Program-made: the position numbers and the translations under genes | In this document: piece by piece, positions 1 through 64,000 of the stretch | How the letters are laid out: every line of letters starts with the position of its first letter | Numbering within the stretch: the first letter of the stretch is position 1 | NCBI GenBank assembly: GCA_037893245.1 | Contig: JBAIAA010000433.1 | Coordinates: 1,116,001 to 1,180,000 of the forward strand | Origin: Crossaster papposus | Taxonomy: Eukaryota > Echinodermata > Asteroidea > Velatida > Solasteridae | Direction of reading: 5' to 3' | DNA: 64,000 bases | Notes under the pieces: generated by a model | Database searches by the model: none | The model's input: the letters and a program-made list of their open reading frames with translations, nothing else | Told to the model about the DNA's origin: nothing

Positions 1-3000
1 AGAACAGCAAGTCCACCGCATTTAATTTTTTGAAGTGGTTACTGTATTTTAGGTAAATTTTCATTGTTTTGAGTCCCATTTTTCTCACCAAAGGCCCCAG
101 TAAGTGCTATTAAATGAATCAAAGATGGCGGCGCACTAAACTGTACCGCGCCATTTTACGCGCCATTTTAGAACAGCAAGTCCACCGCATTTAATTTTTT
201 GAAGTGGTTACTGTATTTTAGGTAAATTTTCATTGTTTTGAGTCCCATGTTTCTCACCAAAGGCCCCAGTAAGTGCTATTAAAGGGTGCATGTGACTAAA
301 TCAGTGAAAATGACTGCGCGCGAGCTCATTAATATTTTGTGATCCCTACGGTAATTTTGAATAAGAGGTCCCTGGGGCCTATACATTGGACTGATTGTAG
401 AAATAATTGTGGAAATCAAGAATTGGTGACCCGTGGCTTCCAACTCGGGGGATTTCGTTCACAGAAAAGACCAATACCAGGGTCTATTTCGCATAGAGGC
501 GGGGGGCTACATTGATACCTGGGCCCAGAGCTGGGCCACCAGTTTAGGGGTGGTTTGTATGGAGGGGAGTATACAAAAAATTCATTTGGTCAACCCCCAT
601 AAATTTGAAAAGAAAATTGTTCTAGGAGTCTTAATCTTTGATTTCCAGTCAAAAAAATATGGCCACTCTGCGTCACCATGCGGCGCTCTTTCTTTCAATT
701 TTTGTGTTGGTTACAATGAGCGCCGTATTTAGTGTAGTGGAAGCTATATGAATCAAAGATGGCGGCGCACTAAACTGTAGCGCGCCATTTTACGCGCCAT
801 TTTAGAACAGCAAGTCCACCGCATTTAATTTTTTGAAGTGGTTACTGTATTTTAGGTAAATTTTCATTGTTTTGAGTCCCATTTTTCTCACCAAAGGCCC
901 CAGAAAGTGCTATTAAATGAATCAAAGATGGCGGCGCACTAAACTGTACCGCGCCATTTTACCCGCCATTTTAGAACAGCAAGTCCACCGCATTTAATTT
1001 TTTTAAGTGGTTACTGTATTTTAGGTAAATTTTCATTGTTTTGAGTCCCATTTTTCTCACCAAAGGCCCCAGTAAGTGCTATTAAAGGGTGCATGAGACT
1101 AAATCAGTGAAAATGACTGCGCGCGAGCTCATTAATATTTTGTGATCCCTCCGGTAATTTTGAATAAGAGGTCCCTGGGGCCTATACATTGGACTGATTG
1201 TCGAAATAATTGTGGAAATCAAGAATTGGTGACCCGTGGCTTCCAACTCGGGGGATTTCGTTCACAGAAAAGACCAATACCAGGGTCTATTTTGCATAGA
1301 GACGGGGGGCTACATTGATACCTGGGCCCAGAGCTGGGCCACCAGTTTATGGGTGGTTTGTGTGGAGGGGAGTATAACAAATATTCATTTGGTCAACCCC
1401 CATAAATTTGAAAAGAAAATTGTTCTAGGAGTCTTAATCTTTGATTTCCAGTCAAACAAATAGGGCCACTCTACTCATGAGCGTCACCCTGCGGCGCTCT
1501 TTCTTTCAATTTTTGTGTTGGTTACAATGAGCGCCGTATTTAGTGTAGTGGAACCTATATGAATCAAAGATGGCGGCGCACTAAACTGTAGCGCGCCATT
1601 ACGCGCCATTTTAGAACAGCAAGTCCACCGCATTTAATTTGTTGAAGTGGTTACTGTATTTTAGGTAAATTTTCATTGTTTTGAGTCCCATTTTTCTCAC
1701 CAAAGGCCCCAGTAAGTGCTATTAAATGAATCAAAGATGGCGGCGCACTAAACTGTACCGCGCCATTTTACGCGCCATTTTAGAACAGCAAGTCCACCGC
1801 ATTTAATTTTTTGAAGTGGTTACTGTATTTTAGGTAAATTTTCATTGTTTTGAGTCCCATTTTTCTCACCAAAGGCCCCAGAAAGTGCTATTAAATGAAT
1901 CAAAGATGGCGGCGCACTAAACTGTACCGCGCCATTTTACCCGCCATTTTAGAACAGCAAGTCCACCGCATTTAATTTTTTTAAGTGGTTACTGTATTTT
2001 AGGTAAATTTTCATTGTTTTGAGTCCCATTTTTCTCACCAAAGGCCCCAGTAAGTGCTATTAAAGGGTGCATGTGACTAAATCAGTGAAAATGACTGCGC
2101 GCGAGCTCATTAATATTTTGTGATCCCTCCGGTAATTTTGAATAAGAGGTCCCTGGGGCCTATACATTGGACTGATTGTAGAAATAATTGTGGAAATCAA
2201 GAATTGGTGACCCGTGGCTTCCAACTCGTGGGATTTCGTTCACAGAAAAGACCAATACCGGGGTCTATTTCGCATAGAGGCGGGGGGCTACATTGATACC
2301 TGGGCCCAGAGCTGGGCCACCAGTTTAGGGGTGGTTTGTGTGGAGGGGAGTATACACAAAATTCATTTGGTCAACCCCCATAAATTTGAAAAGAAAATTG
2401 TTCTACGAGTCTTAATCTTTGATTTCCAGTCAAAAAAATATGGCCACTCTACTCATGAGCGTCACCAGGCGGCGCTCTTTCTTTCAATGTTTGTGTTGGT
2501 TACAATGAGCGCCGTATTTAGTGTAGTGGAACCTACATGTATATGAATCAAAGATGGCGGCGCACTAAACTGTAGCGCGCCATTTTACGCGCCATTTTAG
2601 AACAGCAAGTCCACCGCATTTAATTTGTTGAAGTGGTTACTGTATTTTAGGTAAATGTTCATTGTTTTGAGTCCCATTTTTCTCACCAAAGGCCCCAGTA
2701 AGTGCTATTAAATAAATCAAAGATGGCGGCGCACTAAACTGTACCGCGCCATTTTACGCGCCATTTTAGAACAGCAAGTCCACCGCATTTAATTTTTTGA
2801 AGTGGTTACTGTATTTTAGGTAAATTTTCATTGTTTTGAGTCCCATTTTTCTTACCAAAGGCCCCAGTAAGTGCTATTAAAGGGTGCATGTGACTAAATC
2901 AGTGAAAATGACTGCGCGCGAGCTCATTAATATTTTGTGATCCCTACGGTAATTTTGAATAAGAGGTCCCTGGGGCCTATACATTGGACTGATTGTAGAA

Positions 3001-6000
3001 ATAATTGTGGAAATCAAGAATTGGTGACCCGTGGCTTCCAACTCGGGGGATTTCGTTCACAGAAAAGACCAATACCAGGGTCTATTTCGCATAGAGGCGG
3101 GGGGCTACATTGATACCTGGGCCCAGAGCTGGGCCACCAGTTTAGGGGTGGTTTGTGTGGAGGGGAGTATACACAAAATTCATTTGGTCAACCCCCATAA
3201 ATTTGAAAAGAAAATTGTTCTAGGAGTCTTAATCTTTGATTTCCAGTCAAAAAAATATGGCCACTCTACTCATGAGCGTCACCAGGCGGCGCTCTTTCTT
3301 TCAATGTTTGTGTTGGTTACAATGAGCGCCGTATTTAGTGTAGTGGAACCTACATGTATATGAATCAAAGATGGCGGCGCACTAAACTGTAGCGCGCCAT
3401 TACGCGCCATTTTAGAACAGCAAGTCCACCGCATTTAATTTTTTGAAGTGGTTACTGTATTTTAGGTAAATTTTCATTGTTTTGAGTCCCATTTTCTCAC
3501 CAAAGGCCCCAGTAAGTGCTATTAAAGGGTGCATGTGACTAAATCAGTGAAAATGACTGCGCGCGAGCTCATTAATATTTTGTGATCCCTCCGGTAATTT
3601 TGAATAAGAGGTCCCTGGGGCCTATACATTGGACTGATTGTCGAAATAATTGTGGAAATCAAGAATTGGTGACCCGTGGCTTCCAACTCGGGGGATTTCG
3701 TTCACAGAAAAGACCAATACCAGGATCTATTTCGCATAGAGACGGGGGGCTACATTGATACCTGTGCCCAAAGCTGGGCCACCAGTTTAGGGGTGGTTTG
3801 TGTGGAGGGGAGTATAACAAATATTCATTTGGTCAACCCCCATAAATTTGAAAAGAAAATTGTTCTAGGAGTCTTAATCTTTGATTTCCAGTCAAAAAAA
3901 TATGGCCACTCTACTCATGAGCGTCACCCGGTGGCGCTCTTTCTTTCAATTTTTGTGTTGGTTACAATGAGCGCCGTATTTAGTGTAGTGGAACCTATAT
4001 GAATCAAAGATGGCGGCGCACTAAACTGTAGCGCGCCATTACGCGCCATTTTAGAACAGCAAGTCCACCGCATTTAATTTTTTGAAGTGGTTACTGTATT
4101 TTAGGTAAATTTTCATTGTTTTGAGTCCCATTTTCTCACCAAAGGCCCCAGTAAGTGCTATTAAAGGGTGCATGTGACTAAATCAGTGAAAATGACTGCG
4201 CGCGAGCTCATTAATATTTTGTGATCCCTCCGGTAATTTTGAATAAGAGGTCCCTGGGGCCTATACATTGGACTGATTGTCGAAATAATTGTGGAAATCA
4301 AGAATTGGTGACCCGTGGCTTCCAACTCGGGGGATTTCGTTCACAGAAAAGACCAATACCAGGATCTATTTCGCATAGAGACGGGGGGCTACATTGATAC
4401 CTGGGCCCAGTGCTGGGCCACCAGTTTAGGGGTGGTTTGTATGGAGGGGAGTATACAAAAAATTCATTTGGTCAACCCCCATAAATTTGAAAAGAAAATT
4501 GTTCTAGGAGTCTTAATCTTTGATTTCCAGTCAAAAAAATATGGCCACTCTGCGTCACCATGCGGCGCTCTTTCTTTCAATTTTTGTGTTGGTTACAATG
4601 AGCGCCGTATTTAGTGTAGTGGAAGCTATATGAATCAAAGATGGCGGCGCACTAAACTGTAGCGCGCCATTTTACGCGCCATTTTAGAACAGCAAGTCCA
4701 CCGCATTTAATTTTTTGAAGTGGTTACTGTATTTTAGGTAAATTTTCATTGTTTTGAGTCCCATTTTTCTCACCAAAGGCCCCAGAAAGTGCTATTAAAT
4801 GAATCAAAGATGGCGGCGCACTAAACTGTACCGCGCCATTTTACCCGCCATTTTAGAACAGCAAGTCCACCGCATTTAATTTTTTTAAGTGGTTACTGTA
4901 TTTTAGGTAAATTTTCATTGTTTTGAGTCCCATTTTTCTCACCAAAGGCCCCAGTAAGTGCTATTAAAGGGTGCATGAGACTAAATCAGTGAAAATGACT
5001 GCGCGCGAGCTCATTAATATTTTGTGATCCCTCCGGTAATTTTGAATAAGAGGTCCCTGGGGCCTATACATTGGACTGATTGTCGAAATAATTGTGGAAA
5101 TCAAGAATTGGTGACCCGTGGCTTCCAACTCGGGGGATTTCGTTCACAGAAAAGACCAATACCAGGGTCTATTTTGCATAGAGACGGGGGGCTACATTGA
5201 TACCTGGGCCCAGAGCTGGGCCACCAGTTTATGGGTGGTTTGTGTGGAGGGGAGTATAACAAATATTCATTTGGTCAACCCCCATAAATTTGAAAAGAAA
5301 ATTGTTCTAGGAGTCTTAATCTTTGATTTCCAGTCAAACAAATAGGGCCACTCTACTCATGAGCGTCACCCTGCGGCGCTCTTTCTTTCAATTTTTGTGT
5401 TGGTTACAATGAGCGCCGTATTTAGTGTAGTGGAACCTATATGAATCAAAGATGGCGGCGCACTAAACTGTAGCGCGCCATTACGCGCCATTTTAGAACA
5501 GCAAGTCCACCGCATTTAATTTGTTGAAGTGGTTACTGTATTTTAGGTAAATTTTCATTGTTTTGAGTCCCATTTTTCTCACCAAAGGCCCCAGTAAGTG
5601 CTATTAAATGAATCAAAGATGGCGGCGCACTAAACTGTACCGCGCCATTTTACGCGCCATTTTAGAACAGCAAGTCCACCGCATTTAATTTTTTGAAGTG
5701 GTTACTGTATTTTAGGTAAATTTTCATTGTTTTGAGTCCCATTTTTCTCACCAAAGGCCCCAGTAAGTGCTATTAAATGAATCAAAGATGGCGGCGCACT
5801 AAACTGTACCGCGCCATTTTACGCGCCATTTTAGAACAGCAAGTCCACCGCATTTAATTTGTTGAAGTGGTTACTGTATTTTAGGTAAATTTTCATTGTT
5901 TTGAGTCCCATGTTTCTCACCAAAGGCCCCAGTAAGTGCTATTAAAGGGTGCATGTGACTAAATAAGTGAAAATGACTGCGCGCGAGCTCATTAATATTT

Positions 6001-7891
6001 TGTGATCCCTCCGGTAATTTTGAATAAGAGGTCCCTGGGGCCTATACATTGGACTGATTGTAGAAATAATTGTGGAAATCAAGAATTGGTGACCCGTGGC
6101 TTCCAACTCGGGGGATTTCGTTCACAGAAAAGACCAATACCAGGGTCTATTTCGCATAGAGGCGGGGGGCTACATTGATACCTGGGCCCAGAGCTGGGCC
6201 AACAGTTTAGGGGTGGTTTGTATAGAGGGGAGTATACAAACAATTCATTTGGTCAACCCCCATAAATTTGAAAAGAAAATTGTTCTAGGAGTCTTAATCT
6301 TTGATTTCCAGTCAAAAAATATGGCCACTCTACTCATGAGCGTTACCAGGCGGCGCTCTTTCTTTCAATTTTTGTGTTGGTTACAATGAGCGCCGTATTT
6401 AGTGTAGTGGAACCTATATGAATCAAAGATGGCGGCGCACTAAACTGTAGCGCGCCATTTTACGCGCCATTTTAGAACAGCAAGTCCACCGCATTTAATT
6501 TTTTGAAGTGGTTACTGTATTTTAGGTAAATTTTCATTGTTTTGAGTCCCATTTTTCTCACCAAAGGCCCCAGTAAGTGCTATTAAATGAATCAAAGATG
6601 GCGGCGCACTAAACTGTACCGCGCCATTTTACGCGCCATTTTAGAACAGCAAGTCCACCGCATTTAATTTTTTGAAGTGGTTACTGTATTTTAGGTAAAT
6701 TTTCATTGTTTTGAGTCCCATGTTTCTCACCAAAGGCCCCAGTAAGTGCTATTAAAGGGTGCATGTGACTAAATCAGTGAAAATGACTGCGCGCGAGCTC
6801 ATTAATATTTTGTGATCCCTACGGTAATTTTGAATAAGAGGTCCCTGGGGCCTATACATTGGACTGATTGTAGAAATAATTGTGGAAATCAAGAATTGGT
6901 GACCCGTGGCTTCCAACTCGGGGGATTTCGTTCACAGAAAAGACCAATACCAGGGTCTATTTCGCATAGAGGCGGGGGGCTACATTGATACCTGGGCCCA
7001 GAGCTGGGCCACCAGTTTAGGGGTGGTTTGTGTGGAGGGGAGTATACACAAAATTCATTTGGTCAACCCCCATAAATTTGAAAAGAAAATTGTTCTAGGA
7101 GTCTTAATCTTTGATTTCCAGTCAAAAAAATATGGCCACTCTACTCATGAGCGTCACCAGGCGGCGCTCTTTCTTTCAATGTTTGTGTTGGTTACAATGA
7201 GCGCCGTATTTAGTGTAGTGGAACCTACATGTATATGAATCAAAGATGGCGGCGCACTAAACTGTAGCGCGCCATTTTACGCGCCATTTTAGAACAGCAA
7301 GTCCACCGCATTTAATTTGTTGAAGTGGTTACTGTATTTTAGGTAAATTTTCATTGTTTTGAGTCCCATTTTTCTCACCAAAGGCCCCAGTAAGTGCTAT
7401 TAAATGAATCAAAGATGGCGGCGCACTAAACTGTACCGCGCCATTTTACGCGCCATTTTAGAACAGCAAGTCCACCGCATTTAATTTTTTGAAGTGTTTA
7501 CTGTATTTTAGGTAAATTTTCATTGTTTTGAGTCCCATTTTTCTCACCAAAGGCCCCAGTAAGTGCTATTAAATGAATCAAAGATGGCGGCGCACTAAAC
7601 TGTACCGCGCCATTTTACGCGCCATTTTAGAACAGCAAGTCCACCGCATTTAATTTTTTGAAGTGGTTACTGTATTTTAGGTACATTTTCATTGTTTTGA
7701 GTCCCCTTTTTCTCACCAAAGGCCCCAGTAAGTGCTATTAAAGGGTGCATGTGACTAAATCAGTGAAAATGACTGCGCGCGAGCTCATTAATATTTTGTG
7801 ATCCCTCCGGTAATTTTGAATAAGAGGTCCCTGGGGCCTATACATTGGACTGATTGTAGAAATAATTGTGGAAATCAAGAATTGGTGACCC
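1..7891. repeat. Satellite array, block 1 (A + nB units)
   Basis: Tandem array of a composite satellite. The clearest examples are a 169-bp B monomer at 115-283 (starts TGAATCAAAGATGGCGGCGC) and an A segment at 284-748 (starts GGGTGCATGTGACTAAATCA and ends just before the next TGAATC). Each unit is one A plus one to three B monomers, so equivalent points in A recur at 433, 1236, 2214, 3031, 3676, 4315, 5118, 6096 and 6906. Units differ by scattered substitutions and short indels. A block of about 1.5 kb (roughly 280-1850) recurs almost unchanged at about 4160-5730, an offset of 3882 bp. The open frames of 75-110 codons in A start with GTG just after an in-frame TGA and have no upstream ATG, so I do not regard them as genes. 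Confidence 0.95.
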
Positions 7892-8719
7892 GTGGCTTCC
7901 AACTCGGGGGATTTCGTTCACAGAAAAGACCAATACCAGGGTCTATTTCGCATAGAGGCGTCGGGGCTACATTGATACCTGGGCCCAGAGCTTGGCCACC
8001 AGTTTAGGGGTGGTTTGTGTGGAGGGGAGTATAACAAATATTCATTTGGTCAACCCCCATAAATTTGAAAAGAAAATTGTTCTAGGAGTCTTAATCTTTG
8101 ATTTCCAGTCAAAAAAATATGGCCACTCTACTCATGAGCGTCACCCGGCGGCGCTCTTTCTTTCAATTTTTGTGTTGGTTACAATGAGCGCCGTATTTAG
8201 TGTAGTGGAACCTATATGAATCAAAGATGGCGGCGCACTAAACTGTAGCGCGCCATTACGCGCCATTTTAGAACAGCAAGTCCACCGCATTTAATTTTTT
8301 GAAGTGGTTACTGTATTTTAGGTAAATTTTCATTGTTTTGAGTCCCATTTTTCTCACCAAAGGCCCCAGTAAGTGCTATTAAATGAATCAAAGATGGCGG
8401 TGCACTAAACTGTACCGCGCCATTTTACGCGCCATTTTAGAACAGCAAGTCCACCGCATTTAATTTTTTGAAGTGGTTACTGTATTTTAGGTAAATTTTC
8501 ATTGTTTTGAGTCCCATTTTTCTCACCAAAGGCCCCAGTAAGTGCTATTAAATGAATCAAAGATGGCGGCGCACTAAACTGTACCGCGCCATTTTACGAG
8601 CCATTTTAGAACAGCAAGTCCACCGCATTAAATTTTTTGAAGTGGTTACTGTATTTTAGGTAAATTTTCATTGTTTTGAGTCCCATTTTTCTCACCAAAG
8701 GCCCCAGTAAGTGCTATTA

Positions 8720-9090
8720 ATAATAATAATAATAACTGTTTCTTATATAGCGCATTTCAAAACCGGAGGAATTCTCAATGCGCTTTACATGACAAAGGCT
8801 TATAATTTACATTTTACATTTAAACTTATATATCTACATACTTCAAATAACATAATTTTGCTGAGTACAAATCAAAGTGCATCTTAAATTACAAAATAGG
8901 TCAATAGTTAACATATAACAAAAATGTAGCTGCAATCTCAACAACTAACTAAAGAATAAGTATAACAATGGCACGTTATACATGTACCATTCATACTTAC
9001 AAATATGCCTCTTTGAATAGGTAGGTTTTAAGCTGTTTTTTAAAGCTATTGGGGTTGGATTGGGAGCGAATTTCGTACGGTAGCAGATTA
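8720..9090 (-). mobile_element. 5'-truncated L2/CR1-group LINE, copy 1
   Basis: Inserted between the TATTA ending one B monomer and a second TATTA before AAGGG, a likely 5-bp target duplication that low complexity makes hard to fix exactly. Read on the minus strand, it opens with about 29 sense codons ending in TAA at 8999-8997; these include FKKQLKTYLF, the usual carboxy end of L2/CR1-type reverse transcriptases. A non-coding stretch follows, then GCGCTATATAAGAAAC and a (TTA)n tail. Only the 3' end of the element is present. This copy has AACTGTTTC next to the tail where the other three have AAATGTTTC. Confidence 0.8.
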
Positions 9091-11050
9091 TTAAAGGGTG
9101 CATGTGACTAAATCAGTGAAAATGACTGCGCGCGAGCTCATTAATATTTTGTGATCCCTCCGGTAATTTTGAATAAGAGGTCCCTGGGGCCTATACATTG
9201 GACTGATTGTCGAAATAATTGTGGAAATCAAGAATTGGTGACCCGTGGCTTCCAACTCGAGGGATTTCGTTCACAGAAAAGACCAATACCAGGGTCTATT
9301 TCGCATAGAGACGGGGGGCTACATTGATACCTGGGCCCAGAGCTGGGCCACCAGTTTATGGGTGGTTTGTGTGGAGGGGAGTATAACAAATATTCATTTG
9401 GTCAACCCCCATAAATTTGAAAAGAAAATTGTTCTAGGAGTCTTAATCTTTGATTTCCAGTCAAACAAATATGGCCACTCTACTCATGAGCGTCACCCGG
9501 CGGCGCTCTTTCTTTCAATTTTTGTGTTGGTTACAATGAGCGCCGTATTTAGTGTAGTGGAACCTATATGAATCAAAGGTGGCGGCGCACTAAACTGTAG
9601 CGCGCCATTACGCGCCATTTTAGAACAGCAAGTCCACCGCATTTAATTTTTTGAAGTGGTTACTGTATTTTAGGTAAATTTTTATTGTTTTGAGTCCCAT
9701 TTTTCTCACCAAAGGCCCCAGTAAGTGCTATTAAATGAATCAAAGATGGCGGCGCACTAAACTGTACCGCGCCATTTTACGCGCCATTTTAGAACAGCAA
9801 GTCCACCGCATTTAATTTTTTGAAGTGGTTACTGTATTTTAGGTAAATTTTCATTGTTTTGAGTCCCATTTTTCTCACCAAAGGCCCCAGTAAGTGCTAT
9901 TAAATGAATCAAAGATGGCGGCGCACTAAACTGTACCGCGCCATTTTACGCGCCATTTTAGAACAGCAAGTCCACCGCATTTAATATTTTGAAGTGGTTA
10001 CTGTATTTTAGGTACATTTTCATTGTTTTGAGTCCCCTTTTTCTCACCAAAGGCCCCAGTAAGTGCTATTAAAGGGTGCATGTGACTAAATCAGTGAAAA
10101 TGACTGCGCGCGAGCTCATTAATATTTTGTGATCCCTCCGGTAATTTTGAATAAGAGGTCCCTGGGGCCTATACATTGGACTGATTGTAGAAATAATTGT
10201 GGAAATCAAGAATTGGTGACCCGTGGCTTCCAACTCGGGGGATTTCGTTCACAGAAAAGACCAATACCAGGGTCTATTTCGCATAGAGGCGTCGGGGCTA
10301 CATTGATACCTGGGCCCAGAGCTGGGCCACCAGTTTAGGGGTGGTTTGTGTGGAGGGGAGTATAACAAATATTCATTTGGTCAACCCCCATAAATTTGAA
10401 AAGAAAATTGTTCTAGGAGTCTTAATCTTTGATTTCCAGTCAAAAAAATATGGCCACTCTACTCATGAGCGTCACCCGGCGGCGCTCTTTCTTTCAATTT
10501 TTGTGTTGGTTACAATGAGCGCCGTATTTAGTGTAGTGGAACCTATATGAATCAAAGATGGCGGCGCACTAAACTGTAGCGCGCCATTACGCGCCATTTT
10601 AGAACAGCAAGTCCACCGCATTTAATTTTTTGAAGTGGTTACTGTATTTTAGGTAAATTTTCATTGTTTTGAGTCCCATTTTTCTCACCAAAGGCCCCAG
10701 TAAGTGCTATTAAATGAATCAAAGATGGCGGTGCACTAAACTGTACCGCGCCATTTTACGCGCCATTTTAGAACAGCAAGTCCACCGCATTTAATTTTTT
10801 GAAGTGGTTACTGTATTTTAGGTAAATTTTCATTGTTTTGAGTCCCATTTTTCTCACCAAAGGCCCCAGTAAGTGCTATTAAATGAATCAAAGATGGCGG
10901 CGCACTAAACTGTACCGCGCCATTTTACGAGCCATTTTAGAACAGCAAGTCCACCGCATTAAATTTTTTGAAGTGGTTACTGTATTTTAGGTAAATTTTC
11001 ATTGTTTTGAGTCCCATTTTTCTCACCAAAGGCCCCAGTAAGTGCTATTA

Positions 11051-11422
11051 ATAATAATAATAATAAATGTTTCTTATATAGCGCATTTCAAAACCGGAGG
11101 AATTCTCAATGCGCTTTACATGACAAAGGCTTATAATTTACATTTTACATTTAAACTTATATATCTACATACTTCAAATAACATAATTTTGCTGAGTACA
11201 AATCAAAGTGCATCTTAAATTACAAAATAGGTCAATAGTTAACATATAACAAAAATGTAGCTGCAATCTCAACAACTAACTAAAGAATAAGTATAACAAT
11301 GGCACGTTATACATGTACCATTCATACTTACAAATATGCCTCTTTGAATAGGTAGGTTTTAAGCTGTTTTTTAAAGCTATTGGGGTTGGATTGGGAGCGA
11401 ATTTCGTACGGTAGCAGATTAT
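11051..11422 (-). mobile_element. 5'-truncated L2/CR1-group LINE, copy 2
   Basis: Same element, junctions and truncation point as the copy at 8720-9090. It is at the same place in a B monomer, 2331 bp further on, so it was duplicated with the satellite unit and not independently inserted. Confidence 0.8.
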
Positions 11423-13381
11423 TAAAGGGTGCATGTGACTAAATCAGTGAAAATGACTGCGCGCGAGCTCATTAATATTTTGTGATCCCTCCGGTAATTT
11501 TGAATAAGAGGTCCCTGGGGCCTATACATTGGACTGATTGTCGAAATAATTGTGGAAATCAAGAATTGGTGACCCGTGGCTTCCAACTCGGGGGATTTCG
11601 TTCACAGAAAAGACCAATACCAGGGTCTATTTCGCATAGAGACGGGGGGCTACATTGATACCTGGGCCCAGAGCTGGGCCACCAGTTTATGGGTGGTTTG
11701 TGTGGAGGGGAGTATAACAAATATTCATTTGGTCAACCCCCATAAATTTGAAAAGAAAATTGTTCTAGGAGTCTTAATCTTTGATTTCCAGTCAAACAAA
11801 TATGGCCACTCTACTCATGAGCGTCACCCGGCGGCGCTCTTTCTTTCAATTTTTGTGTTGGTTACAATGAGCGCCGTATTTAGTGTAGTGGAACCTATAT
11901 GAATCAAAGGTGGCGGCGCACTAAACTGTAGCGCGCCATTACGCGCCATTTTAGAACAGCAAGTCCACCGCATTTAATTTTTTGAAGTGGTTACTGTATT
12001 TTAGGTAAATTTTTATTGTTTTGAGTCCCATTTTTCTCACCAAAGGCCCCAGTAAGTGCTATTAAATGAATCAAAGATGGCGGCGCACTAAACTGTACCG
12101 CGCCATTTTACGCGCCATTTTAGAACAGCAAGTCCACCGCATTTAATTTTTTGAAGTGGTTACTGTATTTTAGGTAAATTTTCATTGTTTTGAGTCCCAT
12201 TTTTCTCACCAAAGGCCCCAGTAAGTGCTATTAAATGAATCAAAGATGGCGGCGCACTAAACTGTACCGCGCCATTTTACGCGCCATTTTAGAACAGCAA
12301 GTCCACCGCATTTAATTTTTTGAAGTGGTTACTGTATTTTAGGTACATTTTCATTGTTTTGAGTCCCCTTTTTCTCACCAAAGGCCCCAGTAAGTGCTAT
12401 TAAAGGGTGCATGTGACTAAATCAGTGAAAATGACTGCGCGCGAGCTCATTAATATTTTGTGATCCCTCCGGTAATTTTGAATAAGAGGTCCCTGGGGCC
12501 TATACATTGGACTGATTGTAGAAATAATTGTGGAAATCAAGAATTGGTGACCCGTGGCTTCCAACTCGGGGGATTTCGTTCACAGAAAAGACCAATACCA
12601 GGGTCTATTTCGCATAGAGGCGTCGGGGCTACATTGATACCTGGGCCCAGAGCTGGGCCACCAGTTTAGGGGTGGTTTGTGTGGAGGGGAGTATAACAAA
12701 TATTCATTTGGTCAACCCCCATAAATTTGAAAAGAAAATTGTTCTAGGAGTCTTAATCTTTGATTTCCAGTCAAAAAAATATGGCCACTCTACTCATGAG
12801 CGTCACCCGGCGGCGCTCTTTCTTTCAATTTTTGTGTTGGTTACAATGAGCGCCGTATTTAGTGTAGTGGAACCTATATGAATCAAAGATGGCGGCGCAC
12901 TAAACTGTAGCGCGCCATTACGCGCCATTTTAGAACAGCAAGTCCACCGCATTTAATTTTTTGAAGTGGTTACTGTATTTTAGGTAAATTTTCATTGTTT
13001 TGAGTCCCATTTTTCTCACCAAAGGCCCCAGTAAGTGCTATTAAATGAATCAAAGATGGCGGTGCACTAAACTGTACCGCGCCATTTTACGCGCCATTTT
13101 AGAACAGCAAGTCCACCGCATTTAATTTTTTGAAGTGGTTACTGTATTTTAGGTAAATTTTCATTGTTTTGAGTCCCATTTTTCTCACCAAAGGCCCCAG
13201 TAAGTGCTATTAAATGAATCAAAGATGGCGGCGCACTAAACTGTACCGCGCCATTTTACGAGCCATTTTAGAACAGCAAGTCCACCGCATTAAATTTTTT
13301 GAAGTGGTTACTGTATTTTAGGTAAATTTTCATTGTTTTGAGTCCCATTTTTCTCACCAAAGGCCCCAGTAAGTGCTATTA

Positions 13382-13753
13382 ATAATAATAATAATAAATG
13401 TTTCTTATATAGCGCATTTCAAAACCGGAGGAATTCTCAATGCGCTTTACATGACAAAGGCTTATAATTTACATTTTACATTTAAACTTATATATCTACA
13501 TACTTCAAATAACATAATTTTGCTGAGTACAAATCAAAGTGCATCTTAAATTACAAAATAGGTCAATAGTTAACATATAACAAAAATGTAGCTGCAATCT
13601 CAACAACTAACTAAAGAATAAGTATAACAATGGCACGTTATACATGTACCATTCATACTTACAAATATGCCTCTTTGAATAGGTAGGTTTTAAGCTGTTT
13701 TTTAAAGCTATTGGGGTTGGATTGGGAGCGAATTTCGTACGGTAGCAGATTAT
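13382..13753 (-). mobile_element. 5'-truncated L2/CR1-group LINE, copy 3
   Basis: Same junctions and truncation point as the other copies, one 2331-bp higher-order unit after copy 2. The carboxy-terminal reverse transcriptase codons and the TTA tail are present. Confidence 0.8.
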
Positions 13754-14734
13754 TAAAGGGTGCATGTGACTAAATCAGTGAAAATGACTGCGCGCGAGCT
13801 CATTAATATTTTGTGATCCCTCCGGTAATTTTGAATAAGAGGTCCCTGGGGCCTATACAATGGACTGATTGTAGAAATAATTGTGGAAATCAAGAATTGG
13901 TGACCCGTGGCTTCCAACTCGGGGGATTTCGTTCACAGAAAAGACCAATACCAGGGTCTATTTCGCATAGAGGCGTCGGGGCTACATTGATACCTGGGCC
14001 CAGAGCTGGGCCACCAGTTTAGGGGTGGTTTGTGTGGAGGGGAGTATAACAAATATTCATTTGGTCAACCCCCATAAATTTGAAAAGAAAATTGTTCTAG
14101 GAGTCTTAATCTTTGATTTCCAGTCAAAAAAATATGGCCACTCTACTCATGAGCGTCACCCGGCGGCGCTCTTTCTTTCAATTTTTGTGTTGGTTACAAT
14201 GAGCGCCGTATTTAGTGTAGTGGAACCTATATGAATCAAAGATGGCGGCGCACTAAACTGTAGCGCGCCATTACGCGCCATTTTAGAACAGCAAGTCCAC
14301 CGCATTTAATTTTTTGAAGTGGTTACTGTATTTTAGGTAAATTTTCATTGTTTTGAGTCCCATTTTTCTCACCAAAGGCCCCAGTAAGTGCTATTAAATG
14401 AATCAAAGATGGCGGTGCACTAAACTGTACCGCGCCATTTTACGCGCCATTTTAGAACAGCAAGTCCACCGCATTTAATTTTTTGAAGTGGTTACTGTAT
14501 TTTAGGTAAATTTTCATTGTTTTGAGTCCCATTTTTCTCACCAAAGGCCCCAGTAAGTGCTATTAAATGAATCAAAGATGGCGGCGCACTAAACTGTACC
14601 GCGCCATTTTACGAGCCATTTTAGAACAGCAAGTCCACCGCATTAAATTTTTTGAAGTGGTTACTGTATTTTAGGTAAATTTTCATTGTTTTGAGTCCCA
14701 TTTTTCTCACCAAAGGCCCCAGTAAGTGCTATTA

Positions 14735-15106
14735 ATAATAATAATAATAAATGTTTCTTATATAGCGCATTTCAAAACCGGAGGAATTCTCAATGCGCTT
14801 TACATGACAAAGGCTTATAATTTACATTTTACATTTAAACTTATATATCTACATACTTCAAATAACATAATTTTGCTGAGTACAAATCAAAGTGCATCTT
14901 AAATTACAAAATAGGTCAATAGTTAACATATAACAAAAATGTAGCTGCAATCTCAACAACTAACTAAAGAATAAGTATAACAATGGCACGTTATACATGT
15001 ACCATTCATACTTACAAATATGCCTCTTTGAATAGGTAGGTTTTAAGCTGTTTTTTAAAGCTATTGGGGTTGGATTGGGAGCGAATTTCGTACGGTAGCA
15101 GATTAT
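14735..15106 (-). mobile_element. 5'-truncated L2/CR1-group LINE, copy 4
   Basis: Fourth copy with identical junctions, 1353 bp after copy 3. Here the insertion-bearing unit repeats by itself instead of as part of the 2331-bp pair. Confidence 0.8.
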
Positions 15107-15259
15107 TAAAGGGTGCATGTGACTAAATCAGTGAAAATGACTGCGCGCGAGCTCATTAATATTTTGTGATCCCTCCGGTAATTTTGAATAAGAGGTCCCT
15201 GGGGCCTATACATTGGACTGATTGTCGAAATAATTGTGGAAATCAAGAATTGGTGACCC

Positions 15260-18200
15260 GTGGCTTCCAACTCGGGGGATTTCGTTCACAGAAAAGACCA
15301 ATACCAGGGTCTATTTCGCATAGAGACGGGGGGCTACATTGATACCTGGGCCCAGAGCTGGGCCACCAGTTTATGGGTGGTTTGTGTGGAGGGGAGTATA
15401 ACAAATATTCATTTGGTCAACCCCCATAAATTTGAAAAGAAAATTGTTCTAGGAGTCTTAATCTTTGATTTCCAGTCAAACAAATATGGCCACTCTACTC
15501 ATGAGCGTCACCCGGCGGCGCTCTTTCTTTCAATTTTTGTGTTGGTTACAATGAGCGCCGTATTTAGTGTAGTGGAACCTATATGAATCAAAGGTGGCGG
15601 CGCACTAAACTGTAGCGCGCCATTACGCGCCATTTTAGAACAGCAAGTCCACCGCATTTAATTTTTTGAAGTGGTTACTGTATTTTAGGTAATTTTTTAT
15701 TGTTTTGAGTCCCATTTTTCTCACCAAAGGCCCCAGTAAGTGCTATTAAATTAATCAAAGATGGCGGCGCACTAAACTGTACCGCGCCATTTTACGCGCC
15801 ATTTTAGAACAGCAAGTCCACCGCATTTAATTTTTTGAAGTGGTTACTGTATTTTAGGTAAATTTTCATTGTTTTGAGTCCCATGTTTCTCACCAAAGGC
15901 CCCAGTAAGTGCTATTAAAGGGTGCATGTGACTAAATCAGTGAAAATGACTGCGCGCGAGCTCATTAATATTTTGTGATCCCTACGGTAATTTTGAATAA
16001 GAGGTCCCTGGGGCCTATACATTGGACTGATTGTAGAAATAATTGTGGAAATCAAGAATTGGTGACCCGTGGCTTCCAACTCGGGGGATTTCGTTCACAG
16101 AAAATACCAATACCAGGGTCTATTTCGCATAGAGGCGGGGGGCTACATTGATACCTGGGCCCAGAGCTGGGCCACCAGTTTAGGGGTGGTTTGTGTGGAG
16201 GGGAGTATACACAAAATTCATTTGGTCAACCCCCATAAATTTGAAAAGAAAATTGTTCTAGGAGTCTTAATCTTTGATTTCCAGTCAAAAAAATATGGCC
16301 ACTCTACCCATGAGCGTCACCAGGCGGCGCTCTTTCTTTCAATGTTTGTGTTGGTTACAATGAGCGCCGTATTTAGTGTAGTGGAACCTACATGTATATG
16401 AATCAAAGATGGCGGCGCACTAAACTGTAGCGCGCCATTTTACGTGCCATTTTAGAACAGCAAGTCCACCGCATTTAATTTGTTGAAGTGGTTACTGTAT
16501 TTTAGGTAAATTTTCATTGTTTTGAGTCCCATTTTTCTCACCAAAGGCCCCAGTAAGTGCTATTAAATGAATCAAAGATGGCGGCGCACTAAACTGTACC
16601 GCGCCATTTTACGCGCCATTTTAGAACAGCAAGTCCACCGCATTTAATTTTTTGAAGTGGTTACTGTATTTTAGGTAAATTTTCATTGTTTTGAGTCCCA
16701 TTTTTCTCACCAAAGGCCCCAGTAAGTGCTATTAAATGAATCAAAGATGGCGGCGCACTAAACTGTACCGCGCCATTTTACGCGCCATTTTAGAACAGCA
16801 AGTCCACCGCATTTAATTTTTTGAAGTGGTTACTGTATTTTAGGTAAATTTTCATTGTTTTGAGTCCCATGTTTCTCACCAAAGGCCCCAGTAAGTGCTA
16901 TTAAAGGGTGCATGTGACTAAATAAGTGAAAATGACTGCGCGCGAGCTCATTAATATTTTGTGATCCCTCCGGTAATTTTGAATAAGAGGTCCCTGGGGC
17001 CTATACATTGGACTGATTGTAGAAATAATTGTGGAAATCAAGAATTGGTGACCCGTGGCTTCCAACTCGGGGGATTTCGTTCACAGAAAAGACCAATACC
17101 AGGGTCTATTTCGCATAGAGGCGGGGGGCTACATTGATACCTGGGCCCAGAGCTGGGCCAACAGTTTAGGGGTGGTTTGTATGGAGGGGAGTATACAAAA
17201 AATTCATTTGGTCAACCCCCATAAATTTGAAAAGAAAATTGTTCTAGGAGTCTTAATCTTTGATTTCCAGTCAAAAAATATGGCCACTCTACTCATGAGC
17301 GTTACCAGGCGGCGCTCTTTCTTTCAATTTTTGTGTTGGTTACAATGAGCGCCGTATTTAGTGTAGTGGAACCTATATGAATCAAAGATGGCGGCGCACT
17401 AAACTGTAGCGCGCCATTTTACGCGCCATTTTAGAACAGCAAGTCCACCGCATTTAATTTTTTGAAGTGGTTACTGTATTTTAGGTAAATTTTCATTGTT
17501 TTGAGTCCCATTTTTCTCACCAAAGGCCCCAGTAAGTGCTATTAAATGAATCAAAGATGGCGGCGCACTAAACTGTACCGCGCCATTTTACGCGCCATTT
17601 TAGAACAGCATGTCCACCGCATTTAATTTTTTGAAGTGGTTACTGTATTTTAGGTAAATTTTCATTGTTTTGAGTCCCATGTTTCTCACCAAAGGCCCCA
17701 GTAAGTGCTATTAAAGGGTGCATGTGACTAAATCAGTGAAAATGACTGCGCGCGAGCTCATTAATATTTTGTGATCCCTACGGTAATTTTGAATAAGAGG
17801 TCCCTGGGGCCTATACATTGGACTGATTGTAGAAATAATTGTGGAAATCAAGAATTGGTGACCCGTGGCTTCCAACTCGGGGGATTTCGTTCACAGAAAA
17901 GACCAATACCAGGGTCTATTTCGCATAGAGGCGGGGGGCTACATTGATACCTGGGCCCAGAGCTGGGCCACCAGTTTAGGGGTGGTTTGTGTGGAGGGGA
18001 GTATACACAAAATTCATTTGGTCAACCCCCATAAATTTGAAAAGAAAATTGTTCTAGGAGTCTTAATCTTTGATTTCCAGTCAAAAAAATATGGCCACTC
18101 TACTCATGAGCGTCACCAGGCGGCGCTCTTTCTTTCAATGTTTGTGTTGGTTACAATGAGCGCCGTATTTAGTGTAGTGGAACCTACATGTATATGAATC

Positions 18201-21200
18201 AAAGATGGCGGCGCACTAAACTGTAGCGCGCCATTTTACGCGCCATTTTAGAACAGCAAGTCTACCGCATTTAATTTGTTGAAGTGGTTACTGTATTTTA
18301 GGTAAATTTTCATTGTTTTGAGTCCCATTTTTCTCACTAAAGGCCCCAGTAAGTGCTATTAAATGAATCAAAGATGGCGGCGCACTAAACTGTACCGCGC
18401 CATTTTACGCGCCATTTTAGAACAGCAAGTCCACCGCATTAAATTTTTTGAAGTGGTTACTGTATTTTAGGTAAATTTTCATTGTTTTGAGTCCCATTTT
18501 TCTCACCAAGGGCCCCAGTAAGTGCTATTAAATGAATCAAAGATGGCGGCGCACTAAACTGTACCGCGCCATTTTACGCGCCATTTTAGAACAGCAAGTC
18601 CACCGCATTTAATTTTTTGAAGTGGTTACTGTATTTTAGGTACATTTTCATTGTTTTGAGTCCCCTTTTTCTCACCAAAGGCCCCAGTAAGTGCTATTAA
18701 AGGGTGCATGTGACTAAATCAGTGAAAATGACTGCGCGCGAGCTCATTAATATTTTGTGATCCCTCCGGTAATTTTGAATAAGAGGTCCCTGGGGCCTAT
18801 ACATTGGACTGATTGTAGAAATAATTGTGGAAATCAAGAATTGGTGACCCGTGGCTTCCAACTCGGGGGATTTCGTTCACAGAAAAGACCAATACCAGGG
18901 TCTATTTCGCATAGAGGCGGGGGGCTACATTGATACCTGGGCCCAGAGCTGGGCCAACAGTTTAGGGGTGGTTTGTATGGAGGGGAGTATACAAAAAATT
19001 CATTTGGTCAACCCCCATAAATTTGAAAAGAAAATTGTTCTAGGAGTCTTAATCTTTGATTTCCAGTCAAAAAATATGGCCACTCTACTCATGAGCGTTA
19101 CCAGGCGGCGCTCTTTCTTTCAATTTTTGTGTTGGTTACAATGAGCGCCGTATTTAGTGTAGTGGAACCTATATGAATCAAAGATGGCGGCGCACTAAAC
19201 TGTAGCGCGCCATTTTACGCGCCATTTTAGAACAGCAAGTCCACCGCATTTAATTTTTTGAAGTGGTTACTGTATTTTAGGTAAATTTTCATTGTTTTGA
19301 GTCCCATTTTTCTCACCAAAGGCCCCAGTAAGTGCTATTAAATGAATCAAAGATGGCGGCGCACTAAACTGTACCGCGCCATTTTACGCGCCATTTTAGA
19401 ACAGCATGTCCACCGCATTTAATTTTTTGAAGTGGTTACTGTATTTTAGGTAAATTTTCATTGTTTTGAGTCCCATGTTTCTCACCAAAGGCCCCAGTAA
19501 GTGCTATTAAAGGGTGCATGTGACTAAATCAGTGAAAATGACTGCGCGCGAGCTCATTAATATTTTGTGATCCCTACGGTAATTTTGAATAAGAGGTCCC
19601 TGGGGCCTATACATTGGACTGATTGTAGAAATAATTGTGGAAATCAAGAATTGGTGACCCGTGGCTTCCAACTCGGGGGATTTCGTTCACAGAAAAGACC
19701 AATACCAGGGTCTATTTCGCATAGAGGCGGGGGGCTACATTGATACCTGGGCCCAGAGCTGGGCCACCAGTTTAGGGGTGGTTTGTGTGGAGGGGAGTAT
19801 ACACAAAATTCATTTGGTCAACCCCCATAAATTTGAAAAGAAAATTGTTCTAGGAGTCTTAATCTTTGATTTCCAGTCAAAAAAATATGGCCACTCTACT
19901 CATGAGCGTCACCAGGCGGCGCTCTTTCTTTCAATGTTTGTGTTGGTTACAATGAGCGCCGTATTTAGTGTAGTGGAACCTACATGTATATGAATCAAAG
20001 ATGGCGGCGCACTAAACTGTAGCGCGCCATTTTACGCGCCATTTTAGAACAGCAAGTCTACCGCATTTAATTTGTTGAAGTGGTTACTGTATTTTAGGTA
20101 AATTTTCATTGTTTTGAGTCCCATTTTTCTCACTAAAGGCCCCAGTAAGTGCTATTAAATGAATCAAAGATGGCGGCGCACTAAACTGTACCGCGCCATT
20201 TTACGCGCCATTTTAGAACAGCAAGTCCACCGCATTAAATTTTTTGAAGTGGTTACTGTATTTTAGGTAAATTTTCATTGTTTTGAGTCCCATTTTTCTC
20301 ACCAAGGGCCCCAGTAAGTGCTATTAAATGAATCAAAGATGGCGGCGCACTAAACTGTACCGCGCCATTTTACGCGCCATTTTAGAACAGCAAGTCCACC
20401 GCATTTAATTTTTTGAAGTGGTTACTGTATTTTAGGTACATTTTCATTGTTTTGAGTCCCCTTTTTCTCACCAAAGGCCCCAGTAAGTGCTATTAAAGGG
20501 TGCATGTGACTAAATCAGTGAAAATGACTGCGCGCGAGCTCATTAATATTTTGTGATCCCTCCGGTAATTTTAAATAAGAGGTCCCTGGGGCCTATACAT
20601 TGGACTGATTGTAGAAATAATTGTGGAAATCAAGAATTGGTGACCCGTGGCTTCCAACTCGGGGGATTTCGTTCACAGAAAAGACCAATACCAGGGTCTA
20701 TTTCGCATAGAGGCGGGGGGATACATTGATACCTGGGCCCAGAGCTGGGCCACCAGTTTAGGGGTGGTTTGTGTGGAGGGGAGTATACACAAAATTCATT
20801 TGGTCAACCCCCATAAATTTGAAAAGAAAATTGTTCTAGGAGTCTTAATCTTTGATTTCCAGTCAAAAAAATATGGCCACTCTACTCATGAGCGTCACCA
20901 GGCGGCGCTCTTTCTTTCAATGTTTGTGTTGGTTACAATGAGCGCCGTATTTAGTGTAGTGGAACCTACATGTATATGAATCAAAGATGGCGGCGCACTA
21001 AACTGTAGCGCGCCATTTTACGCGCCATTTTAGAACAGCAAGTCCACCGCATTTAATTTGTTGAAGTGGTTACTGTATTTTAGGTAAATTTTCATAGTTT
21101 TGAGTCCCATTTTTCTCACCAAAGGCCCCAGTAAGTGCTATTAAATGAATCAAAGATGGCGGCGCACTAAACTGTAGCGCGCCATTTTACGCGCCATTTT

Positions 21201-24200
21201 AGAACAGCAAGTCCACCGCATTTAATTTTTTGAAGTGGTTACTGTATTTTAGGTAAATTTTCATTGTTTTGAGTCCCATTTTTCTCACCAAAGGCCCCAG
21301 AAAGTGCTATTAAATGAATCAAAGATGGCGGCGCACTAAACTGTACCGCGCCATTTTACCCGCCATTTTAGAACAGCAAGTCCACCGCATTTAATTTTTT
21401 TAAGTGGTTACTGTATTTTAGGTAAATTTTCATTGTTTTGAGTCCCATTTTTCTCACCAAAGGCCCCAGTAAGTGCTATTAAAGGGTGCATGTGACTAAA
21501 TCAGTGAAAATGACTGCGCGCGAGCTCATTAATATTTTGTGATCCCTCCGGTAATTTTGAATAAGAGGTCCCTGGGGCCTATACATTGGACTGATTGTAG
21601 AAATAATTGTGGAAATCAAGAATTGGTGACCCGTGGCTTCCAACTCGTGGGATTTCGTTCACAGAAAAGACCAATACCGGGGTCTATTTCGCATAGAGGC
21701 GGGGGGCTACATTGATACCTGGGCCCAGAGCTGGGCCACCAGTTTAGGGGTGGTTTGTGTGGAGGGGAGTATACACAAAATTCATTTGGTCAACCCCCAT
21801 AAATTTGAAAAGAAAATTGTTCTACGAGTCTTAATCTTTGATTTCCAGTCAAAAAAATATGGCCACTCTACTCATGAGCGTCACCAGGCGGCGCTCTTTC
21901 TTTCAATGTTTGTGTTGGTTACAATGAGCGCCGTATTTAGTGTAGTGGAACCTACATGTATATGAATCAAAGATGGCGGCGCACTAAACTGTAGCGCGCC
22001 ATTTTACGCGCCATTTTAGAACAGCAAGTCCACCGCATTTAATTTGTTGAAGTGGTTACTGTATTTTAGGTAAATGTTCATTGTTTTGAGTCCCATTTTT
22101 CTCACCAAAGGCCCCAGTAAGTGCTATTAAATAAATCAAAGATGGCGGCGCACTAAACTGTACCGCGCCATTTTACGCGCCATTTTAGAACAGCAAGTCC
22201 ACCGCATTTAATTTTTTGAAGTGGTTACTGTATTTTAGGTAAATTTTCATTGTTTTGAGTCCCATTTTTCTTACCAAAGGCCCCAGTAAGTGCTATTAAA
22301 GGGTGCATGTGACTAAATCAGTGAAAATGACTGCGCGCGAGCTCATTAATATTTTGTGATCCCTACGGTAATTTTGAATAAGAGGTCCCTGGGGCCTATA
22401 CATTGGACTGATTGTAGAAATAATTGTGGAAATCAAGAATTGGTGACCCGTGGCTTCCAACTCGGGGGATTTCGTTCACAGAAAAGACCAATACCAGGGT
22501 CTATTTCGCATAGAGGCGGGGGGCTACATTGATACCTGGGCCCAGAGCTGGGCCACCAGTTTAGGGGTGGTTTGTGTGGAGGGGAGTATACACAAAATTC
22601 ATTTGGTCAACCCCCATAAATTTGAAAAGAAAATTGTTCTAGGAGTCTTAATCTTTGATTTCCAGTCAAAAAAATATGGCCACTCTACTCATGAGCGTCA
22701 CCAGGCGGCGCTCTTTCTTTCAATGTTTGTGTTGGTTACAATGAGCGCCGTATTTAGTGTAGTGGAACCTACATGTATATGAATCAAAGATGGCGGCGCA
22801 CTAAACTGTAGCGCGCCATTTTACGCGCCATTTTAGAACAGCAAGTCCACCGCATTTAATTTTTTGAAGTGGTTACTGTATTTTAGGTACATTTTCATTG
22901 TTTTGAGTCCCATTTTTCTCACCAAAGGCCCCAATAAGTGCTATTAAATGAATCAAAGATGGCGGCGCACTAAACTGTAGCGCGCCATTTTACGCGCCAT
23001 TTTAGAACAGCAAGTCCACCGCATTTAATTTTTTGAAGTGGTTACTGTATTTTAGGTAAATTGTCATTGTTTTGAGTCCCATTTTTCTCACCAAAGGCCC
23101 CAGTAAGTGCTATTAAAGGGTGCATGTGACTAAATCAGTGAAAATGACTGCGCGCGAGCTCATTAATATTTTGTGATCCCTCCGGTAATTTTGAATAAGA
23201 GGTCCCTGGGGCCTATACATTGGACTGATTGTAGAAATAATTGTGGAAATCAAGAATTGGTGACCCGTGGCTTCCAACTCGGGGGATTTCGTTCACAGAA
23301 AAGACCAATACCAGGGTCTATTTCGCATAGAGGCGGGGGGATACATTGATACCTGGGCCCAGAGCTGGGCCACCAGTTTAGGGGTGGTTTGTGTGGAGGG
23401 GAGTATACACAAAATTCATTTGGTCAACCCCCATAAATTTGAAAAGAAAATTGTTCTAGGAGTCTTAATCTTTGATTTCCAGTCAAAAAAATATGGCCAC
23501 TCTACTCATGAGCGTCACCAGGCGGCGCTCTTTCTTTCAATGTTTGTGTTGGTTACAATGAGCGCCGTATTTAGTGTAGTGGAACCTACATGTATATGAA
23601 TCAAAGATGGCGGCGCACTAAACTGTAGCGCGCCATTTTACGCGCCATTTTAGAACAGCAAGTCCACCGCATTTAATTTGTTGAAGTGGTTACTGTATTT
23701 TAGGTAAATGTTCATTGTTTTGAGTCCCATTTTTCTCACCAAAGGCCCCAGTAAGTGCTATTCAATGAATCAAAGATGGCGGCGCACTAAACTGTACCGC
23801 GCCATTTTACGCGCCATTTTAGAACAGCAAGTCCACCGCATTTAATTTTTTGAAGTGGTTACTGTATTTTAGGTAAATTTTCATTGTTTTGAGTCACATT
23901 TTTCTTACCAAAGGCCCCAGTAAGTGCTATTAAAGGGTGCATGTGACTAAATCAGTGAAAATGACTGCGCGCGAGCTCATTAATATTTTGTGATCCCTAC
24001 GGTAATTTTGAATAAGAGGTCCCTGGGGCCTATACATTGGACTGATTGTAGAAATAATTGTGGAAATCAAGAATTGGTGACCCGTGGCTTCCAACTCGGG
24101 GGATTTCGTTCACAGAAAAGACCAATACCAGGGTCTATTTCGCATAGAGGCGGGGGGCTACATTGATACCTGGGCCCAGAGCTGGGCCACCAGTTTAGGG

Positions 24201-25235
24201 GTGGTTTGTGTGGAGGGGAGTATACACAAAATTCATTTGGTCAACCCCCATAAATTTGAAAAGAAAATTGTTCTAGGAGTCTTAATCTTTGATTTCCAGT
24301 CAAAAAAATATGGCCACTCTACTCATGAGCGTCACCAGGCGGCGCTCTTTCTTTCAATGTTTGTGTTGGTTACAATGAGCGCCGTATTTAGTGTAGTGGA
24401 ACCTACATGTATATGAATCAAAGATGGCGGCGCACTAAACTGTAGCGCGCCATTTTACGCGCCATTTTAGAACAGCAAGTCCACCGCATTTAATTTGTTG
24501 AAGTGGTTACTGTATTTTAGGTACATTTTCATTGTTTTGAGTCCCATTTTTCTCACTAAAGGCCCCAGTAAGTGCTATTAAATGAATCAAAGATGGCGGC
24601 GCACTAAACTGTACCGCGCCATTTTACGCGCCATTTTAGAACAGCAAGTCCACCGCATTAAATTTTTTGAAGTGGTTACTGTATTTTAGGTAAATTTTCA
24701 TTGTTTTGAGTCCCATTTTTCTCACCAAAGGCCCCAGTAAGTGCTATTAAATGAATCAAAGATGGCGGCGCACTAAACTGTACCGCGCCATTTTACGCGC
24801 CATTTTAGAACAGCAAGTCCACCGCATTTATTTTTTTGAAGTGGTTACTGTATTTTAGGTAAATTGTCATTGTTTTGAGTCCCATTTTTCTGAACAAAGG
24901 CCCCAGTAAGTGCTATTAAATGAATCAAAGATGGTGGCGCACTAAACTGTAGCGCGCCATTTTACGCCCCATTTTAAAACAGCAAGTCCACCGCATTTAA
25001 TTTTTAGAAGTGGTTACTGTATTTTAGGTAAATTTTCATTGTTTTGAGTCCCATTTTTCTCACCAAAGGCCCCAGTAAGTGCTATTAAAGGGTGCATGTG
25101 ACTAAATCAGTGAAAATGACTGCGCGCGAGCTCATTAATATTTTGTGATCCCTCCGGTAATTTTGAATAAGAGGTCCCTGGGGCCTATACATTGGACTGA
25201 TTGTAGAAATAATTGGGGAAATCAAGAATTGGTGA
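15260..25235. repeat. Satellite array, block 3: 1796-bp and 817-bp higher-order repeats
   Basis: Equivalent A positions are 15260, 16069, 17055, 17865, 18851, 19661, 20647, 21633, 22450, 23267 and 24084. Between 17055 and 20647 a 1796-bp pair (986 + 810, alternating 3B and 2B) repeats twice. The variants AGCATGTCCACC (17.6 and 19.4 kb) and AGTCTACCGC (18.26 and 20.06 kb) mark the two copies. From 21633 to 24084 three 817-bp A + 2B units follow one another. The last spacing (24084 to about 25236) is ~1150 bp, an A + 4B unit. No gene is supported. Confidence 0.9.
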
Positions 25236-25541
25236 CTAGTGGCTTCCAACTCGGGGGATTTCGTTCACAGAAAAGACCAATACCAGGGTCTATTTCGCAT
25301 AGAGGCGGGGGGCTACATTAATACCTGGGCCCAGAGCTGGGCCACCGGGGTGGTTTGTGTGGAGGGGAGTATAAACAAAAATTATTTCGGTCAACCCCCA
25401 TAAATTTGAAAAGAAAATTGTTCTAGGTGATTTCCAGTCAAACAAATATGGCCACTCTACTCATGAGCGTCACCAGGCGGCGCTCTTTCTTTCAATTTTT
25501 GTGTTGGTTACAATGAGCGCCGTATTTAGTGTAGTGGAACC

Positions 25542-25854
25542 ACTGACCTCTACACCTGGACGGATCATTGTCCATAATCTGCTGTGCTAACACTTGAAGT
25601 CGGCGCGAACTGGAAGTGCAACATGGCGGACCCTGGACGTCACTGCCCTGAGCCAATGAAATGTCCAGGTGTAGAGGTCAGTGGATTTACTCTGTAAATT
25701 TTGTATTTATAAACATTACGTAATACGTATCGTACCAACACCTGGCCATTTCATTGGCTCACAGAGTGACGTCGTGGGTCCGCCATGTTGCACTTCTCCG
25801 CATGCCGACTTCAAAATGAAACAATTATGATATGTCCATGTATAGAGGTCATTG
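25542..25854. mobile_element. 313-bp non-autonomous inverted-repeat element, copy 1
   Basis: Flanked by a direct AGTGGAACC duplication (25533-25541 and 25855-25863) that is single in unoccupied units. The terminal inverted repeat starts ACTGACCTCTACACCTGGAC, and the right end is its imperfect complement. A perfect inverted copy of that terminus also lies internally (about 25664-25683), and the inner arms (AAGTGCAACATGGCGGACCC against GGGTCCGCCATGTTGCACTT) pair as well, so much of the element can fold into hairpins. No coding capacity. An 8-9 bp duplication fits hAT- or Mutator-like families; the family is not established. Confidence 0.75.
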
Positions 25855-26488
25855 AGTGGAACCTATATGAATCAAAGATGGCGGCGCACTAAGATGTAGC
25901 GCGCCATTTTACGCGCCATTTTAGAACGGCAAGTCCACCGCATTTATTTTTTTGAAGTGGTTACTGTATTTTAGATAAATTTTCATTGTATTGAGTCCCC
26001 CTTTTCTCACCAAAGGCCCCAGTAAGTGCTATTAAAGGGTGCATGTGACTAAATCAGTGAAAATGACTGCGCGCGAGCTCATTAATATTTTGTGATCCCT
26101 CCGGTAATTTTGAATAAAAGGTCCCTGGGGCTTATACATTGGACTGATTGCAGAAATAATTGTGGAAATCAAGAATTGGTGACCCGTGGCTTCCAACTCG
26201 GGGGATTTTGTTCACAGAAAAGACCAACACCAGGGTCTATTTCGCATAGAGGCGGGGGGCTACATTAATACCTGGGCCCAGAGCTGGGCCACCGGGGTGG
26301 TTTGTGTGGAGGGGAGTATAAACAAAAATTATTTCGGTCAACCCCCATCAATTTGAAAAGAAAATTGTTCTAGGTGATTTCCAGTCAAAACAATATGGCC
26401 ACTCTACTCATGAGCGTCACCAGGCGGCGCTCTTTCTTTCAATTTTTGTGTTGGTTACAATGAGCGCCGTATTTAGTGTAGTGGAACC

Positions 26489-26801
26489 ACTGACCTCTAC
26501 ACCTGGACGGATCATTGTCCATATTCTGCTGTGTTAACACTTGAAGTCGGCGCGAACTGGAAGTGCAACATGGCGGACCCTAGACGTCACTGCTGTGAGC
26601 CAATGAAATGTCCAGGTGTAGAGGTCAGTGGATTTACTCTGTACATTTTGTATTTATAAATATTACGTAATACGTATCGTACCAACACCTGGCCATTTCA
26701 TTGGCTCACAGAGAGACGTCGTGGGTCCGCCATGTTGCACTTCTCCGCATGCCGACTTCAAAATGAAACAATGATGATCTGTCCATGTATAGAGGTCAGT
26801 G
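26489..26801. mobile_element. 313-bp non-autonomous inverted-repeat element, copy 2
   Basis: Same element, site and AGTGGAACC duplication (26480-26488 and 26802-26810), with a few substitutions. Identical length and site to copy 1 show it was copied with the satellite unit. Confidence 0.75.
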
Positions 26802-27453
26802 AGTGGAACCTATATGAATCAAAGATGGCGGCGCACTAAACTCTAGCGCGCCATTTTACGCGCCATTTTAGAACAGCAAGTCCACCGCATTTATTTTTTT
26901 GAAGTGGTTACTGTATTTTAGATAAATTTTCATTGTATTGAGTCCCCTTTTTCTCACCAAAGGCCCCAGTAAGTGCTATTAAAGGGTGCACGTGACTAAA
27001 TCAGTGAAAATGACTGCGCGCGAGCTCAATAATTTTTTGTGATCCCTCCGGTAATTTTGAATAAGAGGTCCCTGGGGCCTATACATTGGACTGATTGTAG
27101 AAATAATTGTGGAAATCAAGAATTGGTGACCCGTGGCTTCCAACTCGGGGGATTTCGTTCACAGAAAAGACCAATACCAGGGTCTATTTCGCATAGAGGC
27201 GGGGGGCTGCATTGATACCTGGGCCCAGAGCTGGGCCACCAGTTTAGGGGTGGTTTGTGGGGAGGGGAGTATAAAAAAAATTCATTTGGTCAACCCCCAT
27301 AAATTTGAAAAGAAAATTGTACTAGGAGTCTTAATCTTTGATTTCCAGTAAAAAAAAATATGGCCACTCTACTCATGAGCGTCACCAGGCGGCGCTCTTT
27401 CTTTCAATTTTTGAATTGGTTACAATGAGCGCCGTAATTAGTGTAGTGGAACC

Positions 27454-27766
27454 ACTGACCTCTACACCTGGACGGACCATTGTCCATATTCTGCTGTGCT
27501 AACACTTGAAGTCGGCGCGAACTGGAAGTGCAACATGGCGGACCCGAGACGTCACTGCTGTGAGCCAATGAAATGTCCAGGTGTGGAGGTCAGCGGATTT
27601 ATTCTGTACATTTTGTATTTATAAACATTACGTAATACGTATCGTACCAACACCTGGACATTTCATTGGCTCACAGAGTCACGTCGTGGGTCCGCCATGT
27701 TGCACTTCTCCGCATGCCGACTTCAAAATGAAACAATGATGATCTGTCCATGTATAGAGGTCAGTG
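27454..27766. mobile_element. 313-bp non-autonomous inverted-repeat element, copy 3
   Basis: Third copy at the equivalent site, with AGTGGAACC at 27445-27453 and 27767-27775. The next unit, near 28.4 kb, lacks the insertion and reads straight through GTAGTGGAACCTATATG, so it serves as an empty site. Confidence 0.75.
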
Positions 27767-30316
27767 AGTGGAACCTATATGAATCAAAGATGGCGGCGCA
27801 CTAAACTCTAGCGCGCCATTTTACGCGCCATTTTAGAACAGCAAGTCCACCGCATTTATTTTTTTGAAGTGGTTACTGTATTTTAGATAAATTTTCATTG
27901 TATTGAGTCCCCTTTTTCTCACCAAAGGCCCCAGTAAGTGCTATTAAAGGGTGCATGTGACTAAATCAGTGAAAATGACTGCGCGCGAGCTCATTAATAT
28001 TTTGTGATCCCTCCGGTAATTTTGAATAAGAGGTCCCTGGGGCCTATACATTGGACTGATTTTAGAAATAATTGTGGAAATCAAGAATTGGTGACCCGTT
28101 GCTTCCAACTCGGGGGATTTCGTTCACAGAAAAGACCAATACCAGGGTCTATTTCGCATAGAGGCGGGGGGCTACATTGATACCTGGGCCCAGAGCTGGG
28201 CCACCAGTTTAGGGGCGGTTTGTGTGGAGGGGAGTATAACAAAAAATTCATTTGGTCAACCCACATAAATTTGAAAAGAAAATTGTACTAGGAGTCTTAA
28301 TCTTTGATTTCCAGTCAAAAAAAATATGGCCACTCTACTCATGAGCGTCACCAGGCGGCGCTCTTTCTTTCAATTTTTGTGTTGGTTACAATGAGCGCCG
28401 TATTTAGTGTAGTGGAACCTATATGAATCAAAGATGGCGGCGCACTAAACTGTAGCGCTCCATTTTACGCGCCATTTTAGAACAGCAAGTCCACCGCATT
28501 TAATTTTTTGAAGTGGTTACTGTATTTTAGGTAAATTTTCATTGTTTTGAGTCCCATTTTTCTCACCAAAGCCACCAGTAAGTGCTATTAAAGGGTGCAT
28601 GTGACTAAATCAGTGAAAATGACTGCGCGCGAGCTCATTAATATTTTGTGATCCCTCCGGTAATTTTGAATAAGAGGTCCCTGGGGCCTATACATTGGAC
28701 TGATTGTAGAAATAATTGTGGAAATCAAGAATTGGTGACCCGTGGCTTCCAACTCGGGGGATTTCGTTCACAGAAAAGACCAATACCAGGGTCTATTTCG
28801 CATAGAGGCGGGGGGCTACATTGATACCTGGGCCCAGAGCTGGGCCACCAGTTTAGGGGTGGTTTGTGTGGAGGGGAGTATAAAAAAAAATTCATTTGGT
28901 CAACCCACATAAATTTGAAAAGAAAATTGTTCTAGGAGTCTTAATCTTTGATTTCCAGTCAACAAATATGGCCACTCTACTCATGAGCGTCACCAGGCGG
29001 CGCTCTTTCTTTCAATTTTTGTGTTAGTTACAATGAGCGCCGTATTTAGTGTAGTGGAACCTATATGAATCAAAGATGGCGGCGCACTAAACTGTAGCGC
29101 TCCATTTTACGCGCCATTTTAGAACAGCAAGTCCACCGCATTTAATTTTTTGAAGTGGTTACTGTATTTTACGTAAATTTTCATTGTTTTGAGTCCCATT
29201 TTTCTCACCAAAGGCACCAGTAAGTGCTATTAAAGGGTGCATGTGACTAAATCAGTGAAAATGACTGCGCGCGAGCTCAATAATATTTTGTGATCCCTCC
29301 GGTAATTTTGAATTAGAGGTCCCTGGGGCCTAGACATTGGACTGATTGTAGAAATAATTGTGGAAATCAAGAATTGGTGACCCGTGGCTTCCAACTCGGG
29401 GGATTTCGTTCACAGAAAAGACCAATACCAGGGTCTATTTCGCATAGAGGCGGGGGGCTACATTGATACCTGGGCCCAGAGCTGGGCCACCAGTTTAGGG
29501 GTGGTTTGTGTGGAGGGGAGTATAACAAAAATTCATTTGGTCAACCCCCATAAATTTGAAAAGAAAATTGTACTAGGAGTCTTAATCTTTGATTTCCAGT
29601 CAAAAAAAATATGGCCACTCTACTCATGAGCGTCACCAGGCGGCGCTCTTTCTTTCAATGTTTGTGTTGGTTACAATGAGCGCCGTATTTAGTGTAGTGG
29701 AACCTATATGAATCAAAGATGGCGGCGCACTAAACTCTAGCGCGCCATTTTACGCGCCATTTTAGAACAGCAAGTCCACCGCATTTATTTTTTTGAAGTG
29801 GTTACTGTATTTTAGATAAATTTTCATTGTATTGAGTCCCCTTTTTCTCACCAAAGGCCCCAGTAAGTGCTATTAAAGGGTGCATGTGACTAAATCAGTG
29901 AAAATGACTGCGCGCGAGCTCAATAATATTTTGTGATCCCTCCGGTAATTTTGTATAAGAGGTCCCTGGGGCCTATACATTGGACTGATTGTAGAAATAA
30001 TTGTGGAAATCAAGAATTGGTGACCCGTGGCTTCCAACTCGGGGGATTTCGTTCACAGAAAAGACCAATACCAGGGTCTATTTCGCATAGAGGCGGGGGG
30101 CTACATTGATACCTGGGCCCAGAGCTGGGCCACCGGGGTGGTTAGTGTGGAGGGGAGTATAAACAAAAATTATTTCGGTCAACCCCCATCAATTTGAAAA
30201 GAAAATTGTTCTAGGTGATTTCCAGTCAAAAAAATATGGCCACTCTACTCATGAGCGTCACCAGGCGGCGCTCTTTCTTTCAATTTTTGTGTTGGTTACA
30301 ATGAGCGCCGTATTTA

Positions 30317-32018
30317 CAGTCAGTGCGCAGAGTGCGAGATAATTAGCATATTTCACTAGTTTCATTTGCAGCCGCGCGGCGCTCTCGGACCCTTCGAGAT
30401 TTCGCGTGAATGCGCGAGCGCTCGGAGACGATGTGAAACATTGGCTAGAGGTCCCAGCAAGAAGGCAGTGTTGGGTCAAGCATGGAGTGTTAAGTTTCTT
30501 GAACATTTTCCTCGTAAAATAAACAAATTTTTACCAGATTTTAGAGACCAATTACACGTGAATCTTCGTCTGAAATGTGGTTTAAGTTTTACACTTTTCG
30601 TTGATAAGCTTTACACTTAGGGTGCCCCCGACTGTTTCGAGCACGATTGAGACAAACGGAGTCGATATTCTGATAGACGAAGGATCGTTCTTTCGATTGG
30701 TACCACATATACTTCTGCAGGTTTAGCCGTCGATGTTTTTTTCAGTGCCAACAATTTTGCAAAAATCATTATTTGTGCCGTATCGTTTTAGCTTACGTGA
30801 CGTCATCATCAAATGTCGGGGGAAAGGCCTTGTGTTTTTACTTGTTCTTACGACGCCATTTATTTTGTCATGTTTGTTGATGTCATGTCATGTATGTATG
30901 CAGCTGAGAAAAACTTTAAAATAAATGTTTTGTACTATTTACCAAAGAAAAAGAAAAGAACAATGTCATTTGGTTTATTCTTGTGTTTTTATTCTTCCTT
31001 GTATATTTAATATATTTTATTTGGAACTCACTGCAATTCCCAGCTTTTAAGTGAGATTTCACAGTAAATAGATTCGGGGTGGGCAGGGTCACGAATTTAA
31101 CTTTCATTCGTTGGAAAAGTAAAACTCACTAAAAAATTCTTAAAAGATTAAGTACTATTATAAAACAAAAACAAAAAATATATATGACTATGAGTTCAGG
31201 AACAAAACAAACAAAGACAGATTTCATTTTAAAACTGTCAAATATTGTATTCATAGCATTATTTTTTAACCCTAAACTAGCAATTAACTGTTGCGTTTTT
31301 TGCCAGTTTTGGTTTCTGAGACGTTAAGATACAGATACAGATACATAACTGAAGCTAAAACCCTGCCAAAAACCATACTAACGAATAATAGTCAGGCACC
31401 GCTTTGTTGTCAACACAAGCCCCGTGAATGCATCACACGAGCAAGGAATCGTGCCAAAAATGGGTGCCTTGCGTTTTGTTACGTAGAAGCTGATTAGTCA
31501 GTTGGCACGCTCGATGCACGTTCTGACCAATCACGTTCGGGCTCACATTAGAACAACGAGTAATGGCGTATTTTTTTACCGAGAATGTTCGCGCTGACGG
31601 CGACGAATACTTAGGGTGCCCCCGACTGTTTCGAGTGGATTCAGAAACAACAACAGTAGCGGTTGAGTAGATGAATAATGTACCTAAACACACATGATTA
31701 AGGTTTGTCTGCACGATTTCGTTAAATGCTACAAAAGGGACTTTTTCGGAGACCATTATTTTTGTACAACGATGTTCATTTTTATAGTCTGTAATTTCTT
31801 ATTTCTGAACAATTAAAAATTCATCCATGACGTTTGTTATTACAATTAAGCATTCCTCGTTCATACTATTACGTTTTTATATTTTTAAATGGCTGGGTTT
31901 TCACGATATGATATTTTGAAAATGTGCCCTCCAAGCTCATTATATATGCAAAACTGCGACTGTCGTGCATACGCTGCAAATGAAAGAAACGACTTTTCCG
32001 AACGCTGCGCACTGACTG
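30317..32018. mobile_element. 1702-bp non-autonomous DNA transposon with 14-bp TIRs
   Basis: The element interrupts a satellite unit. Its termini are CAGTCAGTGCGCAG at 30317-30330 and the exact reverse complement at 32005-32018. It is flanked by TTTA (30313-30316 and 32019-32022), a 4-bp duplication. A matching empty site is at 55846-55849, where the paralogous unit reads CCGTATTTAGTGTTGTGG with the same rare GTGTTGTGG variant. Subterminal TTTCATTTGCAGC occurs near both ends in inverted orientation. Inside, a 27-bp direct repeat lies at 30615-30641 and 31609-31635 (starts ACTTAGGGTGCCCCCGACTG). No open frame exceeds about 107 codons and none resembles a transposase. I cannot assign the superfamily from the TIR. 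Confidence 0.8.
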
Positions 32019-32597
32019 TTTAGTGTTGTGGAACCTATATGAATCAAAGATGGCGGCGCACTAAACTCTAGCGCGCCATTTTACGCGCCATTTTAGAACA
32101 GCAAGTCCACCGCATTTAATTGTTTGAAGTGGTTACTGTATTTTAGGTAAATTGTCATTGTTTTGAGTCCCATTTTTCTCACCAAAGGCCCCAGTAAGTG
32201 CTATTAAAGGGTGCATGTGACTAAATCATTGAAAATGACTGCGCGCGAGCTCATTAATATTTTGTGATCCCTCCGGTAATTTTGAATAAGAGGTCCCTGG
32301 GGCCTATACATTGGACTGATTTTAGAAATAATTGTGGAAATCAAGAATTGGTGACCCGTTGCTTCCAACTCGGGGGATTTCGTTCACAGAAAAGACCAAT
32401 ACCAGGGTCTATTTCGCATAGAGGCGGGGGGCTACATTGATACCTGGGCCCAGAGCTGGGCCACCAGTTTAGGGGTGGTTTGTGTGGAGGGGAGTATAAC
32501 AAAAAATTCATTTGGTCAACCCACATAAATTTGAAAAGAAAATTGTACTAGGAGTCTTAATCTTTGATTTCCAGTCAAAAAAAATATGGCCACTCTA
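32019..32597. repeat. Satellite unit truncated by the EnSpm insertion
   Basis: One B and most of one A segment follow the TTTA duplication. The unit breaks off at GGCCACTCTA (32588-32597), where the EnSpm element begins, and its remainder resumes at 55154 with TACTCATGAGCG. Unoccupied neighbours read GGCCACTCTACTCATGAGCG with a single TA. Confidence 0.92.
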
Positions 32598-32630
32598 CAC
32601 TGTAAAAACAACGTTTAGCTTTTCAACACA
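32598..32630 (+). repeat. EnSpm left terminal inverted repeat
   Basis: Starts CACTGTAAAAACAACGTTTA. The first 26 bp match the reverse complement of the right end (55128-55153) exactly, and similarity continues for a few more bases. Confidence 0.9.
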
Positions 32631-33300
32631 TTTCTAAACACTAATCTTGTACCCACTTTTTTCACACGTTTAGCCCACGACATGTTTAGAGTTTTCATTT
32701 ATGTGACATGTTTAGGTTTAACATGTTTAGAGTTTTCATTTATGTGACATGTTTAGGTTTAACATGTTTAGAGTTTTCATTTATGTGACATGTTTAGGTT
32801 TAACATGTTTAGAGTTTTCATTTATGTGACATGTTTAGGTTTAACATGTTTAGAGTTCATTTATGTGACATGTTTAGGTTTAACATGTTTAGAGTTTTCA
32901 TTTATGTGACATGTTTAGGTTTAACATGTTTAGAGTTTTCATTTATGTGACATGTTTAGGTTTAACATGTTTAGAGTTTTCATTTATGTGACATCTTTAG
33001 GTTTAACATGTTTAGAGTTTTCATTTATGTGTACATGTTTAGGTTTAAAGCCTCTTAACAGACACATTTACGCTAAACATGTTTAGTGTGATTCTACAAG
33101 GTGAGGAAACACGTTTAGTTCACAATGTGTTTAACGGGGACGTGTTTAGCAATTAAAATGACGTTTAAACACATTTCTAAACGCATATCTTGTACCCACT
33201 TTTGTTCATTATGTTTAGCCCAAGACACGTTTAAATTTTGCCTTTAGGTGTTTAAATGTTGACATGTTTATTCTGAGCGTTTAAACTTCTTATGAATAAT
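32609..33300 (+). repeat. EnSpm left subterminal repeats (41-bp minisatellite)
   Basis: From about 32680 to 33045, roughly nine tandem copies of a 41-bp unit contain ACATGTTTAG and TTTAACATGTTTAG. On each side is a related ~75-bp stretch (32609-32686 and 33161-33235) with CACATTTCTAAACRC, CTTGTACCCACTTTT and YGTTTAGCC, so the minisatellite grew inside an older direct repeat. The recurring core is CTAAAC/GTTTAG, often palindromic as AACATGTT. In plant En/Spm, subterminal repeated motifs are the binding sites of the accessory protein; the same role here is inference. Confidence 0.8.
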
Positions 33301-33662
33301 GTCACTGCATATTTACAGAAGGGAACCATGCAGACTTTAATGGGATTTCATAATTACTTTAAGGGTAGTCATATTGGCTTTTAAGGTGGGGCATGTGACT
33401 CATTGCCTTGATTGACATGTCAGGAGCAGGAAAGCTTTAAGTACTTAGCAAAATGTGGACAAACTTTATGAATAGTAAGATATACATGTACATGTTTTAC
33501 AAATACAAATTGCAATATTTTTAAAATTGTTTTTATTCAATTGTAATGCACATGTAATGTTTAAAGCAGCACGAAGCATGACATTTTTCACGAAAGAGTT
33601 ACACGGGCACTACTTACTCATTCAAAAACTGGGCAAAAATATTAAGATTGTTGCAAAAAAAA
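33300..33662. other. EnSpm non-coding stretch, no feature seen
   Basis: AT-rich sequence between the left subterminal repeats and a foldback repeat. I see no gene, repeat or conserved motif here. Confidence 0.5.
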
Positions 33663-33842
33663 CAGGTGTAGATTCTTTAGGAGATGGGGGGGGGGGGGGG
33701 TGGTGTAATCCGGATTACATTTGACTAAGAATAACAAAAAGGGATAATTCTCATTCTTAGTCAAATATTTCTCATTCTTAATCGAATGTGGAGTGGTTAC
33801 ATCCCCCTCCCCACCCCATCTCCCAAGAAATGTATACACCTA
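33663..33842. repeat. Imperfect foldback repeat with a long G run
   Basis: The left arm (about 33663-33730) begins AGGTGTAGATTC and contains GGAGATGGGG with a G run. The right arm (about 33750-33842) ends ACATTTC-related sequence and TATACACCT, and is its degenerate reverse complement; GACTAAGAAT and ATTCTTAGTC pair near the centre. It resembles a small MITE, but I cannot see a clear target duplication. Confidence 0.55.
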
Positions 33843-33929
33843 TGCAAACAACTATCTGAACATTACAGGAATGAATATTTTTGATCAAGAGCCCTCACTG
33901 GTCCATTCACCATCACGCGCCAGCTGCTT

Positions 33930-34310
33930 TTATCTCAGTTAAACTTCTGGTAATGATTATTCCATTGCAATATTTTCAACAAACAACAAAATCTTATTAT
34001 TTGGTAGTTATTGGCCAGTTTTTCCCCCATGTTCAATTTTCTTGAACTGATGACAATTTTTAATTATCTCAAGTAAACTTCTGGTATGATAACTAATTCA
34101 TTGCAATATTTTCAACAAACAACAAATTGAGGTAAACTTCTGGTAATAATTAATATATTTCAATATTTTCAACAAACAACAAATCCTTTTCATGTAGCAG
34201 TTAATTGGCCTTTTTCCCCCCTATGTTTAAATTTCTTGAACTGATGACAACTTTTAATTATCTCAAGTAAACCTCTGGTACTAACTAGTCCATTGCAATA
34301 TTTCCCCCAT
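33930..34310. repeat. Short interspersed direct repeats overlapping the 3' end of the SAM-protein gene
   Basis: Phrases such as AAACTTCTGGTA, CATTGCAATATTTTCAACAA and TTGAACTGATGACAA recur in order with spacings of roughly 60-190 bp. They form a degraded tandem duplication that abuts the stop codon of the minus-strand gene at 34285, so it would lie mostly in the 3' UTR. Confidence 0.65.
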
Positions 34311-35443
34311 GTTCACTTTCGCTGGTTAGTTCATACTTCTTTTCCATCTTCTTAAAGTTGGTGCTCTGGAAAAATTTGTTCCCACTGTCTTTGAAAACTT
34401 TTTGCTGGAGGAATCCAAGAATTTGGTACTGTTTTGGATACGAGAGGTCCCACACGTAGTAAGTGTACAACAACTGGAGAACCATTCCTAGGAAGCCAGA
34501 CTCTTGGAGGAATTCTACAAGCACTGTGTCTGCAATGATGAATCTATTGTTGTAGAAGCCATCTTTTATGTTGTCTGTCAGCACCACTAGTCGAGGTGGT
34601 TCACCAGGTTTGGAAGTGGCCTTGAAGTTTTTCCCCTAAAATTCCAGATGAAACAATACCTCTAATACACACAAAAATTAGCCTGATTATTCCTAGTACA
34701 AGTACATGGATGTGATTTTGATATTTTTTTGTTTTGAAATCACATCCTGCTAAGGAGAGTGTCCGCTTTGAATGCAACATCACATCATTCCCTTTCCTAG
34801 TGTGATGTAACATTTGCACAGCCTGATAAAAAAAAGTACTAGAAATAATAAGTACTTTAGCATTACTACAGGTAATCATACCTCCACTAGACTGATAGTT
34901 GCTCCGTGCTGCTTACAGCTTTTGCCAAGAAGGCGGACCTCATCTTGAAGGTGCAACAGGGTCACTGCAACCTCCTTGTCACTATCACAGCCCTATATGG
35001 AAAAATACAGAAATTACAGGATTGTGTAAATCTTTTAGAGACATTAATTTGTTTCATCATAATAGAATATTACCGTTTCCTCCACGTATCAGCAGTGGCG
35101 GGGGGGGGGGGGGGGGCACGTTCTCGTTTGAAATGTTGATTTGTGCACAAACAACATATCTGCTATTCAGTGCCCCTTTTAGAATTTGGTGCCCAGGTGC
35201 CCCCAGGAAACAATGTCTTGGGCCGAAAAGCTTGCACCCAACGCTCAACTTGTCCTGCTGCTCAAAATAGGGATTATACCAATCCCTTTAGTTCATATAC
35301 ACATGACTAAAATAAGCGATTAGACTTACTTCTTCCATTTCTGTATCCCACAATTTGTCTAACACATCGATCATCCCGTTCAGGTTTTGAAAGAGTTCTT
35401 CTTGCTTCGGTTCGGCCCTCAACAGGAAAAACTCCTTCATAAT
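34285..35443 (-). CDS. SAM-protein gene, 3' exons E7-E9
   Basis: E7 (35443-35330, 38 codons, MKEFFLLRAEPKQEE) follows TTTACAG and ends GAA|GTAAGT. E8 (34992-34882, 37 codons) follows CATATAG and ends GAG|GTATGA. E9 (34635-34285) follows GGAATTTTAG and encodes 116 residues plus stop, including PPRLVVLTD, IADTVLVEF, YYVWDLSYPKQY and GFLQQKVF. All three exons are phase 0 and undamaged. The intron between E7 and E8 contains an 18-base G run (35099-35116). Confidence 0.72.
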
Positions 35444-35680
35444 CTGTAAATTTAGAAACCAAGAACGGAAAACTTCGGATCTAGATTTTTTATTTTTGTT
35501 TTTTTTCTTATTTTTGTTTTTTTAATTTATTTTCATGTATTTTTTTGGGGGGAGGGAGAGATCATCAATAAAACCCAACGTGTGCAAGACTGTCTTCAAT
35601 CCGCAGTGTTGGCAGTGAGATTTTGCACTAGGCCATGACGCTTAAAATAAAATAAGGAACACAAGTGATGGGGTGTCTAA

Positions 35681-36709
35681 TGTTATGATCCCAAATCTAA
35701 CAAGTACATTTACCGCGAGAAAAGTCTCATTCCTCTCCCCAGAAAAGGAACCAAAACAAAGTGGAAACGAAACGAAGTAATAACACTTAATAATATAATT
35801 AATCACACAAAAATACAGAAGATACGATTAAATACAGACTTGATGTAATAAAAACACATTACCAGTATTTGCTTGAACTTAATATGAAGGGGCGAGCAGC
35901 TGGCATTAACAAAACAGTTCAGTGTTTTAAAGCAATGAAGCGTTGAAACTCCGGGCTCACGGCGACAACGACTCCTGGTGACAACGAATCCAAGCGACAG
36001 TGACTCCCGGCGACAACGACTCCCGGCGACAGGAAAAGGGGGGAATAGGGCTCTTCTAACGGGTCCTTCCGTTAGCTAACAGCTCGGCTAACATGCCATG
36101 CTCGATGAACTGTCACGCACGTCGGACGACACACCCATAGCAGGTTGACTTCAGGATCCGATAACTCGGATCCAAGTCCCAATGTCCGACGAAATCGCCA
36201 GTCCCGGACCAGGCAGCACAAAGTGCAAAGAATCACGCTGCTGTCTACATCGCCGAGCCACTCGACGACAAACAAACTGGACAGCAGACTCCCGGTCTCG
36301 GGTCCTCTGGCGCGTGCCCCAGGGGAACCTCCCCAAAAACAGCCGGCAGTGCGGGCACACTCGTGACACAGCTCACGGTCCTTTCCGTCCGATGGTGAGG
36401 GATGAAAGGCACGCCCCATAATGTGTCCATCCACTATATACCGTGACGAACATTCCATTTAGCGTACCGTAAATTCCGGCAACTTGGTCGCTCGAAAGTT
36501 TGTCGATTGTTTGATAATTTGCATAAGATTAACTGCTCGCCCCAATTGGGTTAATCTGCTCGCCCCAGATATTTAATCTGCTCGCCCCAGATATTTACCT
36601 GGCTTAGAATTCTTGTTGTACAATGTACACAAACAAAACATACAATTTAAATACTGATGATCAACTAAATAACAAATACGAATAGTTAAATAAATACCTC
36701 ATCTTAACA
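35681..36709 (-). repeat. 3' LTR of the Gmr1-like element
   Basis: 1029 bp, TG...CA ends, matching the right LTR. Internal repeats: GGCGACAACGACTCC-type units near 35958-36032, and three copies of a ~20-bp GCTCGCCCCAGATATTTA-type unit at about 36533-36600. Open frames inside (up to 128 codons) occur identically in both LTRs and look non-coding. Confidence 0.93.
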
Positions 36710-36721
36710 TCACCGCCCTTC
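36710..36721 (-). promoter_or_regulatory. Polypurine-tract-like sequence
   Basis: On the minus strand, GAAGGGCGGTGA lies immediately before the 3' LTR, where plus-strand DNA synthesis of an LTR retrotransposon is primed. The tract is short and contains two pyrimidines. Confidence 0.55.
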
Positions 36722-36828
36722 AAAAAAATAATTTTACAAAGGAACATTATTTGTGTTTCCTCTATTTTTCCTGTCGTCTTAGTTATTCTAACGGAGCCCA
36801 AATAAATACATTAATATTAGCATGTTTT

Positions 36829-39800
36829 CTACACTCGAGAAAGAGTATCGGCAATTACGTTTTCTTTGCCAGCAATGTGAACAAGCTTCAAAGCATATGG
36901 TTGCAACAAGAGACTCCAACGAAATAGTCTCTGGTTTTTGGTTTTGAACTTTTCCAAAAATACAAGAGGATTATGGTCGGTGTACACAGTTACTTCACTC
37001 GTACCACATGTCACATAAATATCAAAATGTTGCAATGCCAGGATCAAACTCAATGTTTCCTTCTCAACTGTAGAATACATCTTTTGATGTTTGTTCAACT
37101 TACGAGAAAAATAGCTAACTGGGCACTCTATTCCATCAATATTATCTTGAAGTAAAACAGCCCCAACTCCGATATCACTTGCATCAATGGCAATCTTAAA
37201 CGGATGTTCAAAGTTCGGGGCAATTAACACAGGTCTATTAATCAACACTGCCTTTAGTTGATCAAAAGACTTTTGACACGACTCTGACCAGATAAATTTA
37301 GTGTTTTTCTGCAACAAATTTGTCAGTGGAGCTACCACTTGACTAAAATTTCTGACAAACTTTCGATAAAATCCAATCATGCCAATAACTCTACGTAATT
37401 CCCGTTTGTTTGTAGGAATAGGCAACTCTGCTATAGCTTCAACCTTTGCTTCACGAGGGTAAACTTGACCCTGTCCTACAATGTGTCCTAAATACGTAAC
37501 TTGGGCTTTTGCAAATTCGCTCTTTTTCAAGTTTATCACCAAGTTTGCTCGAATGAGTGCGTCAAACAATTCTGTTATATGTTTAACATGATCATGCCAA
37601 GTATCACTGTATACAATAACGTCATCTATATAAGCTACACAGTTATCTAGTTTTGCAGTGATATTATTCATAAGTCTTTGGAATGTTGCCGGTGCATTTT
37701 TCATGCCGAACGGCATCACTTTACACTGATATAACCCGTCTGGGGTAACAAAAGCGGACACTTCTTGAGCTCTATCTGTTAAAGGAACTTGCCAATATCC
37801 TTTAAGTAGGTCAATTTTACTGACATATTTGGCCTTTCCTACTTTATCGATACAATCTTCTATTCGAGGAATCGGATAGGAATCAGTTTTTGTTACTGCA
37901 TTAACTTTCCGATAATCAATACAGAACCTCTGAGATCCGTCTGGTTTAGGTATCAAAACAATAGGTGAACTCCAGCTACTGTCACTTGCTTCAATGATAT
38001 TATGCTCCAACATGTATTTTACTTCTTCCTTAACCATTTTTGATTTTTCTGGATTAAGTCGGTAAGGATGTTGTTTAATCGGCATACTTTCACCTACATC
38101 AACATCATGAATGGCTGCAGAAGTACTGCCTAACACATCGGTAAAGATCTGCTTATGTTCCCCAATTAACTGTACAATGTCACTCTTCTGATCTTCTGGC
38201 AAATAATTAAATGCATCATCCAAGTTCTTTAGGATTTCAGAATTTGATACTCTAGTTGATAAAGGATCCATCTTATTTTTTTCGAACTCTGGAACCGGCT
38301 CAACTAGATCACTAGACTGACTTATACTCTTATTTACAACAGAAAATGTAGCTACTGGTTCACAACACTCTCGTTCAAAATACGGCTTGAGCATATTCAC
38401 ATGACACAACCTTTTACGCTTTCTTCTATTTGGCGTGTTGACAATGTAATTAACGTCATTAAGCCTTTTCCCTACTTCATACGGTCCACTAAATCTAGCT
38501 GAAAGGGAATCACCCAATACAGGTAACAACACCAATACCTTATCTCCAGGTTTGAATCTACGAGCTTTGGCTTTCTTGTCAAACTGCATTTTCATTGCTT
38601 TCTGAGATGTTTTGAGATTAGCACTCGCCATTTCACAGGCCTTAGTGAGTCTTTCTTTGAACGAGCTAACATAATCCAACAGATTACATTCTTCTTTTTC
38701 ATCCAAGAATTTCTCTTTTATGAGTTTAAGTGGGCCCCTTACTTCATGGCCATAAACTAACTCAAAAGGAGTAAATCCGGTAGACTCGTTAGGTGTATCT
38801 CTGGTGGCAAATAAGACAAAAGAAATACCCTTATCCCAATCTTCTGGATACTCTACACAATACGCCCTGAGCATGGTTTTCATTGTCTGGTGATATCGCT
38901 CCAAGGCTCCCTGTGATTGAGGGTGATAAGCGGACGAAGTAAGTTGCTTGATTCCTAATTCCTTCATGACCTGCTGAAATATTCCAGACATAAAGTTTGA
39001 ACCTTGGTCAGACTGAATTTCTTTTGGCAACCCGTATCTTGTGAAAAATTTAACTAGGGCATCTACAACTATTTGAGCCGTAATTCTCTTCAAAGGTATA
39101 GCCTCGGGGAATCGTGTGGTCATATCCATAATTGTTAATAGGTAATTAAACCCAGATTTAGTTCTTGGTAATGGACCTACACAATCTACCAGTACTCTAG
39201 TAAAAGGTTCGTTACAAACTGGAATGGGTATCAGCGGGGCCGGCTTAATAGCTGGCTGTGGCTTACCAACCAGTTGACAAGTATGACACGTTCTACAATA
39301 GTCTACAACATCTCTGTGTAATTTTGGCCAATACATGTGTTGTAATATCTTAGCTTGGGTTTTCTTAATACCCAAGTGACCTGCTACTGGCACCGAGTGA
39401 GCTAATCTAAGTATTTCACTACGATAACTAGGTGGAACAACAATCTGATGTACGACTCTCCATTCTTCATTTGCTGGACTATCAGGAGGCCGCCATTTTC
39501 TCATCAGAATCCCTGACTTTACGTAGAAACATTCTGGAACAGTATCGGCTTCTTCCGAGGTCAATGCATTATCTATCAAGATCTTTAGATTAGAGTCTGT
39601 TTGTTGTTCTTTAATTAGCTCATTTCTTGTGAACATCAGACTTTTGGAATTAGTTTCATCCATATCATTATCTAAATTGTTAAAGAACGTTTCAGCCAAT
39701 CTAACATCTGAATCTTCTGGTATATGATAGGAATTGTTCACATCTTCAACAGCTTTTTGAGATTGTGATCTAGTCACGACACAGGCAGGAAATATCCCTG

Positions 39801-41436
39801 GATACTCTTCTTGTAAACATTCTGTTTCAACTCTAGCTTCTGGCTTATCTATCACTTGAGGCGAGGCACAAACTTTGTCACCAGCTATGTCATTACCTAA
39901 CAGAAAACTGACTCCCTCAATAGGAAGTGACGAAACTACGCCTACGACTACAGTGTCATTAACTAACTCAGACTCTAAGTTTACCTTATACAAAGGTACT
40001 GACACATAACCTCCCTCAATACCCTGAATTAAAGCACAAGCTTTATCTGAACTAGAAGAGGACAACGAAATCACATCCGCAAGCATTAACGACTGTGCAG
40101 CTCCTGTGTCTCTTAAAATAACTACAGGTTGTTTCTTACAATCACCTGTAATTAGTGAAACCTGACCTTCTGATATGAAGCTTCTATATACTTTTGATAC
40201 GTCATTCACAACTTCATCCATAACATTATTCCTAATCTTATCCGTTTTCTGATCATCTATAGCCACATGCGTTTTAACAAAAGCAACTGGCTTAGGAGAC
40301 ATATCTTTCTTCCATTTCCAACACTGGGCTTTAACATGACCCTTCCTATTACAATAATGACAAGTTATTCTAGAACTAGAAAAATTAGCCTTTACGCTAT
40401 CCTGAGAAGCATATGGTTTGTTATCTGCTCGTGAAGATACTTGCAAACCTTTCTGATCTCTTACTCTATCATTCCTCTGGTCAAACAACTTTCTTGTCCT
40501 AGGCCCACTAATGTAATGAGCCTGCTGAGGTTTGGTTAACATATGAGTGAGTTCGTAATCATCTGCCATTACAGCCGCTTGACGAAAACTAGTTACTTTA
40601 TGATCATCTAGATGAGTCTTAATCTCTACAGGAAGGCTATTCTTAAACTCTTCAAGCAGCACTACTTCCCTGAAATTTTCAAAGTTTTTTTCAAGTTTTA
40701 GCGACCTATACCACTGATCAAGAACTATCTCTTTCTCTCTAGCGAACTCTACAAATGTGTGCCCAGACTGTCTTGTCAGTCTTCTAAATTTCTGCCGGTA
40801 GGCTTCAGGCACCAAGGCATATGCGGTTAAAATTGCAGCCTTAACCTTAACATAGTCGGAAGATTGTTCCTCTGACAGAGTACTGTAAACCTCCTGAGCT
40901 TTTCCAACAAAAATGCTCTGCAATAACAATGTCCAAAACTCTACTGGCCACTTTAAACGATTCGCAATTTTCTCAAAGGAAACAAAGTAAATCTCTACAT
41001 CCTTTTCGTTAAACTTAGGAACTAGCCTAATGTTTTTGGTCAAGTCAAATTCAGGAAGGGGTGTTTTAACATCCTTAGTTCTTACTTTAGCTTCGATTTC
41101 AAATAAATGATGCTCATGTTCTAGCTCTAACTTCTTTAATTCAAACTCTCGATCTTCTCGTTTTTGGCGTTCAGCGAATTCCAATTTCAGCCTTTCCTTC
41201 TCTAACTCTATCTTGGCAAGCTCTATTCGTTCGTGACTATTACTTAGACTTAGAGTGCCTAATTGCAGGTTACCAGCAATGGCCTCAACCAATTCAGCCT
41301 TTCTTAATTTTGAGGAAACTGTTAGGCCTAAATGGTCAGCTATGGCCCTAAGCTCAGCCTTTTTAAGAGTTCCTACTTTCTGCAAGGACAAGTCTTCTGA
41401 ATCTAAAAATTCTTTAACATCAAAAGGATTATCCAT
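36829..41436 (-). CDS. Gag-Pol polyprotein, domain order Gag-PR-INT-RT-RNaseH
   Basis: Single uninterrupted frame of 1535 residues from ATG at 41436. Residues 1-~350: Gag-like region with a charged coiled-coil segment (about 65-125) and a retrotransposon gag core (about 130-300). CCHC knuckle: C359, C362, H367, C372. Protease: DTG at 443-445. Integrase: zinc-binding H680/H687 and C717/C720, catalytic D751, D810, E846 (35 residues between the last two), then a GPY/F-type module near 983-1018. Reverse transcriptase follows: VSKIDL with D1209, YIDD at 1269-1272. RNase H: D1418, E1458, D1487, D1530, ending at SRV. Integrase before RT is the copia-like order that defines Gmr1 elements, although the RT itself is gypsy-type. 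The key catalytic residues are present and I see no frameshift. Gag and Pol are fused with no frameshift site, so how their ratio is set is unclear. Confidence 0.93.
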   Translation of the reverse strand: MDNPFDVKEFLDSEDLSLQKVGTLKKAELRAIADHLGLTVSSKLRKAELVEAIAGNLQLGTLSLSNSHERIELAKIELEKERLKLEFAERQKREDREFELKKLELEHEHHLFEIEAKVRTKDVKTPLPEFDLTKNIRLVPKFNEKDVEIYFVSFEKIANRLKWPVEFWTLLLQSIFVGKAQEVYSTLSEEQSSDYVKVKAAILTAYALVPEAYRQKFRRLTRQSGHTFVEFAREKEIVLDQWYRSLKLEKNFENFREVVLLEEFKNSLPVEIKTHLDDHKVTSFRQAAVMADDYELTHMLTKPQQAHYISGPRTRKLFDQRNDRVRDQKGLQVSSRADNKPYASQDSVKANFSSSRITCHYCNRKGHVKAQCWKWKKDMSPKPVAFVKTHVAIDDQKTDKIRNNVMDEVVNDVSKVYRSFISEGQVSLITGDCKKQPVVILRDTGAAQSLMLADVISLSSSSSDKACALIQGIEGGYVSVPLYKVNLESELVNDTVVVGVVSSLPIEGVSFLLGNDIAGDKVCASPQVIDKPEARVETECLQEEYPGIFPACVVTRSQSQKAVEDVNNSYHIPEDSDVRLAETFFNNLDNDMDETNSKSLMFTRNELIKEQQTDSNLKILIDNALTSEEADTVPECFYVKSGILMRKWRPPDSPANEEWRVVHQIVVPPSYRSEILRLAHSVPVAGHLGIKKTQAKILQHMYWPKLHRDVVDYCRTCHTCQLVGKPQPAIKPAPLIPIPVCNEPFTRVLVDCVGPLPRTKSGFNYLLTIMDMTTRFPEAIPLKRITAQIVVDALVKFFTRYGLPKEIQSDQGSNFMSGIFQQVMKELGIKQLTSSAYHPQSQGALERYHQTMKTMLRAYCVEYPEDWDKGISFVLFATRDTPNESTGFTPFELVYGHEVRGPLKLIKEKFLDEKEECNLLDYVSSFKERLTKACEMASANLKTSQKAMKMQFDKKAKARRFKPGDKVLVLLPVLGDSLSARFSGPYEVGKRLNDVNYIVNTPNRRKRKRLCHVNMLKPYFERECCEPVATFSVVNKSISQSSDLVEPVPEFEKNKMDPLSTRVSNSEILKNLDDAFNYLPEDQKSDIVQLIGEHKQIFTDVLGSTSAAIHDVDVGESMPIKQHPYRLNPEKSKMVKEEVKYMLEHNIIEASDSSWSSPIVLIPKPDGSQRFCIDYRKVNAVTKTDSYPIPRIEDCIDKVGKAKYVSKIDLLKGYWQVPLTDRAQEVSAFVTPDGLYQCKVMPFGMKNAPATFQRLMNNITAKLDNCVAYIDDVIVYSDTWHDHVKHITELFDALIRANLVINLKKSEFAKAQVTYLGHIVGQGQVYPREAKVEAIAELPIPTNKRELRRVIGMIGFYRKFVRNFSQVVAPLTNLLQKNTKFIWSESCQKSFDQLKAVLINRPVLIAPNFEHPFKIAIDASDIGVGAVLLQDNIDGIECPVSYFSRKLNKHQKMYSTVEKETLSLILALQHFDIYVTCGTSEVTVYTDHNPLVFLEKFKTKNQRLFRWSLLLQPYALKLVHIAGKENVIADTLSRV

Positions 41437-41665
41437 TGTAGAACACTATACAACTAACGTCCACAAATTCAAAGACACAAATACATTACATAAACACAGT
41501 CGCATAAACTGGTTTCGCAAAGTTATCGTAAATCCTAAACTAATCATATCTATTTCATAATTTCAAATATTGACTAGTTTACATTTTGTTTCATTTTCTT
41601 TTCATTTCATTTCCAATTTCATTTTTTATTTTCAATTTCAATTTCATGTTTATGTTCATGGTCAT

Positions 41666-41683
41666 TTCCCGGACAAGCCCCCA
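41666..41683 (-). promoter_or_regulatory. Primer binding site, tRNA-Pro-like
   Basis: On the minus strand TGGGGGCTTGTCCGGGA begins three bases after the 5' LTR end. It matches the complement of the tRNA-Pro 3' end (TGGGGGCTCGTCCGGGAT) except for one internal base and the last position. Confidence 0.7.
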
Positions 41684-41686
41684 TTT

Positions 41687-42715
41687 TGTTATGATCCCAA
41701 ATCTAACAAGTACATTTACCGCGAGAAAAGTCTCATTCCTCTCCCCAGAAAAGGAACCAAAACAAAGTGGAAACGAAACGAAGTAATAACACTTAATAAT
41801 ATAATTAATCACACAAAAATACAGAAGATACGATTAAATACAGACTTGATGTAATAAAAACACATTACCAGTATTTGCTTGAACTTAATATGAAGGGGCG
41901 AGCAGCTGGCATTAACAAAACAGTTCAGTGTTTTAAAGCAATGAAGCGTTGAAACTCCGGGCTCACGGCGACAACGACTCCTGGTGACAACGAATCCAAG
42001 CGACAGTGACTCCCGGCGACAACGACTCCCGGCGACAGGAAAAGGGGGGAATAGGGCTCTTCTAACGGGTCCTTCCGTTAGCTAACAGCTCGGCTAACAT
42101 GCCATGCTCGATGAACTGTCACGCACGTCGGACGACACACCCATAGCAGGTTGACTTCAGGATCCGATAACTCGGATCCAAGTCCCAATGTCCGACGAAA
42201 TCGCCAGTCCCGGACCAGGCAGCACAAAGTGCAAAGAATCACGCTGCTGTCTACATCGCCGAGCCACTCGACGACAAACAAACTGGACAGCAGACTCCCG
42301 GTCTCGGGTCCTCTGGCGCGTGCCCCAGGGGAACCTCCCCAAAAACAGCCGGCAGTGCGGGCACACTCGTGACACAGCTCACGGTCCTTTCCGTCCGATG
42401 GTGAGGGATGAAAGGCACGCCCCATAATGTGTCCATCCACTATATACCGTGACGAACATTCCATTTAGCGTACCGTAAATTCCGGCAACTTGGTCGCTCG
42501 AAAGTTTGTCGATTGTTTGATAATTTGCATAAGATTAACTGCTCGCCCCAATTGGGTTAATCTGCTCGCCCCAGATATTTAATCTGCTCGCCCCAGATAT
42601 TTACCTGGCTTAGAATTCTTGTTGTACAATGTACACAAACAAAACATACAATTTAAATACTGATGATCAACTAAATAACAAATACGAATAGTTAAATAAA
42701 TACCTCATCTTAACA
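41687..42715 (-). repeat. 5' LTR of the Gmr1-like element, with promoter motifs
   Basis: 1029 bp, matching the left LTR. On the minus strand a perfect octamer ATGCAAAT (42530-42523) lies about 77 bases upstream of TATATA (42446-42440), a plausible core promoter for the element. GC-rich repeated sequence follows downstream of the TATA box. Start site and polyadenylation signal were not identified. Confidence 0.93.
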
Positions 42716-42945
42716 CTAAGGGTTTGGGGAACCCAGTCAATGATTATTCATTTCAGATGCAAGATACACAAAAGCCATGGGCAATTTCTGGAGTTTAATA
42801 CTTTATTTCCTGTAATAGTTGCCTACTTTCTTTTCATATTGCAAAACCGAGCTTTTTCATAACTTGTACATGTACTAAGTTTTGTTTTGATACTCATTGA
42901 AACACTGTCCAACAAGAGCTGAGCTATACTCTAATTAATACTCAC

Positions 42946-43960
42946 AAAAAAGGGTTTCTTCAAGATGGGAAATTCAATGGTAATGGTGCGCACATCACCA
43001 TCCTTCAGGCCTTGAATCCACTGTCTTCTCTTTGTAAATGTGTCTCGCTGGAGTTTCTGCAGTTTGGGGCGATTAGGATTCAACTCGATGCACATATGTT
43101 TCATTGTCTCCACTGCCTCCTCATACGTCTGTCCATCCAAGTCATCTAAAACAGAAATCCAGTCCAATAGATGTTTAAATAGTACTGTAGATGCAAAGGT
43201 TAACATGAAATAAGACTTACAATAAACATGTTAGCTTGAGCAGTCTCACTAGCATTGAGGCAGCATATATGGTGGGGTCGTCATAAAAGTGAAATTTGGA
43301 ATTTTGGCCATTGAATGAACTCTTTACTATACCTCCATGTTCCTGAACAGCAAGAAACTGAGTAGCCCTTGAAGTTGTCTTTCCCTTGATGGCGGAATTA
43401 GGCTGTACCTTGAGTGACCTGTTCTTCCTTCTCCATCTGATGTTGCGAAGCTTCTGGGATAGTTTCTCATTGAAGTAGGACTGCAAATAGACAAAAAATG
43501 TTCCCGCAGGAGTCATATTATTATTAATTATTTCTGGTAATGAAACAGGATCCCTCAAAAGTGCCCTATGCACTGTAGCTCGAAAACCTGAAGAAACCTG
43601 TACAGAGAATACAATGAGCCTTTTTGAGGTATGGCTGACACAATAGAAGGGCGCTGTTTGATTTGGGTACAATCTGTTGTATTTTACCCAAACCAAACAA
43701 CGCCCTCCTATTGTGTCAGCCATACCTCAAAAAGGCTAATGAGAATTAAGAAGATACAGTTTTAGAGGTGGGAGCTGGGAAAACCCTAGAAGATTGAGGC
43801 ACCACAACCAAACGGTGAGCACTGTAGATTCTTATTACACATATAGTATATGTGTATATGATATACAGCTCTTGAACAGTGCCAAAAACAGACTTACCCA
43901 ATGATCTGCACCTTTGTGGCTAATGCAGGGATAGCTGTGGTACATATTTTTCTTGTGAAG
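42946..43960 (-). pseudogene. SAM-protein gene, middle exons E4b-E6
   Basis: E4b (43960-43898, 21 codons, HKKNMYHSYPC) resumes on the far side of the LINE and ends TGG|GTAAGT in phase 0. E5 (43480-43333) follows TCTATTTGCAG, contains FNEKLSQKLRNIRWRRK and ends GGAG|GTATAG in phase 1. E6 (43145-42946) follows TTCTGTTTTAG, contains YEEAVETMKHM and FTKRRQWIQ, and ends TTT|GTGAGT in phase 0. The E4b/E5 intron holds a 121-bp MITE. The E6/E7 intron holds the LTR retrotransposon. Confidence 0.72.
43617..43737. mobile_element. 121-bp palindromic MITE in a SAM-gene intron
   Basis: The two halves are near-perfect reverse complements. Ends are AGCCTTTTTGAGGTATGGCT and its complement, and the centre is a few unpaired bases near 43675. 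It is flanked by AATG at 43613-43616 and 43738-43741, a probable 4-bp duplication. It lies between exons E4b and E5, has no coding capacity, and could form a long hairpin in the transcript. Confidence 0.75.
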
Positions 43961-44271
43961 AGGTGAGCGCCTAACAAGCTGCCACTCAAATCAGCTCTGC
44001 AAATGTTTGCCAATTTCTTTGTGTTTTGCTTCATTTGTGTTCTCACTCTTATACCACTGGATTTGTTACAACACCAGGAATCTGCTGGACTTTTTCTGTG
44101 CATCTTGGAGTCATCTATGATGTGAAATTGGTGATTTTCTGTTGGATTTTTGCTGTGTCACATCGAGAAATTTGCTGTACAGAGCTAACACACACATTGC
44201 TGGTTGCATTGCTGTGCGGTCAGCCATCACCTCCATTACATAACACTGTTTATTATGCCCAGCTGTGGACA

Positions 44272-47200
44272 ATGGAGGTCAGCTTCCTGTTTATTCTCTC
44301 CCTGCTTGCTGGACCACTGTGCTCCAATGACTCATCTGTGGTCAGCTTTCAGCAATCAACATCAACTGTGTACAGTGCATGCACTATGCCAAAGACATTA
44401 AAATCCATCCAACATCGAAGATACCTTAAATGCCCTGTTCCTAATTACTATGACAACTCACCAGCTAGTTTTCACTTGGAAATTGTGATCTTTGGTGACA
44501 TTGCTCTAAATCCCGGTCCTGATGCTGAAAATAATTCGAACTCGGAAACCACTCTGAAATCTTCAATTTCCTACTCCCGTAACAAGCTTCTTAGTCTGCG
44601 TTATGCCCCATCTACACGTGCTACAACTTTACCTTCATGCCCTATTGAGTTACAGAATCTCGGACTTTTTGTAAATCCCAACTGTATTTACCAACCTACA
44701 CATCGTGGTAAAAAAGCGGGTCGCCGTAGAACAGTTCACCAATCACTACAGCCTGAACCCACACACCCATCTGTTCCAGCACCAGTGACTCACGCCAAAT
44801 CCCAACTCAGCTTTTGTGTTTTAAATACACAGTCCATCTGTAACAAGTCTGAAGACTTCGTGGATTTTGTTCTGCAGAAAAATCTGGACCTTGTTGCTGT
44901 GTCTGAAACATGGCTGAGACCAGGTGATGACCTAACATGTCGTCAGTGTACCCCTGCTGGCTACTATTTTCATCAAATTCCTAGACCTCACAAGACTGGA
45001 GGGGGAGTTGCAATACTTTACAGATCCAGTTTATGTGTCTCTGTGAAAGATAATAACATCCATTACACAACCTTCGAATCTCTTCATGCTGAAATAACAG
45101 GAAACTCAAAATCTGTTCGCCTCGTCGTTTTATACAGACCCGAAAGAGATGCCAACGGCCATCATGTGACTTTTTCAAGTTTTCTTCAAGAATTTGAGAA
45201 TTTGATTTTGGAATATCTCCTACACCCATCTGACATCATCATCACCGGTGACTTCAACATTCATGTTGATGACATCCATAACACCAATGCAAACCAATTC
45301 AAGCATTTGCTATCGGCTTATGGCCTTATCCAGCATGTCACGGAGCCGACTCATCGTCTCGGTCATTGTCTGGACCTTGTAATAACTCGTGATATCACCC
45401 CACCTGCTGTCTCTAACATTACGATTCTACCTGGATTATCAGACCATTATGCAGTTATGTGTAATTTGAGCCTGTGCAAGCCCAACATCCCAACCATCAC
45501 TGTAAAGACCCGACAGTGGAAAAACGTAGATCTTCCTGAAGTGTTCCGGGATATAGGAACTCATTTGGAAAAATTAAACCTCGATCATGACGACTTGAAT
45601 GTATATGTCAGCCAATACGAAAGTACTGTCCGTGACATCTTGGATTTACACGCACCTTTGAAAACAAGATCTGTCAAGGTCCGAACTGAATTTCCTTGGT
45701 TCAATGATGACATTAGAGCTGCAAGAAAGATTCGTCGTCAACTTGAGCGAAAATGGCGGGAAAACGGAAAACTTGAATCACACCGACGAGAATATCGCAA
45801 CCAATGTAATGTGGTTAGGAAATTGATCAACCAGGTGAAGATTACCCACTTCACATCCCAAGTTCATGAATCCTCAGGAGATCAAAAGAAGCTCTTCAAG
45901 ATAATTGATAAACTGTTGCTGAAACCCAGAACCCCTGTCCTTCCTTCCAACTACAATGATCAGGATCTGGCAAATGAATTCTCCAAGTTCTTTGTCACCA
46001 AGATTTCAGACATCCGCTCATCATTCTCATCGGCCCCTTGTGACATGCGCCAGACATCGCCACATCTTCACCAAGACTGTAGACTCTATGTGTTTGAGCC
46101 TACCACTGCTGCTGAGATTCAAAGAATTATCATGAAATCTCCTACAAAATCCTGTGAACTGGACCCAGTATCAACATCCATGATAAAGCAGAACATTGAT
46201 ACATTTGTTCCGTACATCACTGCACTTGTAAACAAATCTCTCAGCTCCGGTCACTTCCCCGATAGCCTCAAGATTTCCTACATCAGGCCGCTCATCAAGA
46301 AACCCAACCTGGACAAGGAGGTATTCAAAAACTACAGACCAGTTGCGAACTTAAAGTATCTCGGAAAAGTCATTGAACGAGTAGTTTCATCACGCATTCG
46401 CGATCATATTGATGCTTTCAACCTGTCCGACACGTTCCAGTCGGCATACAAGCCTTTCCATGGGACGGAAGTTGCAGCTAGTCCGTGTGAACAACGATAT
46501 TCTTTCAGCCATGGACAATGGAAACCTTACAGCACTAGTCCTATTAGACTTGAGTGCCGCTTTTGACACTGTTGACCACAACATCCTCCTCTCCCGGCTT
46601 CAGAATTACCTCGGCATACAGGACACAGCCCTAGCATGGTGCAATTCTTATTTCTCCAATCGAACTCAGCACGTGTGTATCGGCACTGCAATATCAGACC
46701 CGGTTGTCTTGAACTACTCTGTGCCACAGGGGTCAGTACTGGGCCCACAGTGGTTTACGCTGTACACTTTGCCAATTCGTGACATCATTTTAAAATTTAA
46801 CCTGAATTACCATGTCTATGCGGACGACACTCAGCTATACATCACGTTTAAATCTTCTCAAGAACATGCCAATGCCTCCATTGAAAGACTTGAGAAATGT
46901 ATCCAAGAGATTCGCCACTGGACGCAACAGAACTTCCTGAAGTTAAATGACGACAAGACAGAGTTCCTTTTATTTGGATCACGTCAACAATTATCAAAAG
47001 TTTCAGTGCCATACATTTCCATCGGTGATGCTCAGATAGCTCCCTCGTTGCAGGCTCGGAACTTGGGTGTTATTTTTGATTCGTCAATGACACTTCAACC
47101 ACACATCAACAACGTCATTCGTCTCTCAACATTTCACATCAGGAACATCGGTAAAATACGCAAGTTTTTGGACAAGAGCGCTACAGAAAAAGTAATTCAT

Positions 47201-47668
47201 GCATTTGTCACTTCTCGCCTTGACAACGGCAATGCCCTTTTCTATGGTCTTCCGCATAACCAGATTGCTCGTCTCCAACGCCTCCAAAACACCGCAGCCC
47301 GCATGGTTACACTCTCTAAAAAATCCTGTTCCATCACCCCCATCCTGGAACAACTTCATTGGCTCCCTGTCTCTCAACGAATAATCTTCAAGCTTATGCT
47401 AATTGTCCACAAAGCACTCAATGGCAAGGCTCCCCATTACATCTCAGAACTTCTTCAAGTTTACACTCCATCAAGGAACCTACGATCCAGCAACATGCTT
47501 CTCCTCAAGGAATCCAAGTCACGACACTCGTGGGGCGACAGACGTTTTTCTGCAGCTGCACCACACATCTGGAACTCTTTACCGCTTAATCTTAGATCTT
47601 GTCTGTGTACAACAAAATTCAAATCACTTCTCAAAACTTATCTCATGTCTCAGGTTTTCAAGAACTAA
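44272..47668 (+). pseudogene. LINE endonuclease-reverse transcriptase, one frameshift
   Basis: The frame is open from about 44026, but the first in-frame ATG is at 44272 (MEVSFLFILSLLAG, a hydrophobic leader). A 2A-like motif follows, then a basic, low-complexity linker. The apurinic-type endonuclease shows VLNTQS, VAVSETWL, ITGDFNIHV and LSDHYAV. Reverse transcriptase motifs include NYRPVANLKYLGKVIERV and FQSAYKPFHGTE. Near 46470-46490 the reading frame shifts (one-base indel). It continues in another frame with LVRVNNDIL, LLDLSAAFDTVDH, YSVPQGSVLGP and YADD (46817-46828), then the usual carboxy end to the stop at 47668. The single break is the only obvious defect, so the copy is young but probably inactive. 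Confidence 0.88.
44470..44520 (+). other. 2A-like ribosome-skipping motif in the LINE protein
   Basis: The codons for FGDIALNPGP lie at 44491-44520. The 2A consensus is D(V/I)ExNPGP; here the glutamate is replaced by alanine, and the NPGP core is intact. If it functions, it would release a leader of about 82 residues (counted from the ATG at 44272) from the endonuclease-RT protein. 2A-like motifs near the amino end are known in several APE-type LINE clades of marine invertebrates. Activity of this variant cannot be judged from sequence. Confidence 0.65.
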
Positions 47669-47818
47669 TTTATTTGTTCCTCTCATTTGTTATTGTTTCT
47701 TTCAAGTTAAATATTACTTTGTTTGTTTTTTATGGTCTCTGCGCCTTGAACACCCAGCAGGGTGGATATGTGCGCATTACAAATCTTATTATTATTATTA
47801 TTATTATTAAACGGCCAA

Positions 47819-47875
47819 AATCACCATAGTCACCACGGGTGGTGAGGTCAGATTGTGCAATCACATGGTAGGCAG
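47819..47875 (-). other. Exon E4 sequence next to the LINE insertion
   Basis: Coding sense of the SAM-protein gene (YHVIAQSDLTTRGDYG) continues right up to the LINE tail, so the LINE landed in coding DNA. Confidence 0.7.
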
Positions 47876-48418
47876 TTTCTTCTATAAACTTTGACCACTC
47901 TTTGTGAACTTCATTGTTCTTCAGAAGCGTCTGGATATGAGCCGAATACGACGGGATCGTCAATCGCTGATATGGATCTGTTGCTGATGAAGTAGCACTT
48001 GTGTTAGGCAGTGTGGTGTCTAATGGAGTTGATGACGGCTGCAACACGAGTAGACATTTATGTTACACATTAAAAACACATGTTTTCATTAAAATGGTTC
48101 ACAAAGTAGGATATACCCAGTACTTAAATTTATGCCATAAATTGATTTTTTTCCAAGTTACTGTCCATAGTGTATTTGCAGGGTTGGGTTTTTTTATGCA
48201 AATTTCATGCATGGCCGGATGTGCCCCCGAGGCTTCTAAACCTACCTGAACTGGGACTTTTTGATTTATCCGTTTCACAAGAGTTGACAACTTCCTGGCC
48301 ACACCAATCTTGTCGGGGAACATTTTGAATATGTCATCCTCTGTTAAGCTGAGGATTGCAGTTCCATCAACTTCATTTTCTGTTTGACGGGAAGAACAAT
48401 TAATGCCCAATTGCCTAC

Positions 48419-49909
48419 CGGTATTTTAACTATGGTTATTATTTTGAGAAGATCTGCAATAAATGCTGTGTACATTGTGGTTTTCACGTCATATGAACCA
48501 CACTTCATCAACATTTGAAGCATGACATACTTCACCTCACATGTTTGCTGATAGATTTGTGGCCATCTGTATGGGAGGTCCTCAGTTGTATTTAGGGCAC
48601 GAAGGTGATCGGTAACTTTCACTACAAAGCTGTTATAATGCGATGCAAAGTGTTGCACTACAAGATCTGCACAAATCAAATACTTAACATGTTCAATGAC
48701 AGCAATGCTCTTGACCATGACACATGTTGGCAAGCAGCCATCATCCCATGATGTTACCAGAACAGTCCCTACTTTGTATATCAACCCTTTGATCTTCACC
48801 TGAGTAGTCACCAGCAGTTCACATACACTATTATTATGCAGTTCAGTGCACCTAGATTTCAGGACCTGGATATGTTTAAAGTTGTTGATGGGTACTCTGG
48901 TTCCTTCCTTGACCTCATCACCAACATATAGGTAGGTTTGTGATCTGTCTCCACTTGCCTGTATCTGTTGAAGGCACATCCATCGCTGATGGTACTCTGT
49001 AACCGATTTTGCAATCGACTTAAAATTACGCCATTTGTGACTTTTGAACAGACCATGTTTCCCTTCCATACGCATGCACCAGTGGTGTCTCAAAGGACCA
49101 AAGAGAAGCAACTGCTGTGGAAAATGCAACATGTAGTGCATTTTTGGTGTGACCGATGTTTCAGGATAGAGTTCCACAAAACACTGTAGATAAGTCCCTA
49201 TCAGATGGACAAGGTTGTTGTATGTCCTTTCTGATGCTACTGGTGAAAGACAAAGCATATTGATCTGCTGAAGACGGATGAAATTGATCCAGTGTTTATC
49301 GTATTCTGGAATTAGGTGACCAACCATGAAGGGCAACAACATCACAAGATTTTTCATTGATGAAGCTGTTTGACGCATGGTGGAACCATGGTGCAAATCT
49401 CTTGCCTCAATTTTTTGCGGTTTATCACGAGCCTCAGATGAGCCATAACTGAAGTTCTCAATTATCCTTCCCAGGTCAGCAATTGTAAAGTACTTCTGTT
49501 GAAGCAGGTGAGTAAGTAGCAGCCTCAGTTGAAGACGATCTACCCCCTCCAAGAGAACATGCATTGGATCATGCAAAATGCATTTTGTCAGCTGAAACTC
49601 TGGAACAGAGAACAACAAACATTTGTTATTGATACCATATTCTTTGGACCAATATTTCCTGGTGTCTTTTGACAAACATTCAAGCATTTCACATCTGTCC
49701 CGATGCTCAGCTTCATCTCTCTCAGGACATTCTTTGGCAAAGAAGCACTTATCTAGTGCACTTCTACTAATATCACATGTTCTGCATGGTTTGTTAGCAC
49801 CTCCCACTCCTTCCTTGAATTCTCCAACAGCTTGTGCGGCAGGGGTATCACCCAAAAATACTGCCAACAGCCCATGAAAAAAGCTCAGCTTGATTCCTAA
49901 TTGACAGCT
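48419..49909 (-). CDS. Transposase catalytic segment
   Basis: This segment holds the conserved core: LGDTPAAQ, a CRTC cysteine pair, DPMHVLLEG (equivalent to the plant DLMH/EKN region), SPVASERTYNNL, TPKMHYMLHFPQQ, and FGPLRHHWCMRMEGKHG. A less conserved carboxy part extends to IVKIP at the possible donor site at 48419. No internal stop is seen in this stretch. Confidence 0.85.
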
Positions 49910-50488
49910 TCACTCCTTTGTGAAGACTCTGGAGTCCATTATGGAAATCTTTGAGAAGAGTTTCACTGCCATGCCTCTTCATGTCTACTGATTTTGCGAC
50001 TGCTATCAACTGTATCACAGACAATTTGCTACGGAATTCTGGAGGAATGTTGAGCAACACGTAGTAAAATGCACAAAGCTTGTGCTGCCGGGTATGAGAA
50101 CCAATTGGGTTTACAAGTTCAAATTCATCAAAGTATGCAGCAAACAGGAGGGCACCTGGATGTTCATCCAAGAATTTACTGTCTCTCAACAACTTTCCAT
50201 CTGTCACATCAGACATCAGTCGTTCTGAAACAAAAGGAGCCTCTCTCATACATTCCTGGACTTCTGTCATGGATAGAAATGATTCTAGATTATCAAGAAA
50301 GGGCACAAAGTATCCATAGTCAGTTTTCGATGACAGTTTGTAACTTCCTTGGCATTTCTGACGGGCTAAATGATTTCCCATGATAACAGCTTTAGGCATG
50401 ACTGACCTAAGATGTTCTTTCATGTACTTTTCTCGTTTGTAACAGGTATCAAGCTCTGCAAAAGCTGTATCTACATCAAGAAGATGAT

Positions 50489-50908
50489 TTATCTCCTGAA
50501 GTGCCTCTGGTTGAAGTGTTTTACGGCATTGAAGCGACTCCTGTACAACTCCCGTACATTTATGATCACCTCTTGCATAGCTGCATTACTCAAATGATGT
50601 GCAGCTTTAAGCTTCAGGAGAAAAGCTGCTTCAGCTTTAACTGTGTCTAACTCATCAAATTCGTCTGAATTAGCACCCATTTCATCCTCTATGTCATCCG
50701 CTCCACAAATTGATTCCCTTTCATTGTGACACCGTTTGATATGGATTTTAAAGCTATTATATTTCCTGAAAGAAGCCCCACAGCCTGCTGCACTGCAGTG
50801 AGCAATGAATGAAGGTGCATTTCTATGCCTGCGCACAATATGCTGCAAAATATTTGGAGTACTGGAGGTGAAGTATGGGCACATGCTACATTGTTGAACA
50901 TTGGCCAT
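50489..50908 (-). CDS. Transposase amino-terminal zinc-finger segment
   Basis: A 139-codon frame from a genuine ATG. Two C2H2 fingers are followed by an acidic stretch (DDIEDEMGANSDEFDELD) and a helical segment ending ELYRSRFNAVKHF before the frame closes at the first break. The fingers probably bind DNA, by family analogy. Confidence 0.8.
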   Translation of the reverse strand: MANVQQCSMCPYFTSSTPNILQHIVRRHRNAPSFIAHCSAAGCGASFRKYNSFKIHIKRCHNERESICGADDIEDEMGANSDEFDELDTVKAEAAFLLKLKAAHHLSNAAMQEVIINVRELYRSRFNAVKHFNQRHFRR

Positions 50909-51070
50909 AATGATTATATTTATGTTCGAGCTTCAAGTGTTAGTTCCCAGTCAAAAGAAAAATGTCACCTGCAATATACAAAAAAAACCAATGATATAGT
51001 TAAAGCGTTAGCTACGTACCTCCCCTGTCTAAAACAAAAAAATGAATGTTTCACGTTTGTGCGATGGAAA

Positions 51071-51152
51071 AAATAATTTAATGAGGTGACAGATGGAATG
51101 TTTTATTCCATACATTCCATCTGTCACCCGACTCACCTCATAAAATTATTCA
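51071..51152. repeat. Hairpin-forming inverted repeat between SAM exon E2 and the transposase start
   Basis: AATGAGGTGACAGATGGAAT on the left pairs with the complement CATTCCATCTGTCACC on the right, and outer AT-rich bases (AATTTAATGAGGT, ACCTCATAAAATTATT) pair as well. The right arm has a short insertion (CGACT). It is either a small MITE remnant or a structured RNA element in the intron ahead of the transposase ATG. Confidence 0.6.
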
Positions 51153-51597
51153 TACCATCACACTCATTAACATTCATTATTTGTATATTATATTGTACAA
51201 CGTACCTCCAATCACAGTAAGTGAAGCTTCTGACATGTTCTCAATCCTCAGCCACTCAAGAACTTCCTCAACTGTTGACTGACTATTAATCTCCATTTCA
51301 GTTAACTGAAAGCATTTGGAAAGAAACGTTATTCACAAACACTAGGCTAAATTCATATACTTGATTTAAGTATTATTCACACATGCATTTGTGAATCTCA
51401 GATGAGACATGATACATCAGTCGTGTGTGCAACTGCAAGTGCATTTTTTTCTTCAAATATGTAAAACAACAAAAAGATTTTAGAATATTCAGTTGTTGTT
51501 TACATCTTACTCGTGAGCTGTATACCTCTTGATAATGATAAAGCTGGTAACATGCAGCTACGACCAACATAGTTTCAGAACTGTTTTTCGCAGACAT

Positions 51598-54189
51598 GGT
51601 TTATATGGAACTTATAGTCTAATATTGGGCACAATTATGGGGCTAACTTCATCCACACTCAGATTCATTGACCCAGAATCTGCATCTAAATCCACACATG
51701 AGTTCTATTCCAGGTATGACATTTTGGGGGGTCAAAATTACCTAGACAAAAAAGTCAATTTGATCCCAAAAGTGCAATTTTCGACCCAAAACATTTTCAT
51801 TTTTGACCCGGAAAAGGAATGTGCAGATTTTGATGCAGATCTGGGTCAATATGACACAGGAGTTTTTAGAGTGCATATATTCACACATAAAAATGTTACT
51901 TACTTGGCTCAACGGTCAACTGCCTTGCTCACAAGTCACATGTGCAGTACTCTGACCAAACGACCACAAAGCTGCAGCTAGGGTATGCACAAATCATAGG
52001 GAAAAAAAGGCAGTGAATATTTGACCATGCGCATCGTCAGAAGACTTTTTTACCGTAATAAATTTCGTCTGACTACATTGTTGTGACTTTACATGTACAT
52101 TTGTTTTGTATGTCATGTTGTATGTTCACGAGATGCCCGGGAATCAGACCAAATGCAATTTCAGACTACATTGTGTATTTTCCTTATAGTTAACCAGTTT
52201 CGCCGAATGACGTGTATCCCCATAAACGCAAAAAAACACACAAGCAACGCATACTAGACTACATTCTGCAAACAAAAAGAGTTATGATCCGGAGAACAAT
52301 TTTGATGACCAAGCTGAAAAAGAACTTCTGAGATTTAAATTTTGGTGAAAGGGTTTCTTTAATGGGTACCTGGGTTTCTTTAACGGTCACCCGGGTATAG
52401 GTAAACACACGAGTGATCAGGTCAGCTGACGTCGCGCTGCAGAGTCGCGTTACGTTATTGGTCGGGACGCGAGCCCATACGTGACTGATAGAGTTGACCC
52501 TGTACAGTATGTCGTGGAATTTGAGTCCCCGTTCAGTCCCGTGACAAATGTTCTTGACATAGTCTCAAAGAGCTGTAGATCACATTGATAGGCCTACCTT
52601 TTTGGGGAGAATTAGGCCTATGTTTGAAAAAGTGATTTTTGTTTTTGTTTTAGAAAATCAAAAAAGCTGATCACAACAATTAAGCATAATCCAAATCCTT
52701 TTGAGTTACCAAGTCCAAAATTGACTATCGTTGTAAGGCCGACGTTCAGGAAACCTTATCTTTTTTTGAAGTAGGCCTAGCCCCGGTTGATTATAGGCCC
52801 GATATAGGTCTAGTAATAATAATAATAATAGGCTTAAAGTTAATACTATTTTTTTACACATTTTGACACATTATGTGCATATGGGCGATTAGGCCTAACG
52901 TTATCCTTATTACAACCTATAAGGCTATAGGATATCAGCTCTTAATATACGGATTAATATTTTATTCTTACGTGGACATGCATCTTCGTGACATTTTGGA
53001 ATCTTTTCTTAATTTAGTCGAACTGCACAGTGCAGTTTGCAATCGTTTGCCTAACCGCCATATTGTATGACCTCCCCGAGTGTATTGACATGATTGACCC
53101 CAAAGCTGCATCGTCATCATGGTCGTGTTACTGCACTATCGATGTTGACGTGCACCCAACTCGTGAAACTGACTGCGCAGATTGTCATGCCGTACTAGGC
53201 CGGGCCACACTGTGGGGGCTATAGACTAGACCACATGCCATTATTTGTGTGTGATTATACTAGGTAACGAATTAGGGCCTAACGTTCATGACGTTGGCTA
53301 CATGATCGAATTATGCCTACGCGGCCTAGGCTAGGCCTTGTTAACAATAACAATACATGATGAATAGGCCCAGCACCCCAGGGCTAAGTAAAACGGTTAC
53401 TGGGAGGCCAAATGTTGCGACGAGCTGTGCACGCCTGCGCAGACTTGTTCCGTCATATTGTTTTGCGTTTATTATATTTATAGCGAATTATTTTAAAACT
53501 TTATAAGGCAGATTTAGAGACAAATTACACCAGACGCAACCACGGAAAAATTCAAATTTTGGCTAAATATCGATGCGCTATAATAAATGAACCTGCATGC
53601 CGAGTTTGAGACCGAATATTCTCCATGAAATAAGTGGAAAAAAATCCCGTTTTTGTTTGCACTGTACTGTATGGCATACAGCACAGAGTGTAAAAACTAC
53701 TAGGTTTTACGTTAAGAAACTACTACCTCGATCATGTAGTAATATTAGGGCCCATTATAACATTACATAGCCTACGATAGCTTGCACAAATAACTTTTCC
53801 GTAGGCTAAATATGAACGTACTATAACTTAATAACTTACCAAAAATGTTGTCGCCTCGGGCGCGGCTGCGGCGATGATGAGTGCATGAAACTTTATGACA
53901 TGATATGCGCGCATGCATGACATGCATGAATTCCCGCCTTTTTGCAAGTGTGGGCCGTATTCTGGATTATCATTGGTCAACTTATCCTTCTCAAACTGCT
54001 TTTGCTACTCGCTGTGTACGTGTACGTACGTGTGTAAGGGTCACATGAGAAGGATGTTGATTTTCATTGGTATGCAATTACAGGAGACGCGCTGTTGGGA
54101 CCATTTTTATGAACGCACCATACTGTAGGCATTGTCAAATATTGTCCAATCAAAAATCGACACGGAACGCGGAAAATATGAGACAGACA
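51598..54189. other. Upstream region of the EnSpm genes, non-coding
   Basis: 2.6 kb between the first SAM exon and the right subterminal repeats. No conserved frame is visible; the longest open frame (about 150 codons near 51.5-52.0 kb, plus strand) overlaps exon E1 in antisense and has no recognisable motif. On the minus strand a CCAAT box (GACCAATAACG, near 52460) and a TGACGTC-containing GC-rich stretch (near 52430) could belong to the promoter. A short TAA microsatellite lies at about 52814-52830. 52.58-53.36 kb is rich in AGGCCTA words. Confidence 0.45.
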
Positions 54190-55127
54190 TAAACGTTAAA
54201 CATGTCTAGCTAGCTCCACCAGCTAACCATGTTTAGCTTTGTGACGTTTACAGTGGATACGCGATTAGCATTTAAACACTTTCTAAACGCATGTCATTGT
54301 AACTGTGCTAAACATGTTTCCGCCAGCTAACCATGTTTAGCTTTGTGACATGAACAGTGGATACGAGATTAGCATTTGAAAACTTTCTAAACGCATGTCA
54401 TTGTAAAGTGCTAAGCATGTCTCCAAAAGCTAAGCATGTTTAGCTTTGTGTGTGACGTGAACAGTGGATAAGCGATTAGCATTTAAACACTTTCTAAACG
54501 CATGTCATTGTAAAGTGCTAAACATGTCTCCGCAAGCTAACCATGTTTAGCTTTGTGACGTGTACAGTGGATACGCGATTAGCATTTAAACACTTTCTAA
54601 ACGCATGTCATTGTAAAAATAGCTAAACATGTCTCCGCAAGCTAACTATGTTTAGCTTTGTGACGTGTACAATGGATAAGCGTTTAGCATTTAAGCCCTT
54701 TCCTAAACGCATGTCATTGTAACACGTCCGCAAGGTAACCATGTTTAGCTTTTGTGACGTGTTCAATGGGTACGCGTTTAGCATTTAAACACTTTCTAAA
54801 CGCATGTCATTGTAAAAATAGCTAAACATGTCTCCGCAAGCTAACTATGTTTAGCTTTGTGACGTGTACAATGGATAAGCGTTTAGCATTTAAGCCCTTT
54901 CCTAAACGCATGTCATTGTAACACGTCCGCAAGGTAACCATGTTTAGCTTTTGTGACGTGTTCAATGGGTACGCGTTTAGCATTTAAACACTTTCCTAAA
55001 CGCGTTTTATTGTAAATATATAAACACATGTCAAAAAGCTAAACACGTTTAGTTAAAAGGGAACAAGCGTTTAGCATTTAAACACAATTCTAAACGCGTT
55101 AATTGCAAACATGTTTCCAACGTGTTT
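54190..55127 (-). repeat. EnSpm right subterminal repeats (~104-bp unit)
   Basis: About eight degenerate tandem units contain CTAAACATGT, AACCATGTTTAGCTTTGTGA, GATTAGCATTTAAACACTTT and CTAAACGCATGTCATTGTA. The last phrase recurs near 54300, 54403, 54615, 54719, 54813 and 54917. The array differs in unit length and sequence from the left one, but both are dense in CTAAAC/GTTTAG and ACATGTTTAG, and the sequence nearest each end is most alike. Confidence 0.8.
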
Positions 55128-55153
55128 AAAAGCTAAACGTTGTTTTTACAGTG
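55121..55153 (-). repeat. EnSpm right terminal inverted repeat
   Basis: Reverse complement begins CACTGTAAAAACAACGTTTA and matches the left end for 26 bp without mismatch. TA follows at 55154-55155. Confidence 0.9.
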
Positions 55154-58100
55154 TACTCATGAGCGTCACCAGGCGGCGCTCTTTCTTTCAATTTTTGTGT
55201 TAGTTACAATGAGCGCCGTATTTAGTGTAGTGGAACCTATATGAATCAAAGATGGCGGCGCACTAAACTGTAGCGCTCCATTTTACGCGCCATTTTAGAA
55301 CAGCAAGTCCACCGCATTTAATTTTTTGAAGTGGTTACTGTATTTTACGTAAATTTTCATTGTTTTGAGTCCCATTTTTCTCACCAAAGGCACCAGTAAG
55401 TGCTATTAAAGGGTGCATGTGACTAAATCAGTGAAAATGACTGCGCGCGAGCTCAATAATATTTTGTGATCCCTCCGGTAATTTTGAATTAGAGGTCCCT
55501 GGGGCCTATACATTGGACTGATTGTAGAAATAATTGTGGAAATCAAGAATTGGTGACCCGTGGCTTCCAACTCGGGGGATTTCGTTGACAGAAAAGACCA
55601 ATACCAGGGTCTATTTCGCATAGAGGCGGGGGGCTACATTGATACCTGGGCCCAGAGCTGGGCCACCGGGGTGGTTTGTGTGGAGGGGAGTATAAACAAA
55701 AATTATTTCGGTCAACCCCCATCAATTTGAAAAGAAAATTGTTCTAGGTGATTTCCAGTCAAAAAAATATGGCCACTCTACTCATGAGCGTCACCAGGCG
55801 GCGCTCTTTCTTTCAATTTTTGTGTTGGTTACAATGAGCGCCGTATTTAGTGTTGTGGAACCTATATGAATCAAAGATGGCGGCGCACTAAACTCTAGCG
55901 CGCCATGTTACGCGCCATTTTAGAACAGCAAGTCCACCGCATTTAATTGTTTGAAGTGGTTACTGTATTTTAGGTAAATTGTCATTGTTTTGAGTCCCAT
56001 TTTTCTCACCAAAGGCCCCAGTAAGTGCTATTAAAGGGTGCATGTGACTAAATCATTGAAAATGACTGCGCGCGAGCTCATTAATATTTTGTGATCCCTC
56101 CGGTAATTTTGAATAAGAGGTCCCTGGGGCCTATACATTGGACTGATTTTAGAAATAATTGTGGAAATCAAGAATTGGTGACCCGTTGCTTCCAACTCGG
56201 GGGATTTCGTTCACAGAAAAGACCAATACCAGGGTCTATTTCGCATAGAGGCGGGGGGCTACATTGATACCTGGGCCCAGAGCTGGGCCACCAGTTTAGG
56301 GGTGGTTTGTGTGGAGGGGAGTATAACAAAAAATTCATTTGGTCAACCCACATAAATTTGAAAAGAAAATTGTACTAGGAGTCTTAATCTTTGATTTCCA
56401 GTCAAAAAAAATATGGCCACTCTACTCATGAGCGTCACCAGGCGGCGCTCTTTCTTTCAATTTTTGTGTTGGTTACAATGAGCGCCGTATTTAGTGTAGT
56501 GGAACCTATATGAATCAAAGATGGCGGCGCACTAAACTGTAGCGCTCCATTTTACGCGCCATTTTAGAACAGCAAGTCCACCGCATTTAATTTTTTGAAG
56601 TGGTTACTGTATTTTAGGTAAATTTTCATTGTTTTGAGTCCCATTTTTCTCACCAAAGCCACCAGTAAGTGCTATTAAAGGGTGCATGTGACTAAATCAG
56701 TGAAAATGACTGCGCGCGAGCTCATTAATATTTTGTGATCCCTCCGGTAATTTTGAATAAGAGGTCCCTGGGGCCTATACATTGGACTGATTTTAGAAAT
56801 AATTGTGGAAATCAAGAATTGGTGACCCGTTGCTTCCAACTCGGGGGATTTCGTTCACAGAAAAGACCAATACCAGGGTCTATTTCGCATAGAGGCGGGG
56901 GGCTACATTGATACCTGGGCCCAGAGCTGGGCCACCAGTTTAGGGGTGGTTTGTGTGGAGGGGAGTATAACAAAAAATTCATTTGGTCAACCCACATAAA
57001 TTTGAAAAGAAAATTGTACTAGGAGTCTTAATCTTTGATTTCCAGTCAAAAAAAATATGGCCACTCTACTCATGAGCGTCACCAGGCGGCGCTCTTTCTT
57101 TCAATTTTTGTGTTGGTTACAATGAGCGCCGTATTTAGTGTAGTGGAACCTATATGAATCAAAGATGGCGGCGCACTAAACTGTAGCGCTCCATTTTACG
57201 CGCCATTTTAGAACAGCAAGTCCACCGCATTTAATTTTTTGAAGTGGTTACTGTATTTTAGGTAAATTTTCATTGTTTTGAGTCCCATTTTTCTCACCAA
57301 AGCCACCAGTAAGTGCTATTAAAGGGTGCATGTGACTAAATCAGTGAAAATGACTGAGCGCGAGCTCATTAATATTTTGTGATCCCTCCGGTAATTTTGA
57401 ATAAGAGGTCCCTGGGGCCTATACATTGGACTGATTGTAGAAATAATTGTGGAAATCAAGAATTGGTGACCCGTGGCTTCCAACTCGGGGGATTTCGTTC
57501 ACAGAAAAGACCAATACCAGGGTCTATTTCGCATAGAGGCGGGGGGCTACATTGATACCTGGGCCCAGAGCTGGGCCACCAGTTTAGGGGTGGTTTGTGT
57601 GGAGGGGAGTATAAAAAAAAATTCATTTGGTCAACCCACATAAATTTGAAAAGAAAATTGTTCTAGGAGTCTTAATCTTTGATTTCCAGTCAACAAATAT
57701 GGCCACTCTACTCATGAGCGTCACCAGGCGGCGCTCTTTCTTTCAATTTTTGTGTTAGTTACAATGAGCGCCGTATTTAGTGTAGTGGAACCTATATGAA
57801 TCAAAGATGGCGGCGCACTAAACTGTAGCGCTCCATTTTACGCGCCATTTTAGAACAGCAAGTCCACCGCATTTAATTTTTTGAAGTGGTTACTGTATTT
57901 TAGGTAAATTTTCATTGTTTTGAGTCCCATTTTTCTCACCAAAGGCCCCAGTAAGTGCTATTAAAGGGTGCATGTGACTAAATCAGTGAAAATGACTGCG
58001 CGCGAGCTCAATAATATTTTGTGATCCCTCCGGTAATTTTGAATAAGAGGTCCCTGGGGCCTATACATTGGACTGATTGTAGAAATAATTGTGGAAATCA

Positions 58101-61100
58101 AGAATTGGTGACCCGTGGCTTCCAACTCGGGGGATTTCGTTCACAGAAAAGACCAATACCAGGGTCTATTTCGCATAGGGGCGGGGGGCTACATTGATAC
58201 CTGGGCCCAGAGCTGGGCCACCAGTTTAGGGGTGGTTTGTGTGGAGGGGAGTATACACAAAAATTCATTTGGTCAACCCACATAAATTTGAAAAGAAAAT
58301 TGTTCTAGGAGTCTTAATCTTTGATTTCCAGTCAACAAATATGGCCACTCTACTCATGAGCGTCACCAGGCGGCGCTCTTTCTTTCAATTTTTGTGTTAG
58401 TTACAATGAGCGCCGTATTTAGTGTAGTGGAACCTATATGAATCAAAGATGGCGGCGCACTAAACTCTAGCGCGCCATTTTACGCGCCATTTTAGAACAG
58501 CAAGTCCACCGCATTTATTTTTTTGAAATGGTTACTGTATTTTAGATAAATTTTCATTGTATTGAGTCCCCTTTTTCTCACCAAAGGCCCCAGTAAGTGC
58601 TATTAAAGGGTGCATGTGACTAAATCAGTGAAAATGACTGCGCGCGAGCTCAATAATATTTTGTGATCCCTCCGGTAATTTTGAATAAGAGGTCCCTGGG
58701 GCCTATACATTGGACTGATTGTAGAAATAATTGTGGAAATCAAGAATTGGTGACCCGTGGCTTCCAACTCGGGGGATTTCGTTCACAGAAAAGACCAATA
58801 CCAGGGTCTATTTCGCATAGAGGCGGGGGGCTACATTGATACCTGGGCCCAGAGCTGGGCCACCAGTTTAGGGGTGGTTTGTGTGGAGGGGAGTATAAAA
58901 AAAAAATCATTTGGTCAACCCACATAAATTTGAAAAGAAAATTGTTCTAGGAGTCTTAATCTTTGATTTCCAGTCAACAAATATGGCCACTCTACTCATG
59001 AGCGTCACCAGGCGGCGCTCTTTCTTTCAATTTTTGTGTTAGTTACAATGAGCGCCGTATTTAGTGTAGTGGAACCTATATGAATCAAAGATGGCGGCGC
59101 ACTAAACTGTAGCGCTCCATTTTACGCGCCATTTTAGAACAGCAAGTCCACCGCATTTATTTTTTTAAGTGGTTACTGTATTTTACGTAAATTTTCATTG
59201 TTTTGAGTCCCATTTTTCTCACCAAAGGCACCAGTAAGTGCTATTAAAGGGTGCATGTGACTAAATCAGTGAAAATGACTGCGCGCGAGCTCAATAATAT
59301 TTTGTGATCCCTCCGGTAATTTTGAATTAGAGGTCCCTGGGGCCTATACATTGGACTGATTGTAGAAATAATTGTGGAAATCAAGAATTGGTGACCCGTG
59401 GCTTCCAACTCGGGGGATTTCGTTCACAGAAAATACCAATACCAGGGTCTATTTCGCATAGAGGCGGGGGACTACATTGATACCTGGGCCCAGAGCTGGG
59501 CCACCAGTTTAGGGGTTGTTTGTGTGGAGAGGAGTATAAAAAAATTCATTTGGTCAACCCCCATAAATTTGAAAAGAAAATTGTACTAGGAGTCTTAATC
59601 TTTGATTTCCAGTCAAAAAAAATATGGCCACTCTACTCATGAGCGTCACCAGGCGGCGCTCTTTCTTTCAATGTTTGTGTTGGTTACAATGAGCGCCGTA
59701 TTTAGTGTAGTGGAACCTATATGAATCAAAGATGGCGGCGCACTAAACTCTAGCGCGCCATTTTACGCGCCATTTTAGAACAGCAAGTCCACCGCATTTA
59801 TTTTTTTGAAATGGTTACTGTATTTTAGATAAATTTTCATTGTATTGAGTCCCCTTTTTCTCACCAAAGGCCCCAGTAAGTGCTATTAAAGGGTGCATGT
59901 GACTAAATCAGTGAAAATGACTGCGCGCGAGCTCAATAATATTTTGTGATCCCTCCGGTAATTTTGAATAAGAGGTCCCTGGGGCCTATACATTGGACTG
60001 ATTGTAGAAATAATTGTGGAAATCAAGAATTGGTGACCCGTGGCTTCCAACTCGGGGGATTTCGTTCACAGAAAAGACCAATACCAGGGTCTATTTCGCA
60101 TAGAGGCGGGGGGCTACATTGATACCTGGGCCCAGAGCTGGGCCACCAGTTTAGGGGTGGTTTGTGTGGAGGGGAGTATAAAAAAAAAATCATTTGGTCA
60201 ACCCACATAAATTTGAAAAGAAAATTGTTCTAGGAGTCTTAATCTTTGATTTCCAGTCAACAAATATGGCCACTCTACTCATGAGCGTCACCAGGCGGCG
60301 CTCTTTCTTTCAATTTTTGTGTTAGTTACAATGAGCGCCGTATTTAGTGTAGTGGAATCTATATGAATCAAAGATGGCGGCGCACTAAACTGTAGCGCTC
60401 CATTTTACGCGCCATTTTAGAACAGCAAGTCCACCGCATTTATTTTTTTGAAGTGGTTACTGTATTTTACGTAAATTTTCATTGTTTTGAGTCCCATTTT
60501 TCTCACCAAAGGCACCAGTAAGTGCTATTAAAGGGTGCATGTTACTAAATCAGTGAAAATGACTGCGCGCGAGCTCAATAATATTTTGTGATCCCTCCGG
60601 TAATTTTGAATTAGAGGTCCCTGGGGCCTATACATTGGACTGATTGTAGAAATAATTGTGGAAATCAAGAATTGGTGACCCGTGGCTTCCAACTCGGGGG
60701 ATTTCGTTCACAGAAAAGACCAATACCAGGGTCTATTTCGCATAGAGGCGGGGGGCTACATTGATACCTGGGCCCAGAGCTGGGCCACCAGTTTAGGGGT
60801 GGTTTGTGTGGAGGGGAGTATAAAAAAAAAATCATTTGGTCAACCCACATAAATTTGAAAAGAAAATTGTTCTAGGAGTCTTAATCTTTGATTTCCAGTC
60901 AACAAATATGGCCACTCTACTCATGAGCGTCACCAGGCGGCGCTCTTTCTTTCAATGTTTGTGTTGGTTACATTGAGCGCCGTATTTAGTGTAGTGGAAC
61001 CTATATGAATCAAAGATGGCGGCGCACTAAACTCTAGCGCGCCATTTTACGCGCCATTTTAGAACAGCAAGTCCACCGCATTTATTTTTTTGAAATGGTT

Positions 61101-64000
61101 ACTGTATTTTAGATAAATTTTCATTGTATTGAGTCCCCTTTTTCTCACCAAAGGCCCCAGTAAGTGCTATTAAAGGGTGCATGTGACTAAATCAGTGAAA
61201 ATGACTGCGCGCGAGCTCAATAATATTTTGTGATCCCTCCGGTAATTTTGAATAAGAGGTCCCTGGGGCCTATACATTGGACTGATTGTAGAAATAATTG
61301 TGGAAATCAAGAATTGGTGACCCGTGGCTTCCAACTCGGGGGATTTCGTTCACAGAAAAGACCAATACCAGGGTCTATTTCGCATAGAGGCGGGGGGCTA
61401 CATTGATACCTGGGCCCAGAGCTGGGCCACCAGTTTAGGGGTGGTTTGTGTGGAGGGGAGTATAAAAAAAAAATCATTTGGTCAACCCACATAAATTTGA
61501 AAAGAAAATTGTTCTAGGAGTCTTAATCTTTGATTTCCAGTCAACAAATATGGCCACTCTACTCATGAGCGTCACCAGGCGGCGCTCTTTCTTTCAATTT
61601 TTGTGTTAGTTACAATGAGCGCCGTATTTAGTGTAGTGGAATCTATATGAATCAAAGATGGCGGCGCACTAAACTGTAGCGCTCCATTTTACGCGCCATT
61701 TTAGAACAGCAAGTCCACCGCATTTATTTTTTTGAAGTGGTTACTGTATTTTACGTAAATTTTCATTGTTTTGAGTCCCATTTTTCTCACCAAAGGCACC
61801 AGTAAGTGCTATTAAAGGGTGCATGTTACTAAATCAGTGAAAATGACTGCGCGCGAGCTCAATAATATTTTGTGATCCCTCCGGTAATTTTGAATTAGAG
61901 GTCCCTGGGGCCTATACATTGGACTGATTGTAGAAATAATTGTGGAAATCAAGAATTGGTGACCCGTGGCTTCCAACTCGGGGGATTTCGTTCACAGAAA
62001 AGACCAATACCAGGGTCTATTTCGCATAGAGGCGGGGGGCTACATTGATACCTGGGCCCAGAGCTGGGCCACCAGTTTAGGGGTGGTTTGTGTGGAGGGG
62101 AGTATAAAAAAAAAATCATTTGGTCAACCCACATAAATTTGAAAAGAAAATTGTTCTAGGAGTCTTAATCTTTGATTTCCAGTCAACAAATATGGCCACT
62201 CTACTCATGAGCGTCACCAGGCGGCGCTCTTTCTTTCAATGTTTGTGTTGGTTACATTGAGCGCCGTATTTAGTGTAGTGGAACCTATATGAATCAAAGA
62301 TGGCGGCGCACTAAACTCTAGCGCGCCATTTTACGCGCCATTTTAGAACAGCAAGTCCACCGCATTTATTTTTTTGAAATGGTTACTGTATTTTAGATAA
62401 ATTTTCATTGTATTGAGTCCCCTTTTTCTCACCAAAGGCCCCAGTAAGTGCTATTAAAGGGTGCATGTGACTAAATCAGTGAAAATGACTGCGCGCGAGC
62501 TCAATAATATTTTGTGATCCCTCCGGTAATTTTGAATAAGAGGTCCCTGGGGCCTATACATTGGACTGATTGTAGAAATAATTGTGGAAATCAAGAATTG
62601 GTGACCCGTGGCTTCCAACTCGGGGGATTTCGTTCACAGAAAAGACCAATACCAGGGTCTATTTCGCATAGAGGCGGGGGGCTACATTGATACCTGGGCC
62701 CAGAGCTGGGCCACCAGTTTAGGGGTGGTTTGTGTGGAGGGGAGTATAAAAAAAAAATCATTTGGTCAACCCACATAAATTTGAAAAGAAAATTGTTCTA
62801 GGAGTCTTAATCTTTGATTTCCAGTCAACAAATATGGCCACTCTACTCATGAGCGTCACCAGGCGGCGCTCTTTCTTTCAATTTTTGTGTTAGTTACAAT
62901 GAGCGCCGTATTTAGTGTAGTGGAATCTATATGAATCAAAGATGGCGGCGCACTAAACTGTAGCGCTCCATTTTACGCGCCATTTTAGAACAGCAAGTCC
63001 ACCGCATTTATTTTTTTGAAGTGGTTACTGTATTTTACGTAAATTTTCATTGTTTTGAGTCCCATTTTTCTCACCAAAGGCACCAGTAAGTGCTATTAAA
63101 GGGTGCATGTGACTAAATCAGTGAAAATGACTGCGCGCGAGCTCAATAATATTTTGTGATCCCTCCGGTAATTTTGAATTAGAGGTCCCTGGGGCCTATA
63201 CATTGGACTGATTGTAGAAATAATTGTGGAAATCAAGAATTGGTGACCCGTGGCTTCCAACTCGGGGGATTTCGTTCACAGAAAAGACCAATACCAGGGT
63301 CTATTTCGCATAGAGGCGGGGGGCTACATTGATACCTGGGCCCAGAGCTGGGCCACCAGTTTAGGGGTGGTTTGTGTGGAGGGGAGTATAAAAAAAATTC
63401 ATTTGGTCAACCCCCATAAATTTGAAAAGAAAATTGTACTAGGAGTCTTAATCTTTGATTTCCAGTCAAAAAAAATATGGCCACTCTACTCATGAGCGTC
63501 ACCAGGCGGCGCTCTTTCTTTCAATGTTTGTGTTGGTTACAATGAGCGCCGTATTTAGTGTAGTGGAACCTATATGAATCAAAGATGGCGGCGCACTAAA
63601 CTCTAGCACGCCATTTTACGCGCCATTTTAGAACAGCAAGTCCACCGCATTTATTTTTTTGAAGTGGTTACTGTATTTTAGATAAATTTTCATTGTATTG
63701 AGTCCCCTTTTTCTCACCAAAGGCCCCAGTAAGTGCTATTAAAGGGTGCATGTGACTAAATCAGTGAAAATGACTGCGCGCGAGCTCAATAATATTTTGT
63801 GATCCCTCCGGTAATTTTGAATCAGAGGTCCCTGGGGCCTATACATTGGACTGATTGTAGAAATAATTGTGGAAATCAAGAATTGGTGACCCGTGGCTTC
63901 CAACTCGGGGGATTTCGTTCACAGAAAAGACCAATACCAGGGTCTATTTCGCATAGAGGCGGGGGGCTACATTGATACCTGGGCCCAGAGCTGGGCCACC
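55154..64000. repeat. Satellite array, right part (A + 1B, 1284-bp dimers)
   Basis: The array continues from the unit split by EnSpm. Units are ~642 bp, one A and one B. The first full A (near 55560) is the short GGGCCACCGGGG form, and the next units match those at 28.1-32.6 kb. From about 58.7 kb two unit types alternate, giving a 1284-bp dimer: type 1 has ACTCTAGCGCGCC, GAAATGG and GTATTGAGTCCCC; type 2 has GTAGCGCTCC and TTTTACGTAA, with GTGGAATCTATATG at its boundary in most copies. Dimer starts are near 60023, 61307 and 62591. The window ends inside an A segment. Confidence 0.92.

Follow-up and report, generated by a model that had tools for sequence, protein, structure and literature searches.

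Structure and borders of the element

The 64,000-nucleotide stretch of Crossaster papposus DNA analysed in the present study (hereafter the window) contains a CACTG-ended element (32596-55155) that encloses two genes read from the minus strand, a multi-exon gene for a SAM-domain protein and a single-exon transposase situated in one of its introns. One pair of terminal inverted repeats (TIRs) bounds the element, the 37-nt 5' arm (TACACTG..., 55119-55155, minus strand) being 95% complementary to the 3' arm (32596-32632, plus strand), and the same TIR ends other copies in the genome. As is characteristic of EnSpm/CACTA transposons, subterminal repeats are present at both ends and are partly tandem, comprising GTTTAG/CTAAAC units of ~94-199 bp on the 5' side (54214-55133) and a 41-bp GTTTAG unit on the 3' side (32613-33213). 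A motif count gave 26 GTTTAG/CTAAAC in 32596-33400 and 29 in 54100-55155, against one in the 8,566 bases counted in the core (33401-35680 and 47814-54099) and 2.3-2.8 per kb in the flanks, the copies being non-independent as many stem from tandem arrays with end-specific units.

The termini read CACTG..CAGTG in all three copies having both ends, in agreement with the CA..TG ends of the CMC/CMCT clade, and differ from the CCC core of the TRC group in being (TA)CACTG. In these three copies CACTG is preceded on its outer side by TA at both ends, which represents either a target duplication, of the 2-5 bp usual in the CMC/CMCT clade, or part of the terminal repeat. The three bases outside CACTG do not match in any of them, and those outside TACACTG are equal in the window (CTC/CTC) but unequal in two other copies (gca/gta in C1012 and aag/ctc in C53). 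The preliminary description of the locus, made from its sequence alone, had classed it as an animal EnSpm element. Its CACTA-like character, with one TIR pair and four copies, stands, but by the strict 3-bp duplication rule the element lies outside EnSpm proper and fits the wider CMC clade.

Two later insertions, both missing from the three other copies, are foreign to the element. The first is a LINE in exon 4 of the SAM gene (43946-47807, plus strand; Pfam Exo_endo_phos and RVT_1), and the second an LTR retrotransposon in intron 6 (35681-42715, minus strand; LTRs at 35681-36709 and 41687-42715), termed gypsy-type from its layout alone. Intron 4 of the SAM gene also holds a 60-nt inverted repeat (43614-43740) with 7 nt between arms that are 92% complementary. 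Elsewhere in the window, a long satellite-like array (748-25089) is built of 169-bp tandem units recurring in blocks of two to four copies, and a 111-codon open stretch is found in it 11 times.

The SAM-domain gene

The SAM gene comprises approximately nine minus-strand exons with phases agreeing at every junction. These are a putative first exon E1 (51526-51597), E2 (51206-51305), E3 (48246-48379), E4 (47808-48038 and 43898-43945, interrupted by the LINE in the window and whole in C1012), E5 (43333-43480), E6 (42946-43145), E7 (35330-35443), E8 (34882-34992) and the last exon E9 (34285-34635), which closes with a TAG stop at 34287-34285. Exons E1 to the first part of E4, before the LINE, form one open frame, and the second part of E4 to E9 form another, ending in the TAG. 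The gene had initially been confined to 48344-51597; it in fact continues to 34285. Since the sole exon indel among copies (1 bp, in C1012) falls in E1, and since E2 has its own ATG, the coding status of E1 is doubtful.

The initial proposal that E2 (51305-51206) and E3 (48379-48246) join in phase to make a single SAM domain was borne out. Both exons have AG/GT borders, which are retained in the three other copies, with phase 0 into E2 and phase 1 at the E2-E3 junction. Joined, they match Pfam SAM_3 with an E-value of 4.2e-6 (27.0 bits, cut-off 22.6), compared to 5.2e-4 (20.3 bits, under the cut-off) for E2 alone and 0.22 (to SAM_1) for E3 alone. Matches of the joined domain to PDB structures include the SAM domains of Sfmbt (2e-6) and Scm (1.2e-4). 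Ranked by simple vertebrate weights, the E2 donor is 11th among 1,237 GT sites and the E3 acceptor is 16th among 1,295 AG sites, the E1 donor (172nd), E5 donor (135th) and E6 acceptor (187th) ranking poorly.

Relatives of the accessory protein were few. None of 586 candidates in the protein collection matched the N-terminal piece at an E-value of 1 or better, and the C-terminal piece had one match, P0001, among 448 candidates. P0001 is 63% identical to E9 over 104 positions, and E9 also has counterparts in two related transposon families of the same genome, C381 (E 5e-18) and C117 (E 6e-11). Pfam recognised no DNA-binding domain in the accessory pieces scanned, and the protein had no match in the viral or prokaryote contigs searched.

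The transposase within the intron

The intron between E2 and E3 (51205-48380), as read directly from the sequence, contains the transposase (48489-50908) on the same strand, as had been described initially. Its single exon codes for C2H2-like fingers followed by a RAG1-like DDE fold and is broken in the window by three frame changes (near 50520, at 49880-49895 and near 48515). The sequence of P0002, the closest relative, ends ...KYVMLQNVDEVWFI; the corresponding window stop lies at 48491-48489, 109 bases before E3, and the transposase is therefore wholly inside the intron. A 521-aa open reading frame ending at 48344, which would overlap E3, is an artefact of the frame change near 48515.

Among 49 aligned relatives chosen from 120 listed, D269, D362, C383, C386, H458 and E623 are present in all 49 and H454 in 31. 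The window transposase retains these motifs, spread over separate frames; D, D and E, with C(2)C and H(3-4)H between the second D and the E, mark the CMC/CMCT clade. Pfam Transposase_21 (tnp2) had no match in the window frames and a below-cut-off match (0.0017) in one of ten proteins scanned; two relatives, P0006 and P0058, gave sub-threshold matches to Pfam Plavaka. No match to the transposase was found in the viral or prokaryote contigs searched. The catalytic part resembles RAG1 and Transib in fold, but its identity to chains of RAG1, RAGL and Transib in structural alignments is 8-14% and no RAG2-like partner was seen; likeness of fold does not by itself indicate membership of the RAG/Transib group. 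The same intron carries a dispersed repeat with hairpin arms (51026-51193) that has many other matches in the genome, mostly ~70-85% identical.

Other copies of the window family

The 1.02-Gb genome carries at least three more (C1012, C251 and C53), a lower bound since only 40 of 1,251 candidates were scored. All three lack the LINE and gypsy-type element, and the order E2, transposase, E3 is kept at the DNA level in all four copies. Both TIRs were identified in C1012 and C53 and one in C251, within the stretch fetched. The transposase is an open stretch of 815 codons in C1012, has one insertion and one stop in C251, and in C53 has a frame change within it and an insertion ahead of it. The SAM gene is open from E2 to E9 in C251, has one stop within E2-E4 in C1012, and lacks E8 and part of E9 in C53. 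Splice dinucleotides are retained in the exons found across copies, save for a GC donor at E6 of C53.

Counting positions common to several copies once, indels affect 24 positions across 2,493 bases of intron and a single position, within E1, across 1,509 bases of exon (binomial p 1.2e-4), at most 1,503 exon bases being compared per copy and 1,192 in C53. Where present, E2-E9 contain no indels relative to the other copies. Nonsynonymous to synonymous ratios of the SAM exons range from 0.53 to 1.48 over six copy pairs with few changes, so that selection is not evident from a comparison of this depth.

Related families and accessory fronts

A transposase search of the same genome returned at least 57 matches (55 of 391 candidates scored). 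We tested 20 of 30 fetched loci for accessory exons, having set aside six of the window family and four C117 duplicates; all linkage counts accordingly refer to loci fetched through their transposase. Nine of the 20 have a same-strand accessory exon downstream of the transposase at an E-value of 0.002 or better, namely a SAM half (L019), a CIDE-N exon (L021, L027, L029, L032 and L033) or E4 (L026, L028 and L030). These are not nine independent cases; the CIDE-N exons of L032 and C117 are identical at every base, L029 and L033 have a CIDE-N exon in common, and L028 is nearly the same as L030, leaving approximately six families (transposase identity 36-41%). At L044 the only exon type seen was the one found upstream of the C315 and C489 transposases described below. 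No accessory exon was found at ten loci (L034-L043) within the 1.5 kb read. Their transposase identity is 27-33% in seven and 39-47% in three (L035, L038 and L043), indicating that closeness of the transposase alone does not predict an accessory gene. A few weak opposite-strand matches (E 0.004-0.05) were taken as chance.

C381, whose transposase is 41% identical, has counterparts of E3, E4, E5, E7 and E9 downstream in that order (E 2e-8, 9e-8, 1e-6, 6e-4 and 5e-18), the E3 counterpart being 52% identical over 31 aa. E6 reached only 0.18 in this copy, and E8 and E2 were not found; an apparent other element lies close to the upstream side of the transposase, where E2 was sought. The C117 family has five copies at least 99.6% identical over the 5.4 kb compared, some of which may be haplotype duplicates, and E4, E5, E6 and E9 lie downstream in the one copy read far enough. 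The front of its accessory gene is a CIDE-N domain (Pfam E 1.1e-16; PDB Drep2 5e-10) whose two coding exons both follow the transposase, and an AATAAA lies shortly after the transposase stop. CIDE-N fronts were found at L021-L025 (the C117 family), L027, L029, L032 and L033, of which L032 and L033 show the first CIDE-N exon only. Their PDB matches are Drep2 and CIDE proteins, and the domain is known from proteins of apoptosis and lipid droplets. In C315 and C489 a conserved exon of a third front type ends just before the transposase ATG, with further accessory exons after the transposase; borders read by eye are in matching phase, and the likeness of this exon to SAM is weak. Searches for TIRs found none convincing within 20.9 kb for the C117 family or 17.0 kb for the C381 copy.

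The accessory front type (SAM, CIDE-N or third exon) follows the transposase tree. When 23 transposases were placed on a tree, a supported branch set each type apart (SAM 95/96, CIDE-N 100/99, third type 100/100), the comparison being based on seven typed rows, two or three per type, with 16 untyped rows left out. Shuffled labels did as well in 72 of 500 cases for SAM and in four of 200 for all three types together.

Nesting of the transposase between accessory coding exons, as read from the genomic sequence, holds in the window family, probably also in the third type (C315 and C489), and is absent in the CIDE-N type, where all accessory coding exons found are downstream of the transposase with their own ATG. 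The preliminary description had suggested searching the genome for elements pairing both genes in the same order, and had named a separate SAM transcription unit in related elements as an observation that would count against it. The pairing recurs in all four window-family copies and, as accessory exons, at nine of 20 related loci, but the CIDE-N type is un-nested and resembles in part that contrary case. Both origins offered for the arrangement, ancient and convergent, are compatible with the data, in which the pairing of the genes looks old and the exact nesting varies between types.

Comparison with known transposons

The parallel drawn originally with maize En/Spm is apt. There the region of intron 1 in the tnpA unit contains the tnpD open reading frame, TnpA recognises the subterminal repeats, and Tam1 and Tgmt are organised somewhat in parallel (PMC2613891). 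Like En/Spm, the window element has CAC termini and subterminal repeats, and its transposase frame occupies a large intron of an accessory unit with several exons (PMC2613891). It differs in having a SAM-type accessory protein, a transposase that splits a coding domain, and TA ends in place of a 3-bp duplication.

The layout is not new in kind. Besides En/Spm, the CACTA-like animal element SmTRC1 of Schistosoma mansoni, reported in 2006, provides a similar precedent. Most SmTRC1 ESTs lack the transposase open reading frame in any exon; the authors ascribed two cloned short transcripts to truncated copies, and a 2-bp direct repeat is given for seven of 14 copies (PMC1636069). SmTRC1, a member of the TRC group, differs from the window element in its size (4.5 kb), its suggested CCC-core termini and its accessory proteins, which were reported to lack detectable conservation; neither a SAM nor a CIDE-N domain was seen in the sections consulted (PMC1636069). 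Fungal EnSpm, ESTA and Plavaka elements likewise combine a CMC-clade transposase having C(2)C and H(3-4)H motifs with a second gene, but that gene is a TET/JBP dioxygenase and, in the portion of the paper available, is not described as nested (PMC12730594). In an open-access library searched for SAM-domain genes of transposons, we found no account of conserved accessory genes that bear SAM or CIDE-N fronts. Within that scope, a conserved accessory family in which SAM and CIDE-N fronts are exchangeable is new.

Proposed mechanism and alternative explanations

We consider it likely that the element in the window is a degenerate copy of an animal transposon of CACTA-like (CMC-clade) type with two genes, in which the transposase lies in the intron splitting the SAM domain, both genes are expressed from one precursor RNA, and the SAM protein acts as a TnpA-like partner. 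Under this explanation, a shared promoter would most likely yield a single precursor RNA. Skipping from E2 to E3 would produce the SAM protein, and use of a predicted 3' splice site (AG at 50970-50969, first exon base 50968), or a start within the intron, would produce the transposase message. This skip-or-include choice is suggested by two features. The predicted acceptor, 60 bases ahead of the transposase ATG, is the top of the 1,295 AG sites under the vertebrate weights, and no AATAAA or ATTAAA occurs on the sense strand from 50908 to 47814, where 3.1 would be expected. Splice-site scores and the poly(A) count argue weakly for a shared RNA. SAM and CIDE-N domains are able to form head-to-tail polymers. 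By analogy with maize TnpA, the SAM protein may gather on the subterminal GTTTAG arrays, and it would probably self-assemble through its SAM domain and bring the element ends to the transposase.

Several observations weigh against this preferred explanation. No E2 was detected ahead of the C381 transposase, and ten of the 20 loci, three of them at 39-47% identity, lack an accessory exon within 1.5 kb. The substitution ratios (0.53-1.48), the absence of a recognised DNA-binding domain and the poorly scoring splice borders also count against it, as does the CIDE-N type, in which downstream accessory exons with their own ATG, and the AATAAA after the C117 transposase stop, are as in two units.

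The last point leads to the strongest alternative, which we regard as rather unlikely, that the same element comprises two transcription units, the transposase having its own intronic promoter and poly(A) signal. Nesting would then be a by-product of compact packing and not a device of regulated splicing; the anatomy is the same as in the single-precursor explanation and the RNA step alone differs. Consistent with two units, an in-frame stop precedes the transposase's own ATG, and the CIDE-N families place their accessory coding exons downstream. The top-ranked acceptor just ahead of the transposase ATG hints instead at a spliced leader, and the lack of a canonical poly(A) hexamer between the transposase and E3 points slightly in the same direction.

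Capture of a host SAM gene by one family, with no role in transposition, appears improbable. Its nearest SAM domains among solved structures belong to host Polycomb proteins, and two of the six copy pairs have substitution ratios close to one or higher, as such a capture would allow. However, transposases of both other types are also accompanied by portions of the C-terminal module (E4-E9), and front type tracks the transposase tree, fitting long co-inheritance. Insertion of a separate smaller transposon into an intron of an unrelated SAM gene can be dismissed despite the frequency of transposons in introns and the hairpin-armed repeat (~51026-51193) in this one, as no exact inverted repeat longer than nine bases links the intron margins, the matching TIRs stand outside both genes, and the pair shares these borders in all four copies, with related families holding the accessory gene beside the transposase.

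Returning to the preferred explanation, we propose more tentatively, and with somewhat less than even confidence, a wider scheme. Animal CACTA-like transposons may have an old conserved accessory protein whose front has been swapped between clades (SAM, CIDE-N) for self-assembly, with filaments on the subterminal repeats pairing the ends for a RAG1-like transposase possibly ending in a BAH-like domain. Some host SAM genes may descend from the accessory gene, SAMD3 being a candidate. The presence of SAM and CIDE-N on one conserved accessory body suggests that the element needs self-assembly rather than a particular domain.

The puzzle posed by En/Spm, namely why the transposase should be concealed within an intron of the gene for its partner, thereby becomes testable in animals. 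C1012 provides a window-family copy with an open transposase frame, and the near-identical five-copy CIDE-N family an un-nested comparison. The catalytic part being RAG1-like in fold, RAG and Transib could also be usefully compared with a tractable member.

Outside the window family, the transposase of L019 (C381 family) matches a Patiria miniata protein at 82% identity across 602 positions, as would fit a probable echinoderm host or else movement of the element between species; this match is closer than any the window family has to a listed protein.
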